Below are positions 1 to 64,000 of a stretch of 64,000 nt of DNA, piece by piece. A program made the translations under genes and the position numbers. The stretch's first letter is position 1; each line of letters starts with the position of its first letter. A model generated the notes under the pieces. That model was not told the origin of the DNA, did not search any database, and saw nothing but the letters and a program-made list of their open reading frames with translations. Location: assembly GCA_014925825.1 (NCBI GenBank), contig JACGCK010000148.1, positions 48,186 through 112,185 of the forward strand, in the 5' to 3' direction. The DNA is from Pholiota molesta (taxonomy: Eukaryota; Basidiomycota; Agaricomycetes; Agaricales; Strophariaceae).

Positions 1-2093
1 CTTGATGTCATCGTTGAGATGCTCGCAGCGGATATCAGCCTCTTTAAATCCTCCAGGTTTTCCTGTGCTATTAACAAGCATTCCGTTGAAAGCAACTTGA
101 GCAGAATCTATAGGCCAGTCATGTTCCATATTGTGTAAGAGCTCCATGAACTCGTGGGCATAATTGAAGCTTCCTCCCGCATAGAACATCGGCATCCAGA
201 AACGCGTCACCCGGTGAATGCGTGTGGGATGTCCATGCTTGATCGCATGACGCATCTCTCGTAAAAGCATGAGATCATGCATCAAGAAAATAGCATGTCC
301 AGATTCTGTGTTTCCACGCACAGTCTTGATCCCATCGAATTCGAGCCGGTCGACTGAAGAGAGAAGAAACTTATCAGCAATTTCAGCGCTGAGAACGGAA
401 ATAGTGTCCAAGGAGGCTGGGATAAAGTTGCCGAAGTCTGAAACAGATTTAGTGCCTGTAACCACCATGGCAGCCTTGATTACTAGGGCTCGCAGAATGA
501 CATCGTAGAAACGAAGCCAAGCATAATAGTCAATCTTCTTTAAGTTGAGTGCAGATCGGTTCGGCAGTTCATTACGAAGAGTAATAAGGCTAACTGCATC
601 TGCGGTAGAGCCTCCCCAAGCATTGCGACCCACGTTATCGATGTAATTGAGGCATGAATGCATCAGCCCATTCGTCATCGTAAAAGGCGTGAGCCGGTCG
701 ATAGAATGTTGAGATCGATCCACGCTGCGTTGGTCTTGAGCTGCACGGTCACGTACAGTTGTGAGTCGGTCACCTATAACAAAGTACATGACACGTTCGA
801 AGATGGGAACAGGCAGCTGCAGCACATCGAGGAAATAATGCCGCAAAACAATCATATTGCCTCTCGTTGATCCTTGCTCTTGATCAAATGTAGGTAGGCA
901 GTATTCTTCAGTGATAGATGGGGTTATTGCCTTCGGATCTTCGAATTTTGGAAGAGAACTGCGGAAGTGGTGGAATCCTTTGACTTCGTCAGCGAGGATG
1001 TATTGGATGTGAAGGATCGTGTTGGCGCGAAATGCCACAATATCATCAGGACTTGCTGAGATCTCCTCCAACGCACGTCCAGGTGGAATCCGATGGCGGG
1101 ATCCAAGTGTAGCCGTAAATCGTTCCCTGCTGGCAATGTAGCTGGCTGGCATCTCGCCGTGAGGAAGGACCAACAGTATAGCAGATACCTCGTCATGAGT
1201 AACGTTTTTGTTGGTTGCTGTTGCTTCCCATGCGAACGATAGCCAGTTAAAGTTGTCGTATAAAAAGGCCTTGACCTTTGTTTCATCTGCAGCGGCAGCT
1301 CGAGCCCTACAAAGTGCGTCCTTACTCACAGAGTTTAGTGCTGTCAATAAAAAGGGATATGACGCAGAGACAGCATAGCGATTGAACACTTGATGAAGTC
1401 GTTTATGGGCACGGTTATTCCACAGAACAAGCCCATTGATTGTGCAGTGGTAGTTTGTCTGGCGGCTTCGAAGATTCAAAAGCATCGATATTACAAGAGT
1501 GCGCCCCTATGAGTCGTGCTCAATTAATTCCAATAAAAGTCTTGTAAATATTCAATACTAACTGGGGCTGTCTCCCGCACTCGGACTTTTCTTTCCTGGA
1601 GTAGATCGTCGTCCTTCCCAATGACTCCCGTCAATAAAGACTCAAATTTCGGCAGGACGCGCACATAGCGCCGTGTCAGATCTTCCAACCTGAAATCTTC
1701 GAGTAATGCGACAGAAGCTTGATTGGCGGGGACCCGAAGAAAGTCGGCGTCCTTCTTATGAGGCCCTTGCGATGCTCTGTCTGTTAACCAGCTGAATTCT
1801 CTCCGACAAGCCTTCGTAGCCGTCTTCATTGCCCAGTCCGTCATTTCACTTGGAATTCTCTTCTCCCACACATCCAGTAACCCAGTAACTGCCCCGCTAT
1901 TGAGAAAAATATTGGCTGATTTCTTGAGAGTGCTGTCATCTGATGCAAATAAAACTTCAAGCAATTGACGGAGGGAGAATCGGTTGCATTCCTCGGCCAT
2001 GTAACGAAGAATGGCCTGCACTTTCTCAGTATCACTCCTGCGAGGGGCCCTCTGGGATAACGGCGGTGGTGGAAAATCGTCTTCTGCATTCAT
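1..2093 (-). pseudogene. DUF6589-type protein, 5' part and core; frameshifted, runs off left edge
   Basis: The minus strand encodes a protein from Met at 2093 (MNAEDDFPPPPLSQ...) with an N-terminal helical region ending near 1524. The body then resumes in another frame (SMLLNLRSRQTNYH, NGLVLWNNRAHKRLHQ) and continues to the window edge with segments such as MELLHNMEHDW and GFKEADIRCEHLNDD. I recognise this layout as the DUF6589 family of basidiomycetes, whose biochemical role is unknown. The frame changes near 1545, and an in-frame TAG lies at 1507-1509 in the downstream frame, so the copy looks inactive. An undetected intron could explain the frame change but not easily the TAG as well. The 3' end lies outside the window. 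Family assignment is from memory of conserved wording, not from a search. Confidence 0.6.
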
Positions 2094-2321
2094 TTGACTA
2101 CAGTAGATACAGGAGTGGTGAACGACAATGGAATAAGATGTATAGAGGAGGGAAATCAAAGAGATCAGTGAGCGACATAGCGAAAGACGCGCGTCGAGCT
2201 GCTGACATAAACCCGGGAACTTCCGTAAGGTAATGTCCTGGTTCTGTAGTTGAAAGTGTCCCAGACTCTGAGGCCGTGTCAACCATTTTGGGAGACGGCT
2301 GGAAGAGTTTGGTCCGAGACT

Positions 2322-2632
2322 ACAAACAGAGCGGACCAGCTGCCCAGCTGCAATCCCACCAATAGTGGAAAAATGTTATTTTTGGTATTTCCACTTTGGG
2401 ATGACCCTGACAACAGCGACGAGCAGTGCTGGGCACTGTTGAGCATGGTGAGCAAGTGCACAGCCTCCAGTGATCACCATCACCGCCCCAGTGACCAGCA
2501 TAGACCACCTGCCAAAAGTGGAATGTCTTCAAACTCAGCTTGGTGGAGTGGCTGTGCCCGTCAGTTAGGAAGCTGGATGCACTATTTTTATATCGTCAAT
2601 CTAGTCTGATTCATGCATGAGATTGACAGACA
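2322..2632 (+). mobile_element. Truncated terminal arm of the foldback/MULE-like family
   Basis: This stretch matches the outer part of the right arm of the 44075-48841 element (compare 48527-48760) and, inverted, its left arm. It ends with CATGCATGAGATTGACAGAC followed by ACAAGTGG, the same terminus seen at 44075 (inverted) and, diverged, at 30520. It abuts the Ty3 gag on the right, where it replaces the gag 3' end. Its inner side stops abruptly near 2322 beside the DUF6589 gene, so only about 310 bp of one arm survives. No coding capacity is supported. Confidence 0.6.
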
Positions 2633-3223
2633 CAAGTGGATGAGCTTCGCGACCATGTGCTTTTCTTCGTCCCTCAACTCCTGATCCCTGCTGTGTACCT
2701 CATCGCTCCACTCCTGGTATGAAAGCGAGGCATCGATGGGCTTGTTGGCGAGCGAGACGGCGAGGGAGGCGCGGGTATTGGCTTCCAGGACGTCGCGGAG
2801 TGCCCCTTCGGACAGGGTGAATGTCTTCGTGGACGTGTTCAGGATGGCGTTGAGGTTTTCGATTTTGATCCGCCAGTCCACGAAGCGGGAGTTTTCGGGC
2901 TGTTTCACGGAGTGGATCTGTTGTTTCGTGTGGTGCGCCCAGTTCTTGTCGAGGGCGAAAGCTGACAACTCGGCGATGTACTCGTCGAGCGACAGTTTGT
3001 CGATCCGGTCCATTTGGGTCACATACCAGTTCTGGAGGCGGGGTTCGAGCATCGCGTCCGCCACCAAACGGACGACCTCTGTCTTCGGGTCCTTGCCTGA
3101 CTGTTTGGCGAAACGGCGACACGCATGGTACCAGTTCTGGAGAATGAGGGGGTTGATGGTGCCGCTGGTGAGTGTTGGGCAGTCCCTGATCTTCAACACG
3201 ACGACCTGAGCAGTTGTCGACAT
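2633..3223 (-). pseudogene. Ty3-type gag, 3' truncated
   Basis: The minus strand reads MSTTAQVVVLKIRDCPTLTS onward as a helical gag-like protein of about 195 residues: the sequence around NWYHACRRFAKQSGKD, the KNWAHHTKQQIHSVKQPENS stretch and DWRIKIENLNAIL resemble the capsid region of basidiomycete Ty3 elements. No zinc knuckle, protease or pol follows, because the reading frame runs straight into a foldback-element arm at about 2632. The LTR at 3629-3869 lies upstream in the correct orientation. The product would assemble retrotransposon particles; this copy is a dead remnant. Confidence 0.55.
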
Positions 3224-3628
3224 CCTATCTTTAGCACGGCTTTGGCTTAGGTAGGCGAGGCTTCTGTTGGGCTGTGCTGATAGTGCAGTGATCTGATCGT
3301 CGTCGCTTGATGATGATTCTTTGACGATTGATGGGGCCTTGTCGTCGCTATAAAAGGCAGCTGTGGGTGTCGGTGTGGTAGGAGAGGCCGGTAACGGAGG
3401 GAAGATGTAGTCGGTGGGGTTTTCTGTGGGGACAGTGGCTGGTGGGCTTAACGGTGCGGCCTCGGCTGCTTGACTCCGGCCTCGCCTGGTGAGGAGGGGC
3501 GTGGGAGTGGAAGGTTGACGGCTCAGGGTGCTGTCTTTTTGTGGATGGTAAAATCCACGGTGTTGCGGAGATTGCGGTGGGACGGTGGGTGTGGGAGTTT
3601 AACATTTTAACGACGTCAAAAAAAAAGT

Positions 3629-3869
3629 GTAAGGGCGCCGTGTAATGGTGCCTTTCGCTCAGATCAGACAGAACAGACGGGTCAAATGTGTATCTTTGAG
3701 GCTCGGTCAGAAGAGAAGTACATGAGAAATAAATGAGTATCTACACACCTTTGAGGCTCGGTCAGAAGAGAAGGAGCCTCAAGGTGAAAACGGGATTTTT
3801 ATGTGGTGATCACGTGATAAGGCGAAATAAGGTTTGCGTCGTGAGTGGGGCCAAAGGGCCATGCTTACA
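3629..3869 (-). repeat. 5' LTR of truncated Ty3-type element
   Basis: Read on the minus strand the segment starts TGTAAGCATGG (3869) and ends ...GCGCCCTTACA (3629), giving TG...CA ends at 241 bp upstream of the gag at 2633-3223. The right boundary is sharp: coding sequence of a STAND NTPase begins at 3870. A 25-bp direct repeat (3694-3718 and 3749-3773) sits inside it. The partner LTR is not in the window, so no target duplication can be checked. The 3230-3628 leader between LTR and gag is C/T-rich on the minus strand and holds nothing else I recognise. Confidence 0.5.
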
Positions 3870-4029
3870 GTTGTATCGTTTCATCCTAGGCTCCGTCGCT
3901 GATGTTCAAAAGGTTCTGAATGTTTTCACCCTGCTATTACTAGAACGAACTTGTGGTAGCGATATCGCGGAGATCCTCACTTTGGATAAGGTCGAAGAGC
4001 TACTGGGATTCAATGTCCGCAGGGCTTTA
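3870..4029 (+). pseudogene. STAND/NACHT-type NTPase, internal exon fragment (5' piece)
   Basis: The frame reads LYRFILGSVADVQKVLNVFT, LLLLERTCGSDIAEI and KVEELLGFNVRRAL, which matches the winged-helix-like segment following the NACHT domain in agaricomycete STAND NTPases. The N-terminal NACHT P-loop region is absent because a Ty3 LTR ends at 3869. The exon is interrupted after the CTTTA at 4025-4029 by copia element 1, and the same frame resumes in the second CTTTA at 10435. STAND proteins of this kind are generally considered immune-type or heterokaryon-incompatibility sensors. Confidence 0.55.
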
Positions 4030-4441
4030 TGTTGAATGTCGACTCCATGGACTCTCTTTCCCTACGTTCTCCTATTTCATCTTACTTACTCCTTTTGTTC
4101 ATAACTCTTCCTATTCCGGATACACGTTCGCTGCCTGGCTATTTCATAAATCCTTTATTTCATATCACCCATTTCATGCTTACTTACAGGAACAAGCACG
4201 TTCGTGCTCGTCCCGTTACCTTCCGTAATACTTATACTATGGACTTCTGCAGCGCATACCTCATCTGTCATTCACCTTGTGTCTGACGTCGAGGTATGCC
4301 TGCTATTTTACCAGTTACCATCTTATATCTTACTGACTACCTTATCATTAGTTTCTGCTTCGCATTTCAGGTAGTCTAGATTATTCCAATACATCTGTCA
4401 TTCACCTTGTGTCTGACGTCGAGTTTCTGCTTCGCATTTCA
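4030..4441 (+). repeat. 5' LTR of copia 1
   Basis: TGTTGAATG...CATTTCA, 412 bp. Internal order: TATA-like TTATACTAT near 4233; segment A1 (4262-4293); an intron-like spacer GTATGC...CATTAG (4294-4351); segment B1 (4352-4369); GGTAG plus spacer; A2 (4392-4423) joined directly to B2 (4424-4441). A2 and B2 repeat A1 and B1 exactly, without the spacer. The TATA-like box lies about 28 bp upstream of A1, so transcription probably begins near A1. Confidence 0.93.
4294..4351 (+). other. Intron-like spacer inside copia 1 LTR
   Basis: 58 nt, begins GTATGC, ends CATTAG, with a branch-point-like CTGAC at about 4333-4337. Its flanks A1 and B1 occur a second time 40 bp downstream fused without it. Length and signals are those of ordinary basidiomycete introns. 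The same unit is present at 10287-10344 in the 3' LTR. Confidence 0.7.
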
Positions 4442-4455
4442 GGTTATGGGCCCCG
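4442..4455 (+). other. Primer-binding site of copia 1
   Basis: GGTTATGGGCCCCG follows the LTR terminal CA without a gap. GGTTATGGGCCC is complementary to the anticodon stem-loop of initiator tRNA-Met (GGGCCCAUAACC), the half-tRNA priming known for Drosophila copia. The same site follows the LTR of copia 2. Confidence 0.75.
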
Positions 4456-4533
4456 CCTCTTTCTGAACATAGCACAGACACGAACAAGACAGATCAAACG
4501 AACACAATACACTACGCACCCACCTAACAGACG

Positions 4534-7500
4534 ATGACCTCGCAAACCCACACACCTCCCATTTTACCAGATGGGCAGAAGTTCGACGGAACGAACTGGC
4601 ACTCTTGGAGCCGCTGGATCCTGACCACCGCTAGGATCCGAAGCGTCGAAAAGTACCTTACTGGTGCCATTCCCAAACCCGCCGAGACCACTAGTCCTAC
4701 GCCTACAGCGCCTACAGCTACGGAAACATCACCACCAACATCCACTACCCCAGACACTCCTGAACCTACGCCGTGGCATTCGTTGAACCCATCTCCGGAC
4801 GAGTGGATTATTCGTGATGCCTGGGCAACTGGCTTACTCCTGTACAACTGCACAAACCCGGTTGGACTAGGCATGGTCTCCGACGAAACAGCTGCAAAAG
4901 CCTGGGCATCGTTGAAGGACTTGTATGGCGCCCAGTCAACTTTATTTGCTGTCAACGCGCAACGTGAACTCCGAAACACCATGCTCACCGAAGGCGGAGA
5001 TCTCACCGTGCACATAGCGGACTTACGTTCCAAGTGGTCGGCCGCAAACGATGTTGGAGCAGGCATTACGGACAAAGACTTTATTATCATCTTACTTGCC
5101 TCACTCCCCTCGTCCTGGGACACCATCGTCGCCACACTTTATGAAGTTCCCACCTCCGTCGAGCTGATCGCAAAGCTTAATTTTCATTGGGCAAGGATTG
5201 GCGGCCGTAGCGCACCTGCGACCAAAGGTGGAATTACAGCACTTGCCGCGAATACGAAGAACTCTTCGAAGTCGAATCTCCTGTGCGTAAACCCAAAGTG
5301 TGGTCGCCGAGGCCATCTCATCATCGACTGCTACTGGGAGGGTGGTGGAAAGGAGGGTCAGTTCCCTGCGCACTTCCGCAAGAAACCTGTCGTAAACAAC
5401 GCACCCAATACCCAGACATCCACAACAGCTGCTACCGCGACAGTTGCACTCGCTGACACCAACACCCCGAACATTACTGAGAGAGAGTACTCGATCCTCA
5501 TGGCGGATGCTACAGGCGTTGGTGAACATGCTGTTGTATCCGACGCCGCTTTCCTCATTGCCCCAAACTCGCCCGATTCCAACCTCACGTATATTGATTC
5601 GGGTGCAAGCGATCACTGCTTCGTGAACCGGGCAGATTTTGGGGACTACATTGCGTTCGATGTGCCGCGAGTTGGACAATCTGCAAGCAAGGGTGCGAAG
5701 TTCCGCATACTCGGGCAGGGTTCAGTCACAAAGATCGTCGAATCTCCAGGAGCACGTACCACATTGAAATTCAACTCAGTCCTCCATACCCCCGACCTCA
5801 CTGCGAACCTTGTATCTGTTGGGCGCTTCGACATAGCAGGATTCTCTGTCACATTTGGAAATGGTCGTGCCACCTTCGTCGATCCATCCGGAACAAGCTT
5901 CATGTCGGGTGAACGTACAGGCTCGATGTATAAACTAGCACTTACCGATACGGTCCATGCTATGGCAGCCAGATCCCACGAGAAACCAGCCAACATCGAG
6001 GTTTGGCACCGCCGTTTTGGGCACGCAAGTGTATCGGCGATCCGCGCACTCGCGAAACAGGACCTTCTTGCTGGGCTTCAAGTGACTGGTGACATCAACG
6101 CGAAGGGATCCTGCGAGGACTGCATCTATGGTAAACATACCGCACGCCCATACGACGAAATCTTTGACAAGGAGTTGGACGTCAATGAACGCGCACATAT
6201 CGACATTTTCGTGATGACAAACACACCTTCCTTCGGAGGCGCCACCTACATGATGCTCTGCATGGACGGCGCCTCGTCTGTCAAGCATGGCTACTTCCTG
6301 ACGCACAAGTCCGCGGACGCAACACTCCAAGCGCTCAAGGACTACGTGTTGGAAGCTGAGACGCAGACGGGCAGGAAGCTAAAACGCATCCGTGTTGATA
6401 TGGGGAAAGAATGGCGAAACGAGAAATGGGATGAGTTTCTGCGTGAAAAGGGGATTGTGATGGAATCTGGCGCACCTTATGCTCACGGCCAGAACGGCGC
6501 AGCTGAACACGGGATCCGAACCATCATTGAGCGCGTTCGCTGCATGCTTGCCGACTCCGGCCTTCCTAAACCCCTGTGGGCAGAGGCAGCCGCCACTGCC
6601 ATATATCTCGACAACTTCATCCCTTCTGCTCGTCGTCCGGGTGTCGTACCATGGGAGTTGTGGACGGGGAAAAGGCAGGATGTCTCGCACCTTCGACCAT
6701 TCGGATGCGCGGCATACGCCAAGGTCGCGCCCGAAATAGAACAATCCAAACTTCTCCCTCGATCAATCAAATATGTCATGATTGGCTATTTTGGTCGAAG
6801 CGCCTACAAGCTTTACGACCCTGCAACTCGTGCTATAATTAAATGCCGCGACGTTATCTTCGAGGAAGGTGAAGGCCATAGGACGATCTCAACGGACCTT
6901 GACGATATCCTCGTGGCGGACGGTCCTGATGTGCAAGCTGCAAACCCGACATCGACTGCAGGAGTCATCCGCCCCAGCATGCAGAATGTCGTTGCGGCGC
7001 GACCACGGGTAACTGACCCACCCCTACATCCCGCGCTGTCAGATGCTTCGCAACTTCCCTCCGCAGTTCCCGCCGCACCCGGAGGTACCGAACAATCGGT
7101 TCTTCCCATCCCACAACCTCCCCCACCACGCCGTTCTGCACGCTTGGTGAAGCCTTCCCCCAACCTCGAAGCCGCACTCGAGTACGCCGGACGTGAAGCA
7201 GCCGCAGAAAACGGGGGGGAAGCATGGGCGCAGACAGTACGCGCGCTTTCTGCGACTGCGAGTGACGACGACACCATTACCATTGCCTCCAACGACACCG
7301 ATTTCTCCGAGCCAACCAGCCACATCCCCACCGCACCGCATGGAAGCATCCTCGACCTCAATACAGACCTTGACGCACACCTCGCCTTCATGTCAACTCA
7401 GCGCAACTCTTACATTCCGCGTAACTACAAGGAAGCGATGGCAAGGGCAGAGATTTGGCAACCTGCTATGGACACTGAGTTGGACATGCTATTGGAGAGG

Positions 7501-7583
7501 CAAGTCTTCAAATGGGTAGAAGCCCCGCCGGACGCACACATCATTGATTGCAAGTGGGTCTTCGCAAACAAGTACGACGCGGG
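4534..7583 (+). CDS. Copia 1 Gag-Pol, N-terminal part (gag, protease, integrase, start of RT)
   Basis: ATG at 4534 opens MTSQTHTPPILPDGQ. Order: gag with capsid-like helices; zinc knuckle CVNPKCGRRGHLIIDC (about residues 251-266; four residues between the first two Cys instead of two); aspartic protease motif YIDSGASDHC (about residue 353); GAG-pre-integrase HHCC (WHRRFGH, CEDC); integrase D (HIDIF), D (RVDMGKEW) and E (NGAAEHGIR). The second integrase motif is VDMGKEW where TDNG-E is usual, a possible loss of efficiency. The proline-rich linker leads into RT with KWVFANKYDAG, where a hAT-type element inserts after the 8-bp GACGCGGG. Beyond that point the frame reads about 85 spurious codons within the insertion. 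The polyprotein would act in cytoplasmic virus-like particles and integrate cDNA in the nucleus. Confidence 0.88.
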
Positions 7584-8585
7584 TAAGGCAGGACACGAGT
7601 ATACTCGCGAGTCTCGCGGATCCTTACTCGCGAGTATTGAAGTACTAAAATCTCATACTTGGATCCGTACAAGTAGTTTCCCACGGATGACTCGGATCCG
7701 CGAGTATTTACTCACAAGTATTGGCAAGTATGCAAGTACTTGTTGCCTTACAAGTAGACATGAGTACTTACAGGTAAACTTGCAAGTACTTGCAAAGAAT
7801 CATGTATTAAATAAATTGTATAGACTTATAGAACTCTAAAAGTCCTTTCGAACGATGCCAAGATTGTATTTTTAGCATAAGAATTGACAAAGTTATTAAT
7901 AATTTGATTTAAGTAAGTACTTTGGGCGTCTAAAAACGCTTTTACCTGCAGTTCAAACGTTAACCGCCCGTACATTTTGCAAACCTGCACATAAATAGAA
8001 GACATGTAGATCCACAGGACACAGTTTAGACCTTAATATTTGAGCAACATTCGGCTGAGCTATAGTAGTATCTATGTTTTCTACTCTTTTTTACTACTTT
8101 AAAGACGCTTTTGCCTATGCCTCGTTTAATATAGCCATCGCCCTTTCGCAAATTGGCATACAGTTAGATATTTAAACTACCTTTTTAACAAGCATACGAC
8201 CATAATATTTGGCTGAGAATTGATTGAGATATTACAAAATGCGCTCAACCACTGCATTGGCTAGTATTTTAGTTGTTTCTCACTCATTTCTCCACCGATT
8301 TTTGTCTTCTCTGAATTATACTACCCAGATATTACCATGTCAAATACTTCTTAGAGTCACAATTATATAAAATTTAGCAATATAATTATTAGTGCCATAG
8401 AGAATTAAATATATCAATATCCACAAGTACTTGCACAAGTATTTGCTATCCCGGAAATCCATACTCGGATCCGGACATACCCGTGGGAACGAGTGATCCG
8501 GATCCGCGAGTCAGTATACTTGCAAGTATTCCCACGAGTTGACTCACAGGTACCTGCGAGTAGACACTACTCGTGTCCAGCCTTA
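7584..8585. mobile_element. Non-autonomous hAT-type element (about 1 kb)
   Basis: Terminal inverted repeats TAAGGC(A/T)GGACACGAGTA, 18 bp with one mismatch, lie inside a perfect 8-bp target duplication GACGCGGG (7576-7583 and 8586-8593). An 8-bp duplication is the hAT hallmark. Subterminal regions are packed with short palindromic motifs (ACTCGCGAGT, AAGTACTTG, GGATCCG-like) as in hAT transposase-binding zones, while the middle is AT-rich with no transposase frame. Removing it and one GACGCGGG restores the RT frame of copia 1 exactly. Confidence 0.9.
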
Positions 8586-9995
8586 GACGCGGGCGGCGAC
8601 ATCACGAAACGCAAGGCGCGCCTCGTCGTCCGGGGCTTCAACCAGATCCCAGGGCTTGAGTTCGACGAGACGTACGCCTCCGTCGTGCGCATGGAGTCAT
8701 TTCGAATGTGCGTGGCCATCGCCGCTTCCCTCGATTATTCGATCTGGGGGAGAGATATAGTCGCCGCATATCTCTATGCAAGTACGCGCTTCACCACCTA
8801 CGTACGACCACCTCCCGGCGCTGTCAGACCGTCCTGGTTGGACCCAGCAAAGACCTACGTATGGGTGCTTGACAAGTCGCTATACGGCACGATGGACGCA
8901 GGACATAACTTCCAGCACGAAGTTGTCGGATCGTTCGAAAGTCTTGGATATTACCGCTCTCTCGCCGACCCTTGCATCCACTCACGGATTTCTGACAACG
9001 ACAATACCCATACCATCACGAGCACATATACAGACGACATATTCGGCCTCTCGTCCACCCCTGCCGGCGCGCGCGCCGCATCTCAGGAACTCGATACATG
9101 CTTCGATACCAAGGACTTAGGGGAACCGACGTACATCCTTGGGATCAAGATCAAGCGCGACAAGGAAGCCGGCACCATCACCATCTCGCAGCGTTCCTTT
9201 TTCGAACGAATGCTGGAGGAGTTCGGAATGGCCGACTGCAATCCCAAATCGACTCCCCTCCCAGCCGGCATCGTGCTTAGTGAGAACGACTGCCCGACCA
9301 CTGACGAAGATCGTCAATACATGTCGGACAAACCTTATCGCGAGGTACTGGGCAAGCTAAACTGGGGCGCCGGTGGCACCAGACCCGACATCGTCTATGG
9401 AACAGGTGTGCTCTCGCGTTTTCAATCCAACCCCGGTCCCGCGCACTGGAAAGCCATGCTCCATATGTTGGCCTACATCAAGGGCACACTCGACTTCTCC
9501 ATCACGTACTACCGCGGCGCCTCCGTCAACCCAGTCACTTACGTGGACGCCAGCTACGCGGATGACTACGACACGCGTCGATCAACAGCTGGGTACGGCG
9601 TCTGGATGGCAGGCGGACTGGTATCTTGGAGCTCGAAGCGCCAACCCACCGTCGCCTTATCCACTACTGAGGCAGAGTATATGTCAATGACTCGTGCTGC
9701 GCAGCAGGTCACCTGGATGTACGCATTTCTCGACGAGGTCGGCTTACCACAGGAACACCCCTTTTCGATCTACGGTGACAATGCGCCGGCCATCGCTCTC
9801 ACTAAGAACACGAAAGGTCATGCCCGTGCCAAACATATCAATGTCCGTTACCACTATATCCGCGAGGCCGTCACCCAAGGTCGCGTTCTCATCGAGCATG
9901 TCCCATCCGAGAAGAATCTGGCCGATCTTTTCACTAAGCCACTCTCGCGCACCACTCATCAGCACCTATGCAAGGAAATCGGCCTCACTGCGTAA
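8586..9995 (+). CDS. Copia 1 Pol, C-terminal part (reverse transcriptase and RNase H)
   Basis: The frame resumes inside the second GACGCGGG copy as DAGGDITKRKARLVVRGFNQ. RT shows the first catalytic Asp in GRDIVAAYLYAS and the YTDD box at about 9029-9040. RNase H shows Asp in YVDASYADD, Glu in STTEAEYMS and Asp in YGDNAPA, then the tail HINVRYHYIREAV and ends at TAA 9993-9995. All recognisable catalytic residues are present, so only the hAT insertion upstream visibly disables the element. The purine tract and 3' LTR follow within 30 bp. Confidence 0.88.
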   Translation, partial: DAGGDITKRKARLVVRGFNQIPGLEFDETYASVVRMESFRMCVAIAASLDYSIWGRDIVAAYLYASTRFTTYVRPPPGAVRPSWLDPAKTYVWVLDKSLYGTMDAGHNFQHEVVGSFESLGYYRSLADPCIHSRISDNDNTHTITSTYTDDIFGLSSTPAGARAASQELDTCFDTKDLGEPTYILGIKIKRDKEAGTITISQRSFFERMLEEFGMADCNPKSTPLPAGIVLSENDCPTTDEDRQYMSDKPYREVLGKLNWGAGGTRPDIVYGTGVLSRFQSNPGPAHWKAMLHMLAYIKGTLDFSITYYRGASVNPVTYVDASYADDYDTRRSTAGYGVWMAGGLVSWSSKRQPTVALSTTEAEYMSMTRAAQQVTWMYAFLDEVGLPQEHPFSIYGDNAPAIALTKNTKGHARAKHINVRYHYIREAVTQGRVLIEHVPSEKNLADLFTKPLSRTTHQHLCKEIGLTA

Positions 9996-10022
9996 ATCGA
10001 CGACCAATGTCGTCTAGGGGAG

Positions 10023-10434
10023 TGTTGAATGTCGACTCCATGGACTCTCTTTCCCTACGTTCTCCTATTTCATCTTACTTACTCCTTTTGTTCATAACTC
10101 TTCCTATTCCGGATACACGTTCGCTGCCTGGCTATTTCATAAATCCTTTATTTCATATCACCCATTTCATGCTTACTTACAGGAACAAGCACGTTCGTGC
10201 TCGTCCCGTTACCTTCCGTAATACTTATACTATGGACTTCTGCAGCGCATACCTCATCTGTCATTCACCTTGTGTCTGACGTCGAGGTATGCCTGCTATT
10301 TTACCAGTTACCATCTTATATCTTACTGACTACCTTATCATTAGTTTCTGCTTCGCATTTCAGGTAGTCTAGATTATTCCAATACATCTGTCATTCACCT
10401 TGTGTCTGACGTCGAGTTTCTGCTTCGCATTTCA
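10023..10434 (+). repeat. 3' LTR of copia 1
   Basis: Same 412-bp sequence as 4030-4441 by eye, including the A-spacer-B and fused A-B units (A1 10255-10286, spacer 10287-10344, B1 from 10345, A2-B2 10385-10434). It is followed by the second target copy CTTTA and then by STAND NTPase coding sequence. Confidence 0.93.
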
Positions 10435-11675
10435 CTTTAGTCGACATGCACGCCTTGTTGCTTGTTCCACCACCTACTAACAACAAATTGCCACGAATCT
10501 ACCATGCCTCAATTCGCGACTTTTTGAAGGACCGATCACGCTCGCTTGTCTACTACATTGACGAAGGTCAGGGATATGCCTACCTCAGTCAACGCTGGCT
10601 GAAGATTATCGGAAATCGTGCCCAATCCCGGATCAGAACCTTCGTCGCATTAAAGGCATTCATTTATAATTGTGGCAAGACACATTCATCTGCCAATGAC
10701 GCATTAGTGGATGACCTGGCGCGTTTCGATTTGAGCGCAATTTTCGAAGGATTTTCAAACTTCGAGGTGGATCTGTATTTTCCGAATTGGGGCGGTTTTA
10801 TGGGATGTATAAAGCAAATGGTGAGTAGCAACAAATTGAATTAATTCACGGACCAACGCCATATTTTTTGTGCAGGGAGGCAGTCGAGATGATGTTTTTC
10901 CCCGTTTGCAGAGTGATTTTTATTCATTCTTCCTCAATCGTATTGGTCGATATCCACAATCTCTCCAACCATATATCCCAATTCTTTTGATGGGACACCC
11001 ACAAGGCCTGGATATCTTCGATATTTTGCTTCATGGTGCAAGTCGATCAGCGGAAGAATTCAAAGAATTGAATGATCTCGACAAAAGCTTACTGGATATA
11101 TCCTCGTTTGATCACGCCGAATGGCTTCCTATCAAGGCATTGCTGGAAGATACGGCAAAAGCTGGAAAATTCTCCGTAAATGGTGGACACTATGCAGCTC
11201 TGGCGAAGGCAATAGTTAAAGTCATCTGTGCAAAGTAAGCAGCGATATTTTTAAGATATGACATTATTGAGTGTTTACCACATCTGCCTTGTAGACCAGG
11301 CGAAAGGAACTATCAAATCAAGTTTGAGAAGCTTGATGACCTCGGTGTCCGCTATATATTAGATGGCTCCGATCCGACCATGCGAATAGCACTCAAGGAT
11401 CCGGAGCTCAACTGGTTCAGAGAAATCCTTGAGAAATCATGGATAGATCTGGATCTTGTTAAACTCCTGCACGAGCACACCGTTCAATTCGAAAATAGTG
11501 TTTCCTTGACCTCAGGACACAAGAGGATCGCTGAAATGAGTAGAAGATATATTGAGGTAAGTGATCTTAGTTTGTAAACTTTCAACAATTTTTAATGGAT
11601 TTATGACCGTAGCAATGCGAACCCTTTTCACGAACGAGTACAGTCTGTGAGATAAAAATAGAGAAAATAGCATAG
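10435..11675 (+). pseudogene. STAND/NACHT-type NTPase, 3' piece with four exons
   Basis: The exon resumes in CTTTA as LVDMHALLLVPP, then LPRIYHASIRDFLKDR, a post-NACHT motif (compare HxSFRDFL in relatives). Introns that keep the frame: 10821-10875 (GTGAGT...TGCAG), 11235-11294 (GTAAGC...TGTAG), 11557-11612 (GTAAGT...CGTAG). Exons 10876-11234, 11295-11556 and 11613-11675 carry helical sequence without a recognised repeat class and end at a TAG. Together with 3870-4029 this is the C-terminal part of one gene; its N-terminal NTPase domain is missing. It cannot encode a functional sensor as it stands. Confidence 0.55.
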
Positions 11676-11922
11676 ACCATGTCCTCGATAAGTAGGTCGA
11701 TTGCCTTGAAGGCAATTCATTGCAAATTTGCGATGGTGGAGTCGATAAGAGAGAGAGAGATGCCTTAATTATTCTGTATTACCTCCCACAGCACACGTTT
11801 CAAGGGTGGGTCCTGAACGCACCTTCAAGCGGAGTTCAATTCTTTTCTTCAACACCAACGTTCAACGTTCATCGTCCATCACCCAAGTCCTTTCTGTACG
11901 AATTAAATACGAATCGTCAAAC

Positions 11923-12243
11923 ATGCCTCTTTATCTCAAAGGATACAGGCTAGATGACGACAAGATCGCCAAATTATTTCACTGCGAAGACCCTACGGAT
12001 TATAAACCCGCCATCATCAGATGCATCGAGCGCGACGCGTACAGGTACATCGCGAACGGCTTCGAGCCCAACGGGGACCTCAACCTCATCATTGTGATGC
12101 AGGGCGGCAACGACGCGGTGGCGCTGACCCAGACGCCGATGCCGGATTCGGAGGACGCGACGCTGCTGGACATCGCGCGCAAGGTGTGTACGGCCGGTGT
12201 CTGGCCGTGCTACGATGGTGTGTCTCGCAAGATTTTGCGATGA
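11923..12243 (+). CDS. Small hypothetical protein (106 aa)
   Basis: An ATG at 11923 opens MPLYLKGYRLDDDKIAKLFH and runs to TGA at 12241-12243. The middle is clean coding-like sequence with strong G/C third positions (AIIRCIERDAYRYIANGFEP, then LNLIIVMQGGNDAVALTQTP). The last seven residues could be read-through of a splice donor: AAGGTGTGTACG at about 12181 looks like an intron start. I do not recognise the family. There is no signal peptide or membrane segment. It stands alone between the STAND fragment and decayed repeats. Confidence 0.4.
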   Translation: MPLYLKGYRLDDDKIAKLFHCEDPTDYKPAIIRCIERDAYRYIANGFEPNGDLNLIIVMQGGNDAVALTQTPMPDSEDATLLDIARKVCTAGVWPCYDGVSRKILR

Positions 12244-13330
12244 ACGTGCACTTCTCATATTAGGTGGATGGATAGATGTCGATAATCCCACCACATTTTG
12301 GGCAGAGTGGTTGAAGCATGGTCGGTGCCGTCTGGGCGAAATAAAGGAGGAATCAAAGGGACAGTAGCTTCCTGCGACCTGGGGTGTATGTACATTCAAC
12401 AGTCGCCGAAAAGCAGACAACGGAAGAAAGTATCAAATACTCAGAAACGGACGCATGCCATTATGTCAGTAGAATTTGTGGTGGTATAGACCAGTTATCC
12501 AGATGGGAAATGTACTAAAAATATGAAGAGTCGTCATCATCTTGGTGCAGTTCATTGAAAGCAGTAGCTCGACACTCTATGTATGCTCTCTGATCAAGAT
12601 TCATCATTTGTATCCCTTCCTCTGGCCCATTACAGGGTGACCTGTGTGCTATGACACGACAAATTGATGACAGTAGGAAGCTTCCCGCTAGTAAGCCAAT
12701 GAGCCAACCGTGCGTCTGGGATCGGGAGGGTTCGATTCGCGTTGGATGATACCCAGATATGCTGTTACTCCCGCTGATCTGCACCCCACATCGACGACAC
12801 GAATACTAGTATACGCAGACAACACGAACGAAGTGGTGCGGTGACGCAGAGATACGAGAATCAGTGCGAAGGGTGTGCGCTCGCCATCGCCAAAGATGCA
12901 ACGGCTACCGCATACGATCGGGAGAAGACCTCAAGCAACCAGCCGAGGCAGGTGGTGAAGGGCCCTTCTGATAGGTCGAAGCGGTCCACATTTCCGGCGA
13001 AGTAGGAGTGAGCAATGGGGGTGGTACTAGGGTGTCCGATCCTACTCCTACATGTCCAGCGAACGCGAGTAGGGTAGGGTACCATGTAAAATGGTATCGT
13101 CCAGCCAGCACAAGCACCCCGCGGTGCCGACCACATCGTCAGCAGGCCCCCAGGCGGCGCTGTGGGGCAGCGCAGGCGCACAAGCATGCCTGCGGTCCGT
13201 TCAGCGATACTCATCATCGTCCCTTATCGGTCAGGTCAAACACTACCCGCAGGAACTCCAAACAACCAACGATTAGATGCTGGACTTGAAAGGAATCGAC
13301 GAATGCGACGCCCTTCATCACGAAAAACGA
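12244..13330. repeat. Unclassified region with a diverged copy of the 18.5-19.2 kb module
   Basis: No convincing gene. From about 12700 to 13150 the plus strand shows short blocks in the same order as 18650-18930: GATACCCAGATATG, ATCGACGACACGAA, GAACGAAGTGG, then CCAGC...CACAAGCACC. It therefore appears to be a decayed relative of the module found in both arms of the large inverted repeat, without an intact frame. Confidence 0.35.
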
Positions 13331-13688
13331 TATTATCTCTGGAGAAATGTAGGTATCTCTAAAAGACACCTAGAGACACCAAGAGCACTGAAAGCCCTCA
13401 GAGACAAAAAGATCTCTAGAGTTACGTTACCATTGATGTGATTTACCCAGGTGTCTCTGGATGTCTTTGGGAGTCCTTAGGGAGTTGTTGGGGAGTCTTT
13501 GAAAACTCTTTGGAAGTATCCTTGGTTTCTTTCAGATAAGGTCTTTCTATCCTTGTCTTTGATGCTTTGCTTAGACAACAATTGAATGTAATAGTAAAAT
13601 AGATTGTATTACTCTATATAAGCTATAATACTTATGTTATGACTTAATCTATGCACTATGTAATCTACACTAACTATCCACCATCATG
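13331..13688. other. AT-rich spacer with imperfect inverted GGTGTCTCT motifs
   Basis: The stretch holds oppositely oriented AGAGACACC and GGTGTCTCT blocks (13360-13380 and about 13450) and then AT-rich sequence. No coding frame is supported. It could be the edge of a small inverted-repeat element, but I cannot define ends. Confidence 0.25.
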
Positions 13689-14060
13689 TGCACATCCACC
13701 GCCCTCACACGTCCGCCACCCTCGCACGTACGCCGCCCTTGCACTCCGCCGCCCTCGTGCTCCGCCGCCCTCGCGCGTCCGCCACCATCGTGCTCCACTG
13801 CCCTCGCGCATCCGCCACACTCGTGCTCCACTGCCCTCGCGCGTCCGCCACACTCGTGCTCCACTGCCCTCGCGCGTCCACTGCCCTTGCGCATCCACCG
13901 CCCTTGCGCATCCGCCACCCTCGCGCGTGCGCGCGCCCGTTGTGTATCTCCCCGTTGTCCGCCGCCTCCACCGCCATTGTGCACATCCACCGCCCTCGCG
14001 TGTCTGCCGTCCTCATGCTCCGCCACCCTCATGCTCCGCCGTCATCGCGTGCCTCCGCCG
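13689..14060. repeat. GC-rich minisatellite, about 33-bp unit
   Basis: Tandem, imperfect copies of a unit like GTGCTCCACTGCCCTCGCGC plus GTCCGCCACACTC. The units are multiples of three, so they open long Arg/Pro/His-rich frames on both strands, which I treat as repeat artefacts rather than genes. Confidence 0.75.
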
Positions 14061-14169
14061 TTGTCATCGCCCGTCCATCGGGTGCCGCAGTTGTCACCAT
14101 TTTCGTGAGCCTCCCTTGCCTGCATGCGCCGCAAGTTGTCGCGAGCCCCTGTTGTCTGCCACCCTGTCG

Positions 14170-14520
14170 ATTGCCGGCCCACATCCCTCGTTGGAGGGGA
14201 GGGGTGCGCGGCGAGAGGGAGGGGGAGGAGAGCGGCGGTGTGGGCGGCGACGTCACGCATTGCCGGCCCACGTCCCTCATTGGAGGGGAGGGGCACGCGG
14301 CGAGAGGGACAGCGGCGGTGTGGGCGGTGATGTGGCGTACACTACCGACATTGCATTGCTGGCCCACATCCCTCGTTGAGGGAAGGGGCACGCAGCGAGA
14401 GGGAGGGGAGGAGAGCGGCAGTGTGGGCGGCGGCGTGGAGAATTGCCGGCCCACATCCCTCGTTGGAGGGGAGGGGCACGTGGCAAGAGGGAGGCAGCGG
14501 CGGCGAGAGGAGAGCGGGGG
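14170..14520. repeat. Tandem repeat, four units of about 85-95 bp
   Basis: Units begin near 14172, 14260, 14355 and 14443 with TGCCGGCCCACATCCCTCGT followed by TGGAGGGGAGGGG and GCGAGAGGGA. Units differ by small indels. Overlapping long frames on both strands follow from composition and periodicity. Confidence 0.75.
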
Positions 14521-14932
14521 GTGGCGAATTGGCGATGTGCACGGTGGCCTGTCGGTGGTGACGTGGCGCGTGCCCCAGTGCTGACTCCACCTGCAATGCA
14601 TGGTCAGTGACTAAAGGATGAGGAGGCGAACTTACCTCGCGCCTCTCCTGACGTGGACATCCTCCACGTCGACGTCCCCCACGTCATCATCACCAAGGCC
14701 CGTCGCCGTCCACGCCGTCGTCGTTCGCGTTGTCGTTCACGTCGTTACGGGCGTTGTCGTTGGCGGTGGCGCCCGTGCTGTCATCCTGGAAATGAGTTGG
14801 CGGCGGGGGGGCGAGTTGGGGCTGGTGGTGGTAGTGGTAGAAGCGAAGAGAGGAAAGGACTTGGAAATTATTCTAAGTCCCGCGTGCTACGGAACTACTA
14901 ACATAAGGTATATACTTTTATTTCAAATAACC

Positions 14933-15015
14933 GACCTATGGCTTAGTTGGTAACGCGCCTTGTGCCTGGTACATTGCACGTGATGTCGTGTGTTCGAATC
15001 TCATTCGGTGCACTA
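14933..15015 (+). repeat. tRNA-like sequence, possible SINE head
   Basis: TGGCTTAGTTGG (14939-14950) fits a Pol III A box and TGTTCGAATC (14991-15000) a B box, about 40 bp apart as in tRNA genes. The acceptor stem pairs poorly and the T stem has a mismatch, so a functional tRNA is unlikely. A tRNA-derived SINE is the simplest reading, but no tail or target duplication was found. Confidence 0.4.
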
Positions 15016-15529
15016 TTTTTCCAAGGTCGCATCAGGGGCGTGGGAATTGCCTGGCAAGCTGAAAGTACTTTCGGTGTAATTTCTGCGCTTTCTACACTTT
15101 CTAAGCTTTGGGAAATGTTCATACGTCTGAAAGTATGGGCTAAAGGGATTACTGATCTCTAAGCAACTAAGTACAGACCTCAGAACTAAATTGTATAGAA
15201 AGTAAAACTAAAGGCACTCTGAGAGCATGCTAGGCTGCTTTGGAGTGCTTTGGCACGCTCTGGCATCTCTGGCATATACCTGGCTTACCTGGCTGGCTCT
15301 AGCACAAAGGCGTTTTTCGTGATGTTGTCCTTGAGACTGAGGGGTCTCACTACAGCGGGCGATCGTAGGCCATGAGTCGAAAACAGCCTCGCGATCGCAG
15401 CAAAGGACACCCTCCGCGACGGCTGTCCTGCATTTCTGAAGCAGGAAATGGCTCCAAGGAGGGAGAGGAGAACGAAATAAGAATGCAGGTCCGTGTTATC
15501 GATCTTAAGAGATTCCCCGATACAAGAAA

Positions 15530-16320
15530 TAGGATAAACCAAAATAAAAAATGAAAATAACACCGTTGCGCAAGCGCTGCTCTCGGAATCGCCAAGCATA
15601 TATGCAAGGTCTGGAATCAGGAGAGTCTTGGAGCCACAAGCGAAGGCGCGTGCGAGCAGCGGCGCGACGCACACCCGACGCAGGGTGCAAGAAGGGCGGC
15701 ATACTGACGTGTCGACATGGAATAGCATCTGTGCACGGCACGCGGTCGACGCTCCTTGCACTTTTCAAATAGAGGACATCACCTTGAGACCTATATCGCA
15801 GAATATCTGGTACAAGCCACAAGTGTCGAGGAGACCGACACTCATGGCGCCGCTTGCACGCGAACGCGAGATGCGGCGGAAGCGCAGCAGACGGAGCTGC
15901 TGCCCGCCTCGGGATCCAGATTGAGCCGTCGGGCATGTCCTCTCTGGAATGCAAAGCAGGTCGATCTGGGCGTGCGCGGCAAGACAGAGGGCATTGGAAG
16001 AACGTCGTTGGGAACACGCACAGAGGGATACACTGCACACAAAGGAAGAACAGGCTACGTAGCTTGAATCCCTGCGGGCCCACCGGCTGACTCGCCAGCC
16101 GGAAGTGAAGGTCGTACTTGAGCTTGAGCTTGAGAGGTAGGAGATAAAAAGATATGACGAGAGACATGATATCCAAGCGCTGGGATGTTGGGGTGCGAAG
16201 AGGTGGATGGTGAGAGAAGGACGAGGCAAGTGGACCGTGCGCAAACAGAGGTACCGGCCCGTTGAATCCGGGTAAAATCCCGACCAGCCGCTACACCGCT
16301 TGTGGCCAACCACCACGCAT
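15530..16320. repeat. Diverged copies of modules found in the large inverted repeat
   Basis: 15530-15630 resembles 23680-23770 in the same orientation (ACCAAAATAAAAA, GTGCTGCTCTCG-like, GAATCAGGAGAGTCT). 15765-15960 resembles 18935-19075 (AGAGGACATCA, GGGATCCA, ATGTCCTCT...GGAATG). The order and orientation match the left arm. No intact reading frame is supported. The rest of 15016-16600 has nothing I recognise. Confidence 0.35.
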
Positions 16321-16799
16321 CATCATCTCGGGACGGCTTACCAACGGCTTACTGTTCAACGTTCAAGCTCAAGCCCGCGCCAGATTCAACAACTCTGACC
16401 GATACCTTGCATATCTCCCGCGTCTTGCAGGTGCGTATCCGGGAGTTTCAGTGCCTTCTAGCTCCGTAACAAGCCAAGGCTACTTGCATACGTCACTGTT
16501 TCTTCGATTTTTGCTCTGTTACTAAATGTATGTTGTCCAACCAATATTCATGGCTGGGGACTCGCGGGCATATTATGAGGCTGATGAGCACTTGAAGCTT
16601 CAATGACCATTGTCGAAGGATGGTTCCGAGCCAATATAATGCAGACTAGATTGACTAGACGCCGTCTGAATATTATATATTGTCGACCTGATAGAATTGA
16701 AATCGACCATGCCGCGGCATCAGAGGAAGTCCCAACCTCAACGCTATCGCATGCGCATTATGAATTCGATGCAAGGTTTCATTAGCGGAAAGATCATTG

Positions 16800-17535
16800 A
16801 CACTCAGGCGATGTTCGGAAATATGCTACAAAGAGGAGAAAGAAGAAGAAATGGGCTGTGAAATACACACCTCGCTCTCGCAGCTGGTAGACATGGTACG
16901 AATATAGACACAAACGACACGGGTATCAGTCTGAGAGGGGTGGCTGCGAAGACGTTGTGTTTTGCACAATAAAAACAATGAATGGATCGAGTGCTCACTT
17001 TTCATCGTCATATAGTAACACTATCATATCTTGTGTGGGGTCCATCGTGAAAGTCATAACTAACATCCCTGTCTGATGTTCTGAGGCGTATATTTCTCGA
17101 GATTATGGGAGGTAGGTAGCGATATGATCTGCGCGATCTGCTCTATTTTTGTACAAGCGAATGCGGCTCCGACAAGGTTAAGTGTGCGACCGTCGTGCGG
17201 TAGATGGAGCGTAACAGGCTCCACTAATTCAAATGAAAGCCACGCCTGGCGATATTGCAGAAGATGCTCGAGGAGATCGGCATGGGGAGCGGACGATCTG
17301 GGGTCTTTCAGGCCGTTCATGTGAAGTTGAATAGTATATGCTAATAATGAAGAGTACTTGATGGTTTCACAGATGGATTTGCATGTCTAGAACCCCGCAC
17401 ATTCAACAACTGCTGTCGAGATCAGACTTGGGAGTAAGATCGCACCATCGAACAGCGGCCTAGAGCAACAGCATCAAGAAGGGAGAGGACCCTGATTCTC
17501 AGCTCTTCTGGAACGCTGGAGAGACTATTCGTCAT
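16800..17535 (-). pseudogene. F-box-type protein, N-terminal part (copy A), 3' truncated
   Basis: Minus strand: Met at 17535 starts MTNSLSSVPEELRIRVLSLL plus DAVALGRCSM, an F-box-like motif (xLPxELxxxILxxLD pattern), followed by a GTGCGA donor. A second exon within 17060-17320 reads MNGLKD...DLLEHLLQYRQAWLSFELVE and ...LNLVGAAFACTKIEQIAQII. A third, near 16800-16990, is less clear. F-box proteins recruit substrates to SCF ubiquitin ligases through Skp1. Similarity to copy B at 40660-41660 (same orientation) ends near 16840, so the C-terminal half is missing here. Confidence 0.5.
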
Positions 17536-18199
17536 CTGGAAGGAAAGCTGGCAAGCTCGAATTGAGCAAAATATAAATGGTAGTCTGGAAATGTTGTAAT
17601 CGATTCGGTGGCAAATGAGCAAATGTATATTCTATTGTTACGTAATGAAAGTGGACTAGAACAGCCAACGGAGGACCAAACGGAGGACCAAACGGAGGAC
17701 AAGAGAACTGTATCGAATCCCATTCCTCTGCTTGTGTACGTACGGTGCCCAGCTGCGGGTCGAAGAGCATTGGGTCCGTCGCTCTGCCTCCCCACACCCA
17801 ACTACCACTGATCGTCGCCATCCCATCCCGCGGCCGCGACGCTCCAATCCACCCAGGTCCCTCGTCCTATCCACTGCAAAGGACACCCATCCAAAAGCGC
17901 CCCAACCGCCCCAAGCTCGCGCGTAGTCCGTGCGCGAGCCTATCGGTCCGTGGGCGGGCAGAGGCCGTCGAAACGAGATGTATCCCCCGGGTACAGACCG
18001 ACTTCTATGTGTGCGTCTGCAATCCGCGGCGCACTATATCTATATCCTGCAATAATTCGATAGATGAGACCCACAAGTCGCGCGTGATCTCGACACGAGA
18101 TTGCTGGATATGTCCGCTCCGTCATCCTGGGACAGAGGGCTGGCGTGTATTAGTCGTTATGCCTGAACGTATACTGGATGCTGATAGCGTTAGTCATAC

Positions 18200-19190
18200 A
18201 CTGGGGGGATCTGGTGCTGGGAGAGAGGGATGGACGAACGAGATGAGAATTGTAGACAGCGACGTAGTGCGCTGGTGGGATCTTATCCAATCATCGAGCG
18301 ATCTGCCTTCCCCGCAGCGCGATAACGCAGAGGTCGTTGCGCCTTATAAGCACGAGCCCGCAGGATAGCGAACCTGTTGTCCGATATAAGTGCGTGATGC
18401 AACGCGGAAAGTGAAATGTTGTGCGCTTACACCTAAGATAGACATTCGTACCACCCTATCATAGCCTATCATCCAGTGTTGTCTCCGGATCCACCAACAA
18501 TCCAGCGAACGCCGACGGAAATTCTGCTGTACCGTTTGGAGACAATTGAACAGCGTTGACCCATTAGGTCGGCCTGTTTGCTATGCTACGACGGTGCGAT
18601 GTCAATAGAAAGCTTCATGTTGAAGCAGCGAGTCAACATGCATCCGGAATCGGGAGGGTTAGAGCTGCGTTCGATGGTGCCCAGATATGGCATCTATGCC
18701 ACAGATCGACACGAACATATTTATGCAGATGACATGAACGAAGTGGGTTGGGGGAGAAAAAATATGGGACTTGGTGCGAAGGGCTTTCCACTCGTTATCG
18801 CCAATAAAGAGACAAGTGTTGAATCAGGAGTGAGCAACGGGCGCTGTAAGATGTGCAATCCCCATGTCAGCGAGAGCGAATGGGATACCAACGTCAAATG
18901 ATATTCATCCAGCGAGCACCAGCACCGGGCTACACGCAAAAGAGGACATCATCGAAAATCAGCTTCTATTTGGCCCACCCCAAGATGCCGTAAACCGCGC
19001 CAGACGAGCAGTAGCGAGCGCTGCAGGTCGTGGGATCCAAAGTACGCCATGGAGGATGTCCTCTTTAGAGTGTGGAACCACACGGGAACTGCATATCATA
19101 CAGGGGTGGCACGGCGGCAGGAGGAAATCGGGCGGACGTGCATATGAGAGAAGGACGCGGTACTCACCTTGGCGAGCACGCATTCGCTAG
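18200..19190 (+). other. Outer module of the left arm, decayed coding-like sequence
   Basis: The plus strand carries coding-like patches: MRIVDSDVVRWWDLIQSSSD at 18244, VGWGRKNMGLGAKGFPLVI at about 18745, and EDIIENQLLFGPPQDAVNRA at about 18939. GT and AG signals occur between them, but I cannot assemble one uninterrupted gene and I do not recognise the family. The mirror copy on the minus strand at 24571-25440 keeps a longer open segment. Related fragments lie at 12.7 kb and 15.8 kb. Confidence 0.3.
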
Positions 19191-20044
19191 TCACTCCCTG
19201 CACTCCCTGGGAGGACTTGCAGCTGGTTCAACTTTTGCTACATAGCTCCTTAGTGGAAGGCAGGCTGTAACAGAATGTCCGATACGCAACGCGGCCCACA
19301 CACGGGTGCAGGATAGCGTCAGAGAATTGCCTAGAGCACGAGCCATTGGAAGACATAAGACCGCTCGTCAGATCGTGAGCCCACAGAGCAAGGTGTCGGT
19401 GGCCGGTGAACTGGAGGATGAACGATGTGAATGGTTGCCTGGTGAGAGAACGGTACAGCGAGCAGCAGGTGGTCTGTGCGTGATTGAAGATACCGGCCCG
19501 TTAATTCCGAGAACTCCGAAGGCTTCAGCCCTTCGTCATGATCACTGTCTTCGCGCTCTTCACCCCCGGCAGCCTCGCAGCCCATGCCGTCTGCTGGTGG
19601 ATGGATACCGTTCTACATGTTATCCGCTTTGCGCTCGTATATCATGTTATGTTATAATCTATGTAGTAGTAGAGACATTTTTTTTTTTTTTTTCAATTCA
19701 TGTTTGCCAAATCTTTGCAATGGAGCAATGAACTATGAGTGCGCGACAATTTCATCAAATCATATGTATTCATGACAGCGTCCGCAGATCCCAATCTTAT
19801 CTGAAGCGGATAATCGCTCCGTGGTGGTGGAAAATCCAGCATGAAGGGCGTGCATCATGCAATTTTCAAGACTCAACAACCGCCCGATGAGCCAGGTACC
19901 GTCCCTGTCTCCCAATGTCGCCTTGAGACGAGACACATCCCTTCAACGCTATCCGATCTGCGGAGTGTCATAGATAGCCAAAGAACCAAGCAACTACACT
20001 CCTCAAGCGCCTACGTTCCACCATACGCACACTCCTCGAACCAA

Positions 20045-21593
20045 TCATCCGCCCCCACATCCGAAAAGCCATTCGTGATCTGCGACCCCATTCAGCCAAC
20101 CCTTCTTCCCGTGAAGCAAAATGGAACGCACCCAATGCAGCAGAATCCCCGCGATGACGTCCGCGGAGGGCGCTGAGACAACCGCGTCGATGTCCGGCCC
20201 GAAGGTGCGGTGCAGCTTGACCACGCCGGAGTCCTTGTACGCCGCGCCCTCGCCGGTGGCGTTGAAGGTGAGCAGGAGGAATATCCATTTGTGCCCGTCG
20301 GTCAGGGCACCGCGGATGACCTTCTTACTGTACAAAAAGTAAAGTGGTGAATAAAGTATAGTATAGAGACAAGGAGGAGAGAACGAAAAATGATACGGAC
20401 CAGAGCCGTCGGCCGCACACGCCAGAGTGGTTATACGCCGCGCCCTCGCCGGTGGCGTTGAAGGTGAGCAGGAGGAATATCCATTTGTGCCCGTCGGTCA
20501 GGGCACCGCGGATGACCTTCTTACTGTACAAAAAGTAAAGTGGTGAATAAAGTATAGTATAGAGACAAGGAGGAGAGAACGAAAAATGATACGGACCAGA
20601 GCCGTCGGCCGCACACGTACAGCTCGCATACGGCGTTGTGGATAGCGGCATTGAGGTCGCCCGGTCGGAGCTTGGCTTCGAGGATGAAGACCACGGATCG
20701 CGCGTGGAACTTGAGCACCTCGTACGTCGGGTTCGTTTGGATAGCGCCTACGCGGGGACGTGAGCAAAGCCGCTCGACAGGACATCCTTTGTCGTTTGGC
20801 GAAGGACGCTGAGCTTACCTGCGCAGTGTTTGTCGACTACCGCCGCGATATATCCAGGGAAGCTCGCTAGACAAAACGGATCGACGGCGGTGCGGCTTGG
20901 AAGCGAGGCAGGGACGGTGAGGGAGATGCGCCTGTCGTCCTGCAGTAGCATTGCGGCTGTTCGGAATAGGAGCGCTTCGATCCACGGGCGCGCGCTGTCG
21001 CCTTCCTATTTAACTAGTGGTCAAAAACGAATCCAGAAAATGCGTAGAGGAAGTGAAGAACGGAACATACCACGGACGCTTCGAATAAGTTCAAGTGGCG
21101 GTATAGATTCGCGGACGACCAGAGCTCGTGCGCGCCGAGTGAGGTGGTCGCCATGGCGCGTTCCAGGAGCCCAGATTTCAGGTCTAGGAAGCCGGAAGAC
21201 ACGATGTTCAGCCGGGTGAGCGCGTCCATGTCGATGGCCGCACCGGGGGCGCGCAGAGACTATACTTCAACGCGTGAGCCGACGCGCATGGAATGCAGGT
21301 TCGTGACGCCAATGACAGCCTACCTGAAATTCATCGAGCTCCAGGTCTACCGCGGATATCATAGCGTCGAGCCCGTGCTCAAAGCCATCCGAAGCTCGGT
21401 CTGCGCCTGCCTCTGTGGCCTCCGTGAGGGTCTTCTGCAGCCTGACGAGACAGTGATGCGCATGACGTAATTCCGACGCTGGTATCCGCTGGTCTTCTCC
21501 GGCGCCGCCTTGGCCCATGGCGCCCTTTAGCCGGAGCAGAGAGTTGTAGGCAAGTTGTAGGTGCACCGCACTGAGGGCGGAGAGCGTAGCCAT
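20045..21593 (-). CDS. Uncharacterised five-exon gene, left copy (with internal duplication)
   Basis: Minus-strand mirror of the gene at 21931-23290: it starts MATLSALSAVHLQLAYNSLL at 21593 and ends ...DHEWLFGCGGG at TGA 20045-20047. All five exon blocks are present, including FILEAKLRPGDLNAAIHN and IRGALTDGHKWIFLLLTFN. Between exon 4 and exon 5 a 184-bp segment covering the intron and adjoining exon ends is duplicated in tandem (20238-20421 and 20434-20617). Splicing from the first donor to the last acceptor would bypass the extra copy and give a similar protein; any other choice breaks it. Substitutions relative to the right copy are scattered. Function is discussed under the right copy. 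Confidence 0.5.
20238..20617. repeat. 184-bp tandem duplication inside the left gene copy
   Basis: Two apparently identical units, 20238-20421 and 20434-20617, are separated by 12 bp (CCAGAGTGGTTA-like junction). Each unit starts within exon 5, spans the final intron and stops in the 3' end of exon 4. The right arm has only one unit. The duplication is therefore specific to the left arm and younger than the inverted duplication. Confidence 0.85.
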
Positions 21594-21930
21594 TCGAATT
21601 TGGAGGAATGAAAGGGCGGATGAAACAAGTTCGACATTGCGAACGCTGAGTTTGAAAAGATGCTTCCACTATGTCTCTTCGGGTACTCAGCTTGGCCTCC
21701 CCAAAAGTCCTGCAGCTGGTTTGACTTTCGATAGCTCCTTGGCGTCGTTCTTGGAAGGTAGCGGAAGCGCGATATGCAACGCGGCCACGGTTGCAGGTTA
21801 CCGTCTGAATCAGAGCGAGCACGAGAATTGCTTAGAGCACGAGACAATGGAAGAAGCAGCTTTTCTTTTCAAACTCAGGTTTCGCAATGTCGAACTTGTT
21901 TCATCCGCCCTTTCATTCCTCCAAATTCGA

Positions 21931-23290
21931 ATGGCTACGCTCTCCGCCCTAAGTGCGGTGCACCTACAACTCGCCTACAACTCTCTGCTCCGGCTGAAGA
22001 GCGCCATGGGGCAACGCGACTCCGGAGAAGACCAGCGGATACCAGCGTCAGAACTACGTCATGCGCATCACTGTCTCGTTAGGCTGCAGAAGACCCTCAC
22101 GGAGGCCACAGAGGCAGGCGCAGACCGGGCTTCAGATGGCTTTGGGCACGGGCTCGACGCTATGATATCCGCGGTGGAGCTGGAGCTCGATGAATTTCAG
22201 GTACGATGGCTGTCACTGGCGTCACGAACCTGCATTCCATGCGCGTCTGCTCACGCGTTGAAGTATAGTCTCTGCGCGCCCCCGGTGCGGCCATCGACAT
22301 GGACGCGCTCACCCGGCTGAACATCGCGTCTTCCGGCTTCCTACAGCTGAAGTCTGGGCTCCTGGAACGCGCCGTGGCGACCGCTTCCCTCGGCGCGCAC
22401 GAGCTCTGGTCGTCCGCGAATCTGTATCGCCACTTGAACTCATTCGAAGCGTCCGTGGTATGTTCCGTTCTTCACTTCCTCTACGCATTTTCTGGATTCG
22501 TTTTTGACCACTAGTTAAATAGGAAGGCGACAGCGCGCGCCAGTGGATCGAAGCGCTCCTATTCCGAGCAGCCGCAATGCTCCTACAGGACGACAGGCAC
22601 ATGTGCCTCACCGTCCCAGCCTCGCTTCCAAGCCGCACCGCCGTCGATCCGTTTTGTCTAGCGAGCTTCCCTGGATATATCGCGGCGGTAGTCGACAAAC
22701 ACTGCGCAGGTAAGCTCAGCGTCCTTCGCCAAACGACAAAGGATGTCCTGTCGAGCGGCTTTGCTCATGTCCCCGCGTAGGCGCTATCCAAACGAACCCG
22801 ACATACGAGGTGCTCAAGCTCTACGCACGCTCCGCGGTCTTCATCCTCGAAGCCAAACTCCGGCCGGGGGACCTGAACGCCGCTATCCACAACGCCGTAT
22901 GCGAGCTGTACGTGTGCGGCAGACGGCTCTGGTCCGTATCATTTCTCTTTCCCTCCTCCTGGTATCTACTCTCCATACTTTATTCACACCTTTATTTCTT
23001 TATTCAGTAAGAAGGTCATCCGCGGCGCCCTGACCGACGGGCACAAATGGATATTCCTCCTGCTCACATTCAACGCCACTGGCGAGGGCGCGGCGTACAA
23101 GGACTCCGGCGTGGTCAAGCTGCACCGCACCTTCGGGCCGGACATCGACGCGGTTGTCTCAGCGCCCTCCGCGGACGTCATCGCGGGGATTCTGCTGCAT
23201 TGGGTGCATTCCATTTTGCTTCACGGGAAGAAGGGTTGGCTGAATGGGGTCGCAGATCACGAATGGCTTTTCGGATGTGGGGGCGGATGA
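21931..23290 (+). CDS. Uncharacterised five-exon gene, right copy, 359 aa; possible PD-(D/E)XK-like fold
   Basis: Exons 21931-22200, 22269-22457, 22523-22709, 22781-22931 and 23008-23290 join in frame to 1080 nt ending in TGA. Every intron is GT...AG and 65-76 nt long. The N-terminal half is helical (MATLSALSAVHLQLAYNSLL; LRHAHHCLVRLQKTLTEATE). Exon 4 and exon 5 give YEVLKLYARSAVFILEAKLR, PGDLNAAIHNAVCELYVC, then IRGALTDGHKWIFLLLTFN. A strand with E-x-K, a helix, then a G-x-LTDG-x-W-x-F strand resembles restriction-endonuclease-like PD-(D/E)XK domains; this is inference from pattern alone. No signal peptide or membrane segment is seen. A mirrored paralogue starts 338 bp away on the other strand, so the two would be divergently transcribed from one spacer. 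Confidence 0.6.
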
Positions 23291-24570
23291 TTGGTTCGAG
23301 GAGTGTGCGTATGGTGGAACGTAGGCGCTTGAGGAGTGTAGTTGCTTGGTTCTTTGGCTATCTATGACACTCCGCAAATCGAATTAGCGTCGGAGGAATG
23401 TGTCTCAAGGCGGCATTCCGCTCGCGACAGGTGTGTTCCTGGTTTTCCTGGTTCGTCGGGCGGTGGTTGGGTCTTGAAAATTGCAGGATACACGCCGTTC
23501 AAGCTGGATTCTCACCACCACGGAGCGATTATCCCTTCAGATAAGATTGTGATCTGCGAACGCTATCATGAATAGACAGACAAAATTGACTGCTATGCCT
23601 TCAGACATACATTGTATATTACAATATTGACCTTGATCCATTGAAAGATACGATGATATAAGAATAGGAAGTCGGGGTAGACCAAAATAAAAATAAAAAT
23701 AATACTGTTGTGCAGGTGCTGCTCTCGCAATCGCAAAACATATATGTAAGCGCTAGAATCAGGAGAGTCTGCCACCTCACGCCGGTCCTACTATACGCCC
23801 TGGTAAAAACGGCTTTATGTCAAATTTCAAGGCTGGAGGTACTTCTATCTTATATGAGCTCGCAATGGATTTATGTCTCTACTACTACATAAATTATAAA
23901 CAACACGATCTACGAGCGCGAACACGTAGAATGGTACCCATCCACCAGCAGACGGAATGGGCTGCGGGGGCGAAGAGCGCGAAGACAGTGATGAAGGGCT
24001 GAAGCGTTCGGATTTCTTGGAATTAACGGGCCGGTATCTTCGATCACGCACAGACCACCTGCTGCTCGCGACACGGTACACCAGGCAACCCATTCCTATC
24101 GTTCATCCTCTAGTTCACCGGCCACCGACACCTTGCTCTGTGCGCTCACGATATTACTAGCGGTCTTGTCTCTTCCATGGGCTCGTGTGCTAGGCAGTTC
24201 TCGTGATCGCTCTGACGCTATCCTGCACCCGTGCGTGGACCGCGTTGCGTATCGGACCTTCTGCTCCAGCCTGCCTTCCAAGCACGACAACAAGGAGCTA
24301 TTAGCAAAAGTTACAGCTGCAAGTCTTCCAGGGAGTGCAGGGAGTGACTAGTGACTAGTGAATGCGTGGTCGTCAAGCTGAGTACCGCGTCCTTCTCTCA
24401 TACGCACGTCCGCCCGATTCCCTCCTGCTGCCGTGCTCCCTTGTATGATATGCAGTTCCTGTGCGGTTCCACATTATAAAGAGGGCACGGTCCATGGCGT
24501 ACTTTGGATCCCGCGACCAGGAATGTGTAGCGCCCTCTGCTGCTCGTCCGCCTCGTCCTGCGCTGCGTGA

Positions 24571-25440
24571 CTACGCCGCCCGGGGTTCTGACGATGTAGT
24601 CGGCATCTTGGGGTGGGCCAAATAAGTGCTGAAATTGAACGACGGTGTCCTCTTTTGCGTGTAGCCCGGTGCTGGCGCTCGCTGGATCGATACCATTCTA
24701 CGCTGTAATTTCATTCGCGCTCGCTGACATGGGGGATTGGACAGCTTACCGCGCCCGTTGCTCATGCTTGTACGCCGAAGATGTGAACTGCTTTGCCATA
24801 TCAGTTAGTACTTGCGTCGGCTTGGCGCTTGAAATCTCCTGTTCCACGAGCCTGATCTGTTCTTTGGTGATGACGAGCGGAAAGCCTTTCGCACCAAGTC
24901 CCATATTTCTTCTTCCCCAACTCATGTGGTCTGCATAAGTAGGTTCGTGTCGATCCTGAGTACAGATCGCATATCTGGGGGTCATCGAACGCAGATTGGG
25001 CCTTCCCGATTCCGGACGCGTGTTGGCTCATTGCTTCAAGGTGGAGCTTTCTATTGACATTGCACCGTCGTATCATAGCAAACAGGCCGACGTAATGGCT
25101 CAACACACGTCTTCAAACCGGACAGCAGGATTTTTGTCGACGTGGGCTGGGCTGTCGGTGGATCCGTATCGGCGGCGGGGACAACGCTGGACGATAGGGC
25201 GGTATGGATATCTATCTCACGTGTGAGAGCGCGACGTTTCACTTGTCGCTTTGCATCGCCAACTAATATCAGACAGTACATATGTAGATTCGCTATCCTT
25301 CGCGGCTCGTGCTTATAAGGCGGAACGACCTCTGCGTTATCGCTGTGCGGGGAAGGCAGATCGCTCGATAATGGGATAAGATCCCACCGGCGCACTACGT
25401 GGCCTTCTGCTGTTCTCATCTCGTTCGTCCTCGGTACCAG
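24571..25440 (-). other. Outer module of the right arm, coding-like, unclassified
   Basis: Mirror of 18200-19190. The minus strand reads MRTAEGHVVRRWDLIPLSSD from 25419 and, after a likely intron and a frame change, SWGRRNMGLGAKGFPLVITK plus EQIRLVEQEISSAKPTQVLT from about 24920. The second stretch looks like genuine coding sequence with a helical, charged segment. Start, end and exon joins cannot be fixed, and I do not recognise the family. The open segment after GFPLVI is longer than in the left arm. Confidence 0.3.
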
Positions 25441-25780
25441 ATCCCATACGATTTGTTTACTTTATGTTTCCCAGTGCATCGAACAACGATGTGAATATCT
25501 AGTCTCGCATACACGCATAACGGCTAATACACGCCAGCCCGCTGTCCGAGCACGTCGGAGCGAATATATAGAGCAATCGACAATACGCAACTCGTGGGAC
25601 TCATTTATCAAATTAGCGACACTACGGCACAAAATTGTTGGACGGAGGACTCGCTAGTCGAGGACTCGATTATCAAAAGGCACTTGTGCACCACACGGTA
25701 AGCGCATTCCAGCGCTTACCATAAAAGGACTCTTGTTGTCCGTTGTTTCTTTCTATCACTCCCGAACCTTATTTCGCTCG

Positions 25781-25786
25781 TATAAA
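25781..25786 (+). promoter_or_regulatory. TATA box in copia 2 LTR
   Basis: TATAAA preceded by CGCTCG in the 5' LTR. Predicted transcription start is 25-32 bp downstream, at or just before segment A1. The identical site in the 3' LTR is at 34372-34377. Confidence 0.55.
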
Positions 25787-25840
25787 ATCTGACATACACA
25801 AAACGAGCTCCCTCAGTCGAATATTAATTCGTTGACTGAG

Positions 25841-25899
25841 GTGAGCTCAACATAAAATTTACTTTACACTTTCTATTTTACTTACACCTATTCTCGTAG
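25841..25899 (+). other. Intron-like spacer inside copia 2 LTR
   Basis: 59 nt with donor GTGAGC, acceptor TCGTAG and a CTTAC branch-like motif about 20 nt before the end. Its flanks A1 (ending GACTGAG) and B1 (starting CTATCTTC) recur fused without it 33 bp downstream. The same unit is present at 34432-34490. Confidence 0.7.
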
Positions 25900-25978
25900 C
25901 TATCTTCGTTGTCTAACAGGTAGCTACGTACGCAGTCGAATATTAATTCGTTGACTGAGCTATCTTCGTTGTCTAACA

Positions 25979-25992
25979 GGTTATGGGCCCCG
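25979..25992 (+). other. Primer-binding site of copia 2
   Basis: GGTTATGGGCCCCG directly after the LTR end, identical to the copia 1 site although the LTRs are unrelated. It is complementary to the initiator tRNA-Met anticodon stem-loop. Confidence 0.75.
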
Positions 25993-26169
25993 TAGCTAAT
26001 TAACTACCACCCGAACTTCGAAGAACCCGTCAACGACGAACCCTGATTTTATTCAGACTCTGAAAAACCGATCACCGACCCAAGCTTGACCTTGACCCTG
26101 AGACCGACCCCACCCCGACCCTGAAACAGCCTAGTCTCATACCGAACCACTCCGAAATTTTTTTTCCCC

Positions 26170-27039
26170 ATGTCTTCCAGCGCAGCACCGTTTATCCTTC
26201 CTGCCGACGAGCAATACGACGGCTCGAACTGGTATACGTTCAAGGAGCGCATTTGTGCCGTTGCCGAACAGCGCGGCACTCTCGACTACCTCAATGGGAA
26301 AATTGCATGCCCTAGCCCGCCAGCCGCAGAGACACCTGCGCCGGCACCCACGACGTACTGGGGCGACGACAAGCCATCCTATAACGAATGGCGTCAGCGC
26401 AACAACTGGACGAAAGGTCTGATCACCTTGAATGTCAAGAACGCTGTCGGTTTAGGTGTTAAAACCGACGGTACGGCGGCGGAGGCTTACAGCTCAATCG
26501 CGAAGGTTCAGGATGCACAAACTGATCTGGGGAGGATGACAGCCGAGAAGGAACTCAGCCAAATCAGATACGCCAACGGCTCGAAGATGGAAGATCACAT
26601 CACCAAACTTCGGACTGCCTGGACCAAGGCCAATAATCAGGGCTGCGAGATCAAGGACCCCCGCTTCCGGATGATAATCCTTGACTCTCTTCCAGACGAC
26701 TGGATGATCTTCGTGTCGACGCTCCGTACCGAGACCACATCTGCAGGCGTCATCGCTTGCCTGATCGCTCACGCGACTATGTTAGCCGCGCGGGCGCCTG
26801 TGAACAACTCGACATCAGCGCAGGCGATGGCCGCACAGGGACGTCACAATCACTCCAAGTCAGATGAAGTCTGCTCGAACCCGATCTGTGGTCGCCGTGG
26901 CCATACGATCGAACATTGCTTCAAGCAGGGAGGAGGTATGGCAGGGCAATACCCAGAGTGGTGGAAGAAGAAGGGAGGGAGTGCGGGAGGGAGCGGCAAG
27001 AATTCTGGGGGATCGACACCCGCCTCCAGCGGGACCAGC
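26170..27039 (+). CDS. Copia 2 Gag part, interrupted after the zinc knuckle
   Basis: ATG at 26170 follows a run of T and C. The protein begins MSSSAAPFILPADEQYDGSN, a copia gag start (compare copia 1 PPILPDGQKFDGTN). Capsid helices follow, then zinc knuckle CSNPICGRRGHTIEHC (about residues 236-251) and a Gly/Ser-rich linker ending SSGTS, where the foldback element enters after GGGACCAGC. The open frame continues only four more codons into the insertion. Gag would package the element RNA in cytoplasmic particles. Confidence 0.88.
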
Positions 27040-30000
27040 CTTGTCTGTTAATATTCTACATGAAGATGTGGCAATTCCCCGGATAAAAATATTGCATCCA
27101 GAGTGCTAACTGCCCACCTCACCTAGCTGACTTTGAAAAATTTCCGCCCTAAGCCAGTGGTCTATGATGGTCAGTAGACGTGTTACTGCTGCTCACTGTG
27201 CTCCAGTGCTCGACACCATGATCAACGGTGTCGAGCAGTGCTCGGCACTGTTTTCAGGGTCGTCCCAAAAAGGAATCCATCAAACTTTTTCCACAAGAAG
27301 AATGACAAATTTGTAAGCTTTTCCCCCCATCATTTGTCAGCACCTCAGCATCTATCATTAGATTTGACCCATTTTGGGACTTTCTGCTCATTGGCCCATC
27401 AAATATGCCATCAAGGACCAAACACATGACCTGGTACCTAACCACATGACCACACATGACTGCAAATGAGGCAGGGACCCTCCCAGGGGTGGGAAATACC
27501 TAAAATAGCATTTTCCCAATATTATTGGAAATGCACCTGGGTAGCTGGTGCACCCTATATGGGACCCACTGGGACCATATTATACCGAAAGATGCGGAAT
27601 TAAATTCTAAAACCACCTGTGAAAGATTCATATGGATAGCTTTATTGGTTCAGGCCCTAGAAGCGAATTACTATTTGGGTGAAATAAGCGCACACATTGA
27701 TGGCTGCTTTCCTCCGCAACCGCTGGGTCGTTTTCTATAATCAAAGCAGATGTCTGTAGGTATTTAAAGCGCGCTTCTAACGCGTTCTTGATCATAATTT
27801 TCCGTCCCTTCTTCGCTCCGTAAAACGCTCCGGATATATTTACGCTCGCACCACATTAGCGCCGGCTATGCTTCCACTATTCGCGCGCATATTATATCAT
27901 AAAATAGGTTGATAAAACACCTTTCCAACTGTACCCTACTCGTCATGATTGAACAACTCTCCGAGGCCCTATAAAGGAAATGGTTGTTTGTAAATAGAAT
28001 ATTAACCACGGATCGCGCCGGAACGCGCGTAGGCTCGTTGGATTCTCCTGAATTTACCGGATTTAATGACACTTTGATTGTAGGAATCTGTGGCCGGGAA
28101 GGCACTGAACTGGACATGGGGATGGCCTGGATATTGCTTTGCTGGCCGGAAGATGCTATTTTTAGCGCTGCCGAGCACGGCCTCACCCAATCCGGGCATG
28201 GATTGGTGGCACTCTCCCCCTCCCCCTCATATTGGAAATTCAGTTCCTCCCTCAATTCCTATCAAAGTGCTTCGTTCTTTTTTCTAATATTCAATATAGA
28301 TATGGTACTATGCGTCTATAACATCTACACAGCACTATAATACATGCAGCATTTGTTATTTTGATATCTCTGTATTTTGGAGACTGCATTTGGGGTTTTC
28401 ACTGTATTTATGATGCTTATTGGCACATATAGAGTGGTGAAAAGCTAGAGGTGAGTACCTACTACACTTCCTGGTAGTTTAGAAGCTACCTGAATACTGT
28501 CCTATAGCTCCATACCCATAAATAGAGACATTACTGTATATCCTCTTGATAAATCCATATCTCAGCCAATACTGTAGCTATAACCACGTTCAAGCATCCA
28601 TTAGAGTATCAGACATGTCTTCTTTTGTTCTGCCACTCAACAATTCTCTTCTCAATGCATTTTATTGGCCATATGACAAGAATGGTTAAATATAGCAGAA
28701 ATAGTGGTATTCTGCCTATAGCAATTCACATAACCATTCTAAAATTCTGTAGAGCTGGGATATTATAGCTCTCATCAATATCTACGATTAGAGATAGGCC
28801 GGAAAGAATTAGAGTGAGTGAGTGGAAAGATATGGTGGAATTAGTACTCAAAACATTGGACTAGGTCAAGGCTATCTATGTTACTTATCATAGACATGTT
28901 TAAATCATGTTTCAGTAGAATGTTTCCACCATATCTTTCCACTCACTCACTCTAATTCTTTCCGGCCTATCTCTAATCGTAGATATTGATGAGAGCTATA
29001 ATATCCCAGCTCTACAGAATTTTAGAATGGTTATGTGAATTGCTATAGGCAGAATACCACTATTTCTGCTATATTTAACCATTCTTGTCATATGGCCAAT
29101 AAAATGCATTGAGAAGAGAATTGTTGAGTGGCAGAACAAAAGAAGACATGTCTGATACTCTAATGGATGCTTGAACGTGGTTATAGCTACAGTATTGGCT
29201 GAGATATGGATTTATCAAAGAGGATATACAGTAATGTCTCTATTTATGGGTATGGAGCTATAGGACAGTATTCAGGTAGCTTCTAAACTACCAGGAAGTG
29301 TAGTAGGTACTCACCTCTAGCTTTTCACCACTCTATATGTGCCAATAAGCATCATAAATACAGTGAAAACCCCAAATGCAGTCTCCAAAATACAGAGATA
29401 TCAAAATAACAAATGCTGCATGTATTATAGTGCTGTGTAGATGTTATAGACGCATAGTACCATATCTATATTGAATATTAGAAAAAAGAACGAAGCACTT
29501 TGATAGGAATTGAGGGAGGAACTGAATTTCCAATATGAGGGGGAGGGGGAGAGTGCCACCAATCCATGCCCGGATTGGGTGAGGCCGTGCTCGGCAGCGC
29601 TAAAAATAGCATCTTCCGGCCAGCAAAGCAATATCCAGGCCATCCCCATGTCCAGTTCAGTGCCTTCCCGGCCACAGATTCCTACAATCAAAGTGTCATT
29701 AAATCCGGTAAATTCAGGAGAATCCAACGAGCCTACGCGCGTTCCGGCGCGATCCGTGGTTAATATTCTATTTACAAACAACCATTTCCTTTATAGGGCC
29801 TCGGAGAGTTGTTCAATCATGACGAGTAGGGTACAGTTGGAAAGGTGTTTTATCAACCTATTTTATGATATAATATGCGCGCGAATTCGCTTCTAGGGCC
29901 TGAACCAATAAAGCTATCCATATGAATCTTTCACAGGTGGTTTTAGAATTTAATTCCGCATCTTTCGGTATAATATGGTCCCAGTGGGTCCCATATAGGG

Positions 30001-30520
30001 TGCACCAGCTACCCAGGTGCATTTCCAATAATATTGGGAAAATGCTATTTTAGGTATTTCCCACCCCTGGGAGGGTCCCTGCCTCATTTGCAGTCATGTG
30101 TGGTCATGTGGTTAGGTACCAGGTCATGTGTTTGGTCCTTGATGGCATATTTGATGGGCCAATGAGCAGAAAGTCCCAAAATGGGTCAAATCTAATGATA
30201 GATGCTGAGGTGCTGACAAATGATGGGGGGAAAAGCTTACAAATTTGTCATTCTTCTTTTGGAAAAAGTTTGATGGATTCCTTTTTGGGACGACCCTGAA
30301 AACAGTGCCGAGCACTGCTCGACACCGTTGATCATGGTGTCGAGCACTGGAGCACAGTGAGCAGCAGTAACACGTCTACTGACCATCATAGACCACTGGC
30401 TTAGGGCGGAAATTTTTCAAAGTCAGCTAGGTGAGGTGGGCAGTTAGCACTCTGGATGCAATATTTTTATCCGGGGAACTGCCATATGTTTCATGCATGA
30501 GACTAGCAGACACTGGTGGC
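27040..30520. mobile_element. Foldback element, near-perfect palindrome, MULE-like
   Basis: Left arm about 27040-28840 and right arm 28924-30520 are reverse complements, with an 83-bp spacer (28841-28923). Target duplication is GGGACCAGC (27031-27039) and GGGACGAGC (30521-30529), 9 bp with one mismatch and in the same codon phase of the copia frame. Very long inverted repeats plus a 9-bp duplication suggest a Mutator-like origin. No transposase is present; mirrored frames such as the 118-aa one at 27984-28340 and 29425-29781 are palindrome artefacts. The right arm lacks about 208 bp present in the left (27672-27887). Confidence 0.85.
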
Positions 30521-33500
30521 GGGACGAGCACGCCGACGACCAACATCGCCGCTAGCGCCATAGCAGCACCCAGCGCTAACCTCGCATTTGCTGCATCCAC
30601 TGAGGAATACTCCGATGGGCACGTCATCACATACGCTGATTCTGCGGCGAGTGGCTACTTCTTCGTCCAGCGCGAGGACTTCGACGACTACGAACCTCGT
30701 ATGGAGAGTGGCGAGACAGCAGATGGCGGCGAATTCTTCATCGCAGGAACGGGAACAGTCACCAAGCACGCCCTCTATGACGGCCACATTACGCGCATCA
30801 CCTTCCACAATGCCCAGCACACACCAAACCTACGTCACAACCTCGTTTCGATCGGCCGTCTCGATCAGAAGGGGTACCGGGTTGTATTTGGTGATGGGCG
30901 CGCGACCTTCCTCAACACAGATGGCACACCGTTCATGGAGTCAGAGAGCCTGGGCACAGGCTCGATGTATCGTCTCATCTGGGTGACTAGCCCACCCGCC
31001 GACCCAAACACTGCATTCTCGGCGAGATCACTCACTAAACCAGTCGATCTCGCGACCTGGCATAGACGCCTAGGCCACATCTCGGAGGACAAGATCGCCG
31101 TGGCCGTACGCGAGAACTTGACGACGGGTATCAGCATCAAGCCGGGGAAGGCGCCGGGGAAATGTGAAGACTGCATATTGGGGAAGCAGTCAAGTCGCCC
31201 GTTCGACTTGGTCATTGAGCGTGAGGTGGAAGTCCTCGAGCGCGTGTACATCGATCTGATGGGGCCGATGGTCGAGACGCCAGGGAAGAGGAAGTACATG
31301 ATGGTCGCTGTCGACGGATCCTCTGGTAACACAGAATCCTTCTATCTCCCCAATAAGGAGATGGAAACCACCCTGGAGGCGTTCGATACCTATCGGTTGC
31401 GTGCCGTGAACCTCACTGGGAAGCGGCTTCTGCGAGTTCGGACGGACAATGGGCTGGAATTCAAGAACAGGCTGTGGGAGGACTACTGTAGGCAACATGG
31501 GATCATCCACGAGTTCACTGCCCCTTACACTTCAGCATCCAACGGCGTCGCAGAACGAGCCAACAGAACCATCGCCGACCTGACGCGTGCTATGCTGCAG
31601 GACGCTCGACTACCCGCGAAGTACTGGGCCGAAGCTGCCAGCACTGCGACCTACATCCGCAACATGCTCCCCACCCGTCATGACCCCCATAGCACCCCCT
31701 TCGAACGCTGGAATGGCAGGAAGCCAGATGTCTCGCATGTACGCCCCTTCGGATGCATCGCCTATGCCAAGATTCCCGACGCAGTCAGTGATGGGAAGTT
31801 AGCCGCACGATCAATCAAATGCGTGCTAGTGGGCTATTCTGGGACGGGCGTCTATCGTGTGCTGGAAAGGTCGACGGGTCGAGTGTCGGTGACGAGGAAT
31901 GTGGTCTTTGAGGAGGGGACAGGACACAGGACGACGGATAGGGAGGAAGGGCTGGAGGAAATGGACACGAGGTTCATCCTGGGTGACAAAGCACAGGTAA
32001 TGGATGCCACGCCTGTCGGATCGCGGGAAGACGACGAAGTCGAAGACCTACCTGCAACCACTTCTGATGCGCCCGCCAACCCACAGGCTCCTCCGCAGCA
32101 TGACGCTGACGCGGCTCCCAACTTACCTCCTACCAACAACAATGCACCTGCACGCCGACCACGAGTCGCTTACCCTCCCGCGTCTCAGTCATCGAGTCGC
32201 CTTGCGGGCGACGTGGCTCCACCATTCGACCCGGATCAACCTCTCGCAATGGTCGCGCATGGCACCGATGACCTGTGGGTTCCCCAGAGCTATGAGGAAG
32301 CGTGTATGAGGAAGGACTTGTGGTGGGAGCCAATGGTGGCAGAGATGGGAATGATGAGGGAGATGGGAGTATGGAAGCTGGTGGAGAGACCGCCAGGCGC
32401 GAGGGTGATGAAATTGGGATGGACGTACGCGGCAAAGGTTGATGCGGATGGAGAGCTGGAGAAGCGCAAGGCGCGCTTTGTCGCAAAAGGCTATTCACAG
32501 ATCCCAGGCGTCGACTTCTGGGAAAGCCGCGCCGCCGTCGTTCGATATGAATCGCTTCGTATCGCCCTTGTCGTGGGCATGGTGCACGACTTGGAGATCT
32601 GGCAGTCAGACTACAGCAGTGCATATCTGAACTCACCGACACAAGTTCCACTTCTCATCGAGCAACCGCAGGGCTTCGAGGTATTCGACCTGGGCGGCTA
32701 CACCGCCGACGGCATATTCCAGGTCCCCAATCCTGATGGTCCAGTTTACGAGGTCATCGGGTATGTCCCCGCCGGAGGAGCTGTTCACGAGGTCGTCGAC
32801 ACACCCGATTACCGCGTCGATGGACCTGTCCTTGATAAACTCCCCCTCGTTGATGCCCCGCTGAAGCACATTATCCTGGAGGAGAAGGAGGTGGTAAGGG
32901 AGCGTGTGACGATGGAGGACCTTGGGAAGGAGGAGGTTAGCGAGGAAGAGCGGTTGAGGCTAGACGCGAGGAAGGAACTGGACCTTGGATTGGACAACCC
33001 AGAGTGGGACGCGAAGGAGAGGCGGAAGCGAGCGAGCAAAATCGTCTGCGTCCTGGAGAAGAGCCTTTACGGTACGGTCGACGGCGCACACAACTGGGCA
33101 AAAACCCTCGACGGGTCGATGAAGCGACTTGGGTATTACCGCTCGCGAGCCGACCAGTGCGTTAGAATTCGCTCGATTGACGGCAACACCACCATTACTT
33201 GCACATACACTGACGACATCACTGGGATGAGCACATCCGTCGACGAGCGAGAGAAGGCAATCCGCGAACTGGGCTCGGAGTTCAAGCTGAAAGATCTTGG
33301 GGATCTCAAGCACGTCATTGGACTGGGCGTCAATCGACTCCGCGACGGCAGATACATGGAAGTCTCTCAGGCGGCCGCGATAATCAGAGCAGTCGAGTGG
33401 TTCGGACTCCAGAATTCCACCCCAAAGTACACTCCTCTGCCTCCGGGCATTCAACTCACAGCAGCCGACTCTCCTTCGACGGACGCCGACCGCGTGTTCA

Positions 33501-34213
33501 TGGTCGACAAGCCTTATCGCGAGATGCTTGGGACCGCGCTATACTTCCAAGGTGCGAGTCGCCCCGATCTGGGATACTCAACAGCAACTCTCTCTCGCTT
33601 CGCAAACAATCCCGGACCAGCTCACTGGCGCGCTCTCGTCCACCTCTTTCAGTACCTGAAGACGACGGCTCACTTCAAACTTCGTTACGGAGGACCAGGA
33701 TACAGCGACACAACACCTATGGGGTACGTGGACTCAGACTATGCCGCCGACCCAGATAAGCGCCGATCCATTTCGGGCTACGTCTTCACCCAAGCTGGCG
33801 GACCGACCACATGGTCTGCAAAGTACCAACCCACCGTCGCACTATCGACCGCTGAAGCAGAATACATGGCGCTCAGCCGGGCCGCCCAGCAAGCCGAGTG
33901 GATGTATTCGTCGCTCGGCGAGATAGGTATCTCGCCACCGAGACCAGCCAATCTTCGCGGAGACAACCAGGCCGCGATTCGCATCGCCAGCAACCAGACC
34001 GGATCAGCAAAGGTCAAACACATCGACGTACACGAACACTATGTCCGGGAGAAGGTCGACGGAGGACTGATCAACTTGGACTGGATCGAGAGCAGTATGA
34101 ACATCGCCGACATGCTCACGAAACCTCTCAACCGGATCGCGCACTGGAAACACTGTGTCGCGCTTCGCCTCTGCGAGCCGGACGACCCCCTCATCATCCG
34201 ATCCACGAACTAG
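30521..34213 (+). CDS. Copia 2 Pol part (protease, integrase, RT, RNase H)
   Basis: Resumes in phase as GTSTPTTNIAASAIAAP. Protease motif is YADSAASGYF, with Ala where copia proteases usually have Gly (D-S/T-G). GAG-pre-integrase has WHRRLGH and CEDC. Integrase: VYIDLMGPM, RTDNGLEF, NGVAERANRTI. RT: QSDYSSAYLNS and YTDD (about 33211). Between the PQGFEV segment and the SLYG segment there is an extra charged stretch of about 118 residues (32684-33037) absent from copia 1. RNase H: YVDSDYAADPDKR, STAEAEYMAL, RGDNQAAI. Ends at TAG 34211-34213, just upstream of the 3' LTR. Confidence 0.88.
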   Translation, partial: GTSTPTTNIAASAIAAPSANLAFAASTEEYSDGHVITYADSAASGYFFVQREDFDDYEPRMESGETADGGEFFIAGTGTVTKHALYDGHITRITFHNAQHTPNLRHNLVSIGRLDQKGYRVVFGDGRATFLNTDGTPFMESESLGTGSMYRLIWVTSPPADPNTAFSARSLTKPVDLATWHRRLGHISEDKIAVAVRENLTTGISIKPGKAPGKCEDCILGKQSSRPFDLVIEREVEVLERVYIDLMGPMVETPGKRKYMMVAVDGSSGNTESFYLPNKEMETTLEAFDTYRLRAVNLTGKRLLRVRTDNGLEFKNRLWEDYCRQHGIIHEFTAPYTSASNGVAERANRTIADLTRAMLQDARLPAKYWAEAASTATYIRNMLPTRHDPHSTPFERWNGRKPDVSHVRPFGCIAYAKIPDAVSDGKLAARSIKCVLVGYSGTGVYRVLERSTGRVSVTRNVVFEEGTGHRTTDREEGLEEMDTRFILGDKAQVMDATPVGSREDDEVEDLPATTSDAPANPQAPPQHDADAAPNLPPTNNNAPARRPRVAYPPASQSSSRLAGDVAPPFDPDQPLAMVAHGTDDLWVPQSYEEACMRKDLWWEPMVAEMGMMREMGVWKLVERPPGARVMKLGWTYAAKVDADGELEKRKARFVAKGYSQIPGVDFWESRAAVVRYESLRIALVVGMVHDLEIWQSDYSSAYLNSPTQVPLLIEQPQGFEVFDLGGYTADGIFQVPNPDGPVYEVIGYVPAGGAVHEVVDTPDYRVDGPVLDKLPLVDAPLKHIILEEKEVVRERVTMEDLGKEEVSEEERLRLDARKELDLGLDNPEWDAKERRKRASKIVCVLEKSLYGTVDGAHNWAKTLDGSMKRLGYYRSRADQCVRIRSIDGNTTITCTYTDDITGMSTSVDEREKAIRELGSEFKLKDLGDLKHVIGLGVNRLRDGRYMEVSQAAAIIRAVEWFGLQNSTPKYTPLPPGIQLTAADSPSTDADRVFMVDKPYREMLGTALYFQGASRPDLGYSTATLSRFANNPGPAHWRALVHLFQYLKTTAHFKLRYGGPGYSDTTPMGYVDSDYAADPDKRRSISGYVFTQAGGPTTWSAKYQPTVALSTAEAEYMALSRAAQQAEWMYSSLGEIGISPPRPANLRGDNQAAIRIASNQTGSAKVKHIDVHEHYVREKVDGGLINLDWIESSMNIADMLTKPLNRIAHWKHCVALRLCEPDDPLIIRSTN

Positions 34214-34226
34214 CAAGTCGGAGGAC

Positions 34227-34569
34227 TGTTGGACGGAGGACTCGCTAGTCGAGGACTCGATTATCAAAAGGCACTTGTGCGCCACACGGTAAGCGCATTC
34301 CAGCGCTTACCATAAAAGGACTCTTGTTGTCCGTTGTTTCTTTCTATCACTCCCGAACCTTATTTCGCTCGTATAAAATCTGACATACACAAAACGAGCT
34401 CCCTCAGTCGAATATTAATTCGTTGACTGAGGTGAGCTCAACATAAAATTTACTTTACACTTTCTATTTTACTTACACCTATTCTCGTAGCTATCTTCGT
34501 TGTCTAACAGGTAGCTACGTACGCAGTCGAATATTAATTCGTTGACTGAGCTATCTTCGTTGTCTAACA
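34227..34569 (+). repeat. 3' LTR of copia 2
   Basis: 343 bp, same architecture as the 5' LTR at offset +8591 (TATA 34372, A1 34405-34431, spacer 34432-34490, A2-B2 34524-34569). A purine-rich GTCGGAGGAC precedes it and AAAAT follows. Confidence 0.93.
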
Positions 34570-34625
34570 AAAATACCTTCGAGCATGTCCCTACGGCTTC
34601 GAGCATGTCGCCGCAGGGACATGGA

Positions 34626-34745
34626 CCCAAAGTATCGCAGGATATAGATATAGTGCGCTGCGATCGCAGATGCACGCATAGAAGTCGTTCTGTACCCGGG
34701 ATACAGCTCGTTTCGACGGTCTCTGCCCAGCCCACGGACCGACAG
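34626..34745 (-). repeat. Displaced outer tip of the right palindrome arm
   Basis: Reverse complement of about 17943-18050: GATATAGATATAGTGCG, GACGCACATA-like, ACCCGGGATACAG, TTTCGACGG...CCCACGGACCGACAG. It shows that copia 2 inserted within the arm. Between the insertion and this block (34575-34625) lies a short repeat, CTTCGAGCATGTC twice, with no left-arm counterpart. Confidence 0.75.
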
Positions 34746-35784
34746 TTGCCGCCGTGATACGAACATCTCATACAGAGGTATCCTCCTTGTCTTGTACATC
34801 GCACACCTCCCATTTATTATTAGGTGCATTCCAATTACGAACCAGGATCTAGGTGTCTGAGCTGCCGCTTTGACGGTGATGCAACGGTAGTGGGTTCTGG
34901 TGTTTGTATCCTCCATCCATCCGCTACAGCAAGCCGTGGCAGTAAGTCATGGGCATGTGGTTCCAGACTCCGGAAGTGAGTGTTTTTACTTATGTCCTTT
35001 GTACCTCTTGCTATCTTCTGCGGGTTTCCATGCTTCTCGCTCATTTGAACGTTGGCGCGCTCCCTTTCTAACCTACATCATGCATAATGATTGTGAGATC
35101 TCATTCGCCTCCTTGCTTCTGCGCACATTCGGCGAGCATTTCTTTCCGCAGCTTGAACAGTCTTCGCTGGGCTCATACGCTAGCAGAAATGGTATCGGAC
35201 AATTGCGTGTTATTCCTCGCGCACCAGAAGCCGAGTGCGGGCCCCACGTCGGGGGCACAGATCGGGCATGGAATGGCGATATCCGTGGGAGGTTGCCCAC
35301 GCGCGTCGGCTGCTGCTGCAGCGCGGGGGAAGAGGGGCCAGCGCCTTCTCGTTTGTTTCTCCCGCTCCAAGCCCGGCCCCGTCTGCTCTGATGATCTGAG
35401 ATTCTATGATAGTGGTTGTCGGGCGATGCCCACGATTGCGCCCTTCGCGTTTCTCTGCGAGGATCATCTGGCGCATATGTTCTATTGCTTGCTGCTTGCT
35501 GCTCAGGCGGATGTACATGTGGGTACCCGGGAGCTTCAGTGTTTTCTATCTCCATAGCAAGTTAGGGCTACGCATATGTGTACAGCTCTCGGCAACGACG
35601 CGGATGCCCTGGGCGAGCGCCGTCCTTCGTTTCGCTGCGCAGTTGTTCTGACGTAATCCTATTGGTCGTACTGCTACTAGACAGCGTATACATCCAGGGA
35701 AAGAGTGTTGGGTGCGGTGCCCTACAAAAATGGACAGTAAAGCAAACAAATCAAGGTCGCATAATAAACCAGTCCAAGAAATCA
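34746..35784. other. Unclassified region
   Basis: Several overlapping frames of 60-160 codons occur on both strands, for example 35073-35555 on the minus strand, but none shows a recognisable domain or consistent splice joins. A decayed intron-containing gene on the minus strand is possible (patches such as MYIRLSSKQQAIEHMRQMIL near 35518). I assign nothing. Confidence 0.25.
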
Positions 35785-36735
35785 AAGGCTAAAGCGGATC
35801 GGGGGACGCACCGCCAAACCGATAATGCGTTGACATTCCTCGTTTAGAACAAATTGAGAGCACCACTTCGCAAGTTCACGCCTCGAGCACACGTACGGCA
35901 GCCGCGTCTCGACATCACCCTGGAAGTCCGGGTGCCGGACTATACTTGGCGCCACTAACACGCCCAGAGAGCGCATCGGCGCCGACGGGGGCGGCCGTGG
36001 GCGCGGAAGGACGCCCTGGGCAGCCAGCACGGCGGCGAGGGAGAAGTCGAGCACTTCCAGCGCCGGGGGGCCGCGGCCTGCATCGCGCTCGCCGCTGCGC
36101 GAATGCTGCACAACGCGCTGGCCAGCGGCTGCGGCGCAGGTATTACTTAGGGTGTTGCCGCGCGCGCGGGCGCGCATGCGCACCTATGATGCCATCTCGC
36201 AATGCGTGTATAACCGGGGCAGACGATGCGCGTGTTCCGCGGGCCCCACGCCGGCCAGGGGATATCCACCGGCGGTCCCCCCGCGTCGTGCGCGTCGTGC
36301 GGGACATATCCCATGAAAACACGCTGGTGCACGAACAAGTTCATCGTCATGCTGGGTGTGGGCGCCCCCGTGTACATCATTGTGAATACATGTAAGTGGT
36401 CGTCGTTTTACCGCAAGCGGGATGTGGGCGTCCGTATGCGCCATGATGGGCCCGGCTTGGGCGGACATGAGCACGAGATTGGTACTGGGGGAGAGGGGCG
36501 GAAGATGCAGCGTTGCGAGGTGGATGGGTACGGACGTGGCCCCGGGGTAAGGTAAGGTAAGGTAAGGTTGTACCCGGTACGGTCCATTGCTGAACACCGG
36601 GGTCCGAGAGCATCCCAGCGGTGTGGAGGCCGCCTTCGTCTCGGGCCCATATTCCCCTCTTTGACGAGCTTTCCATATTCCAGGACGTCTATCGCGGAGA
36701 GGAGGTCTGGGCGCATACTTAGGGTTCACGGAGTG
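35785..36735 (-). pseudogene. F-box-type protein, C-terminal part (likely the 3' half of copy B)
   Basis: The minus strand carries LHLPPLSPSTNLVLMSAQAG at about 36500, NLFVHQRVFMGYVPHDAHDA and IPWPAWGPRNTRIVCPGYTR at about 36230-36340, an intron of about 60 nt (acceptor near 36140), then VLDFSLAAVLAAQGVLPRPR, VETRLPYVCSRRELAKW and ECQRIIGLAV to a stop at 35782-35784. This order matches the distal half of agaricomycete F-box proteins. The proximal half on the same strand is at 40660-41660, with a LINE between them. The call rests on remembered family wording. Confidence 0.4.
36542..36567 (+). repeat. GGTAA microsatellite
   Basis: About five tandem copies of the pentamer GGTAA (GGGGTAAGGTAAGGTAAGGT...). 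It is not telomeric (no TTAGGG). It lies inside the F-box 3' fragment. Confidence 0.8.
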
Positions 36736-36768
36736 CCAGTTAAAATTGTAGGAATGTAGAACTCATAA

Positions 36769-37836
36769 TTACAGGACTGTAGTTGTTGGAACATGAATGG
36801 GATATTTATCAAAGACTTCCAGGACGTCGTATGTAAATTCAGCTAATCTTGCAATGCATTCCCGTGATGATATCAATTCTTTTAGGCATTGGGTGAGATT
36901 TTGCTGCTGAAGGTTCAGGGGATCTCCACTTAATTCTGTCACATCTGAGATGAACTGCTCGCGAAGCAAGGTAATCTCAGCGTTTTTTATACATTCAAGC
37001 AATGCATGTTCTGGAGATTCCACTTTAGTTTCACAGAAGCGACATAGTCTGAATTCCTGTGGGATAGTAGGTCGACGCCACCTTAGTCTTTCAAGGGCGA
37101 GGCAATGTCCAGAGAGTACCAAATTTGTAATTGCCTTTCTGTGGTTGAAGTTTGCGACATTTAGATAGTGTCGGAAATGCAAAGTCTTCTCGACCAATTT
37201 GCCATCTTTCTCGGGTTCCTTTCGTCCTGTAAGTAGGTAGGTTCTGGAGGAATTATCTATGAACTGTTGCAGCTGCTGTCGTAGATTTTTCTCAATAGAG
37301 TCAATTAATTTGTCAATGCTTACAGCAGAGATTTCATTTAAATTCAGTTGGCAGTCATTGGAAGGCAGGCTATATAGAACATATTGGATATCCATTATCC
37401 AGCACTGTTTGCCTTCTTTTGCTAGCCGTATTGAATCTCTGAGAGCATGATGTACATATGACTCTTTGGGCATTTGTAGTAGGTATTTCAAGTACCGCAG
37501 TGCATAGATAACCCTCCTGTATCGTATGGGGACAATGGCAGTTTCCGTGAAGAGAAGCGATGTTGGGCATTTTTCTCCAACGCTCAGCATCCTGCGTATA
37601 AAATGTTGCTGAACATCCTCCAATTTTGCTAGGAGAGGGAGATCAGTGTCCAGGCATATCTCTGCTCCATGGGTGAGATGTGGGTCTATCAAGGCCATAT
37701 ATAATTTTTTCATTTCCCATGGAGGCAGTTTTCCAATCATGGACTGTAGTGCTAAAATCATATTCCCAACTTTTTTCACCTTTTCCGCTTTTAGTTCATA
37801 ATGTTTCTTGAATATATTACGGCTAGTGGATTCCAA
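36769..37836 (-). pseudogene. LINE C-terminal region with CCHC motif
   Basis: Continues the RT frame after a frameshift: TYVGFTLESTSRNIFKKHYE precedes the region and SMIGKLPPWEMKKLYMALID plus HLTHGAEICLDTDLPLL is the usual RT thumb-to-C-terminal motif. Near the end CRFCETKVESPEHALLEC gives Cys-x2-Cys-x8-His-x4-Cys, the zinc-knuckle-like motif of many LINEs, thought to bind RNA or target DNA. It ends at a stop at 36769-36771. No further ORF follows. Confidence 0.8.
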
Positions 37837-40328
37837 AGTGAATCCAACATAGGTTTGGACCTTTGGTGCTCAGTTATGGATACTTCCTCATTGCCAAATT
37901 TAAAGGTTGGAGCCAAATGTGGTAGTGGTCCCAGTATCATACCAGCAGATTTCACTGCATTTAGAACCATGAAGTTTTTTGAGCACCATTTAAAGAGAGT
38001 ATTCATCCTTTCTTGAAGTCCTTGTGGGGATGTAGCAATGAGGACAATGTCATCAGCTTGTTCAAGGTGTGAGATGTTGCAACCATCAAGCTGAATATCA
38101 GACTGACTCAGGCTGAACGTGATATCTGAGAGATAGATGTTCCATAGTAGGGGTGAGCAGGTATCTCCAATTAATATTCCAATTACTGAGTGGAACATCT
38201 CAGACATTTCTGAGCAGTGGCGAACTGTATACTCCATCTTTGAGTAAATCATACGCAGCCAGTCAAAGATCATACCACCACCACCTAATTTTCGCAGCTT
38301 TAGCCATAGTGTTGATTGTTCAGTGGATGGAAATGCATTGCTTATGTCTGCAAACATTACATATAAGGTTTTCCCTTCAACACGCGCCTTATCAATTGCA
38401 CATCTCAGTATGAAAGCATTATTATTTGTGCGATAACCCATCCTGAACCCATTTTGTGATTCGGGCAGTAGGTTGTATTTTTCACACCATGCCGAAAGAC
38501 GCATGTGGATCAGGAGAGTCATCAATTTTAGAAAGCAGCTTTCCAGACCAATTGCTCTGTAATTGTTTGGGTCATCCTTTGGTTTGCCCCGCTTGATGAT
38601 ACCCACAATTATGGTGGCCACCCATGAGGAGGGGGCATCTCGAGTTTCCAAGCACTGATTCAGAAGGTTGCATAAGGCTGCATTGTCAATTTCCATAATT
38701 TCCTCATATCCAATTTTATCAAGGCCTTTTGCAGAATTTTTTCTATTCTCAAGGTGTACTTTAGCTTTAGAAATTTCATGCTCTGTGAAAGGTTTTGAGA
38801 AGAATTGTTCCTCAGTGTGGTCTTCAGTCCGTTCTGGAATTGCAGCTGCTAGGGCACAATTTAGCTCCAGTAGTGAGGCATTGAAGGTGGCTGGTGTTGG
38901 CTGAATAGGGTTCATTCGCTTCTCAAAGACATCTTTAAGTTCATCTGCTGTTACAGGAGATGAGTCCTCTTTTCCATTCATAATTTGTTTTGCAACTTTC
39001 CAGAATGTGGCTTCATTATCAGCATTCAAAAGTTTGATCCTATAAGCCATTTTGATGTCTCTGACCCTATCACGTCCACGATGCGAGGGAAGGCCAGATT
39101 CATCATCCCTATTTGCCTGTCCCTGACTTTGAGTTTTGTCATCTGGCCTCTTTGAGTAGATTACTTCCACTTTTGGCTCAGAGTAGGACTGTTCATCTTG
39201 GCTAGAATGCTCTTGAATGTGTCTCATTGCATCCTCCCTGGTGAGCTTAAAGTATGCTCCCACTTCTGGGAGCAAGGCGCCCTCCTTAGCTAAGGCATCA
39301 GCAGCATCATTATGTTTGTTCCCACTATGACCTTTCACCTGGATAAGTGATAGTCTACCTGTGCGTTGTCTTATTAAGTCCACGCAGTCGGAGATGAGGT
39401 CACCATTTTCTATCTCCCAGCCTCGTGCTGCACTGGCAATTGCCCATTCCCCAATTGACTTTATTGCATACATTGAGTCTGTATAGATTTTGAGTGTAGA
39501 TTCTTTTGGGGCAATCTCAATGGCTTTCAAGATGGCATATATCTCTCCGCGATTGTTTGTCTGTTTCCCTGGTACACGAAGCGACCTGTTTTTCACAGAG
39601 TGTATACCCCAGAATATCCCTGCACCAGCCTGCGCATCGCTAGTTCCATTTCCAATACAGGCACCATCTGTGTAGACCTGTAATGGTGTAGTGCGTGATG
39701 AGACCTTGCCAAAGAGCTGTACCATTTTAGCCTCTTGACTGAGATTTGTATCAAGAATTGTTTTTTGTAAAATGTCCAGCGCTGTTAACTCCGTTCCTGC
39801 CACCATTTTCAGCTTCTGGGTCCTTTGGGGTTTTGATTGAGCACTTGGGTGCCTTGGAATTTGCACCATCACAGTTAGAATGAGAGGGGAGTGATCTGAC
39901 CAATCTTGCAGGTGGCCATGGACTTTGAAGTCAGAGATCTTCTCATATAGGTCAGGAGTTGTAATAGAGTAATCTACAACAGCATTGCCTCTTGGCTGGA
40001 ATGATGTGAACTTTTTGCTTTGTGCTGCAAACTTCTGAGTTCCATTGAGCATGATCAGGCCAAGTTGTGTGCACATGTCAGTGAGTGCTCGACCCCGAGT
40101 TGAGCAGGTCTGGTCATCAGATTGTCTAGAGAAACCAGAGGTTTCCCGTGCTCCAATTCTCGCATTGAGATCACCCATTAGTATGACAGGCAGGCCTTTT
40201 TCTGTTATTGCTGTGAGCAGCGCGTTCAAGCTTTCAAACGGGTCAACATCGGTGAATGCATCCCAGCTGGACGTTTCAGGTAAGATATATGCATTGACAA
40301 GTACCAATCCATTGAGTTCCAACACCAT
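37791..40328 (-). pseudogene. LINE polyprotein: endonuclease C-terminal part, RNase H, RT
   Basis: 845 codons. Endonuclease motifs: MGDLNARIG (residues 51-59) and SDHSPL (144-149). RNase H occupies about 216-352: YTDGACIGNG (Asp221), NNRGEIYA (Glu262), YTDSMYAI (Asp284), VKGHSGNKHNDAADALA (His334, Asp341), a full catalytic set close to cellular RNase H1. RT follows at about 480-790 with RAIGLESCFLKLM, FADISNAFPST (catalytic Asp) and EQADDIVLIA (QADD where YADD is usual). The frame shifts near 37860. RNase H normally follows RT in LINEs, so the order here is unusual. Confidence 0.85.
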
Positions 40329-40354
40329 TATATCGGGGCTTGAGAGGTCTTTGT

Positions 40355-40654
40355 TCAGTTTAATGGGTAAGTTTTTACGATGTATTGCAAGGACACCCCC
40401 AAATTGCTTTCGAAAGGTTTGTTTGTATTTTCTTGGTAGAGACAGTATATTAAATCTTCCGGAGTGTTTAGTGATTCATGCTCCAAGGGGTATAGGTGAG
40501 TTTCTTGGAGAAAGCAAATATCAGTTTTTGTAACCATGTCGAGAAATTCTGGGCAGAGCATTTTGGCTCTCAGATCTCCATCAATGTTCCAACAAAGAAT
40601 TTGTAATCGGGTATCTAATTCAATGCTCGATACACTTTCAATTTCATGGTTCAA
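40355..40654 (-). pseudogene. LINE endonuclease N-terminal part
   Basis: From Met 40654 the frame reads MNHEIESVSSIELDTRLQIL, then CWNIDGDLRAK (the N-W-N-like first endonuclease motif), TDICFLQETHL (catalytic Glu motif QET) and FESNLGV, after which the frame is lost. The next ORF (start 40328) continues the same domain in another frame. One small indel near 40340-40380 explains this. Confidence 0.8.
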
Positions 40655-40659
40655 TAGAG

Positions 40660-41660
40660 ATTGAGATCGGGGGATCGTATAAGCTTGTCCAGCCGAATCA
40701 ACCCGGAGTCAATTGGGGATGTAAAGAGACAGTACGTGCGGTCGATGAGCGCGAATTCGTACCCGTATGTCAAGGGTGGGACTCGTTGGAGCAAAGAATC
40801 GAGATCAATGTAGGAGTCCTGCAAATGGTCGTCAAATAAAGTAGAGAGGACATATAGATGCGGCGCACTGATATAAGGTCTGATGTGGTCCAATCCCATA
40901 TCATTGCACGCATCTGTTCTGAGGGGTCGTGGAAAGTGAGCACCAAGATGTTATGCGCGATCTGAAGAAAAGGTTGTTTGGGAGCATTCCACCCAGTCGT
41001 CAAGTTGGGATGAAAAGTGGGCATCATACAGCTGTTGTGCGCTAATGGATGGGAGAGGTACGAATGTAGACACAAATGGTACGAGTATCAGTCGGCGGGG
41101 GTTGGCTGCGAAGACGCTGAGATTTGCCCAATAAAAAACGATGAATGGATTAAGTGCTCACTTCTCATCATCATATAGTAACACTATCATATCTTGTGTA
41201 GGGTCCATCGTGAAAGTCATAACTAACAACCCTGTCCTGATATTCTGGGCCGTATATTTATTGAGATCATGGGAAGTAGGTAGTGATATGATTTGCGCGA
41301 TCTGCTCTCTGTTCGTACAAGCGAATGCGGCTCCGACAAGGTTAAGTGTGCGACCATCGTGCGGTAGCTGGAGCGCAACAGGCTCCACCAATTCGAGTGA
41401 GAGCCATGCCTGGTGATATCGCAGAAGATGTTCGAGGAGATCGGCATGGGGAGCGGACAATCTGGTGTCTTTCAGGCCGTTCAAGTAAAGTTGAAAGTAT
41501 ATGCTAACAATGAAGAGTTCTTGATGGTTTCACAGATGGATTTGCATGTCTAGAATTCCACACATTCAACAACTGCTTTCAAGATCAGACTCAGAATAAG
41601 ATCTTACCATCGAACAACGGCCTAGAGCAACAGCATCAAGAAGGGAGAGGACATCGGGAA
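40660..41660 (-). pseudogene. F-box-type protein, N-terminal half (copy B)
   Basis: Minus strand: the F-box C-terminal remnant VLSLLDAVALGRCSM (about 41640) is followed by a GTAAGA donor; an exon then reads MNGLKDTRLSAPHADLLEHL, WLSLELVEPVALQLPHDGRT and LNLVGAAFACTNREQIAQII to about 41160. Another exon gives HNILVLTFHDPSEQMRAM and, after a frame change near 40890, YGYEFALIDRTYCLFTSPID plus SGLIRLDKL, a typical F-box C-terminal segment. The N-terminal end diverges from copy A at 41655, so the start Met region is missing. The LINE begins about 5 bp after this fragment. Confidence 0.5.
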
Positions 41661-41899
41661 AAATCTAAATTAGCAATCAGACAGAATAAGCTTTATATCA
41701 GTATAATTAGTGAAGACCTACCTTATTCTCATGTAATACTCTCCATAAGTTGAAATCTGTGTTCAATCAGCCCTGCATTAGTTGCGATCAGCCTTGAGTC
41801 ACCTTGCTCCATTATCATCAGTCGCAGTAAGGATTGGTTCAAAAATGTCCAGTCTTATTTGAACTTATTCTACATTCTCTGGCTACCCTCGTAAACCTT
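41661..41899. other. No feature seen
   Basis: AT-rich spacer between the F-box fragment and the Ala/Pro-rich ORF. Nothing recognisable. Confidence 0.3.
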
Positions 41900-43051
41900 T
41901 TACAACAGCTCCGTTGCTTTGAATAGAACTTGACGAAGGCCGTTGAGCTTGGCCTTCGTCTCCTCCAACTCTGCCTCGACTTTTTTCAACGCAAGCTCAC
42001 CCTTTGAGTTGGCCTCCTGGCTCATCCTCAACGCCCCCTGCAGCCTCTCGAATGCTCCGCGATCACGCTTGTGAACGTTCAGAAGCTCCTTCAAGATAGC
42101 TTCGCCTTGGCCAATCAGGTCGGTGGATACGTCGGCCATGAATCTTGGGGTTTCAGCTTCCGTAGGGTTGGCGGCGGCGTTGTGGAGAGCGGCGGCGACA
42201 ACGGCAGCTGTGGGGTTGAGTGCAGGAGCGGCCGTCGCATTAGGGCCTGCGGCGGTGGTGATGGGCGATCCAGGCGCGTTGTGGTTGATGGGCATGGGCG
42301 GGGCAATGGTTGTGGCCATCGCAACAGTGGGGTTCTCCGTCGCTGTGATGCAGGCAGGGTTGGCGGTGGCGTTGTGGAGAGCCGTGGCGACAACGGCAGC
42401 CGTGGGGTTGGGTGCAGAAGTGGCCGTCGCATTAGGGCCTGCGGCGGCGGGGGGGTTCGCCGTCGCTGTGATGCAGGCGGCCTCTGCAGTGGGAGGTGGC
42501 TGGGCGACGGTGGGTGCAGCTGCTGCCGCGGTGGATGCGGGCACAGGAGGGGCCGAGGCTGGCGTAACGACTGCATGCCCCACCGCCTGAGGCTGTGAGG
42601 CCTGGGCAATGGCGGGCGCAGCCCCTTGTCCTGTAGGCACGGCTCCTGCAGCACTGGCTTCGATGGTGGCGGTGGATGCAGGGGCCGCGGCGGTGACTGC
42701 GCTATTCTCTCCAGCAGAAGGAGAACCCGCGGCCACCAATGCAGCAGCCAATGCAGCCTGGCGCGATTTACGGCTGCGCGCCGGGGGCCATGGCTTTCCT
42801 CCTACAAGTTCGCCGGCCTTTGAGCTAGCACGAGTCGGCGTCGGTGTCGGCGGCGTCTCAGGCTGTGGGCGGCCCGCCCTGGGCTTTGGCTGGGGTTGTG
42901 GCAGCTTTGCTCGACGTGGAAAAAGCACAAAGCCCGGCGAGGATCCCGCGTCTGGGTCGTCTAAATCGGAGTCGGCCGCTTTCCTCTTCGCAGGCGAGCT
43001 AAAGGGCAATGGCGTCGCATCTAAAGCACGGAATGTGTGTCTGAGGGCCAT
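41900..43051 (-). CDS. Ala/Pro-rich hypothetical protein with C-terminal coiled coil (383 aa)
   Basis: Met at 43051 gives MALRHTFRALDATPLPFSSP; the open frame extends upstream to 43228 but this Met starts a more natural sequence. A basic, nuclear-signal-like patch follows (PAKRKAADSDLDD, RRAKLPQPQPKP). Residues of about 100-310 are low complexity, with a roughly 35-residue duplication (GPNATA...NPTAAVVA...ALHNA) matching a 100-bp direct DNA repeat at about 42171-42270 and 42357-42450. The last 70 residues (LIGQGEAILKELLNVHKRDR; ELALKKVEAELEETKAKL) form a heptad-like coiled coil. I do not recognise the family. It could be an accessory ORF of a transposon, since Plavaka sequence lies 700 bp away. 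Confidence 0.45.
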   Translation of the reverse strand: MALRHTFRALDATPLPFSSPAKRKAADSDLDDPDAGSSPGFVLFPRRAKLPQPQPKPRAGRPQPETPPTPTPTRASSKAGELVGGKPWPPARSRKSRQAALAAALVAAGSPSAGENSAVTAAAPASTATIEASAAGAVPTGQGAAPAIAQASQPQAVGHAVVTPASAPPVPASTAAAAAPTVAQPPPTAEAACITATANPPAAAGPNATATSAPNPTAAVVATALHNATANPACITATENPTVAMATTIAPPMPINHNAPGSPITTAAGPNATAAPALNPTAAVVAAALHNAAANPTEAETPRFMADVSTDLIGQGEAILKELLNVHKRDRGAFERLQGALRMSQEANSKGELALKKVEAELEETKAKLNGLRQVLFKATELL

Positions 43052-43763
43052 CGGTAGACTGGAAAATGGGCAAAAAAAAGATGAGAGCAGGATTCCCGAT
43101 GGCGAGAGGCTAGCTGTACCTTGAGGGCTTCGCAGATAGGTTGCAGGGCAGGATGTAGTTCGAGTGGAACCTGCAAATTTTCCCCCCAACAGTGGCGGAG
43201 CTTGTGCAGCAGGACATGGCCGAACCAATCGTCAGTCACAGCGGATATCAATTGCGGCCAGGCTTACCAAAGATCCAACCCGCCCTTATCACGATGGGGT
43301 GAGCTCGGAATAAGTAATTGGCACGGCCCACCCCAAGGAGAGCACGTACCCGCACGTCCTCCCATGTGCAGCATACTGGAGGCTTTGAATGCGATCTGCT
43401 CGGCCTTTCGCCGCCGTGTTGACTGAAACTTGGGGTCGGAGGCTCCCGGGTTGTTGAGCTGGGTTGAACTTGGGCCTGGGTTGCAACTTGCACTTTAGCT
43501 CCTCTGCATCGCATGAGCCTGAAGTGCTGGAGAAGTTCCGGGTGTGAAACTGACTCCAGCACTCGCCCACGGATGTGTGCAGCAGAGGAAGCGGCGGCGC
43601 TATGTGCTTTGTGTTGGAGGTGGGTGATGAGGAGCGCGTGTGACGTGACTTTGACTCCATGTTGAGTCACAGGCCGCGCGGCTCACCATCGAGGGACGCA
43701 CCCTCGTCCAGGACGAGCCCTTCGACCACATTGAAGACTAAATAGTGTACCATATATATTAAA
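43052..43763. other. Unclassified spacer
   Basis: GC-rich. A minus-strand frame at 43248-43670 (140 codons) shows no domain. A plus-strand frame ends TIEGRTLVQDEPFDHIED and a stop near 43741, which looks coding-like, but no upstream continuation is open. Nothing is assigned. Confidence 0.25.
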
Positions 43764-44074
43764 TTAGAATACAGTTGCATATACGAAACGGTCTGAAAAA
43801 GGATTTACGTAGAAATAAGGAGATACATCAAGCACACTGCTTGACCGCCAATCTGCTGCTGCAACGGGTCCGAATTTAGGAAGCAGCTGTACGCTTGCGC
43901 GGATTGTGGCCAATGGAACTATACTCGCAACGCGGTCTCCGCCATTCATAAGGCGGGCGATTCGAAACATCTTGGTGCTACAGTCGAAATGGGCGCGGGT
44001 AAAGGGCGTAAACCAGTCGACATAAGCCAGATGCTTGTGAGGAAAGCCCTCGGGAAACCAGCGTGCTACATCGG
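43764..44074 (-). pseudogene. Plavaka-type DNA transposase, C-terminal fragment
   Basis: Minus strand reads VADVARWFPEGFPHKHLAYV, DWFTPFTRAHFDCSTKMFRI, ASIVPLATIRASVQLLPKFG and SSSVLDVSPYFYVNPFSDRF to a stop at 43764-43766. The AYVxWFTPF, VPLxxIxxSVxLxPxFG and VLDxxxxFYVNPF pattern is the C-terminal end of Plavaka (CACTA-related) transposases of agaricomycetes, as I remember it. The foldback element at 44075 removes everything upstream, and no transposase core was found beyond its far end. Confidence 0.55.
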
Positions 44075-47000
44075 CCACTTGTGTCTGTCAATCTCATGCA
44101 TGAACCAGACTAGATTGACGAAACATAAATGTTGCATCCAGCTTCCTAACTAACATGCACAGCCACTCCACCAAGCTGAGTTTAAAGACATTCCACTTTT
44201 GGCAGGTGGTCTTTGCTGGTCACTGGGGGTGGTGATGGTGATCACTGGAGGCTGTGCACTTGCTCACCATGCTCAACAGTGCCCCGCACTCGTCGTCGCT
44301 GTTGTCAGGGTCATCCCAAAGTGGAAATGCCAAAAATAACATTTTTCCACTATTGGTGGGATTGCAGCTGGGCAGCTGGTCCGCTCTGTTTGGGGCCCTT
44401 TGGGACAATTTTAAATCGATAGATGCGGATTTTGATTCTGAATACAACCGTAAAATTCTCATATTAATAGCTGCAATGGTTGACGCGCTAGACGCGAATT
44501 ACTGATGGCGTAAAATTAGCGCCCACAAAGAATATTGCTTTCCTCCGCAACCGCCCAGTCGTTTTGCATGATCTTAGGTGGTATCTAGAGATGTTAAACG
44601 TGCGCTTCGAACGCGTCCATGATCGTAATTTTACGTCCGTTCCTCGCTCCGTAAAACGCTCCGGATATATTTACGCTCGCACCGCTTTCCCGCCAGCTAC
44701 GCGTTGAATATCCGCGCGCATATTATATTGTAAAATAGGTTAATACTACACCTTTCCAATGGTACCATACTCGTTTGTATTGGAACATTCTACGCGGCGT
44801 TATTCACGAAATGGTTGTTTATTTATAGCAGGGGAACCACAAATCGCCTCAGCGAGCGCTTAGGTGCGTTGCCATCTGCTAAATTTATTGGATTTAATGG
44901 CACATCGACTTTGGGGATCAGACGCCGGGAAGGTACTGAAGCAGATGCTGGGCTGGCATGGATATTGGCTGGCTGGCAGGCATGATTCTATATTTAGTAT
45001 TCGGGCCGAGCACGTGTCTGTTGGCTGCATGCCCGGTATATGCACCTGGGTTGGCTCGCTCAATATTGGGCGCTTAGGCGCCATAATATACAGAAAGATT
45101 CAGAATTTTACACTGATTTTGAATCTAAAATTTTCATATTAATAGCTGCATTCGTTAGGGCGCTAGAAGCGAATTACTGATGGCGCTTAAAATGCGCCCA
45201 CAAAAGATGGCTTGTTTCTCATGAACCGGCGCTCCGTTTTGCATAATCTAAATTGGAGTGTATAGATATTAAAAAGATCTTTCCAACGCGATACTGATCG
45301 TAATTTCCCGTTCGTTCCCTGGCACATAAAATGGCCCGCACTATTCTGCACTCCAGCATTAATAGCATGGGCTAGGCATTGAATATAAATACGCTACATT
45401 CCCATAAAATAGCTGAATACAAGGTCTTTCGAACGCGTGTCTATACACCGTTATTGAGTAACATCCCATAGCTCCAGAAAAGAATTGATCATGCATTAAA
45501 TGGCGCAGGGACCGCATACCGCGCCGGCGCGTACTTAGGCGCGTTGAAATCGCCTGATTTTACTGGATTTAATGACGCCTTTATCATGGAATTCGGAGAC
45601 CGGGAAGGTAGTGAACCAGACATGGGGTGGGTATGGATATTGCCTTCCTGGCCGGAATGGTACTATTTTTAGGCCTGCCGTGCTCGGCATCACCCAATTC
45701 GGGTGCAGAATAGTGGCACCCTCCCCCTCCCCCCCATATTAGAAATTCGATTCCTCCCTCAATTCTTATCCAATCCTTTTGTTCTTTTTTGTATTATTTT
45801 ATATAAATACGGTACTATACGCCTACGCCATTGATACATTATTGTACTGCATGCAGCATGTGTTATCTTAATATCGCGCTTTTTTCAGTATTATATTGGG
45901 GCTTTTCACTGCATTTGGGATGCTTATTAGCATATATAAAGCGGTGAGTAGGTAGAGGTACATATCTAACACATTTTCTGGTAGCTTAGCACCAAAATAA
46001 ATGCTGACCTATAGGGTTACACACATGAAAGTTGGATTGGGGTACTTTCTCCTTGATGTACTCATATCTCAACCAATACCATAGCTACAAGTAAGTTCAA
46101 GGACACATTAGCATATTAACCATGCTGCCTCTAACTCTATTAATCGACGATTGTTCTCCAAATGCATTGTGTCAGCTATATCAGCAGAATGATTAAATCT
46201 AGCAGAAAACAGGAAATATACATCTGGCACATTCAATTATGCTTGGAATATTGTGATATTCGGAGTGAGTATATTACCATATCTACTACCTAGCATATCC
46301 AAAAGTTAGACAAGGAGAGTAAGAACTGCACCCTACAGAGCCAAATATGTCGCGACCTACCCACATATTTTTGATGTATGACTTGATTCATAGATATCCC
46401 TATGATCTAAACACCTCAAGTGGTCTAGAATATGCTCTGATGAATAACTTTTTTTATAAATGCCTATATTAAGTGAGATTGGTGTCAAGTAGCTATGATA
46501 AGCATATTACAATATATTTGGAGTAGTAACAGTATATAGATATGTATGAATCTACTGACATTTTCAAGAAATCGAAGAATTTTGCGATGTTTTGGTATCT
46601 AGAGGTCGCAATTCTTTTACTTGTCTTTCGAATTTTGGCAAGGTAATTCTATCTATACTATAGAGTACTCCTTGAAAATCGTGTAATTTTAGACGCATAA
46701 CTACATTCACAGGGCGATATTGTTCTGTATTTATCGTATTTAATCATTTGGTGTGATCACTGGAGTAATTGGTGTGTGTCAGAATATTGTATGGTAAATA
46801 TTTGATAGGCCTGTTACCTTTTTAACGCACTCATGTTTCTGTCTGTAGTGACAATATTGGCTGAGATATGGGTACATAAAGGAGAAAGTACCCCAATCCA
46901 ATGTTCATGTGTGTAACCTATAGGTCAGCATTTATATTGATGCTAAGCTACCAGAAAATGTGTTAGATATGTACCTCTACCTACTCACGCTTTATATATG

Positions 47001-48841
47001 CTAATAAGCATCCCAAATGCAGTGAAAAGCCCCAATGTAATACTGAAAAAAGAGCGATATTAAGATAACACATGCTGTATGCACTGCAATAATGTATCAA
47101 TGGCGTAGGCGTATAGTACCGTATTTATATAAAATAATACAAAAAAGAACAAAAGGATTGGATAAGAATTGAGGGAGGAATCGAATTTTCAATATGGGGC
47201 GGAGGGGGAGGGTGCCACAATTCTATGCCCGGATTGGGTGATGCCGAGCACGGCAAGCCTAAAAATAGTATCATTCCGGCCAGCAATGCAATATTCATGC
47301 CAGCCCCATGTCTGGTTCACTACCTTGCTGGCCTCCGAATGCCATATCCAGGTGTCATTAAATCCAGTAAAATCAGGCGATTCCAACGCGCCTAAGTACG
47401 CGCCGGCGCGGTATGCGGTTCCCGCGCCATTTAATGCGAGATCAATTCCTTGCTGGAGCCATGGGAAGTCGCTCACCGAGGGCGTATAGACCGCGTTCAA
47501 AAGATCTGTTATTCAGCTATTTTATGGTGAAGTATCGTGCGGATATTCAACCCGTAGCCCGTGCTATTAATGTAGGAGTGCAAAATAGCGCGGGCCGTTT
47601 TATGGGCCGGGTAAAGGACGGAAAATTATGATCAGTATCGCGTTGGAAAGTCTTATTAATATCTATATATTGCAATTTAATTATGCAAAACGGAACAGCG
47701 GTTTAGGAGAAACAAGCCATCTTTTGTGGGCGCATTTTAAGCGCCATCAGTAATTCGCTTCTAGCGCCCTAACGAGTGCAGCTATTAATATGAAATTTTA
47801 GATTCGAAATCAGTGTAAAATTCTGAATCTTTCTGTATATTATGGCGCCTAAGCGCCCAATATTGAGCGAGCCAACCCAGGTGCATATACCGGGCATGCA
47901 GCCAACAGACACGTGCTCGGCCCGAATACTAAATATAGAATCATGCCTGCCAGCCAGCCAATATCCATGCCAGCCCAGCATCTGGTTCAGTACCTTCCCG
48001 GCGTCTGATCCCCAAAGTCGATGTGTCATTAAATCCAATAAATTTAGCAGATGGCAACACACCTAAGCGCTCGCTGAGGCGATTTGTGGTTCCCCTGCTA
48101 TAAATAAACAACCATTTCGTGAATAACGCCGCGTAGAGTGTTCGATTAAACGAGTAAAATACCGTTGGAAAGGTGTAATATTAACCTATTTTATGATATA
48201 ATATGCGCGCGGATATTCAATGCGTAGCTGGCGCTAAACGGTGCGAGCGTAATTTATGCGGGCCGTTTTACGGAGCAAGGAAGGGACGTAAAATTACGAT
48301 CATGGACGCGTTCGAAGCGCACGTTTAATACCTCTAGATACCACCTAAAATCATGCAAAACGACCGGCGGTTGCGGAGGAAAGCAATATTCTTTGTGGGC
48401 GCTAATTTTACGCCATCAGTAATTCGCGTCTAGCGCGTCAACCATTGCAGCTATTAATATGAAAATTTCACGGTTGTATTCAGAATCAAAATCCGCATCT
48501 ATAGATATAAAACGGTCCCAAAGGGCCCCAAACAGAGCGGACCAGCTGCCCAGCTGCAATCCCACCAATAGTGGAAAAATGTTATTTTTGGTATTTCCAC
48601 TTTGGGATGACCCTGACAACAGCGACGAGGAGTGCTGGGCACTGTTGAGCATGGTGAGCAAGTGCACAGCCCCAGTGATCACCATCACCGCCCCAGTGAC
48701 CAGCACAGACCACCTGCCTAGAGTGGACAAATTCAATCCCAGCTAGGTGGGGTGGCTGTGCGAGCTGAGTTACCAGGCTGGATGCAACTTCTTTCCTGGC
48801 GAACTACCAAGATTTCATGTAGAATATTAACGGACAAGGCT
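44075..48841. mobile_element. Second foldback/MULE-like element, arms about 2 kb
   Basis: Left arm 44075 to about 46095 and right arm about 46850 to 48841 are inverted copies (for example 44210-44500 with 48420-48700; 45720-45990 with 46950-47220; 44870-45180 with 47760-48070), flanking about 755 bp of unique AT-rich sequence. Termini CCACTTGTGTCTG (left) and TTGTCCGTTAATATTC (right, inverted) match those of the 27040-30520 element, so both belong to one superfamily, but arm sequences are well diverged. I see no 9-bp target duplication, so one side may have been rearranged. No transposase frame. Confidence 0.7.
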
Positions 48842-48849
48842 GCCTTTCA

Positions 48850-49340
48850 CCATCCCAGTGTACTATGCTGTCGCATCAGGCCATCCACGTCGATGCCGTG
48901 GGAGCTCGATGTGCGCTCAGCAAGTGCCATCGCCTCTTGCACAACACAGTCACTCGGTCGGTCCACATCGACGCCGCAGGAGCTCAATGCATGCTCAGCA
49001 CAGCACCGAGCATGACCGCCTCTACATGCACACATCAGCCTATCCATGACGCCACTGTGGGAGCTCGATGCGTGCTCAGCAAGCGCCATTGCCTCTTGTG
49101 CAGCACAGTCGCTCAGACACCGCCATTGCCACCACTCCATGCACTATGTGCATGGTCAGCAGCCATACACATCGATGCCACAGGAGCTCGATGCGCGCTC
49201 AGTGAGCACCATCACTTCTCGTGCAGCCTGGTTGGCAGCCTGTGCATGTCAATGCCGCAGGAGCTCCCTCTGTGTGCACAACATGCAGCCAGCCGGGTAT
49301 GCTGCCACACCATCTATATGTACAAGGGAACTGCAATATT
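48850..49340. repeat. Degenerate tandem repeat
   Basis: About five imperfect copies of a core like CATCGATGCCGCAGGAGCTC plus GATGCGCGCTCAGCAAG (near 48885, 48967, 49048, 49167 and 49246), spaced about 80-120 bp. Frames here are Ala/Cys/Ser-rich on both strands and judged non-coding. Between 49370 and 49460 a short CCGGTCTGGAC-type repeat follows. Confidence 0.5.
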
Positions 49341-49476
49341 GTAGTTCCTGCAGCATGGAGACGCTAAGGTGCTGCCCAGCAAGACTGGTCTGGACCAGTC
49401 CAATGCTGGTCTGGACTGGTCTGAACCATAACCGGTCTTGACCGGTCTTTGGACCGCAAATCAGATTGGACATGAC

Positions 49477-50573
49477 AAAAATGGAACACCCAACTTCCAC
49501 TTCCGTGAAGTCGAGTCACTCATCGCTACCACCATCGCCCAACTCTCCAGCAACAGATTCCGTCACCATCCACCCAACTCTCCCCTTAATGTAGGAGAAT
49601 TAGCCTTTGCTAGTTACCCTGTTCATGGAAATGAAGGTGAGGTTGAGTATGAACCCCCTACTATTCCCTATCAGCACAGGATATTCCCTGACAATGAACC
49701 TCGTGATGCCAATGACAAGGGGCATCCTCTTTACTATTATGGACAACTTAATTGTCACGACACATTCCATTTCAGTCAATACTGGAACATGCTCTACGGA
49801 CCTATATCCACTCTCGCAACAGCTACTATGGAGCTTATCTACCTCCAAGCTCAACCATGAGACTGACGGCTTCCTGATGAGCCCTATCCTGATTGGGATG
49901 CTATTCTTCTCCCCCGAAAATTCTCAGATGTCTTTCCCCAAGAAACCCCTTCATCCTTGCTGGATAGTGTCAATGCTTATCATCAGTATCTACCCAATCG
50001 CTGGGCTCACCGTACCCAATACCTCATTGACTGCCGAAAGTCATTGGCGCTATTTCTTAATGCAATTGAAACTATGTTCCATGTCATGGGATATTCCCAT
50101 GGACTTAAAGAGTACATCCAACATCGTACTCTCAACACTACTGTACTAATACGACCAAGTGCTCGAAATTTTTGGAAAAAAATCGGGTCCCAAGGGCTCA
50201 AAAATTTTCTTTTGATTTGTGGTGATTTTTAAAATATAGTTTTTTTCCTGTTGTGACATGTGATGTGAGCACTTGGTCGTATTAGTACAGTACCTTGGAT
50301 TTCATCCATTCCTACATCCTTCAAATGTTCGAAGCACACTATCTTTGTGCTGCATACAAATTTTTTCTTGTGGAACACCGGTTGGGAATCACTACCTGTA
50401 TTCTCAATATCCTTCATGTCCCTTTTGAAAAACCCGGCTATCTTGCAGTTGTCCTTGATCGGATCTGTCTCATCATTGATCCCCCTAATGAATCAATCTC
50501 ACTTTTTGATCCAGACACTGATTCTGAGTTCGATACTGACAATGATGTGGAGATGTATGACTTGGAGTAATAC
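49477..50573 (+). pseudogene. Ty3 element 1, gag-like region (split by a small TA-flanked element)
   Basis: The plus strand gives NFHFREVESLIATTIAQLSS, the frame then shifts, and YHQYLPNRWAHRTQYLIDCR, ALFLNAIETMFHVMGYSHGL is gag-like. The frame is cut at 50138 by a 150-bp element and resumes at about 50293 as LDFIHSYILQMFEAHYL..., ending in an acidic tail (FDPDTDSEFDTDNDVEMYDLE) at a TAA. At least one frameshift near 49860 is needed. It lies upstream of and collinear with the RT at 51563, so I read it as gag of the same element. Confidence 0.45.
50141..50290. mobile_element. 150-bp MITE with TA target duplication
   Basis: Perfect 24-bp terminal inverted repeats beginning CTGTACTAATACGACCAAGT, flanked by TA at 50139-50140 and 50291-50292. 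Interior is AT-rich with T runs and has no frame. Removing it with one TA restores the gag frame. TA duplication indicates the Tc1/mariner superfamily. Confidence 0.85.
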
Positions 50574-50650
50574 ATGTCTGAAATTATTCAATTCACATAT
50601 CAGAAACTTATATGTGACTTGTCCCAGACACTAAATAAACATCACATCTA

Positions 50651-51406
50651 CAGTTATCCACTGTCATGTGGGACAACACCACTCAGTGGGACAAAACATA
50701 CCTTGTGACTTCATTTCTGCACCAAATCCATTAAATTTTTGAGAGCTCGTAGATATAAACAGGATTTATGTGCTTAGAAATTTATATATGAAGAGGATTC
50801 CTGGTAAGGGCTCAATTAGGGCAACAATATGTGATACATCCCTAAATTTAGGCCATCTGAGTTTATGCAAGGCCATCCATGTGGAAATGGCTTGCAGAAC
50901 ACCCCAGGATACACCGTAAACCATTATATATTCTATATCTAAGCTTGAAACTTTGTTCTGACCATTTTACTAGGCTACAACTGCCTGGAAGAGCAAAATG
51001 AACTTGAAATGATGCCAATTCATGATTATTTTGATGGATCTGAGATATTTTTCAGACTATGGCGGTGTGTTTCTGAGGTTCATAGATCTATATTCTTAAA
51101 AATATGAGGACTATGGCAGCCACACAGCGTAAAAATGGAAAAAGAATGGCGAGCTAGCTTGGTTTCCATTATTTCTGAGAGCTTTACGGAATTTGTCCCA
51201 TGTCGTAGGAAATGCCAAAAATAGAGCTCCTCTGCAGAAATGCATACACAGTGTCCAAGAATGCCGTTTTCACTTTGATTCTTTTTGGTATAGATAAACA
51301 AATACCTTACCTATGAACTACCGCAATTTTTTTGTCAAAGAATGCAGTGGTAATGGAGAACTACGTTGAAGATTGAAATCCTGTCCCACATGACAGTGGA
51401 TAACTG
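50651..51406. mobile_element. 756-bp non-autonomous Tc1/mariner-like element
   Basis: Terminal inverted repeats of 25 bp beginning CAGTTATCCACTGTCATGTG, perfect, inside TA dinucleotides at 50649-50650 and 51407-51408. CAGT-type ends and TA duplication are typical of Tc1/mariner/pogo. No transposase frame inside; the interior is AT-rich. It is inserted between the gag-like and pol regions of the decayed Ty3 element. Confidence 0.85.
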
Positions 51407-51562
51407 TACCTGTCGCTTTATTTTAATATTTTCTTCTATCTTTCTATACATTGTAAAATTTATTCTATTTATTATTCTTATCAATATGATCATCAATGTT
51501 TAACTTTTACTACCAATTTTTGCTTCTATAATCCCTTCTATTTTAAATTCTCTAATGCTTGG

Positions 51563-53866
51563 TTGTATCCTTTTGATCACTGCTTTAACAATTATCTCAT
51601 TTTTGTCGATCACACCTTATATATGAATTTTTATGTCAACCACTCTGCTGTATATGTAAAAAATTCAACTTGTATTATCCATTATATTAATGTCTTAAAC
51701 AAAAAGACTACACAAGGATTTGATATAAGGAATTATGATACAAACAATTCAATCATGTTCCCTGCACTGGATAACAATCCAATCATATCTCCCACAGACC
51801 CTTCTAATTATCTTTCAAACTTATCCATTCAAATTCTTCCTTTTAATAGTCAGAACATCGAACATGATGATCCATTAATTATTGATTTAGAGAATGACTT
51901 ATATATAATCGAAACAATAACTGACTTCAAGATAGAAGATGATGATGAATATATTCTATGTCCATCTGAAGAAGAACTTTTGGAATCATTTACAGCATAT
52001 AAGTGCATGGATAAGCAAATTCACCCTGTATCTACTTCATTTCCTGCAGACTGCCAAGTGACACAACAAATTCCAGAAGATCCTCTTTTAACATTACCAC
52101 CTCTAACCATTCATCCACCTGATTTTATTCCTACAAAGAAAATTACACATGAACACATGAATGATTTAAAAGTAAATTCTAAAGGATTTCTATGGCCAGA
52201 AGAAGAGAAATTATTCAAACATATTATGGTCTTAAATGAAGCAGGAATTGCATTTGAAGATGCTAAACGAGGAACCTTAAAAGAATCCTATTTTTCACCC
52301 TACATCATTCCTACAGTAGAACATACTCCATGGGAATACAAAAATATTCCTATCCCACCCGGAATAATGCCTAAGGTATTGGAAGTATTCAAGCTTCAAA
52401 TTGGAGCTGGAGTATATGAGCAAAGTCAATCCTCCTACCAATCACGATGGTTTGTAGTATTAAAGAAGAATGGAAAACTCTGTATTGTTCATGACCTTCA
52501 ACCTTTAGCCAGAATTACTATACGAGATGCAGGCATGCTTCCCATTGTAGATGATTTTGTTGAGGGATTTGCAGGACATCAATGTTATACTGTGTTTAAT
52601 CTCTTCTGGGGATTTGATGCCCAAAAAATACATCCTAAAAGTAGAGAGCTCACTGCTTTCATGACTCCTTTAGGATTGCTTCAGATAACCTCTTTACCCA
52701 CTGGATTTACCAATTCGCCAGCAGAAATTCAGAAATGCATGGTTATAGTACTCCAAGATGAAATGCCACATGTTGCCAACATTTTTATCAATGACCTTCC
52801 AATAAAAGGCCCAAAAACCATGTACCTAGATTCTGATGGAAATCCAGAAGTTCTAAAAGAAAACATAGGGATCTGCTGCTTTATATGGGAACATGCCCAA
52901 GACGTACATTGGGTTATGCACCAAGTCAGCTGTTCTGGAGCTACATTTGCCTCTAATAAAGCCCAAATTTGCTTGCCTGAAGTCTTAATAATTGGACAAT
53001 TATGCAATGCAGAAGGATGAGCACCAGATACCGAGAAGGTATCCAAGATATTAAGCTGGCCTCCTCCATCAACACCAAAAGAAGTCCGACAATTCTTAGG
53101 CCTATGCAGAACAGTGCGGATTTGGATTCCAAATTACTCTCAGATTGTTTGCCCTTTTACTGGATTATACCATATTGGAAAAGAATTCATATGGGATGAT
53201 CACTGACAAGCGGCATTTACAAAGATCAAAGAACTAATAACATCTGCTCCCGCCTTGCGACCTATAGATTACACTTTGGATAAACCTGTCTTTCTTTCCG
53301 TAGATTCAAGTAACGAAGCGGCTGGAATGATACTTTCCCAACTTGATGAAAATGATCGAAGGAGACCTGCACAATATGGATCAATTCCTATGAGTGAAAG
53401 AGAGTCCAGATACTCACAGCCAAAACTAGAATTATTTGGATTATACAAAGCTCTGAGAAAATGGAGACTATATACTATTGGTGTAACTAATCTTCATGTT
53501 GAAGTTGATGCACAATACATCAAGGGAATGTTAAATGAACCAGATCTACAACCAAATGCAGCTATCAATCGATGGATCCAAGGGATTTTAATGTTTGACT
53601 TCAAACTTATACATGTTTCTGCAGAAAAACATAAAGGGCCTGATGCTCTATCCCAACGCCCTCTAGCTGAAGGAGAAATCATCGAAGAAGATGATGACTC
53701 TTGGTTAGACGACATTGCCCTACTAACCTTGATCCCATATCATGATTTTCCTCCTTTTTCAAATCCAATTGTATACCAAAAATCCCCATCCACAACACAT
53801 ACATCCAACATTCCTGTCATATACTCTGCTCGTGCAACCCAAGATAAATTACTCCAGGACATTTGA
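51563..53866 (+). pseudogene. Ty3 element 1, reverse transcriptase and RNase H, decayed
   Basis: RT begins around HEHMNDLKVNSKGFLWPEEE and includes PWEYKNIPIPPGI, VHDLQPLARITIRDAG, YTVFNLFWGFDAQKIH (Asn where the catalytic Asp normally sits), PTGFTNSPAEIQKCM and ANIFINDLPIKGP (IND for IDD, second catalytic loss). After a TGA at 53018-53020 the connection and RNase H follow: RPIDYTLDKPVFLSVDSSNE, RRPAQYGSIPMSERESRYSQ, EVDAQYIKGMLNEPDLQPNA, HKGPDALSQRPL. Three stops lie in frame with the homologous reading, all TGA. It belongs to a Ty3 lineage common in agaricomycetes; it is dead. Confidence 0.75.
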
Positions 53867-54532
53867 CAATTTTTAACAACATTAGAATCACCTATAATCA
53901 ATAATGTTCAAGCTAAACGATGATTCCTTGCCAAAGCAATGGAATTCTTTATCAAGGATGCCAAATTATACAAAAAGAATGGGAAACGACCTCCTCTTTT
54001 AGTTATATTTGATGGAAAATCCATTCCAACTTCTTCATGCCACTGAACCAATACTACCCCTAGACTTAGCCGAGGCAACCTTTTTAGTCAAAGACTTTAA
54101 ATCCGGAATAACAACTTCAGATCTATTGGCTCTTCGATCAAGGCAAATTGCCAAACACTCTGAGGATATTGCACAAGCAGCCGCTTGAAGAAAGCAAGAT
54201 TTGCATCTAAGGAACAATTTGAGAAGCGATTTAAGAAATGTCTAGTGAAAAACACTTACCGACCAGGAGAACTTATACTAGTTCGGAATACTGCTATTGA
54301 AATGTCACATGACCAGAAGCATAAACCCTGCTATTTAGGACCTTACGAGGTACACCAAATGACCAAGGGAGGAAATTACAAACTCAAAGAATTGGAAGGC
54401 ACTCCATTAAGAAACACCTATGCTGCTTTTCGTCTACTACCATACATAACACGAAAGCATGCCTTTATGCAACAAAATTCAGAGGAAGAATCCAAAACAG
54501 AGTCAAGCTCAGATCTTGATCACTCAGATTAA
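53867..54532 (+). pseudogene. Ty3 element 1, integrase remnants
   Basis: 53870-54060 holds RFLAKAMEFFIKDAKLYKKN and GKRPPLLVIFDGKSIPT-like sequence, the N-terminal integrase region, interrupted by TGA at 53921-53923. The DDE catalytic core is missing, apparently deleted. From 54185 KKARFASKEQFEKRFKK, YRPGELILVRNTAIEMS, KPCYLGPYEVHQMTKGGNYK and FRLLPYITRKHAF represent the C-terminal SH3-like DNA-binding end, finishing at TAA 54530-54532 after an acidic tail. Confidence 0.65.
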
Positions 54533-54622
54533 ATAGCCTGATCAGGACAGTCAAGAGAAAATAGCAACAACTAATAAGTTGATAAGGGATGTTTGAACAA
54601 ATTTTACATTCCCCTCTCTTGT

Positions 54623-55588
54623 ACAAAAACAATGTCCCAACACTCAACCTCCACTGAAGATTTGCAAAAGATCTTACCCTTAGACATGTACTATATGCCT
54701 CCAAGCCGTTTTTCGGCTAACTTCAATTCCATCCCTGCATCCAAGTCCCGCAATGGCAACAAATTCAATATGCTGCGTATTATGATAAACAATGTTGACA
54801 GGCATTCATTCTCAGGTGAAACTGCTATGACAACCAATCTCTTCTCTTACCCCCCCACTGCTCACCTATTGCATATGTCTAGAGTCTGCATACTACCTAC
54901 TCCTCTATCTGCCCTTGTTGCTCAGCCTTCTACCGATCTTCCTCTGGACAACTTGGTGACTTCTCATGCCAATATAGATATGGAGCAAGAAACTGTCATA
55001 CCTCCTAACACAGAAATCAATGCCCCCAATAGCGAAGGGTGTCCCTACATCGCCTCTCTGCCTCTTCATGGTCAACCAGACTGAACACTCCCAGCCAACT
55101 TCCAAAATTATATACTGGGGCTACGCTGGAATAAGCCCAAGGACATTTATAGTGACACCTGCTCTAATTCTGATCCGCTGTTCATCACGAAGGAAGCCAT
55201 CATACTCGTCAAATTCGCGCATGCCTTCCAGGGCATAATATGGCAATTCATACTCAATCCAAAGTTACTCATATGAACTGAAGAATTACAGAAGGGGACT
55301 CCTGTGATCTTCATAGAAGATCCTACCAAACGACTCCCCAACCAACACTTCTGTTATCACCTCACTCAAGTTTGTCTGTATGGAAAATTTGAAAGCTATG
55401 TTGAAGCAGTTGCCTTCAATCCAAACAACACCATTCACACTGAAGGAAGCTTGAATATGCCTCCTATCGTCCTTCTTCTTCCCAATGCCATGCTGAAAAA
55501 CTTCAGGAACCAACTGAATACAGCATGTCGACAACAATCAATGGCCAAGCTTCGATATGCATTTCAAAAGGTTGGAGGAGGAGACTAG
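54623..55588 (+). pseudogene. Ty3 element 1, extra ORF downstream of integrase
   Basis: After the integrase end a separate coding stretch starts MSQHSTSTEDLQKILPLDMY, runs to a stop at 55082-55084 and continues in another frame: PANFQNYILGLRWNKPKDIY, ITKEAIILVKFAHAFQGIIW, KGTPVIFIEDPTKRLPNQHF, ESYVEAVAFNPNNTIHTEGS, LQ-type C-terminus FQKVGGGD at 55586. One frameshift and one in-frame TGA (about 55274) break it. Low-complexity N-terminus and a folded C-terminal domain of about 150 residues; not gag, protease, RT, RNase H or integrase. I do not know the fold. Position and orientation suggest a protein encoded by the element. Confidence 0.5.
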
Positions 55589-57050
55589 TATTATGGGGAA
55601 TCGTTAAGGAGCAAAATACATCTCAATATCATTAAGTATATCTTTTATTCCTTTTTATTCATTATCTAAAGGAAAACTACAATGATGTTAGAATATTTCC
55701 TTCAACACTCTTTTTATCATTCGCAATGTTCCTTTCTACACTTGTACCATAGTCAGCTCTTTTCATTTTGATGTATAAATACTTGAGAATTCAGAGAACT
55801 TATGATTTTGACCACAAGTGAAGATGAGTTAAACTTTGATTCTTGCAACTGAGGACAGTTGTAATTTGTTCCCCGCAGATGTCAGGTGTCAATTTGTTTG
55901 GAGTAAAGTCCAAATCAAATCACTTACCTTCACTTAGCAAAATTAAACAATAATACTACAATCACCTGACTTATCAGATCACATGCACTATAAGAACTAT
56001 AAATCAAGCAGGCTGGATAAGCAAGGCTATGCAGATCTATAAATAGTTATACTGCTTACTGATCTAGAACTAATTATAAACAACTTGCTTACTGATTAAC
56101 CCACTTCCTGATCAAGCAATATGGCTTACTGATCAAGCAACACCTACAGCAACCAATGATGCAAAACTATGCTGGCTGATCAAAGCTATGCAAATAGTGC
56201 AATGATATGGCAACTAACTGTGCACAGCAGTGCTACTGGCACAACGGCATAGTAATGGACTGTGCAAAGCTATACAACAGCATAATGATTGATTAACAAA
56301 TACCAAATAACATAGTGTAGCCACAAAAGTAGAATTAGCATAAATAGTTGGTAGTTTTCCCCTTGAAATACAATTCACTCTCAATTCATTTTGACCCCCA
56401 CTTGCCTGAACTGACCGAAGTTGATCCCAAGTCTGATCAACTTCCACTTAAGTACTTAATCCCAAGTTTGATCAAATACATACTTCTTAAGAATTTGGTG
56501 TGATCCCAATCTGATCCACTTATGAACAAATACTTCCTACTGCTTAACTATTAGACTAGCGCAAATCTACATCTACTTCGAATTAACAGTTCAACTATAA
56601 TGAGTTGAACTTAACACATACTGAATTTCTAGAAAGTAAATGGTTACTTTCTCAGTCTTATACTCTTAACATCAATACTTCAAGCCACGAATATACTTAC
56701 ACACCAACTCTAACGATCTCTAGTCTCCTATCAACTTTGTTTCAATTACTACATATTTTGAAATAGTGTTAACTGGAACTAATTTCTGAGCATAATTGGA
56801 ATAACCCGAATAAAGTAAATTCTGGTGAAACTCAAGTGATTATCTTTTCACGCTGACAGCAGGTGCCATCTTTCAGACCACAAGCCCAATTGTCTCAATC
56901 AGCGGCAGTGTGACGACTGGCCCTTTATCCAGCCACATGTTGCAGGGACCTAGGGTCTGTACCAGATGGTAACGAGTCACCCTATCCCAGGGATCCAGCA
57001 CAAGGGTGTCTGGGGCATCACTTGAAGACTCTAAGTCATGGCCTAAACAT
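55589..57050. other. AT-rich non-coding region, possible LTR remnant
   Basis: No frame is supported. TGTCAGGTGTCAATTTG at about 55880 could start an LTR of the upstream Ty3 element, and CTGACAGCA near 56870 could end one, but there is no second copy in the window to prove it. 56000-56200 contains loose repeats of GCTTACTGATCAAGCAA-type sequence. Confidence 0.25.
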
Positions 57051-57131
57051 GGGCTGGTGGTGTAATGGTTAGCATGCTGTGCCTTGGAACCTTGGAGTGT
57101 GAGGTCCTGAGTTCAATCCCAGGCTGGTCCA
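57051..57131 (+). repeat. tRNA-like sequence, likely SINE-derived
   Basis: GGGCTGG (57051-57057) pairs over 7 bp (with wobbles) with CTGGTCC (57124-57130). The D arm TGGTGTAATGGTTAGCA fits a Pol III A box and forms a 4-bp stem, and GAGTTCAATCCC fits a B box. The T stem needs a bulge, and I find no proper anticodon stem-loop, so a functional tRNA is unlikely. A tRNA-derived SINE or decayed tRNA gene is preferred. Confidence 0.45.
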
Positions 57132-57377
57132 TGTTTTCGAGTATTCCCAGCTAGGCATCACAGACAGCCAGTGGAGGAAAAAGCTGAGCATCTGAAGCAG
57201 TCAGCAGAGAGGGCAGCACTGGCAGCATGCTTCACTGTTGTTTTTGGAAGCATATGAGTCGTCTTCTTGATATTTTTTCCTGATGCTCAGACTCGTATTT
57301 CAGCATCTAGCAGACCCCATCATACTTGCCATCCATGACTGTCCCTCCTGGCCAAAGTGGGTACTTGAGGACACTGG

Positions 57378-57780
57378 TGTTAAGACTTCGAGCCTAACAC
57401 ATGTAGATGATCTATTGATAGATATCCACGTGTGGCAACAGTCTTAGAGACTCTGAGTGAGACGCACTAAACACTAAGGCTTGTCATAGCCTTGAAGATG
57501 CTTATGTGGTCGAGCGAAGAGTTTAGGAGAAGAGAACAATCGAATAAAGAATGAGATGAGGAATTTACAGGACCTTCCTACAATATTTATACTACGAGAT
57601 GGTGGCTACGCACTGTCTAAGAAACACGTATCGATTGTTCATATGAAACACGTATCAGATGTGAAACACGTATCAAGTATGAAACACGTATCAAGGAAAT
57701 GAAAGGGGGGGCGCAGCCCAAGAGATATAGTCCATAGTTGATAAGAGAAATGAAACAGGGGAGGTGCGGCGAGGCAATCA
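57378..57780 (-). repeat. 3' LTR of Ty3 element 2
   Basis: The outer end is fixed by the repeated TGTTAAGACTTCG. The inner end is estimated at GGCAATCA (about 57780), which gives TG...CA ends on the plus reading. It contains four copies of AAACACGTATC spaced 18-24 bp between 57622 and 57692. The inner boundary is uncertain by tens of bases because the other LTR is outside the window. Confidence 0.6.
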
Positions 57781-57821
57781 TAACATTACCTCTGGTTCAG
57801 CCTCGAAGCCTCTGGATCGAT

Positions 57822-58567
57822 CTAGGTGGATCGTCGTCTGGTGAGTCGAATAGGACAGTCACGTCGAATATGCCCTTCTTCGTTGCAATAGAAGCATCGT
57901 TGCTGTCGTGGGTTAGCTCGTCGTTGAGTTCTTGCATTTCTGGTGACTCCCATGGGAACTGTTCGTATATTCTGTGCGATTCCATCAACCAGGTCTCGAA
58001 TGAATATCGTTTGGTGTTCACGGTTGTCGACAACGGTGCTGGTGGGAGAGTGGATAAGGGATGGCATCGATGGGGATGGAGTGATGTTGGGATCTTCTGG
58101 TTCTGAGTCCGAGTCCGAGTCACTAATGACGATCACTTCGCGATTGATTGGGATTGGGGTGTTGGGAGTGGCGAGCCTGGTTCTGGTGATTCGGGTGGTG
58201 TTTCGAAGTGTTCCTCTTCTTCAGGAAGAACACTGTTGTGGCCTGGGTTGTATGGGGGTGAATCAAGTGGGAGGGGAGTGTAAAAGAAGGGAGCGGTAAA
58301 CTCTGGGATCAACATAGAAAGAAGGTAGTCATAGTTATCGCTGGCCATTTGTTTGACTCTTTCATATTCACGGCGGGTGTTTTCGAGCATTCGTTTGACT
58401 CTTTCGTATTCGCGGAGGGTGTTTATTCCATGGGCATCAATGTTGAACTGGAGTTGTATGGCCCAAATGAGTTCGGGTTGAGAATCGGGAATATAGCTGA
58501 GGAGTCGTCGTTGGTCTTCAGCGTCGTAGGTTATGGTGGTGAATTGTCCATAGTCCAAGTTCTCCAT
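57822..58567 (-). pseudogene. Ty3 element 2, extra ORF with CCHC zinc knuckle downstream of pol
   Basis: From Met 58567: MENLDYGQFTTITYDAEDQR, then a duplicated helical motif (REYERVKRMLENTRREYERV), a Pro-rich stretch and, after a frameshift near 58140, VIVISDSDSDSEPEDPN and QQRCFYCNEEGHIRRDCP, a canonical Cys-x2-Cys-x4-His-x4-Cys zinc knuckle near the C-terminus (about 57850). Total about 245 residues. It lies between the chromodomain end and the 3' LTR in the same orientation as pol, the position of env or accessory genes. A zinc knuckle suggests nucleic-acid binding. It is not a duplicate of the gag knuckle, which is at about 62790. Confidence 0.6.
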
Positions 58568-58853
58568 GGTCGACTAGTTGGGTTGCGATTTCGATGAGGA
58601 TATCAGAGAGGAGACGGCCTTTTTAAGCTGTTTGAATGACCGTTTGACTGTGAGGGTGCGTTTTGGTGAGCCAGGCACGTTGATTAGGTGAGGTGTCTGC
58701 AGAGTTGGTATAATTGATCTTCTATTGGGGGTGGGAGTGGCGTTTCAAACTTTGGCACTGGTGGTATTGGCAGTGGGAGATTTAGGAAATAGCGCGCAGC
58801 ATCGCGTGCATAGTAGTGGATATCATTGTCTTCTTCTTCAGGATTGTGATTGA

Positions 58854-59324
58854 TTATCTTTTCAATTTGATTGGTTCCATGCTGACATCCTGATCACAGT
58901 TGTCGTTTGGGGCATGCTGTGTGATGGGGTGTGCTCGTTGGTACTCGTCAAGAATATCTTGGGCGTTCTTGAATGATGTGGCAGTTTGCCATGTGTTTTC
59001 GGAGTTCGGATATCCAACCCATTTGACTTGATATTCCCATTTGTTGCCTCGTGATCGATGTCGTAGGATCTTCTCGATTTCATATTCTGCTTCTCCGTCG
59101 ATGATGTCTGGTCTGGGGTTGTGATTATGTTTTCCATATATATCATTCTCGATGTAAGGTTTCAGAAGGATGGCGTGGAAGTTATCGTGTAGTTTCCATC
59201 CAGGATCGAGTTTGAGCTTGTATGTCAGTTGATTTGGATAGGCTTTAAGGATTTGCATGGTCCAATTCGTTGGGGTTTCAGTTTCTTGTTGTCCATTGTT
59301 TTCAGGTTCTTCATTGATAACCAT
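58854..59324 (-). pseudogene. Ty3 element 2, integrase C-terminus and chromodomain
   Basis: Reads YPNQLTYKLKLDPGWKLHDN, FHAILLKPYIENDIYG (integrase C-terminal SH3-like GPF-type region), then the chromodomain EYEIEKILRHRSRGNKWEYQ, VKWVGYPNSENTWQTATSFK, NAQDILDEYQ, with the aromatic positions Y, W and W expected for histone-methyl-lysine recognition. It ends near 58854. Chromodomains steer integration to heterochromatin in chromoviruses. Confidence 0.8.
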
Positions 59325-60262
59325 ACGAGATCTCCTTCCTTAAATGGTTGAAGCCGTCTTGCTTCTTTCATTCAGCCATCTTTGCCCGTGCGAATTCATG
59401 TGCTGCTAGGGCTTCATTTCTGTCTTGTTCTAGTTTCTTGTGTCGTTCTTCTACTGATGGGAATTTCGTATATTGGTAGGGAAGAGGGTAGGGTTTTGGC
59501 GTTGATCCATACATGAGTTCAAATGGGGTGTGTTTCCTGTCTGCATGTCTTCGATTGTTATGTGTGAATTCGACAAGTTTGATATTGTCAAGCCATGTTT
59601 CTGGTTATTGGAGCAGTAGATCGATAGATATGCTTCAATTTCTTGGTTATATTGTTCTGTCGTTCCATCACTTTGTGGGTGATAAGCCGTCGATAGGAAG
59701 GAATCCGTTTCTAATGTCTTCTTTAGGAGTTCTCTAAATGCTCTTGCTGCAAATTGGGGTCCTCTGTCTGATGTGATTGAGTCTGGGCATCCAAATCTTG
59801 AGTATAGATTGTCCAATAGAAGTTGTGCGGTGGTTTCTTCATCGATGTTTTTGGAACAAGGGATGATAATTACCCCCTTCATATGGCGATAGTCCACTAT
59901 CGATAAAATTGAGTCGAATCCTTGGATTGGTGGGAGGTCAGTTAAGAAATCCATGGAGCAATTAGCGAATGGTCTTGTGTTAACTGCTTTTGGGGTTGGT
60001 TGCAATGCAGGGTTTGCAGGATGTCTATGATTTTAAATTGTTGACATAGGGGGCATCCTTCCACGTATTTCTTGATGTAGTTTCGCATTTGTGGCCAGAA
60101 ATAATGTTCTCGGATTGCATTGAAAGTTTCGAGTTCTCCTGGATGTCCTGCTGTTCTTGAGTCGTGGTATTGTCGTGTGATTTCTCTTCTAAGTTGTCCG
60201 TCATTTGGAATATAGACTTTGTTTTTGAAGAAGAGGACATTTTGTCCTTTGAATTCTTCCAC
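59325..60262 (-). pseudogene. Ty3 element 2, integrase zinc and catalytic domains
   Basis: The N-terminal HHCC region (REITRQYHDSRTAGHPGELE, YVEGCPLCQQFKI) lies at 60040-60262. After a frame change the core follows: NCSMDFLTDLPP (first Asp), ITSDRGPQFAARAF (second Asp), STAYHPQSDGTTEQYNQEIE (catalytic Glu). VDYRHMKGVI replaces the usual VDHGLTKGVI. The frame is lost after about 59570, and the linker to the chromodomain needs frameshifts. Confidence 0.8.
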
Positions 60263-60324
60263 TCTCCAGTCATGGAGTGTGTTCTTTAGTTCTGTCAGTC
60301 CCTCTTTCTTGAGAGCTTCAAGTG

Positions 60325-61600
60325 CTATTGTTGCATCGGTGTCGTAATTTTTGAATTTGCGATCTTGTCTTGTAGATCCAGATCGATCATATTCACGAAT
60401 AATCGTTCGGGTAACATTGTGACATTGTCATTGTCATTATCAGTGGTGGGAATGTGATCTGCTCTTCTTGATAGTAGATCTGCTATGATCATTTGTGCCC
60501 CGGGTTTGTGTACAAGGTCTATATCGAATTCCGACAGGGTTTGTGTCCATCTCGCTTGTCGTCTGTTGAGTTTTTGTGGTGACCTCCAGTAGGTTAGATT
60601 CTTGTGGTCTGAGTATATCCGTGTGGTATGTCGTCCTCCTTGGATAAAGTGTTGCCATGCTTCAAGTGCACGAATCATGGCAAGCAGTTCTCGGTCATAT
60701 ACTTCATAGTTCCGTTCCGTTTCAGAAAATGTTTTTGATAAGAATGCAACTGGGTGTCTGGAATCCATTGGTGTCGGTTTGTGTTAGAACAGCTCCATAT
60801 GCATATTTGGAGGCGTCACATTCTATTTGGAATGGTCTGGTTTGATCTGGCATTGCTAATACGGGTTCTTCGGTGAATTTCCGTTTTAGCTTCTCAAATG
60901 CTTGGTTTCGTGCTGGTGTCCAGGCAAATGGTTCATTCTTCCTTAAGAGTTCATGCAGTGGTTGTGCGTGTTTTGAGTAGTCTTTGATGAATTTCCTATA
61001 GAAGTTTCCAAATCCTAAGAATGATCGTACATTCTTGACTGTTTTTGGTGTCGGCCATTCTTTGAGTCCTTGGAGTTTGGCTGGGTCCATTGCAATGTGT
61101 CCTTCTTTAAGGATAAGCCCAAGGTATTCGATGGATGTGACACAGAACAAGCATTTTTCTGGTTTCAGGAATAGATCATTTTCTTGTAGGATCTTTAATA
61201 CTCATTTCGTGAGTTCTTTCAGGTGATCTTTAGTTTGTGAAAAGATCAGGATATCATCTATGTAGACGATAACAAATCCTTCAAGGATCAGTTCTCGGAA
61301 TATTGAATCCATAAAGGCTTGAAATGTAGCTGGACTGTTATTCATTCCAAAGAACATGACTGTTGGTTTGAAGAGTCCTCGGTTGGTTTTGAAGGCAGCT
61401 TTCCACTTATCTCCCTTGTTGATGTGGATGTTGTTGTATCCCCATCATACATCAAATTTTGTGAAATATTTCGGTTTCTTGTTTCCTATTTTGTCGATGA
61501 TTTCTGAAATTAAGGGGAGTGGATATTGGTTTCGGATTGTTCCTTCATTGAGTTTGCAATAGTCTTGGACAGGTCTGAGCTTTCCATCTTTCTTGTTTAT
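60325..61600 (-). pseudogene. Ty3 element 2, reverse transcriptase and RNase H
   Basis: RT: TKFDV (first catalytic Asp) followed directly by TGA at 61445-61447, then WGYNN; FFGMNNSPATFQAFMDS; VIVYIDDILIFSQ at 61240-61278; a second TGA at 61202-61204; CLFCVTSIEYLGLILKEGHI; FLGFGNFYRKFIKDYSKHAQ. RNase H: FQIECDASKYAYGAVLTQ, VAFLSKTFSETERNYEVYDR, ELLAMIRALEAWQHFIQGGR, IYSDHKNLTYW, DIDLVHKPGAQMIIADLLSR. Catalytic residues are intact apart from the stops and one frameshift near 60745. Confidence 0.85.
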
Positions 61601-62514
61601 GAAAAAGAATGGTGATGCCATCGGAGATTTCGAAGGTCTGATATATCCTTTCTTGGTTTGTTCTTCGATGAAGTTGTCGAGTTCTTTTGTTCTTCTGGAG
61701 AGAGATTGTATATTTTGCAGTCTTTTGGTTTAAAATCTGGTTTGAGATCAATGGCGTGATCCCAAGGTCGTCGGGCTGGGAATCGGTCTGAGGATTCCTT
61801 TCGAAATATGTCCAAGAATTCGTGGTATTCTTTTGGAATCTGTTGTTCGATTGGTATGTTGTCTTTTTTGATGTTGTATTTTTCAGCTAATTCCTGTGCA
61901 ATTGTTCTTATCTGAAAATCATCATTGATTTCGTCTTTGTCCAGTTCTGCTTCTAACAGATTGATAAGGATCGGGTGTTTCTGCGGTTTTGAGAACCGGC
62001 TATTCTTCGATTTTGATCTGGGATCCAGATTTTTTTCTGCAGCATTGTGCGCTGGCTTATTTTGAATTTTGGGCTGGGTTCCAGTGTCTTTTTTAGTTTG
62101 TTTCCAGGATATCTCTCCTGTTTTCCAGTCGATCATTGGGTTATTATGTCGGAACCATGGTAGTCCCAAGATGATTTTTTGTTTTCCTAGTCTGGTGATG
62201 TAGAATTTCTCCCATGTTTGTTTTCCTCCAATGGTGGTTAGGAGTTTCACATAATGGGTGATTGTTCCTTTCTTGTTCTTCGTTCCATCTACATTGTAGA
62301 CATCGATTGGTTGCATGGGAATTTTAGTGATTCGTTTCTTTTGGACATAGTCACTGTCGATAAAATTTCCGGTGGCTCCTGTGTCTCCAAGAGCTTTGTC
62401 TCTGACGATTTTCGAATTGCACTGCAATTGAAGCGAAAGTGGGATATATATAGATTTGCGATCCAGTCGCGCAGTAACTACAGACACAATGTTCAGTACA
62501 AGAGGCCATGACAT
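61597..62514 (-). pseudogene. Ty3 element 2, protease and RT N-terminus
   Basis: ALGDTGATGNFIDSDYV carries the aspartic protease D-T-G-A motif (about 62385), followed by KIILGLPWFRHNNPMIDWKT, the closing ILGLPWLxxxNPxIDW signature. The linker leads to [40 protein letters not shown] and YNLSPEEQ, the standard entry into RT, where the frame is lost near 61690. In the particle the protease would cut Gag-Pol; this copy cannot make a full polyprotein. Confidence 0.8.
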
Positions 62515-63967
62515 CAGTACATGCCTCTTCTTTAAAAATCCAATCCTTCATCGTCATTGTCCTTTGTGGATTCAGGTGGTCCCAGACGGAACCCTTCATC
62601 GTACAATTCATCTTGCTGTTCATCTGTCATGGATCGGATGGCTTGCACCATCTCCTTTCGGGTCCATTTGCGAGGTTCTTGTCGCTCCTCGTAGGAGCGT
62701 GGTAAGGGCATATGGGAGCGGCTGTGGTCTTCTTTCATCCATGCGGCGGTAGTCGGTCTTCTTCGAGTCTGGACAATTGCGACCGATGTGGCCTCATTTG
62801 TGGCACTTAAAGCATAGTCCATTTTTGAAATGGTTGTTGCGTTCTTTGTCCGTCAGGACTCTGTCAATTTCCATGGGTTCCCCCATGTACTCTTTTCATG
62901 GCGCCGATTTCGTCTTCGTCTCGGGCCAATAGTAATAACTACCACTGTCTTTGCCTCTGTCCGAGTATGGCCTTGTCTGCTGTTGACGACGGTTGTGGTT
63001 GTCATCAAAATTCATGCGTCTTGCAGCATTATCGCAGTGATAGCATGGTCCTGAAGCTCTCGTAATGTAGAGACTTCTGGCCACATGCTAACTCAGTATC
63101 GTATGTCTCGGGGAAGGGATCGTTCGAATTTGCGCATGAGGTCTGTGTTGGATTCGATTCCAGCACGCGCGGCCAATGTATTGAATCTGCAACATGTCTT
63201 CAGCTTTTCCATTCTCCATCCAGAGAGTGACGAGTTCCTGTAGGCGGTTCGTGCTGTGTTTGCTGAAAAAAAGGTTTCTTGACTTCTTTTTCAAAATCTT
63301 CGAATTTTCCTAGATCATATATTTTTGAACCTGAGGTGCTCTTCTTCTTTTGTCTGCTAAAAAGGAGTTTCTCCATTGAAGCGCTCCACCCTTGGTCATG
63401 TAGCTGAGAACCCAGGCAATGATATCTTGGTCATCAAGGTTCTTATGGGCGTTGGTGAGTATGTATAGCTCCACACTTTGCCAGAAGTGTTCGAACTTGG
63501 CTCGTTCCCATCGTAGGGGTCTGGTTCCTTGTGTTTGAGCCCCTTCTTTTCCGTCGAGGGTTCTACTTGGGACATAGGTTGAACCTGACTGTTTTCTTCT
63601 GGGAATTCGAGGTTTTGGAGCTGCTGAGTGAGGTTTTCTTCGGTTTCTTCTGCGATCGCAGATTGATACGGTTCTGTCGATTGACTACTGAATGAGCCGG
63701 GTGTGGCAGTAGTGGTTGTTGATGATTGGCTTGGCGAAGTTGGTCTAGAAAACGGAAGTGTCGGTAGGAATGGTTCGTTTGGAAAAAATGAGTCGTGTTC
63801 AGTTGTGTTCGTCGGATTCGGGGTGGTAAAGATTGAATTTCCAAAAGGGGATGTTTATACTGGGGTGATTCCGAGGCCAGTCGGAATAGTCGGGGATGTC
63901 TGTCGGGTCCGTGGTGGTCGATTGGGTTGGCTGCCGTTGGTATTGGCGAGCCGGATTGGGATCTCAA
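62515..63967 (-). pseudogene. Ty3 element 2, gag region, frameshifted
   Basis: Begins just inside the 5' LTR; low-complexity Ser/Thr/Pro/Gln sequence is followed in changing frames by a capsid-like core (FEHFWQSVELYILTNAHKNL, DDQDIIAWVLSYMTKGGA near 63380-63490). The zinc knuckle CFKCHK-stop-GHIGRNCP at about 62775-62815 contains an in-frame TGA at 62794-62796. The last part (RKEMVQAIRSMTDEQQDELY) links to protease. At least three frame changes are needed. Confidence 0.6.
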
Positions 63968-63972
63968 TCTTT

Positions 63973-64000
63973 TGTTAAGACTTCGAGCCTAACACGTGTA
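63973..64000 (-). repeat. 5' LTR of Ty3 element 2, only its inner 28 bp in window
   Basis: TGTTAAGACTTCGAGCCTAA continues as CACGTGTA to the window end and matches 57378-57405 except for one base (CACGTG versus CACATG). The first bases inside the element (minus strand AAAGATTGAGATCCC) should be the primer-binding site, but I cannot assign its tRNA. Confidence 0.75.

Follow-up and report, generated by a model that had tools for sequence, protein, structure and literature searches.

Candidate introns and a ready-spliced exon copy recur in the LTRs of copia retrotransposons of Pholiota molesta

The R region of the long terminal repeat (LTR) in many copia retrotransposons of Pholiota molesta appears to carry two spliceosomal introns, the second of which would contain a ready-spliced copy of the exons, A2·B2. 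This two-intron layout, A1-GT(50-65 nt)AG-B1-x-A2B2, was found in 39 of 92 surveyed regions upstream of the copia-type primer-binding site (PBS), falling into 20 sequence clusters, and a one-intron form was found in 35 (30 GC-AG and 5 GT-AG). As far as the sequences can tell, the structure is real and recurrent, and renewal of the copy through spliced RNA explains it most simply. Two spliced introns together with strong-stop transfer onto A2·B2 are probably the best explanation of these data.

The element copia 2 lies on the forward strand of the window, the whole stretch of 64,000 nucleotides that was analysed, as do the other copia features given below. Its LTR pair, with the boundaries TGTTGG..TAACA, occupies 25636..25978 (5′ LTR) and 34227..34569 (3′ LTR), shows a single mismatch between the two copies, at 25690, and is flanked by the target-site duplication AAAAT (25631-25635 and 34570-34574). 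The PBS, GGTTATGGGCCCCG (25979..25992), is complementary to the anticodon arm of the genome's tRNA-Met(CAT), and GCGGGGCCCATAACCCCG is present in the tRNA-Met(CAT) genes of the same genome, so the PBS matches a host tRNA. The gag gene (Retrotran_gag_2, PF14223) is located at 26170..27051, and pol, with the integrase core before RVT_2 in the copia order, at 30431..34213 (PF00665 at residues 271-367 and PF07727 at residues 647-751). Copia 2 thus combines gag, the integrase/RVT_2 order, TG..CA LTRs, a short target-site duplication and a tRNA-matching PBS, as expected of Ty1/copia. Eight relatives of its gag were found, and the two with a named source come from Psilocybe cf. subviscida (48-49% identity), which fits an agaric host. 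Between gag and pol there is a near-perfect long palindrome (27063-30490) with arms of about 1.6-1.8 kb, 83 nt apart, and CATG close to both ends. Two further long palindromes in the window, 18232-25430 and 44250-48671, are stepwise inverted repeats with arms 82-98% alike, and at 13696-14084 units of the CCGCCCTCGCGC type form an array, spaced 16-17 and 33 nt apart.

Within the 5′ LTR of copia 2, a TATAAA box (25781..25786) precedes A1 (25814..25840) by 33 to 28 nt. A1 is the putative exon 1, bounded by the presumed transcription start and 5′ splice site 1. Predicted intron 1 (25841..25899; GTGAGC..CGTAG, 59 nt) contains a branch-like CTTAC and is followed by B1 (25900-25918), which with one further G forms exon 2 (25900..25919), ending CAG|GTA. 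Predicted intron 2 (25920..25979; GTAGCT..AACAG, 60 nt) holds most of the spacer x, the intron-free copy of exon 1, A2 (25933..25959), and, fused to it, the intron-free copy of exon 2, B2 (25960..25978), which ends the LTR; its acceptor AG takes in the first base of the PBS. A1 and A2 are identical at 27/27 positions and B1 equals B2, the identity extending into GGT. Rechecking of the sequence reproduced all coordinates of A1, B1, A2, B2, the spacer and the TATAAA box given by the first-pass annotation, which had described the GT..AG spacer between A1 and B1 and had overlooked the second intron. The GGTAG after B1 is, by its signals, the second 5′ splice site (CAG|GTA), with the end of B2 as the matching acceptor.

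The 3′ LTR of copia 2 has the same layout, and so do both LTRs of a second element, copia 1, in agreement with the earlier description. The 5′ LTR of copia 1 (4030..4441) comprises A1 (4262-4293), intron 1 (4294-4351), B1 (4352-4369) and intron 2 (4371-4442), in which A2 (4392-4423) and B2 (4424-4441) are located; the 3′ LTR (10023..10434) is identical to it, and the target-site duplication is CTTTA. The two elements had been called unrelated. Their reverse transcriptases (RTs) are 46% identical and belong to one well-supported clade, and since copia 1 and copia 2 are relatives, the layout that they share does not establish independent origin. In an RT tree of 14 fragments, each about 150 residues long, the two-intron, one-intron and intron-free groups were scattered across deep copia lineages of the genome, and RT identity to copia 2 was mostly 33-50% across the members. 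Several deep branches were poorly supported (0.55-0.66), so that a single origin with losses and several origins are both possible.

For the survey, all exact occurrences of CAGGTTATGGGCCC across the assembly of 65.6 Mb were collected, giving 81 sites with 79 distinct upstream sequences and none for the reversed control. A one-mismatch search added 36 sites (8 for the reversed control pattern), of which 19 were examined and 13 kept as LTR/PBS junctions; L094, L096, L098, L101, L110 and L111 were dropped, showing no LTR context by eye. The resulting 92 upstreams represent the copia-type PBS only, and exon-copy layouts were called by automatic search. An exon copy was present in 74/92 upstreams, and neither layout was called in 18/92. 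By eye, L018, L034, L037, L049 and L068 form one intron-free group and L057 and L075 another. L019 has A1, intron 1, B and the PBS with the copy absent, L087 and L051 are LTRs of family F1 without the intron and with an indel, respectively, L099 is a decayed copia 2 type, and L016, L028, L038, L056, L066, L088b and L095 are deleted, rearranged or diverged. F1, the commonest copia-PBS family (30 loci between L009 and L102), has a GC-AG intron, CTCCAG|GCAAGT, with an exon copy. The intron-free F1 arrangement has four genome matches (0-3 mismatches), one of them exact and part of L087. Intron-free F1 LTRs fit precise intron loss and A1/A2 recombination equally and are therefore not counted as proof; the same holds for L019.

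Neither layout occurred in 1840 dinucleotide shuffles of the 92 upstreams. Among 1063 flanking windows there were 12 two-block calls and 33 one-block calls, 1/33 with both splice signals. Without the score cut, the 18 two-block flanking candidates listed lay, by eye, in ACCACTGGT-like repeat arrays, and none of these 18 had all four splice signals. A chance origin of the layout was rejected on the basis of the shuffles and the flanking windows. Palindromic ACCACTGGT-like repeat arrays were also noted near L011, L050, L064, L071, L077, L085 and L087. A PBS-string scan of prokaryote and virus collections gave no such layout; 85 strings had at least 200 bases upstream, with 1 weak repeat. An LTR survey of this kind had been proposed in the first-pass annotation. 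Within this genome the pattern extended well beyond two elements, and LTRs with other tandem repeats lacking GT/AG boundaries did not make up the majority. The recurrence supports the suggestion of a mechanistic cause acting through a spliced leader; the independent origin suggested with it is not established by two related elements, and the strand transfer is addressed below as a proposal.

Splice signals were consistent across the survey. GT and AG were present at both introns in 39/39 two-intron loci, with junctions set within the positions that the repeat allows (1-6 at the A/B junction and at most 6 at the B end) and, where needed, with the first G of the PBS completing the AG acceptor of B2. 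Predicted lengths were 50-65 nt for intron 1 and 50-73 nt for intron 2, which are typical of fungal introns. Further evidence on the second intron comes from 11/39 loci in which a segment C of 7-36 nt, absent after B1, lies between B2 and the PBS. In these loci the repeat ends at ..AG, and B1 is followed by GTA in 11/11 and B2 by GT in 3/11. Because C-bearing repeats end at AG before C, the right end of the repeat corresponds to a splice acceptor rather than to the LTR end, and a repeat defined by the LTR end was rejected. The donor of L039 is shifted downstream by two bases (GAGGT|GTAAGT), and precisely the same two are present in A2·B2. The one-intron form consists of A1, an intron containing A2, then C and the PBS, and it follows the same rule as the two-intron form: all exons that precede the last intron are found in copy at that intron's end.

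The branch motif CTNAY was found near the acceptor of intron 1 in 20/20 families (9.8 in shuffled sequences) and, without enrichment, of intron 2 in 10/20 (7.5 shuffled), while the looser YTNAY motif distinguished neither intron from shuffles. Intron 1 is therefore the stronger of the two, which suits a reading in which only A1|B1 is spliced, GGTA is no splice site and A2·B2 serves as a landing pad through template slippage; the near-perfect direct repeat A·B-x-A·B that singly spliced RNA would contain also fits. Against this stand the GT after B1 in 39/39 loci (GTA in 19/20 family representatives) and the C-bearing loci, where the repeat stops at AG before C. Moreover, with single splicing each round would tend to add a further x-A·B, and in the 39 loci x does not exceed 26 nt, too short to contain one. 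Splicing of a single intron therefore seems unlikely.

The comparison of copies points to their continual renewal. Among the 20 cluster representatives, A was 63% and B 57% identical on average. Within elements, A1 equalled A2 exactly in 33/39 loci and B1 equalled B2 exactly in 35/39. The 11 mismatches between copies in the 39 loci were 10 CpG-type transitions and 1 boundary effect; L078 also has a 1-nt indel in a run of C between its A copies, which is not of CpG type, and its A appears shortened. In L013, the 3′ LTR (L113) keeps both copy pairs identical. Within clusters, 200 pairwise differences were alike in both copies and 5 occurred in one only, these being pair counts among equal-length copies and not independent events. 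In the one-intron form the last 22 nt were identical in 23/35, and the other 12 differed mostly at CpG, some elsewhere.

Several origins of such copies were weighed. Plain tandem duplications in DNA, with splice signals gained later and copies kept alike by gene conversion, have in their favour that duplication of AGGT is a described route to new introns, as far as the available text of PMC4974935 goes, and that AG|GT-like borders occur at both copies in L012 and in C-free loci. DNA duplication, however, does not account for the joining of A2 to B2 at borders compatible with GT/AG in 39/39 loci, and DNA conversion is not expected to preserve the A2/B2 junction while both halves co-evolve, which makes such an origin highly improbable. 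Splicing of A1 straight to B2 at the GAG end of A2 was also considered. It would use a poor splice acceptor, as GAG is, and would not homogenise B.

Removal of both introns would give A·B·(C·)PBS, which equals the LTR terminus plus PBS in 30/39 loci, and would shorten the predicted leader from 144-200 nt to 38-83 nt. In three intron-free LTRs the TATA box lies 72-76 nt upstream of the PBS. Transcription starts near 30 nt after the TATA box, and with a start at about this distance the intron-free leaders would measure roughly 41-46 nt, near the spliced-leader lengths.

On the preferred reading of two spliced introns, the following mechanism is proposed. Transcription would begin at A1, about 31 nt past the TATA box, and the 5′ leader would lose both introns. 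Half of the tRNA-Met that matches the PBS would then prime minus-strand strong-stop DNA complementary to A·B·(C), and this DNA would anneal to A2·B2, close to the RNA's 3′ terminus, and be extended through x, B1, intron 1, A1 and U3. Such extension would regenerate a full LTR with both introns, and because every round of this kind would make A2 anew from A1 and B2 anew from B1, it would explain the observed concerted evolution. We infer that two splicing events and a transfer onto A2·B2 can account for every part of the anatomy. The stronger version, in which the genomic RNA is obligatorily spliced, each LTR stores the processed leader as a landing site and a hairpin blocks splicing only in the 3′ LTR, has in our estimate an even chance of being correct; under it, the stored leader copy and the 3′ block would make the introns heritable through a spliced RNA intermediate.

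As a counterpoint, unspliced RNA could in principle regenerate the LTR too. Splicing might then serve only mRNA export or translation, as 5′ UTR introns often help expression, with the genomic RNA mostly unspliced and A2·B2 renewed by rare spliced RNA. The regeneration of an unspliced R agrees with this, and the data leave the frequency of the spliced route free. Yet the copies in the 39 loci differ only by the CpG-type changes, the boundary effect and the L078 indel given above, and the exon copy is kept in most upstreams although intron-free forms exist. We therefore regard a role confined to export or translation as rather improbable.

The proposed transfer places demands on both ends of the RNA. 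At the 5′ end, a TATA-like box was found 29-35 nt before A1 in 14/20 families, at 43 nt in one more (L078, with its shortened A), and before A2 in 2/20, by a loose pattern run without a shuffle control; with this spacing to the left edge of the A1/A2 identity, A2 seems to begin where the RNA would begin. At the 3′ end, the introns of the LTR would have to remain in the RNA. For intron 2, the ending of the repeat at the LTR border may suffice where the PBS must supply the acceptor's G, a base absent after the 3′ LTRs of copia 1 and copia 2; in copia 2 the base A follows the 3′ LTR, and hence the acceptor AG is absent there.

For intron 1, a hairpin between U3 and the 5′ splice site may keep the 3′ LTR unspliced. 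The stretch of U3 directly before A1 can pair with the end of the exon and 5′ splice site 1, through arms such as GCACACCTC/GAGGTGTGC, GCATACCTC/GAGGTATGC and GAGCTCCCTC/GAGGTGAGCTC. In copia 2 the U3 arm GAGCTCCCTC (25805..25814) lies mostly upstream of the presumed transcription start, and the right arm, GAG|GTGAGCTC (25838..25848), spans 5′ splice site 1. Missing from the 5′ leader, the U3 arm could thus mask the donor in the 3′ LTR. The arms covary: across 20 families, pairing of own arms gave -12.8 kcal/mol vs -9.7 kcal/mol for permuted arms (0/20000), and the intron part alone -5.6 vs -3.4 (0/20000). Four one-intron representatives have a similar inverted repeat. Folding of 24 representatives in longer context gave a mean unpaired donor of 0.25 in the leader, 0.14 in the 3′ LTR and 0.23 with a shuffled arm. 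There was no clearly free donor in the 5′ leader in these folds, and L012, L032, L058, L059 and L109 went the opposite way. Intron-free L018 and L034, when folded, also showed an inverted repeat near the presumed start site, so the start-site hairpin may predate any role in splice-site masking. Given this repeat and the folds in longer context, masking of the 3′ LTR donor is put forward as a proposal.

A retroelement that passes through spliced RNA would be expected to lose its introns. In many families of this genome they seem to be retained because the LTR holds its own processed leader and rewrites it, which raises the question of why they are kept given the intron-free forms. The layout is a signature, visible in sequence alone, of coupling between splicing and reverse transcription, and it is searchable in any fungal genome; it also allows transcription starts and splice sites to be predicted without RNA.

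The elements share with Ty1/copia the gag, the integrase before RT, TG..CA LTRs, a 5-bp target-site duplication and a PBS matching the anticodon arm of tRNA-Met. Members of Ty1/copia (Pseudoviridae) use half of the initiator tRNA as primer, as in Drosophila copia, and we know of no description of the group with R-borne LTR introns or an intron-free exon copy. Among the literature matches listed, mainly non-subscription papers, there was no report of LTR introns with an intron-free exon copy. Retroviruses such as spumaviruses and deltaretroviruses have, like copia 2, a splice donor in the R region of their 5′ LTR. They splice to acceptors located 3′ of the LTR, whereas those predicted here, one at B1 and one where B2 ends, are within the LTR or on its border; to our knowledge, their spliced RNAs never serve as genome and no intron-free exon copy accompanies them. 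The single-transfer lentiviral vector LTR1, in the available part of its description (PMC5542766), is similar in its altered strand-transfer layout and optional leader intron; unlike the copia elements here, it is engineered and its first transfer is removed. The AGGT tandem duplications likewise make an intron of a duplicated exon segment, but they are described as single DNA events (PMC4974935), whereas the copia exon copy appears to be repeatedly rewritten. RNA of LTR elements is also spliced in Ogre, EVADE, BARE1 (PMC12786077) and Cer1 (PMC3315495), as predicted here. In the accessible parts of these accounts, splicing yields subgenomic or gag mRNAs and the full-length RNA is the genome; the elements described here, in contrast, have their introns within the LTR and appear to use the spliced leader as template.
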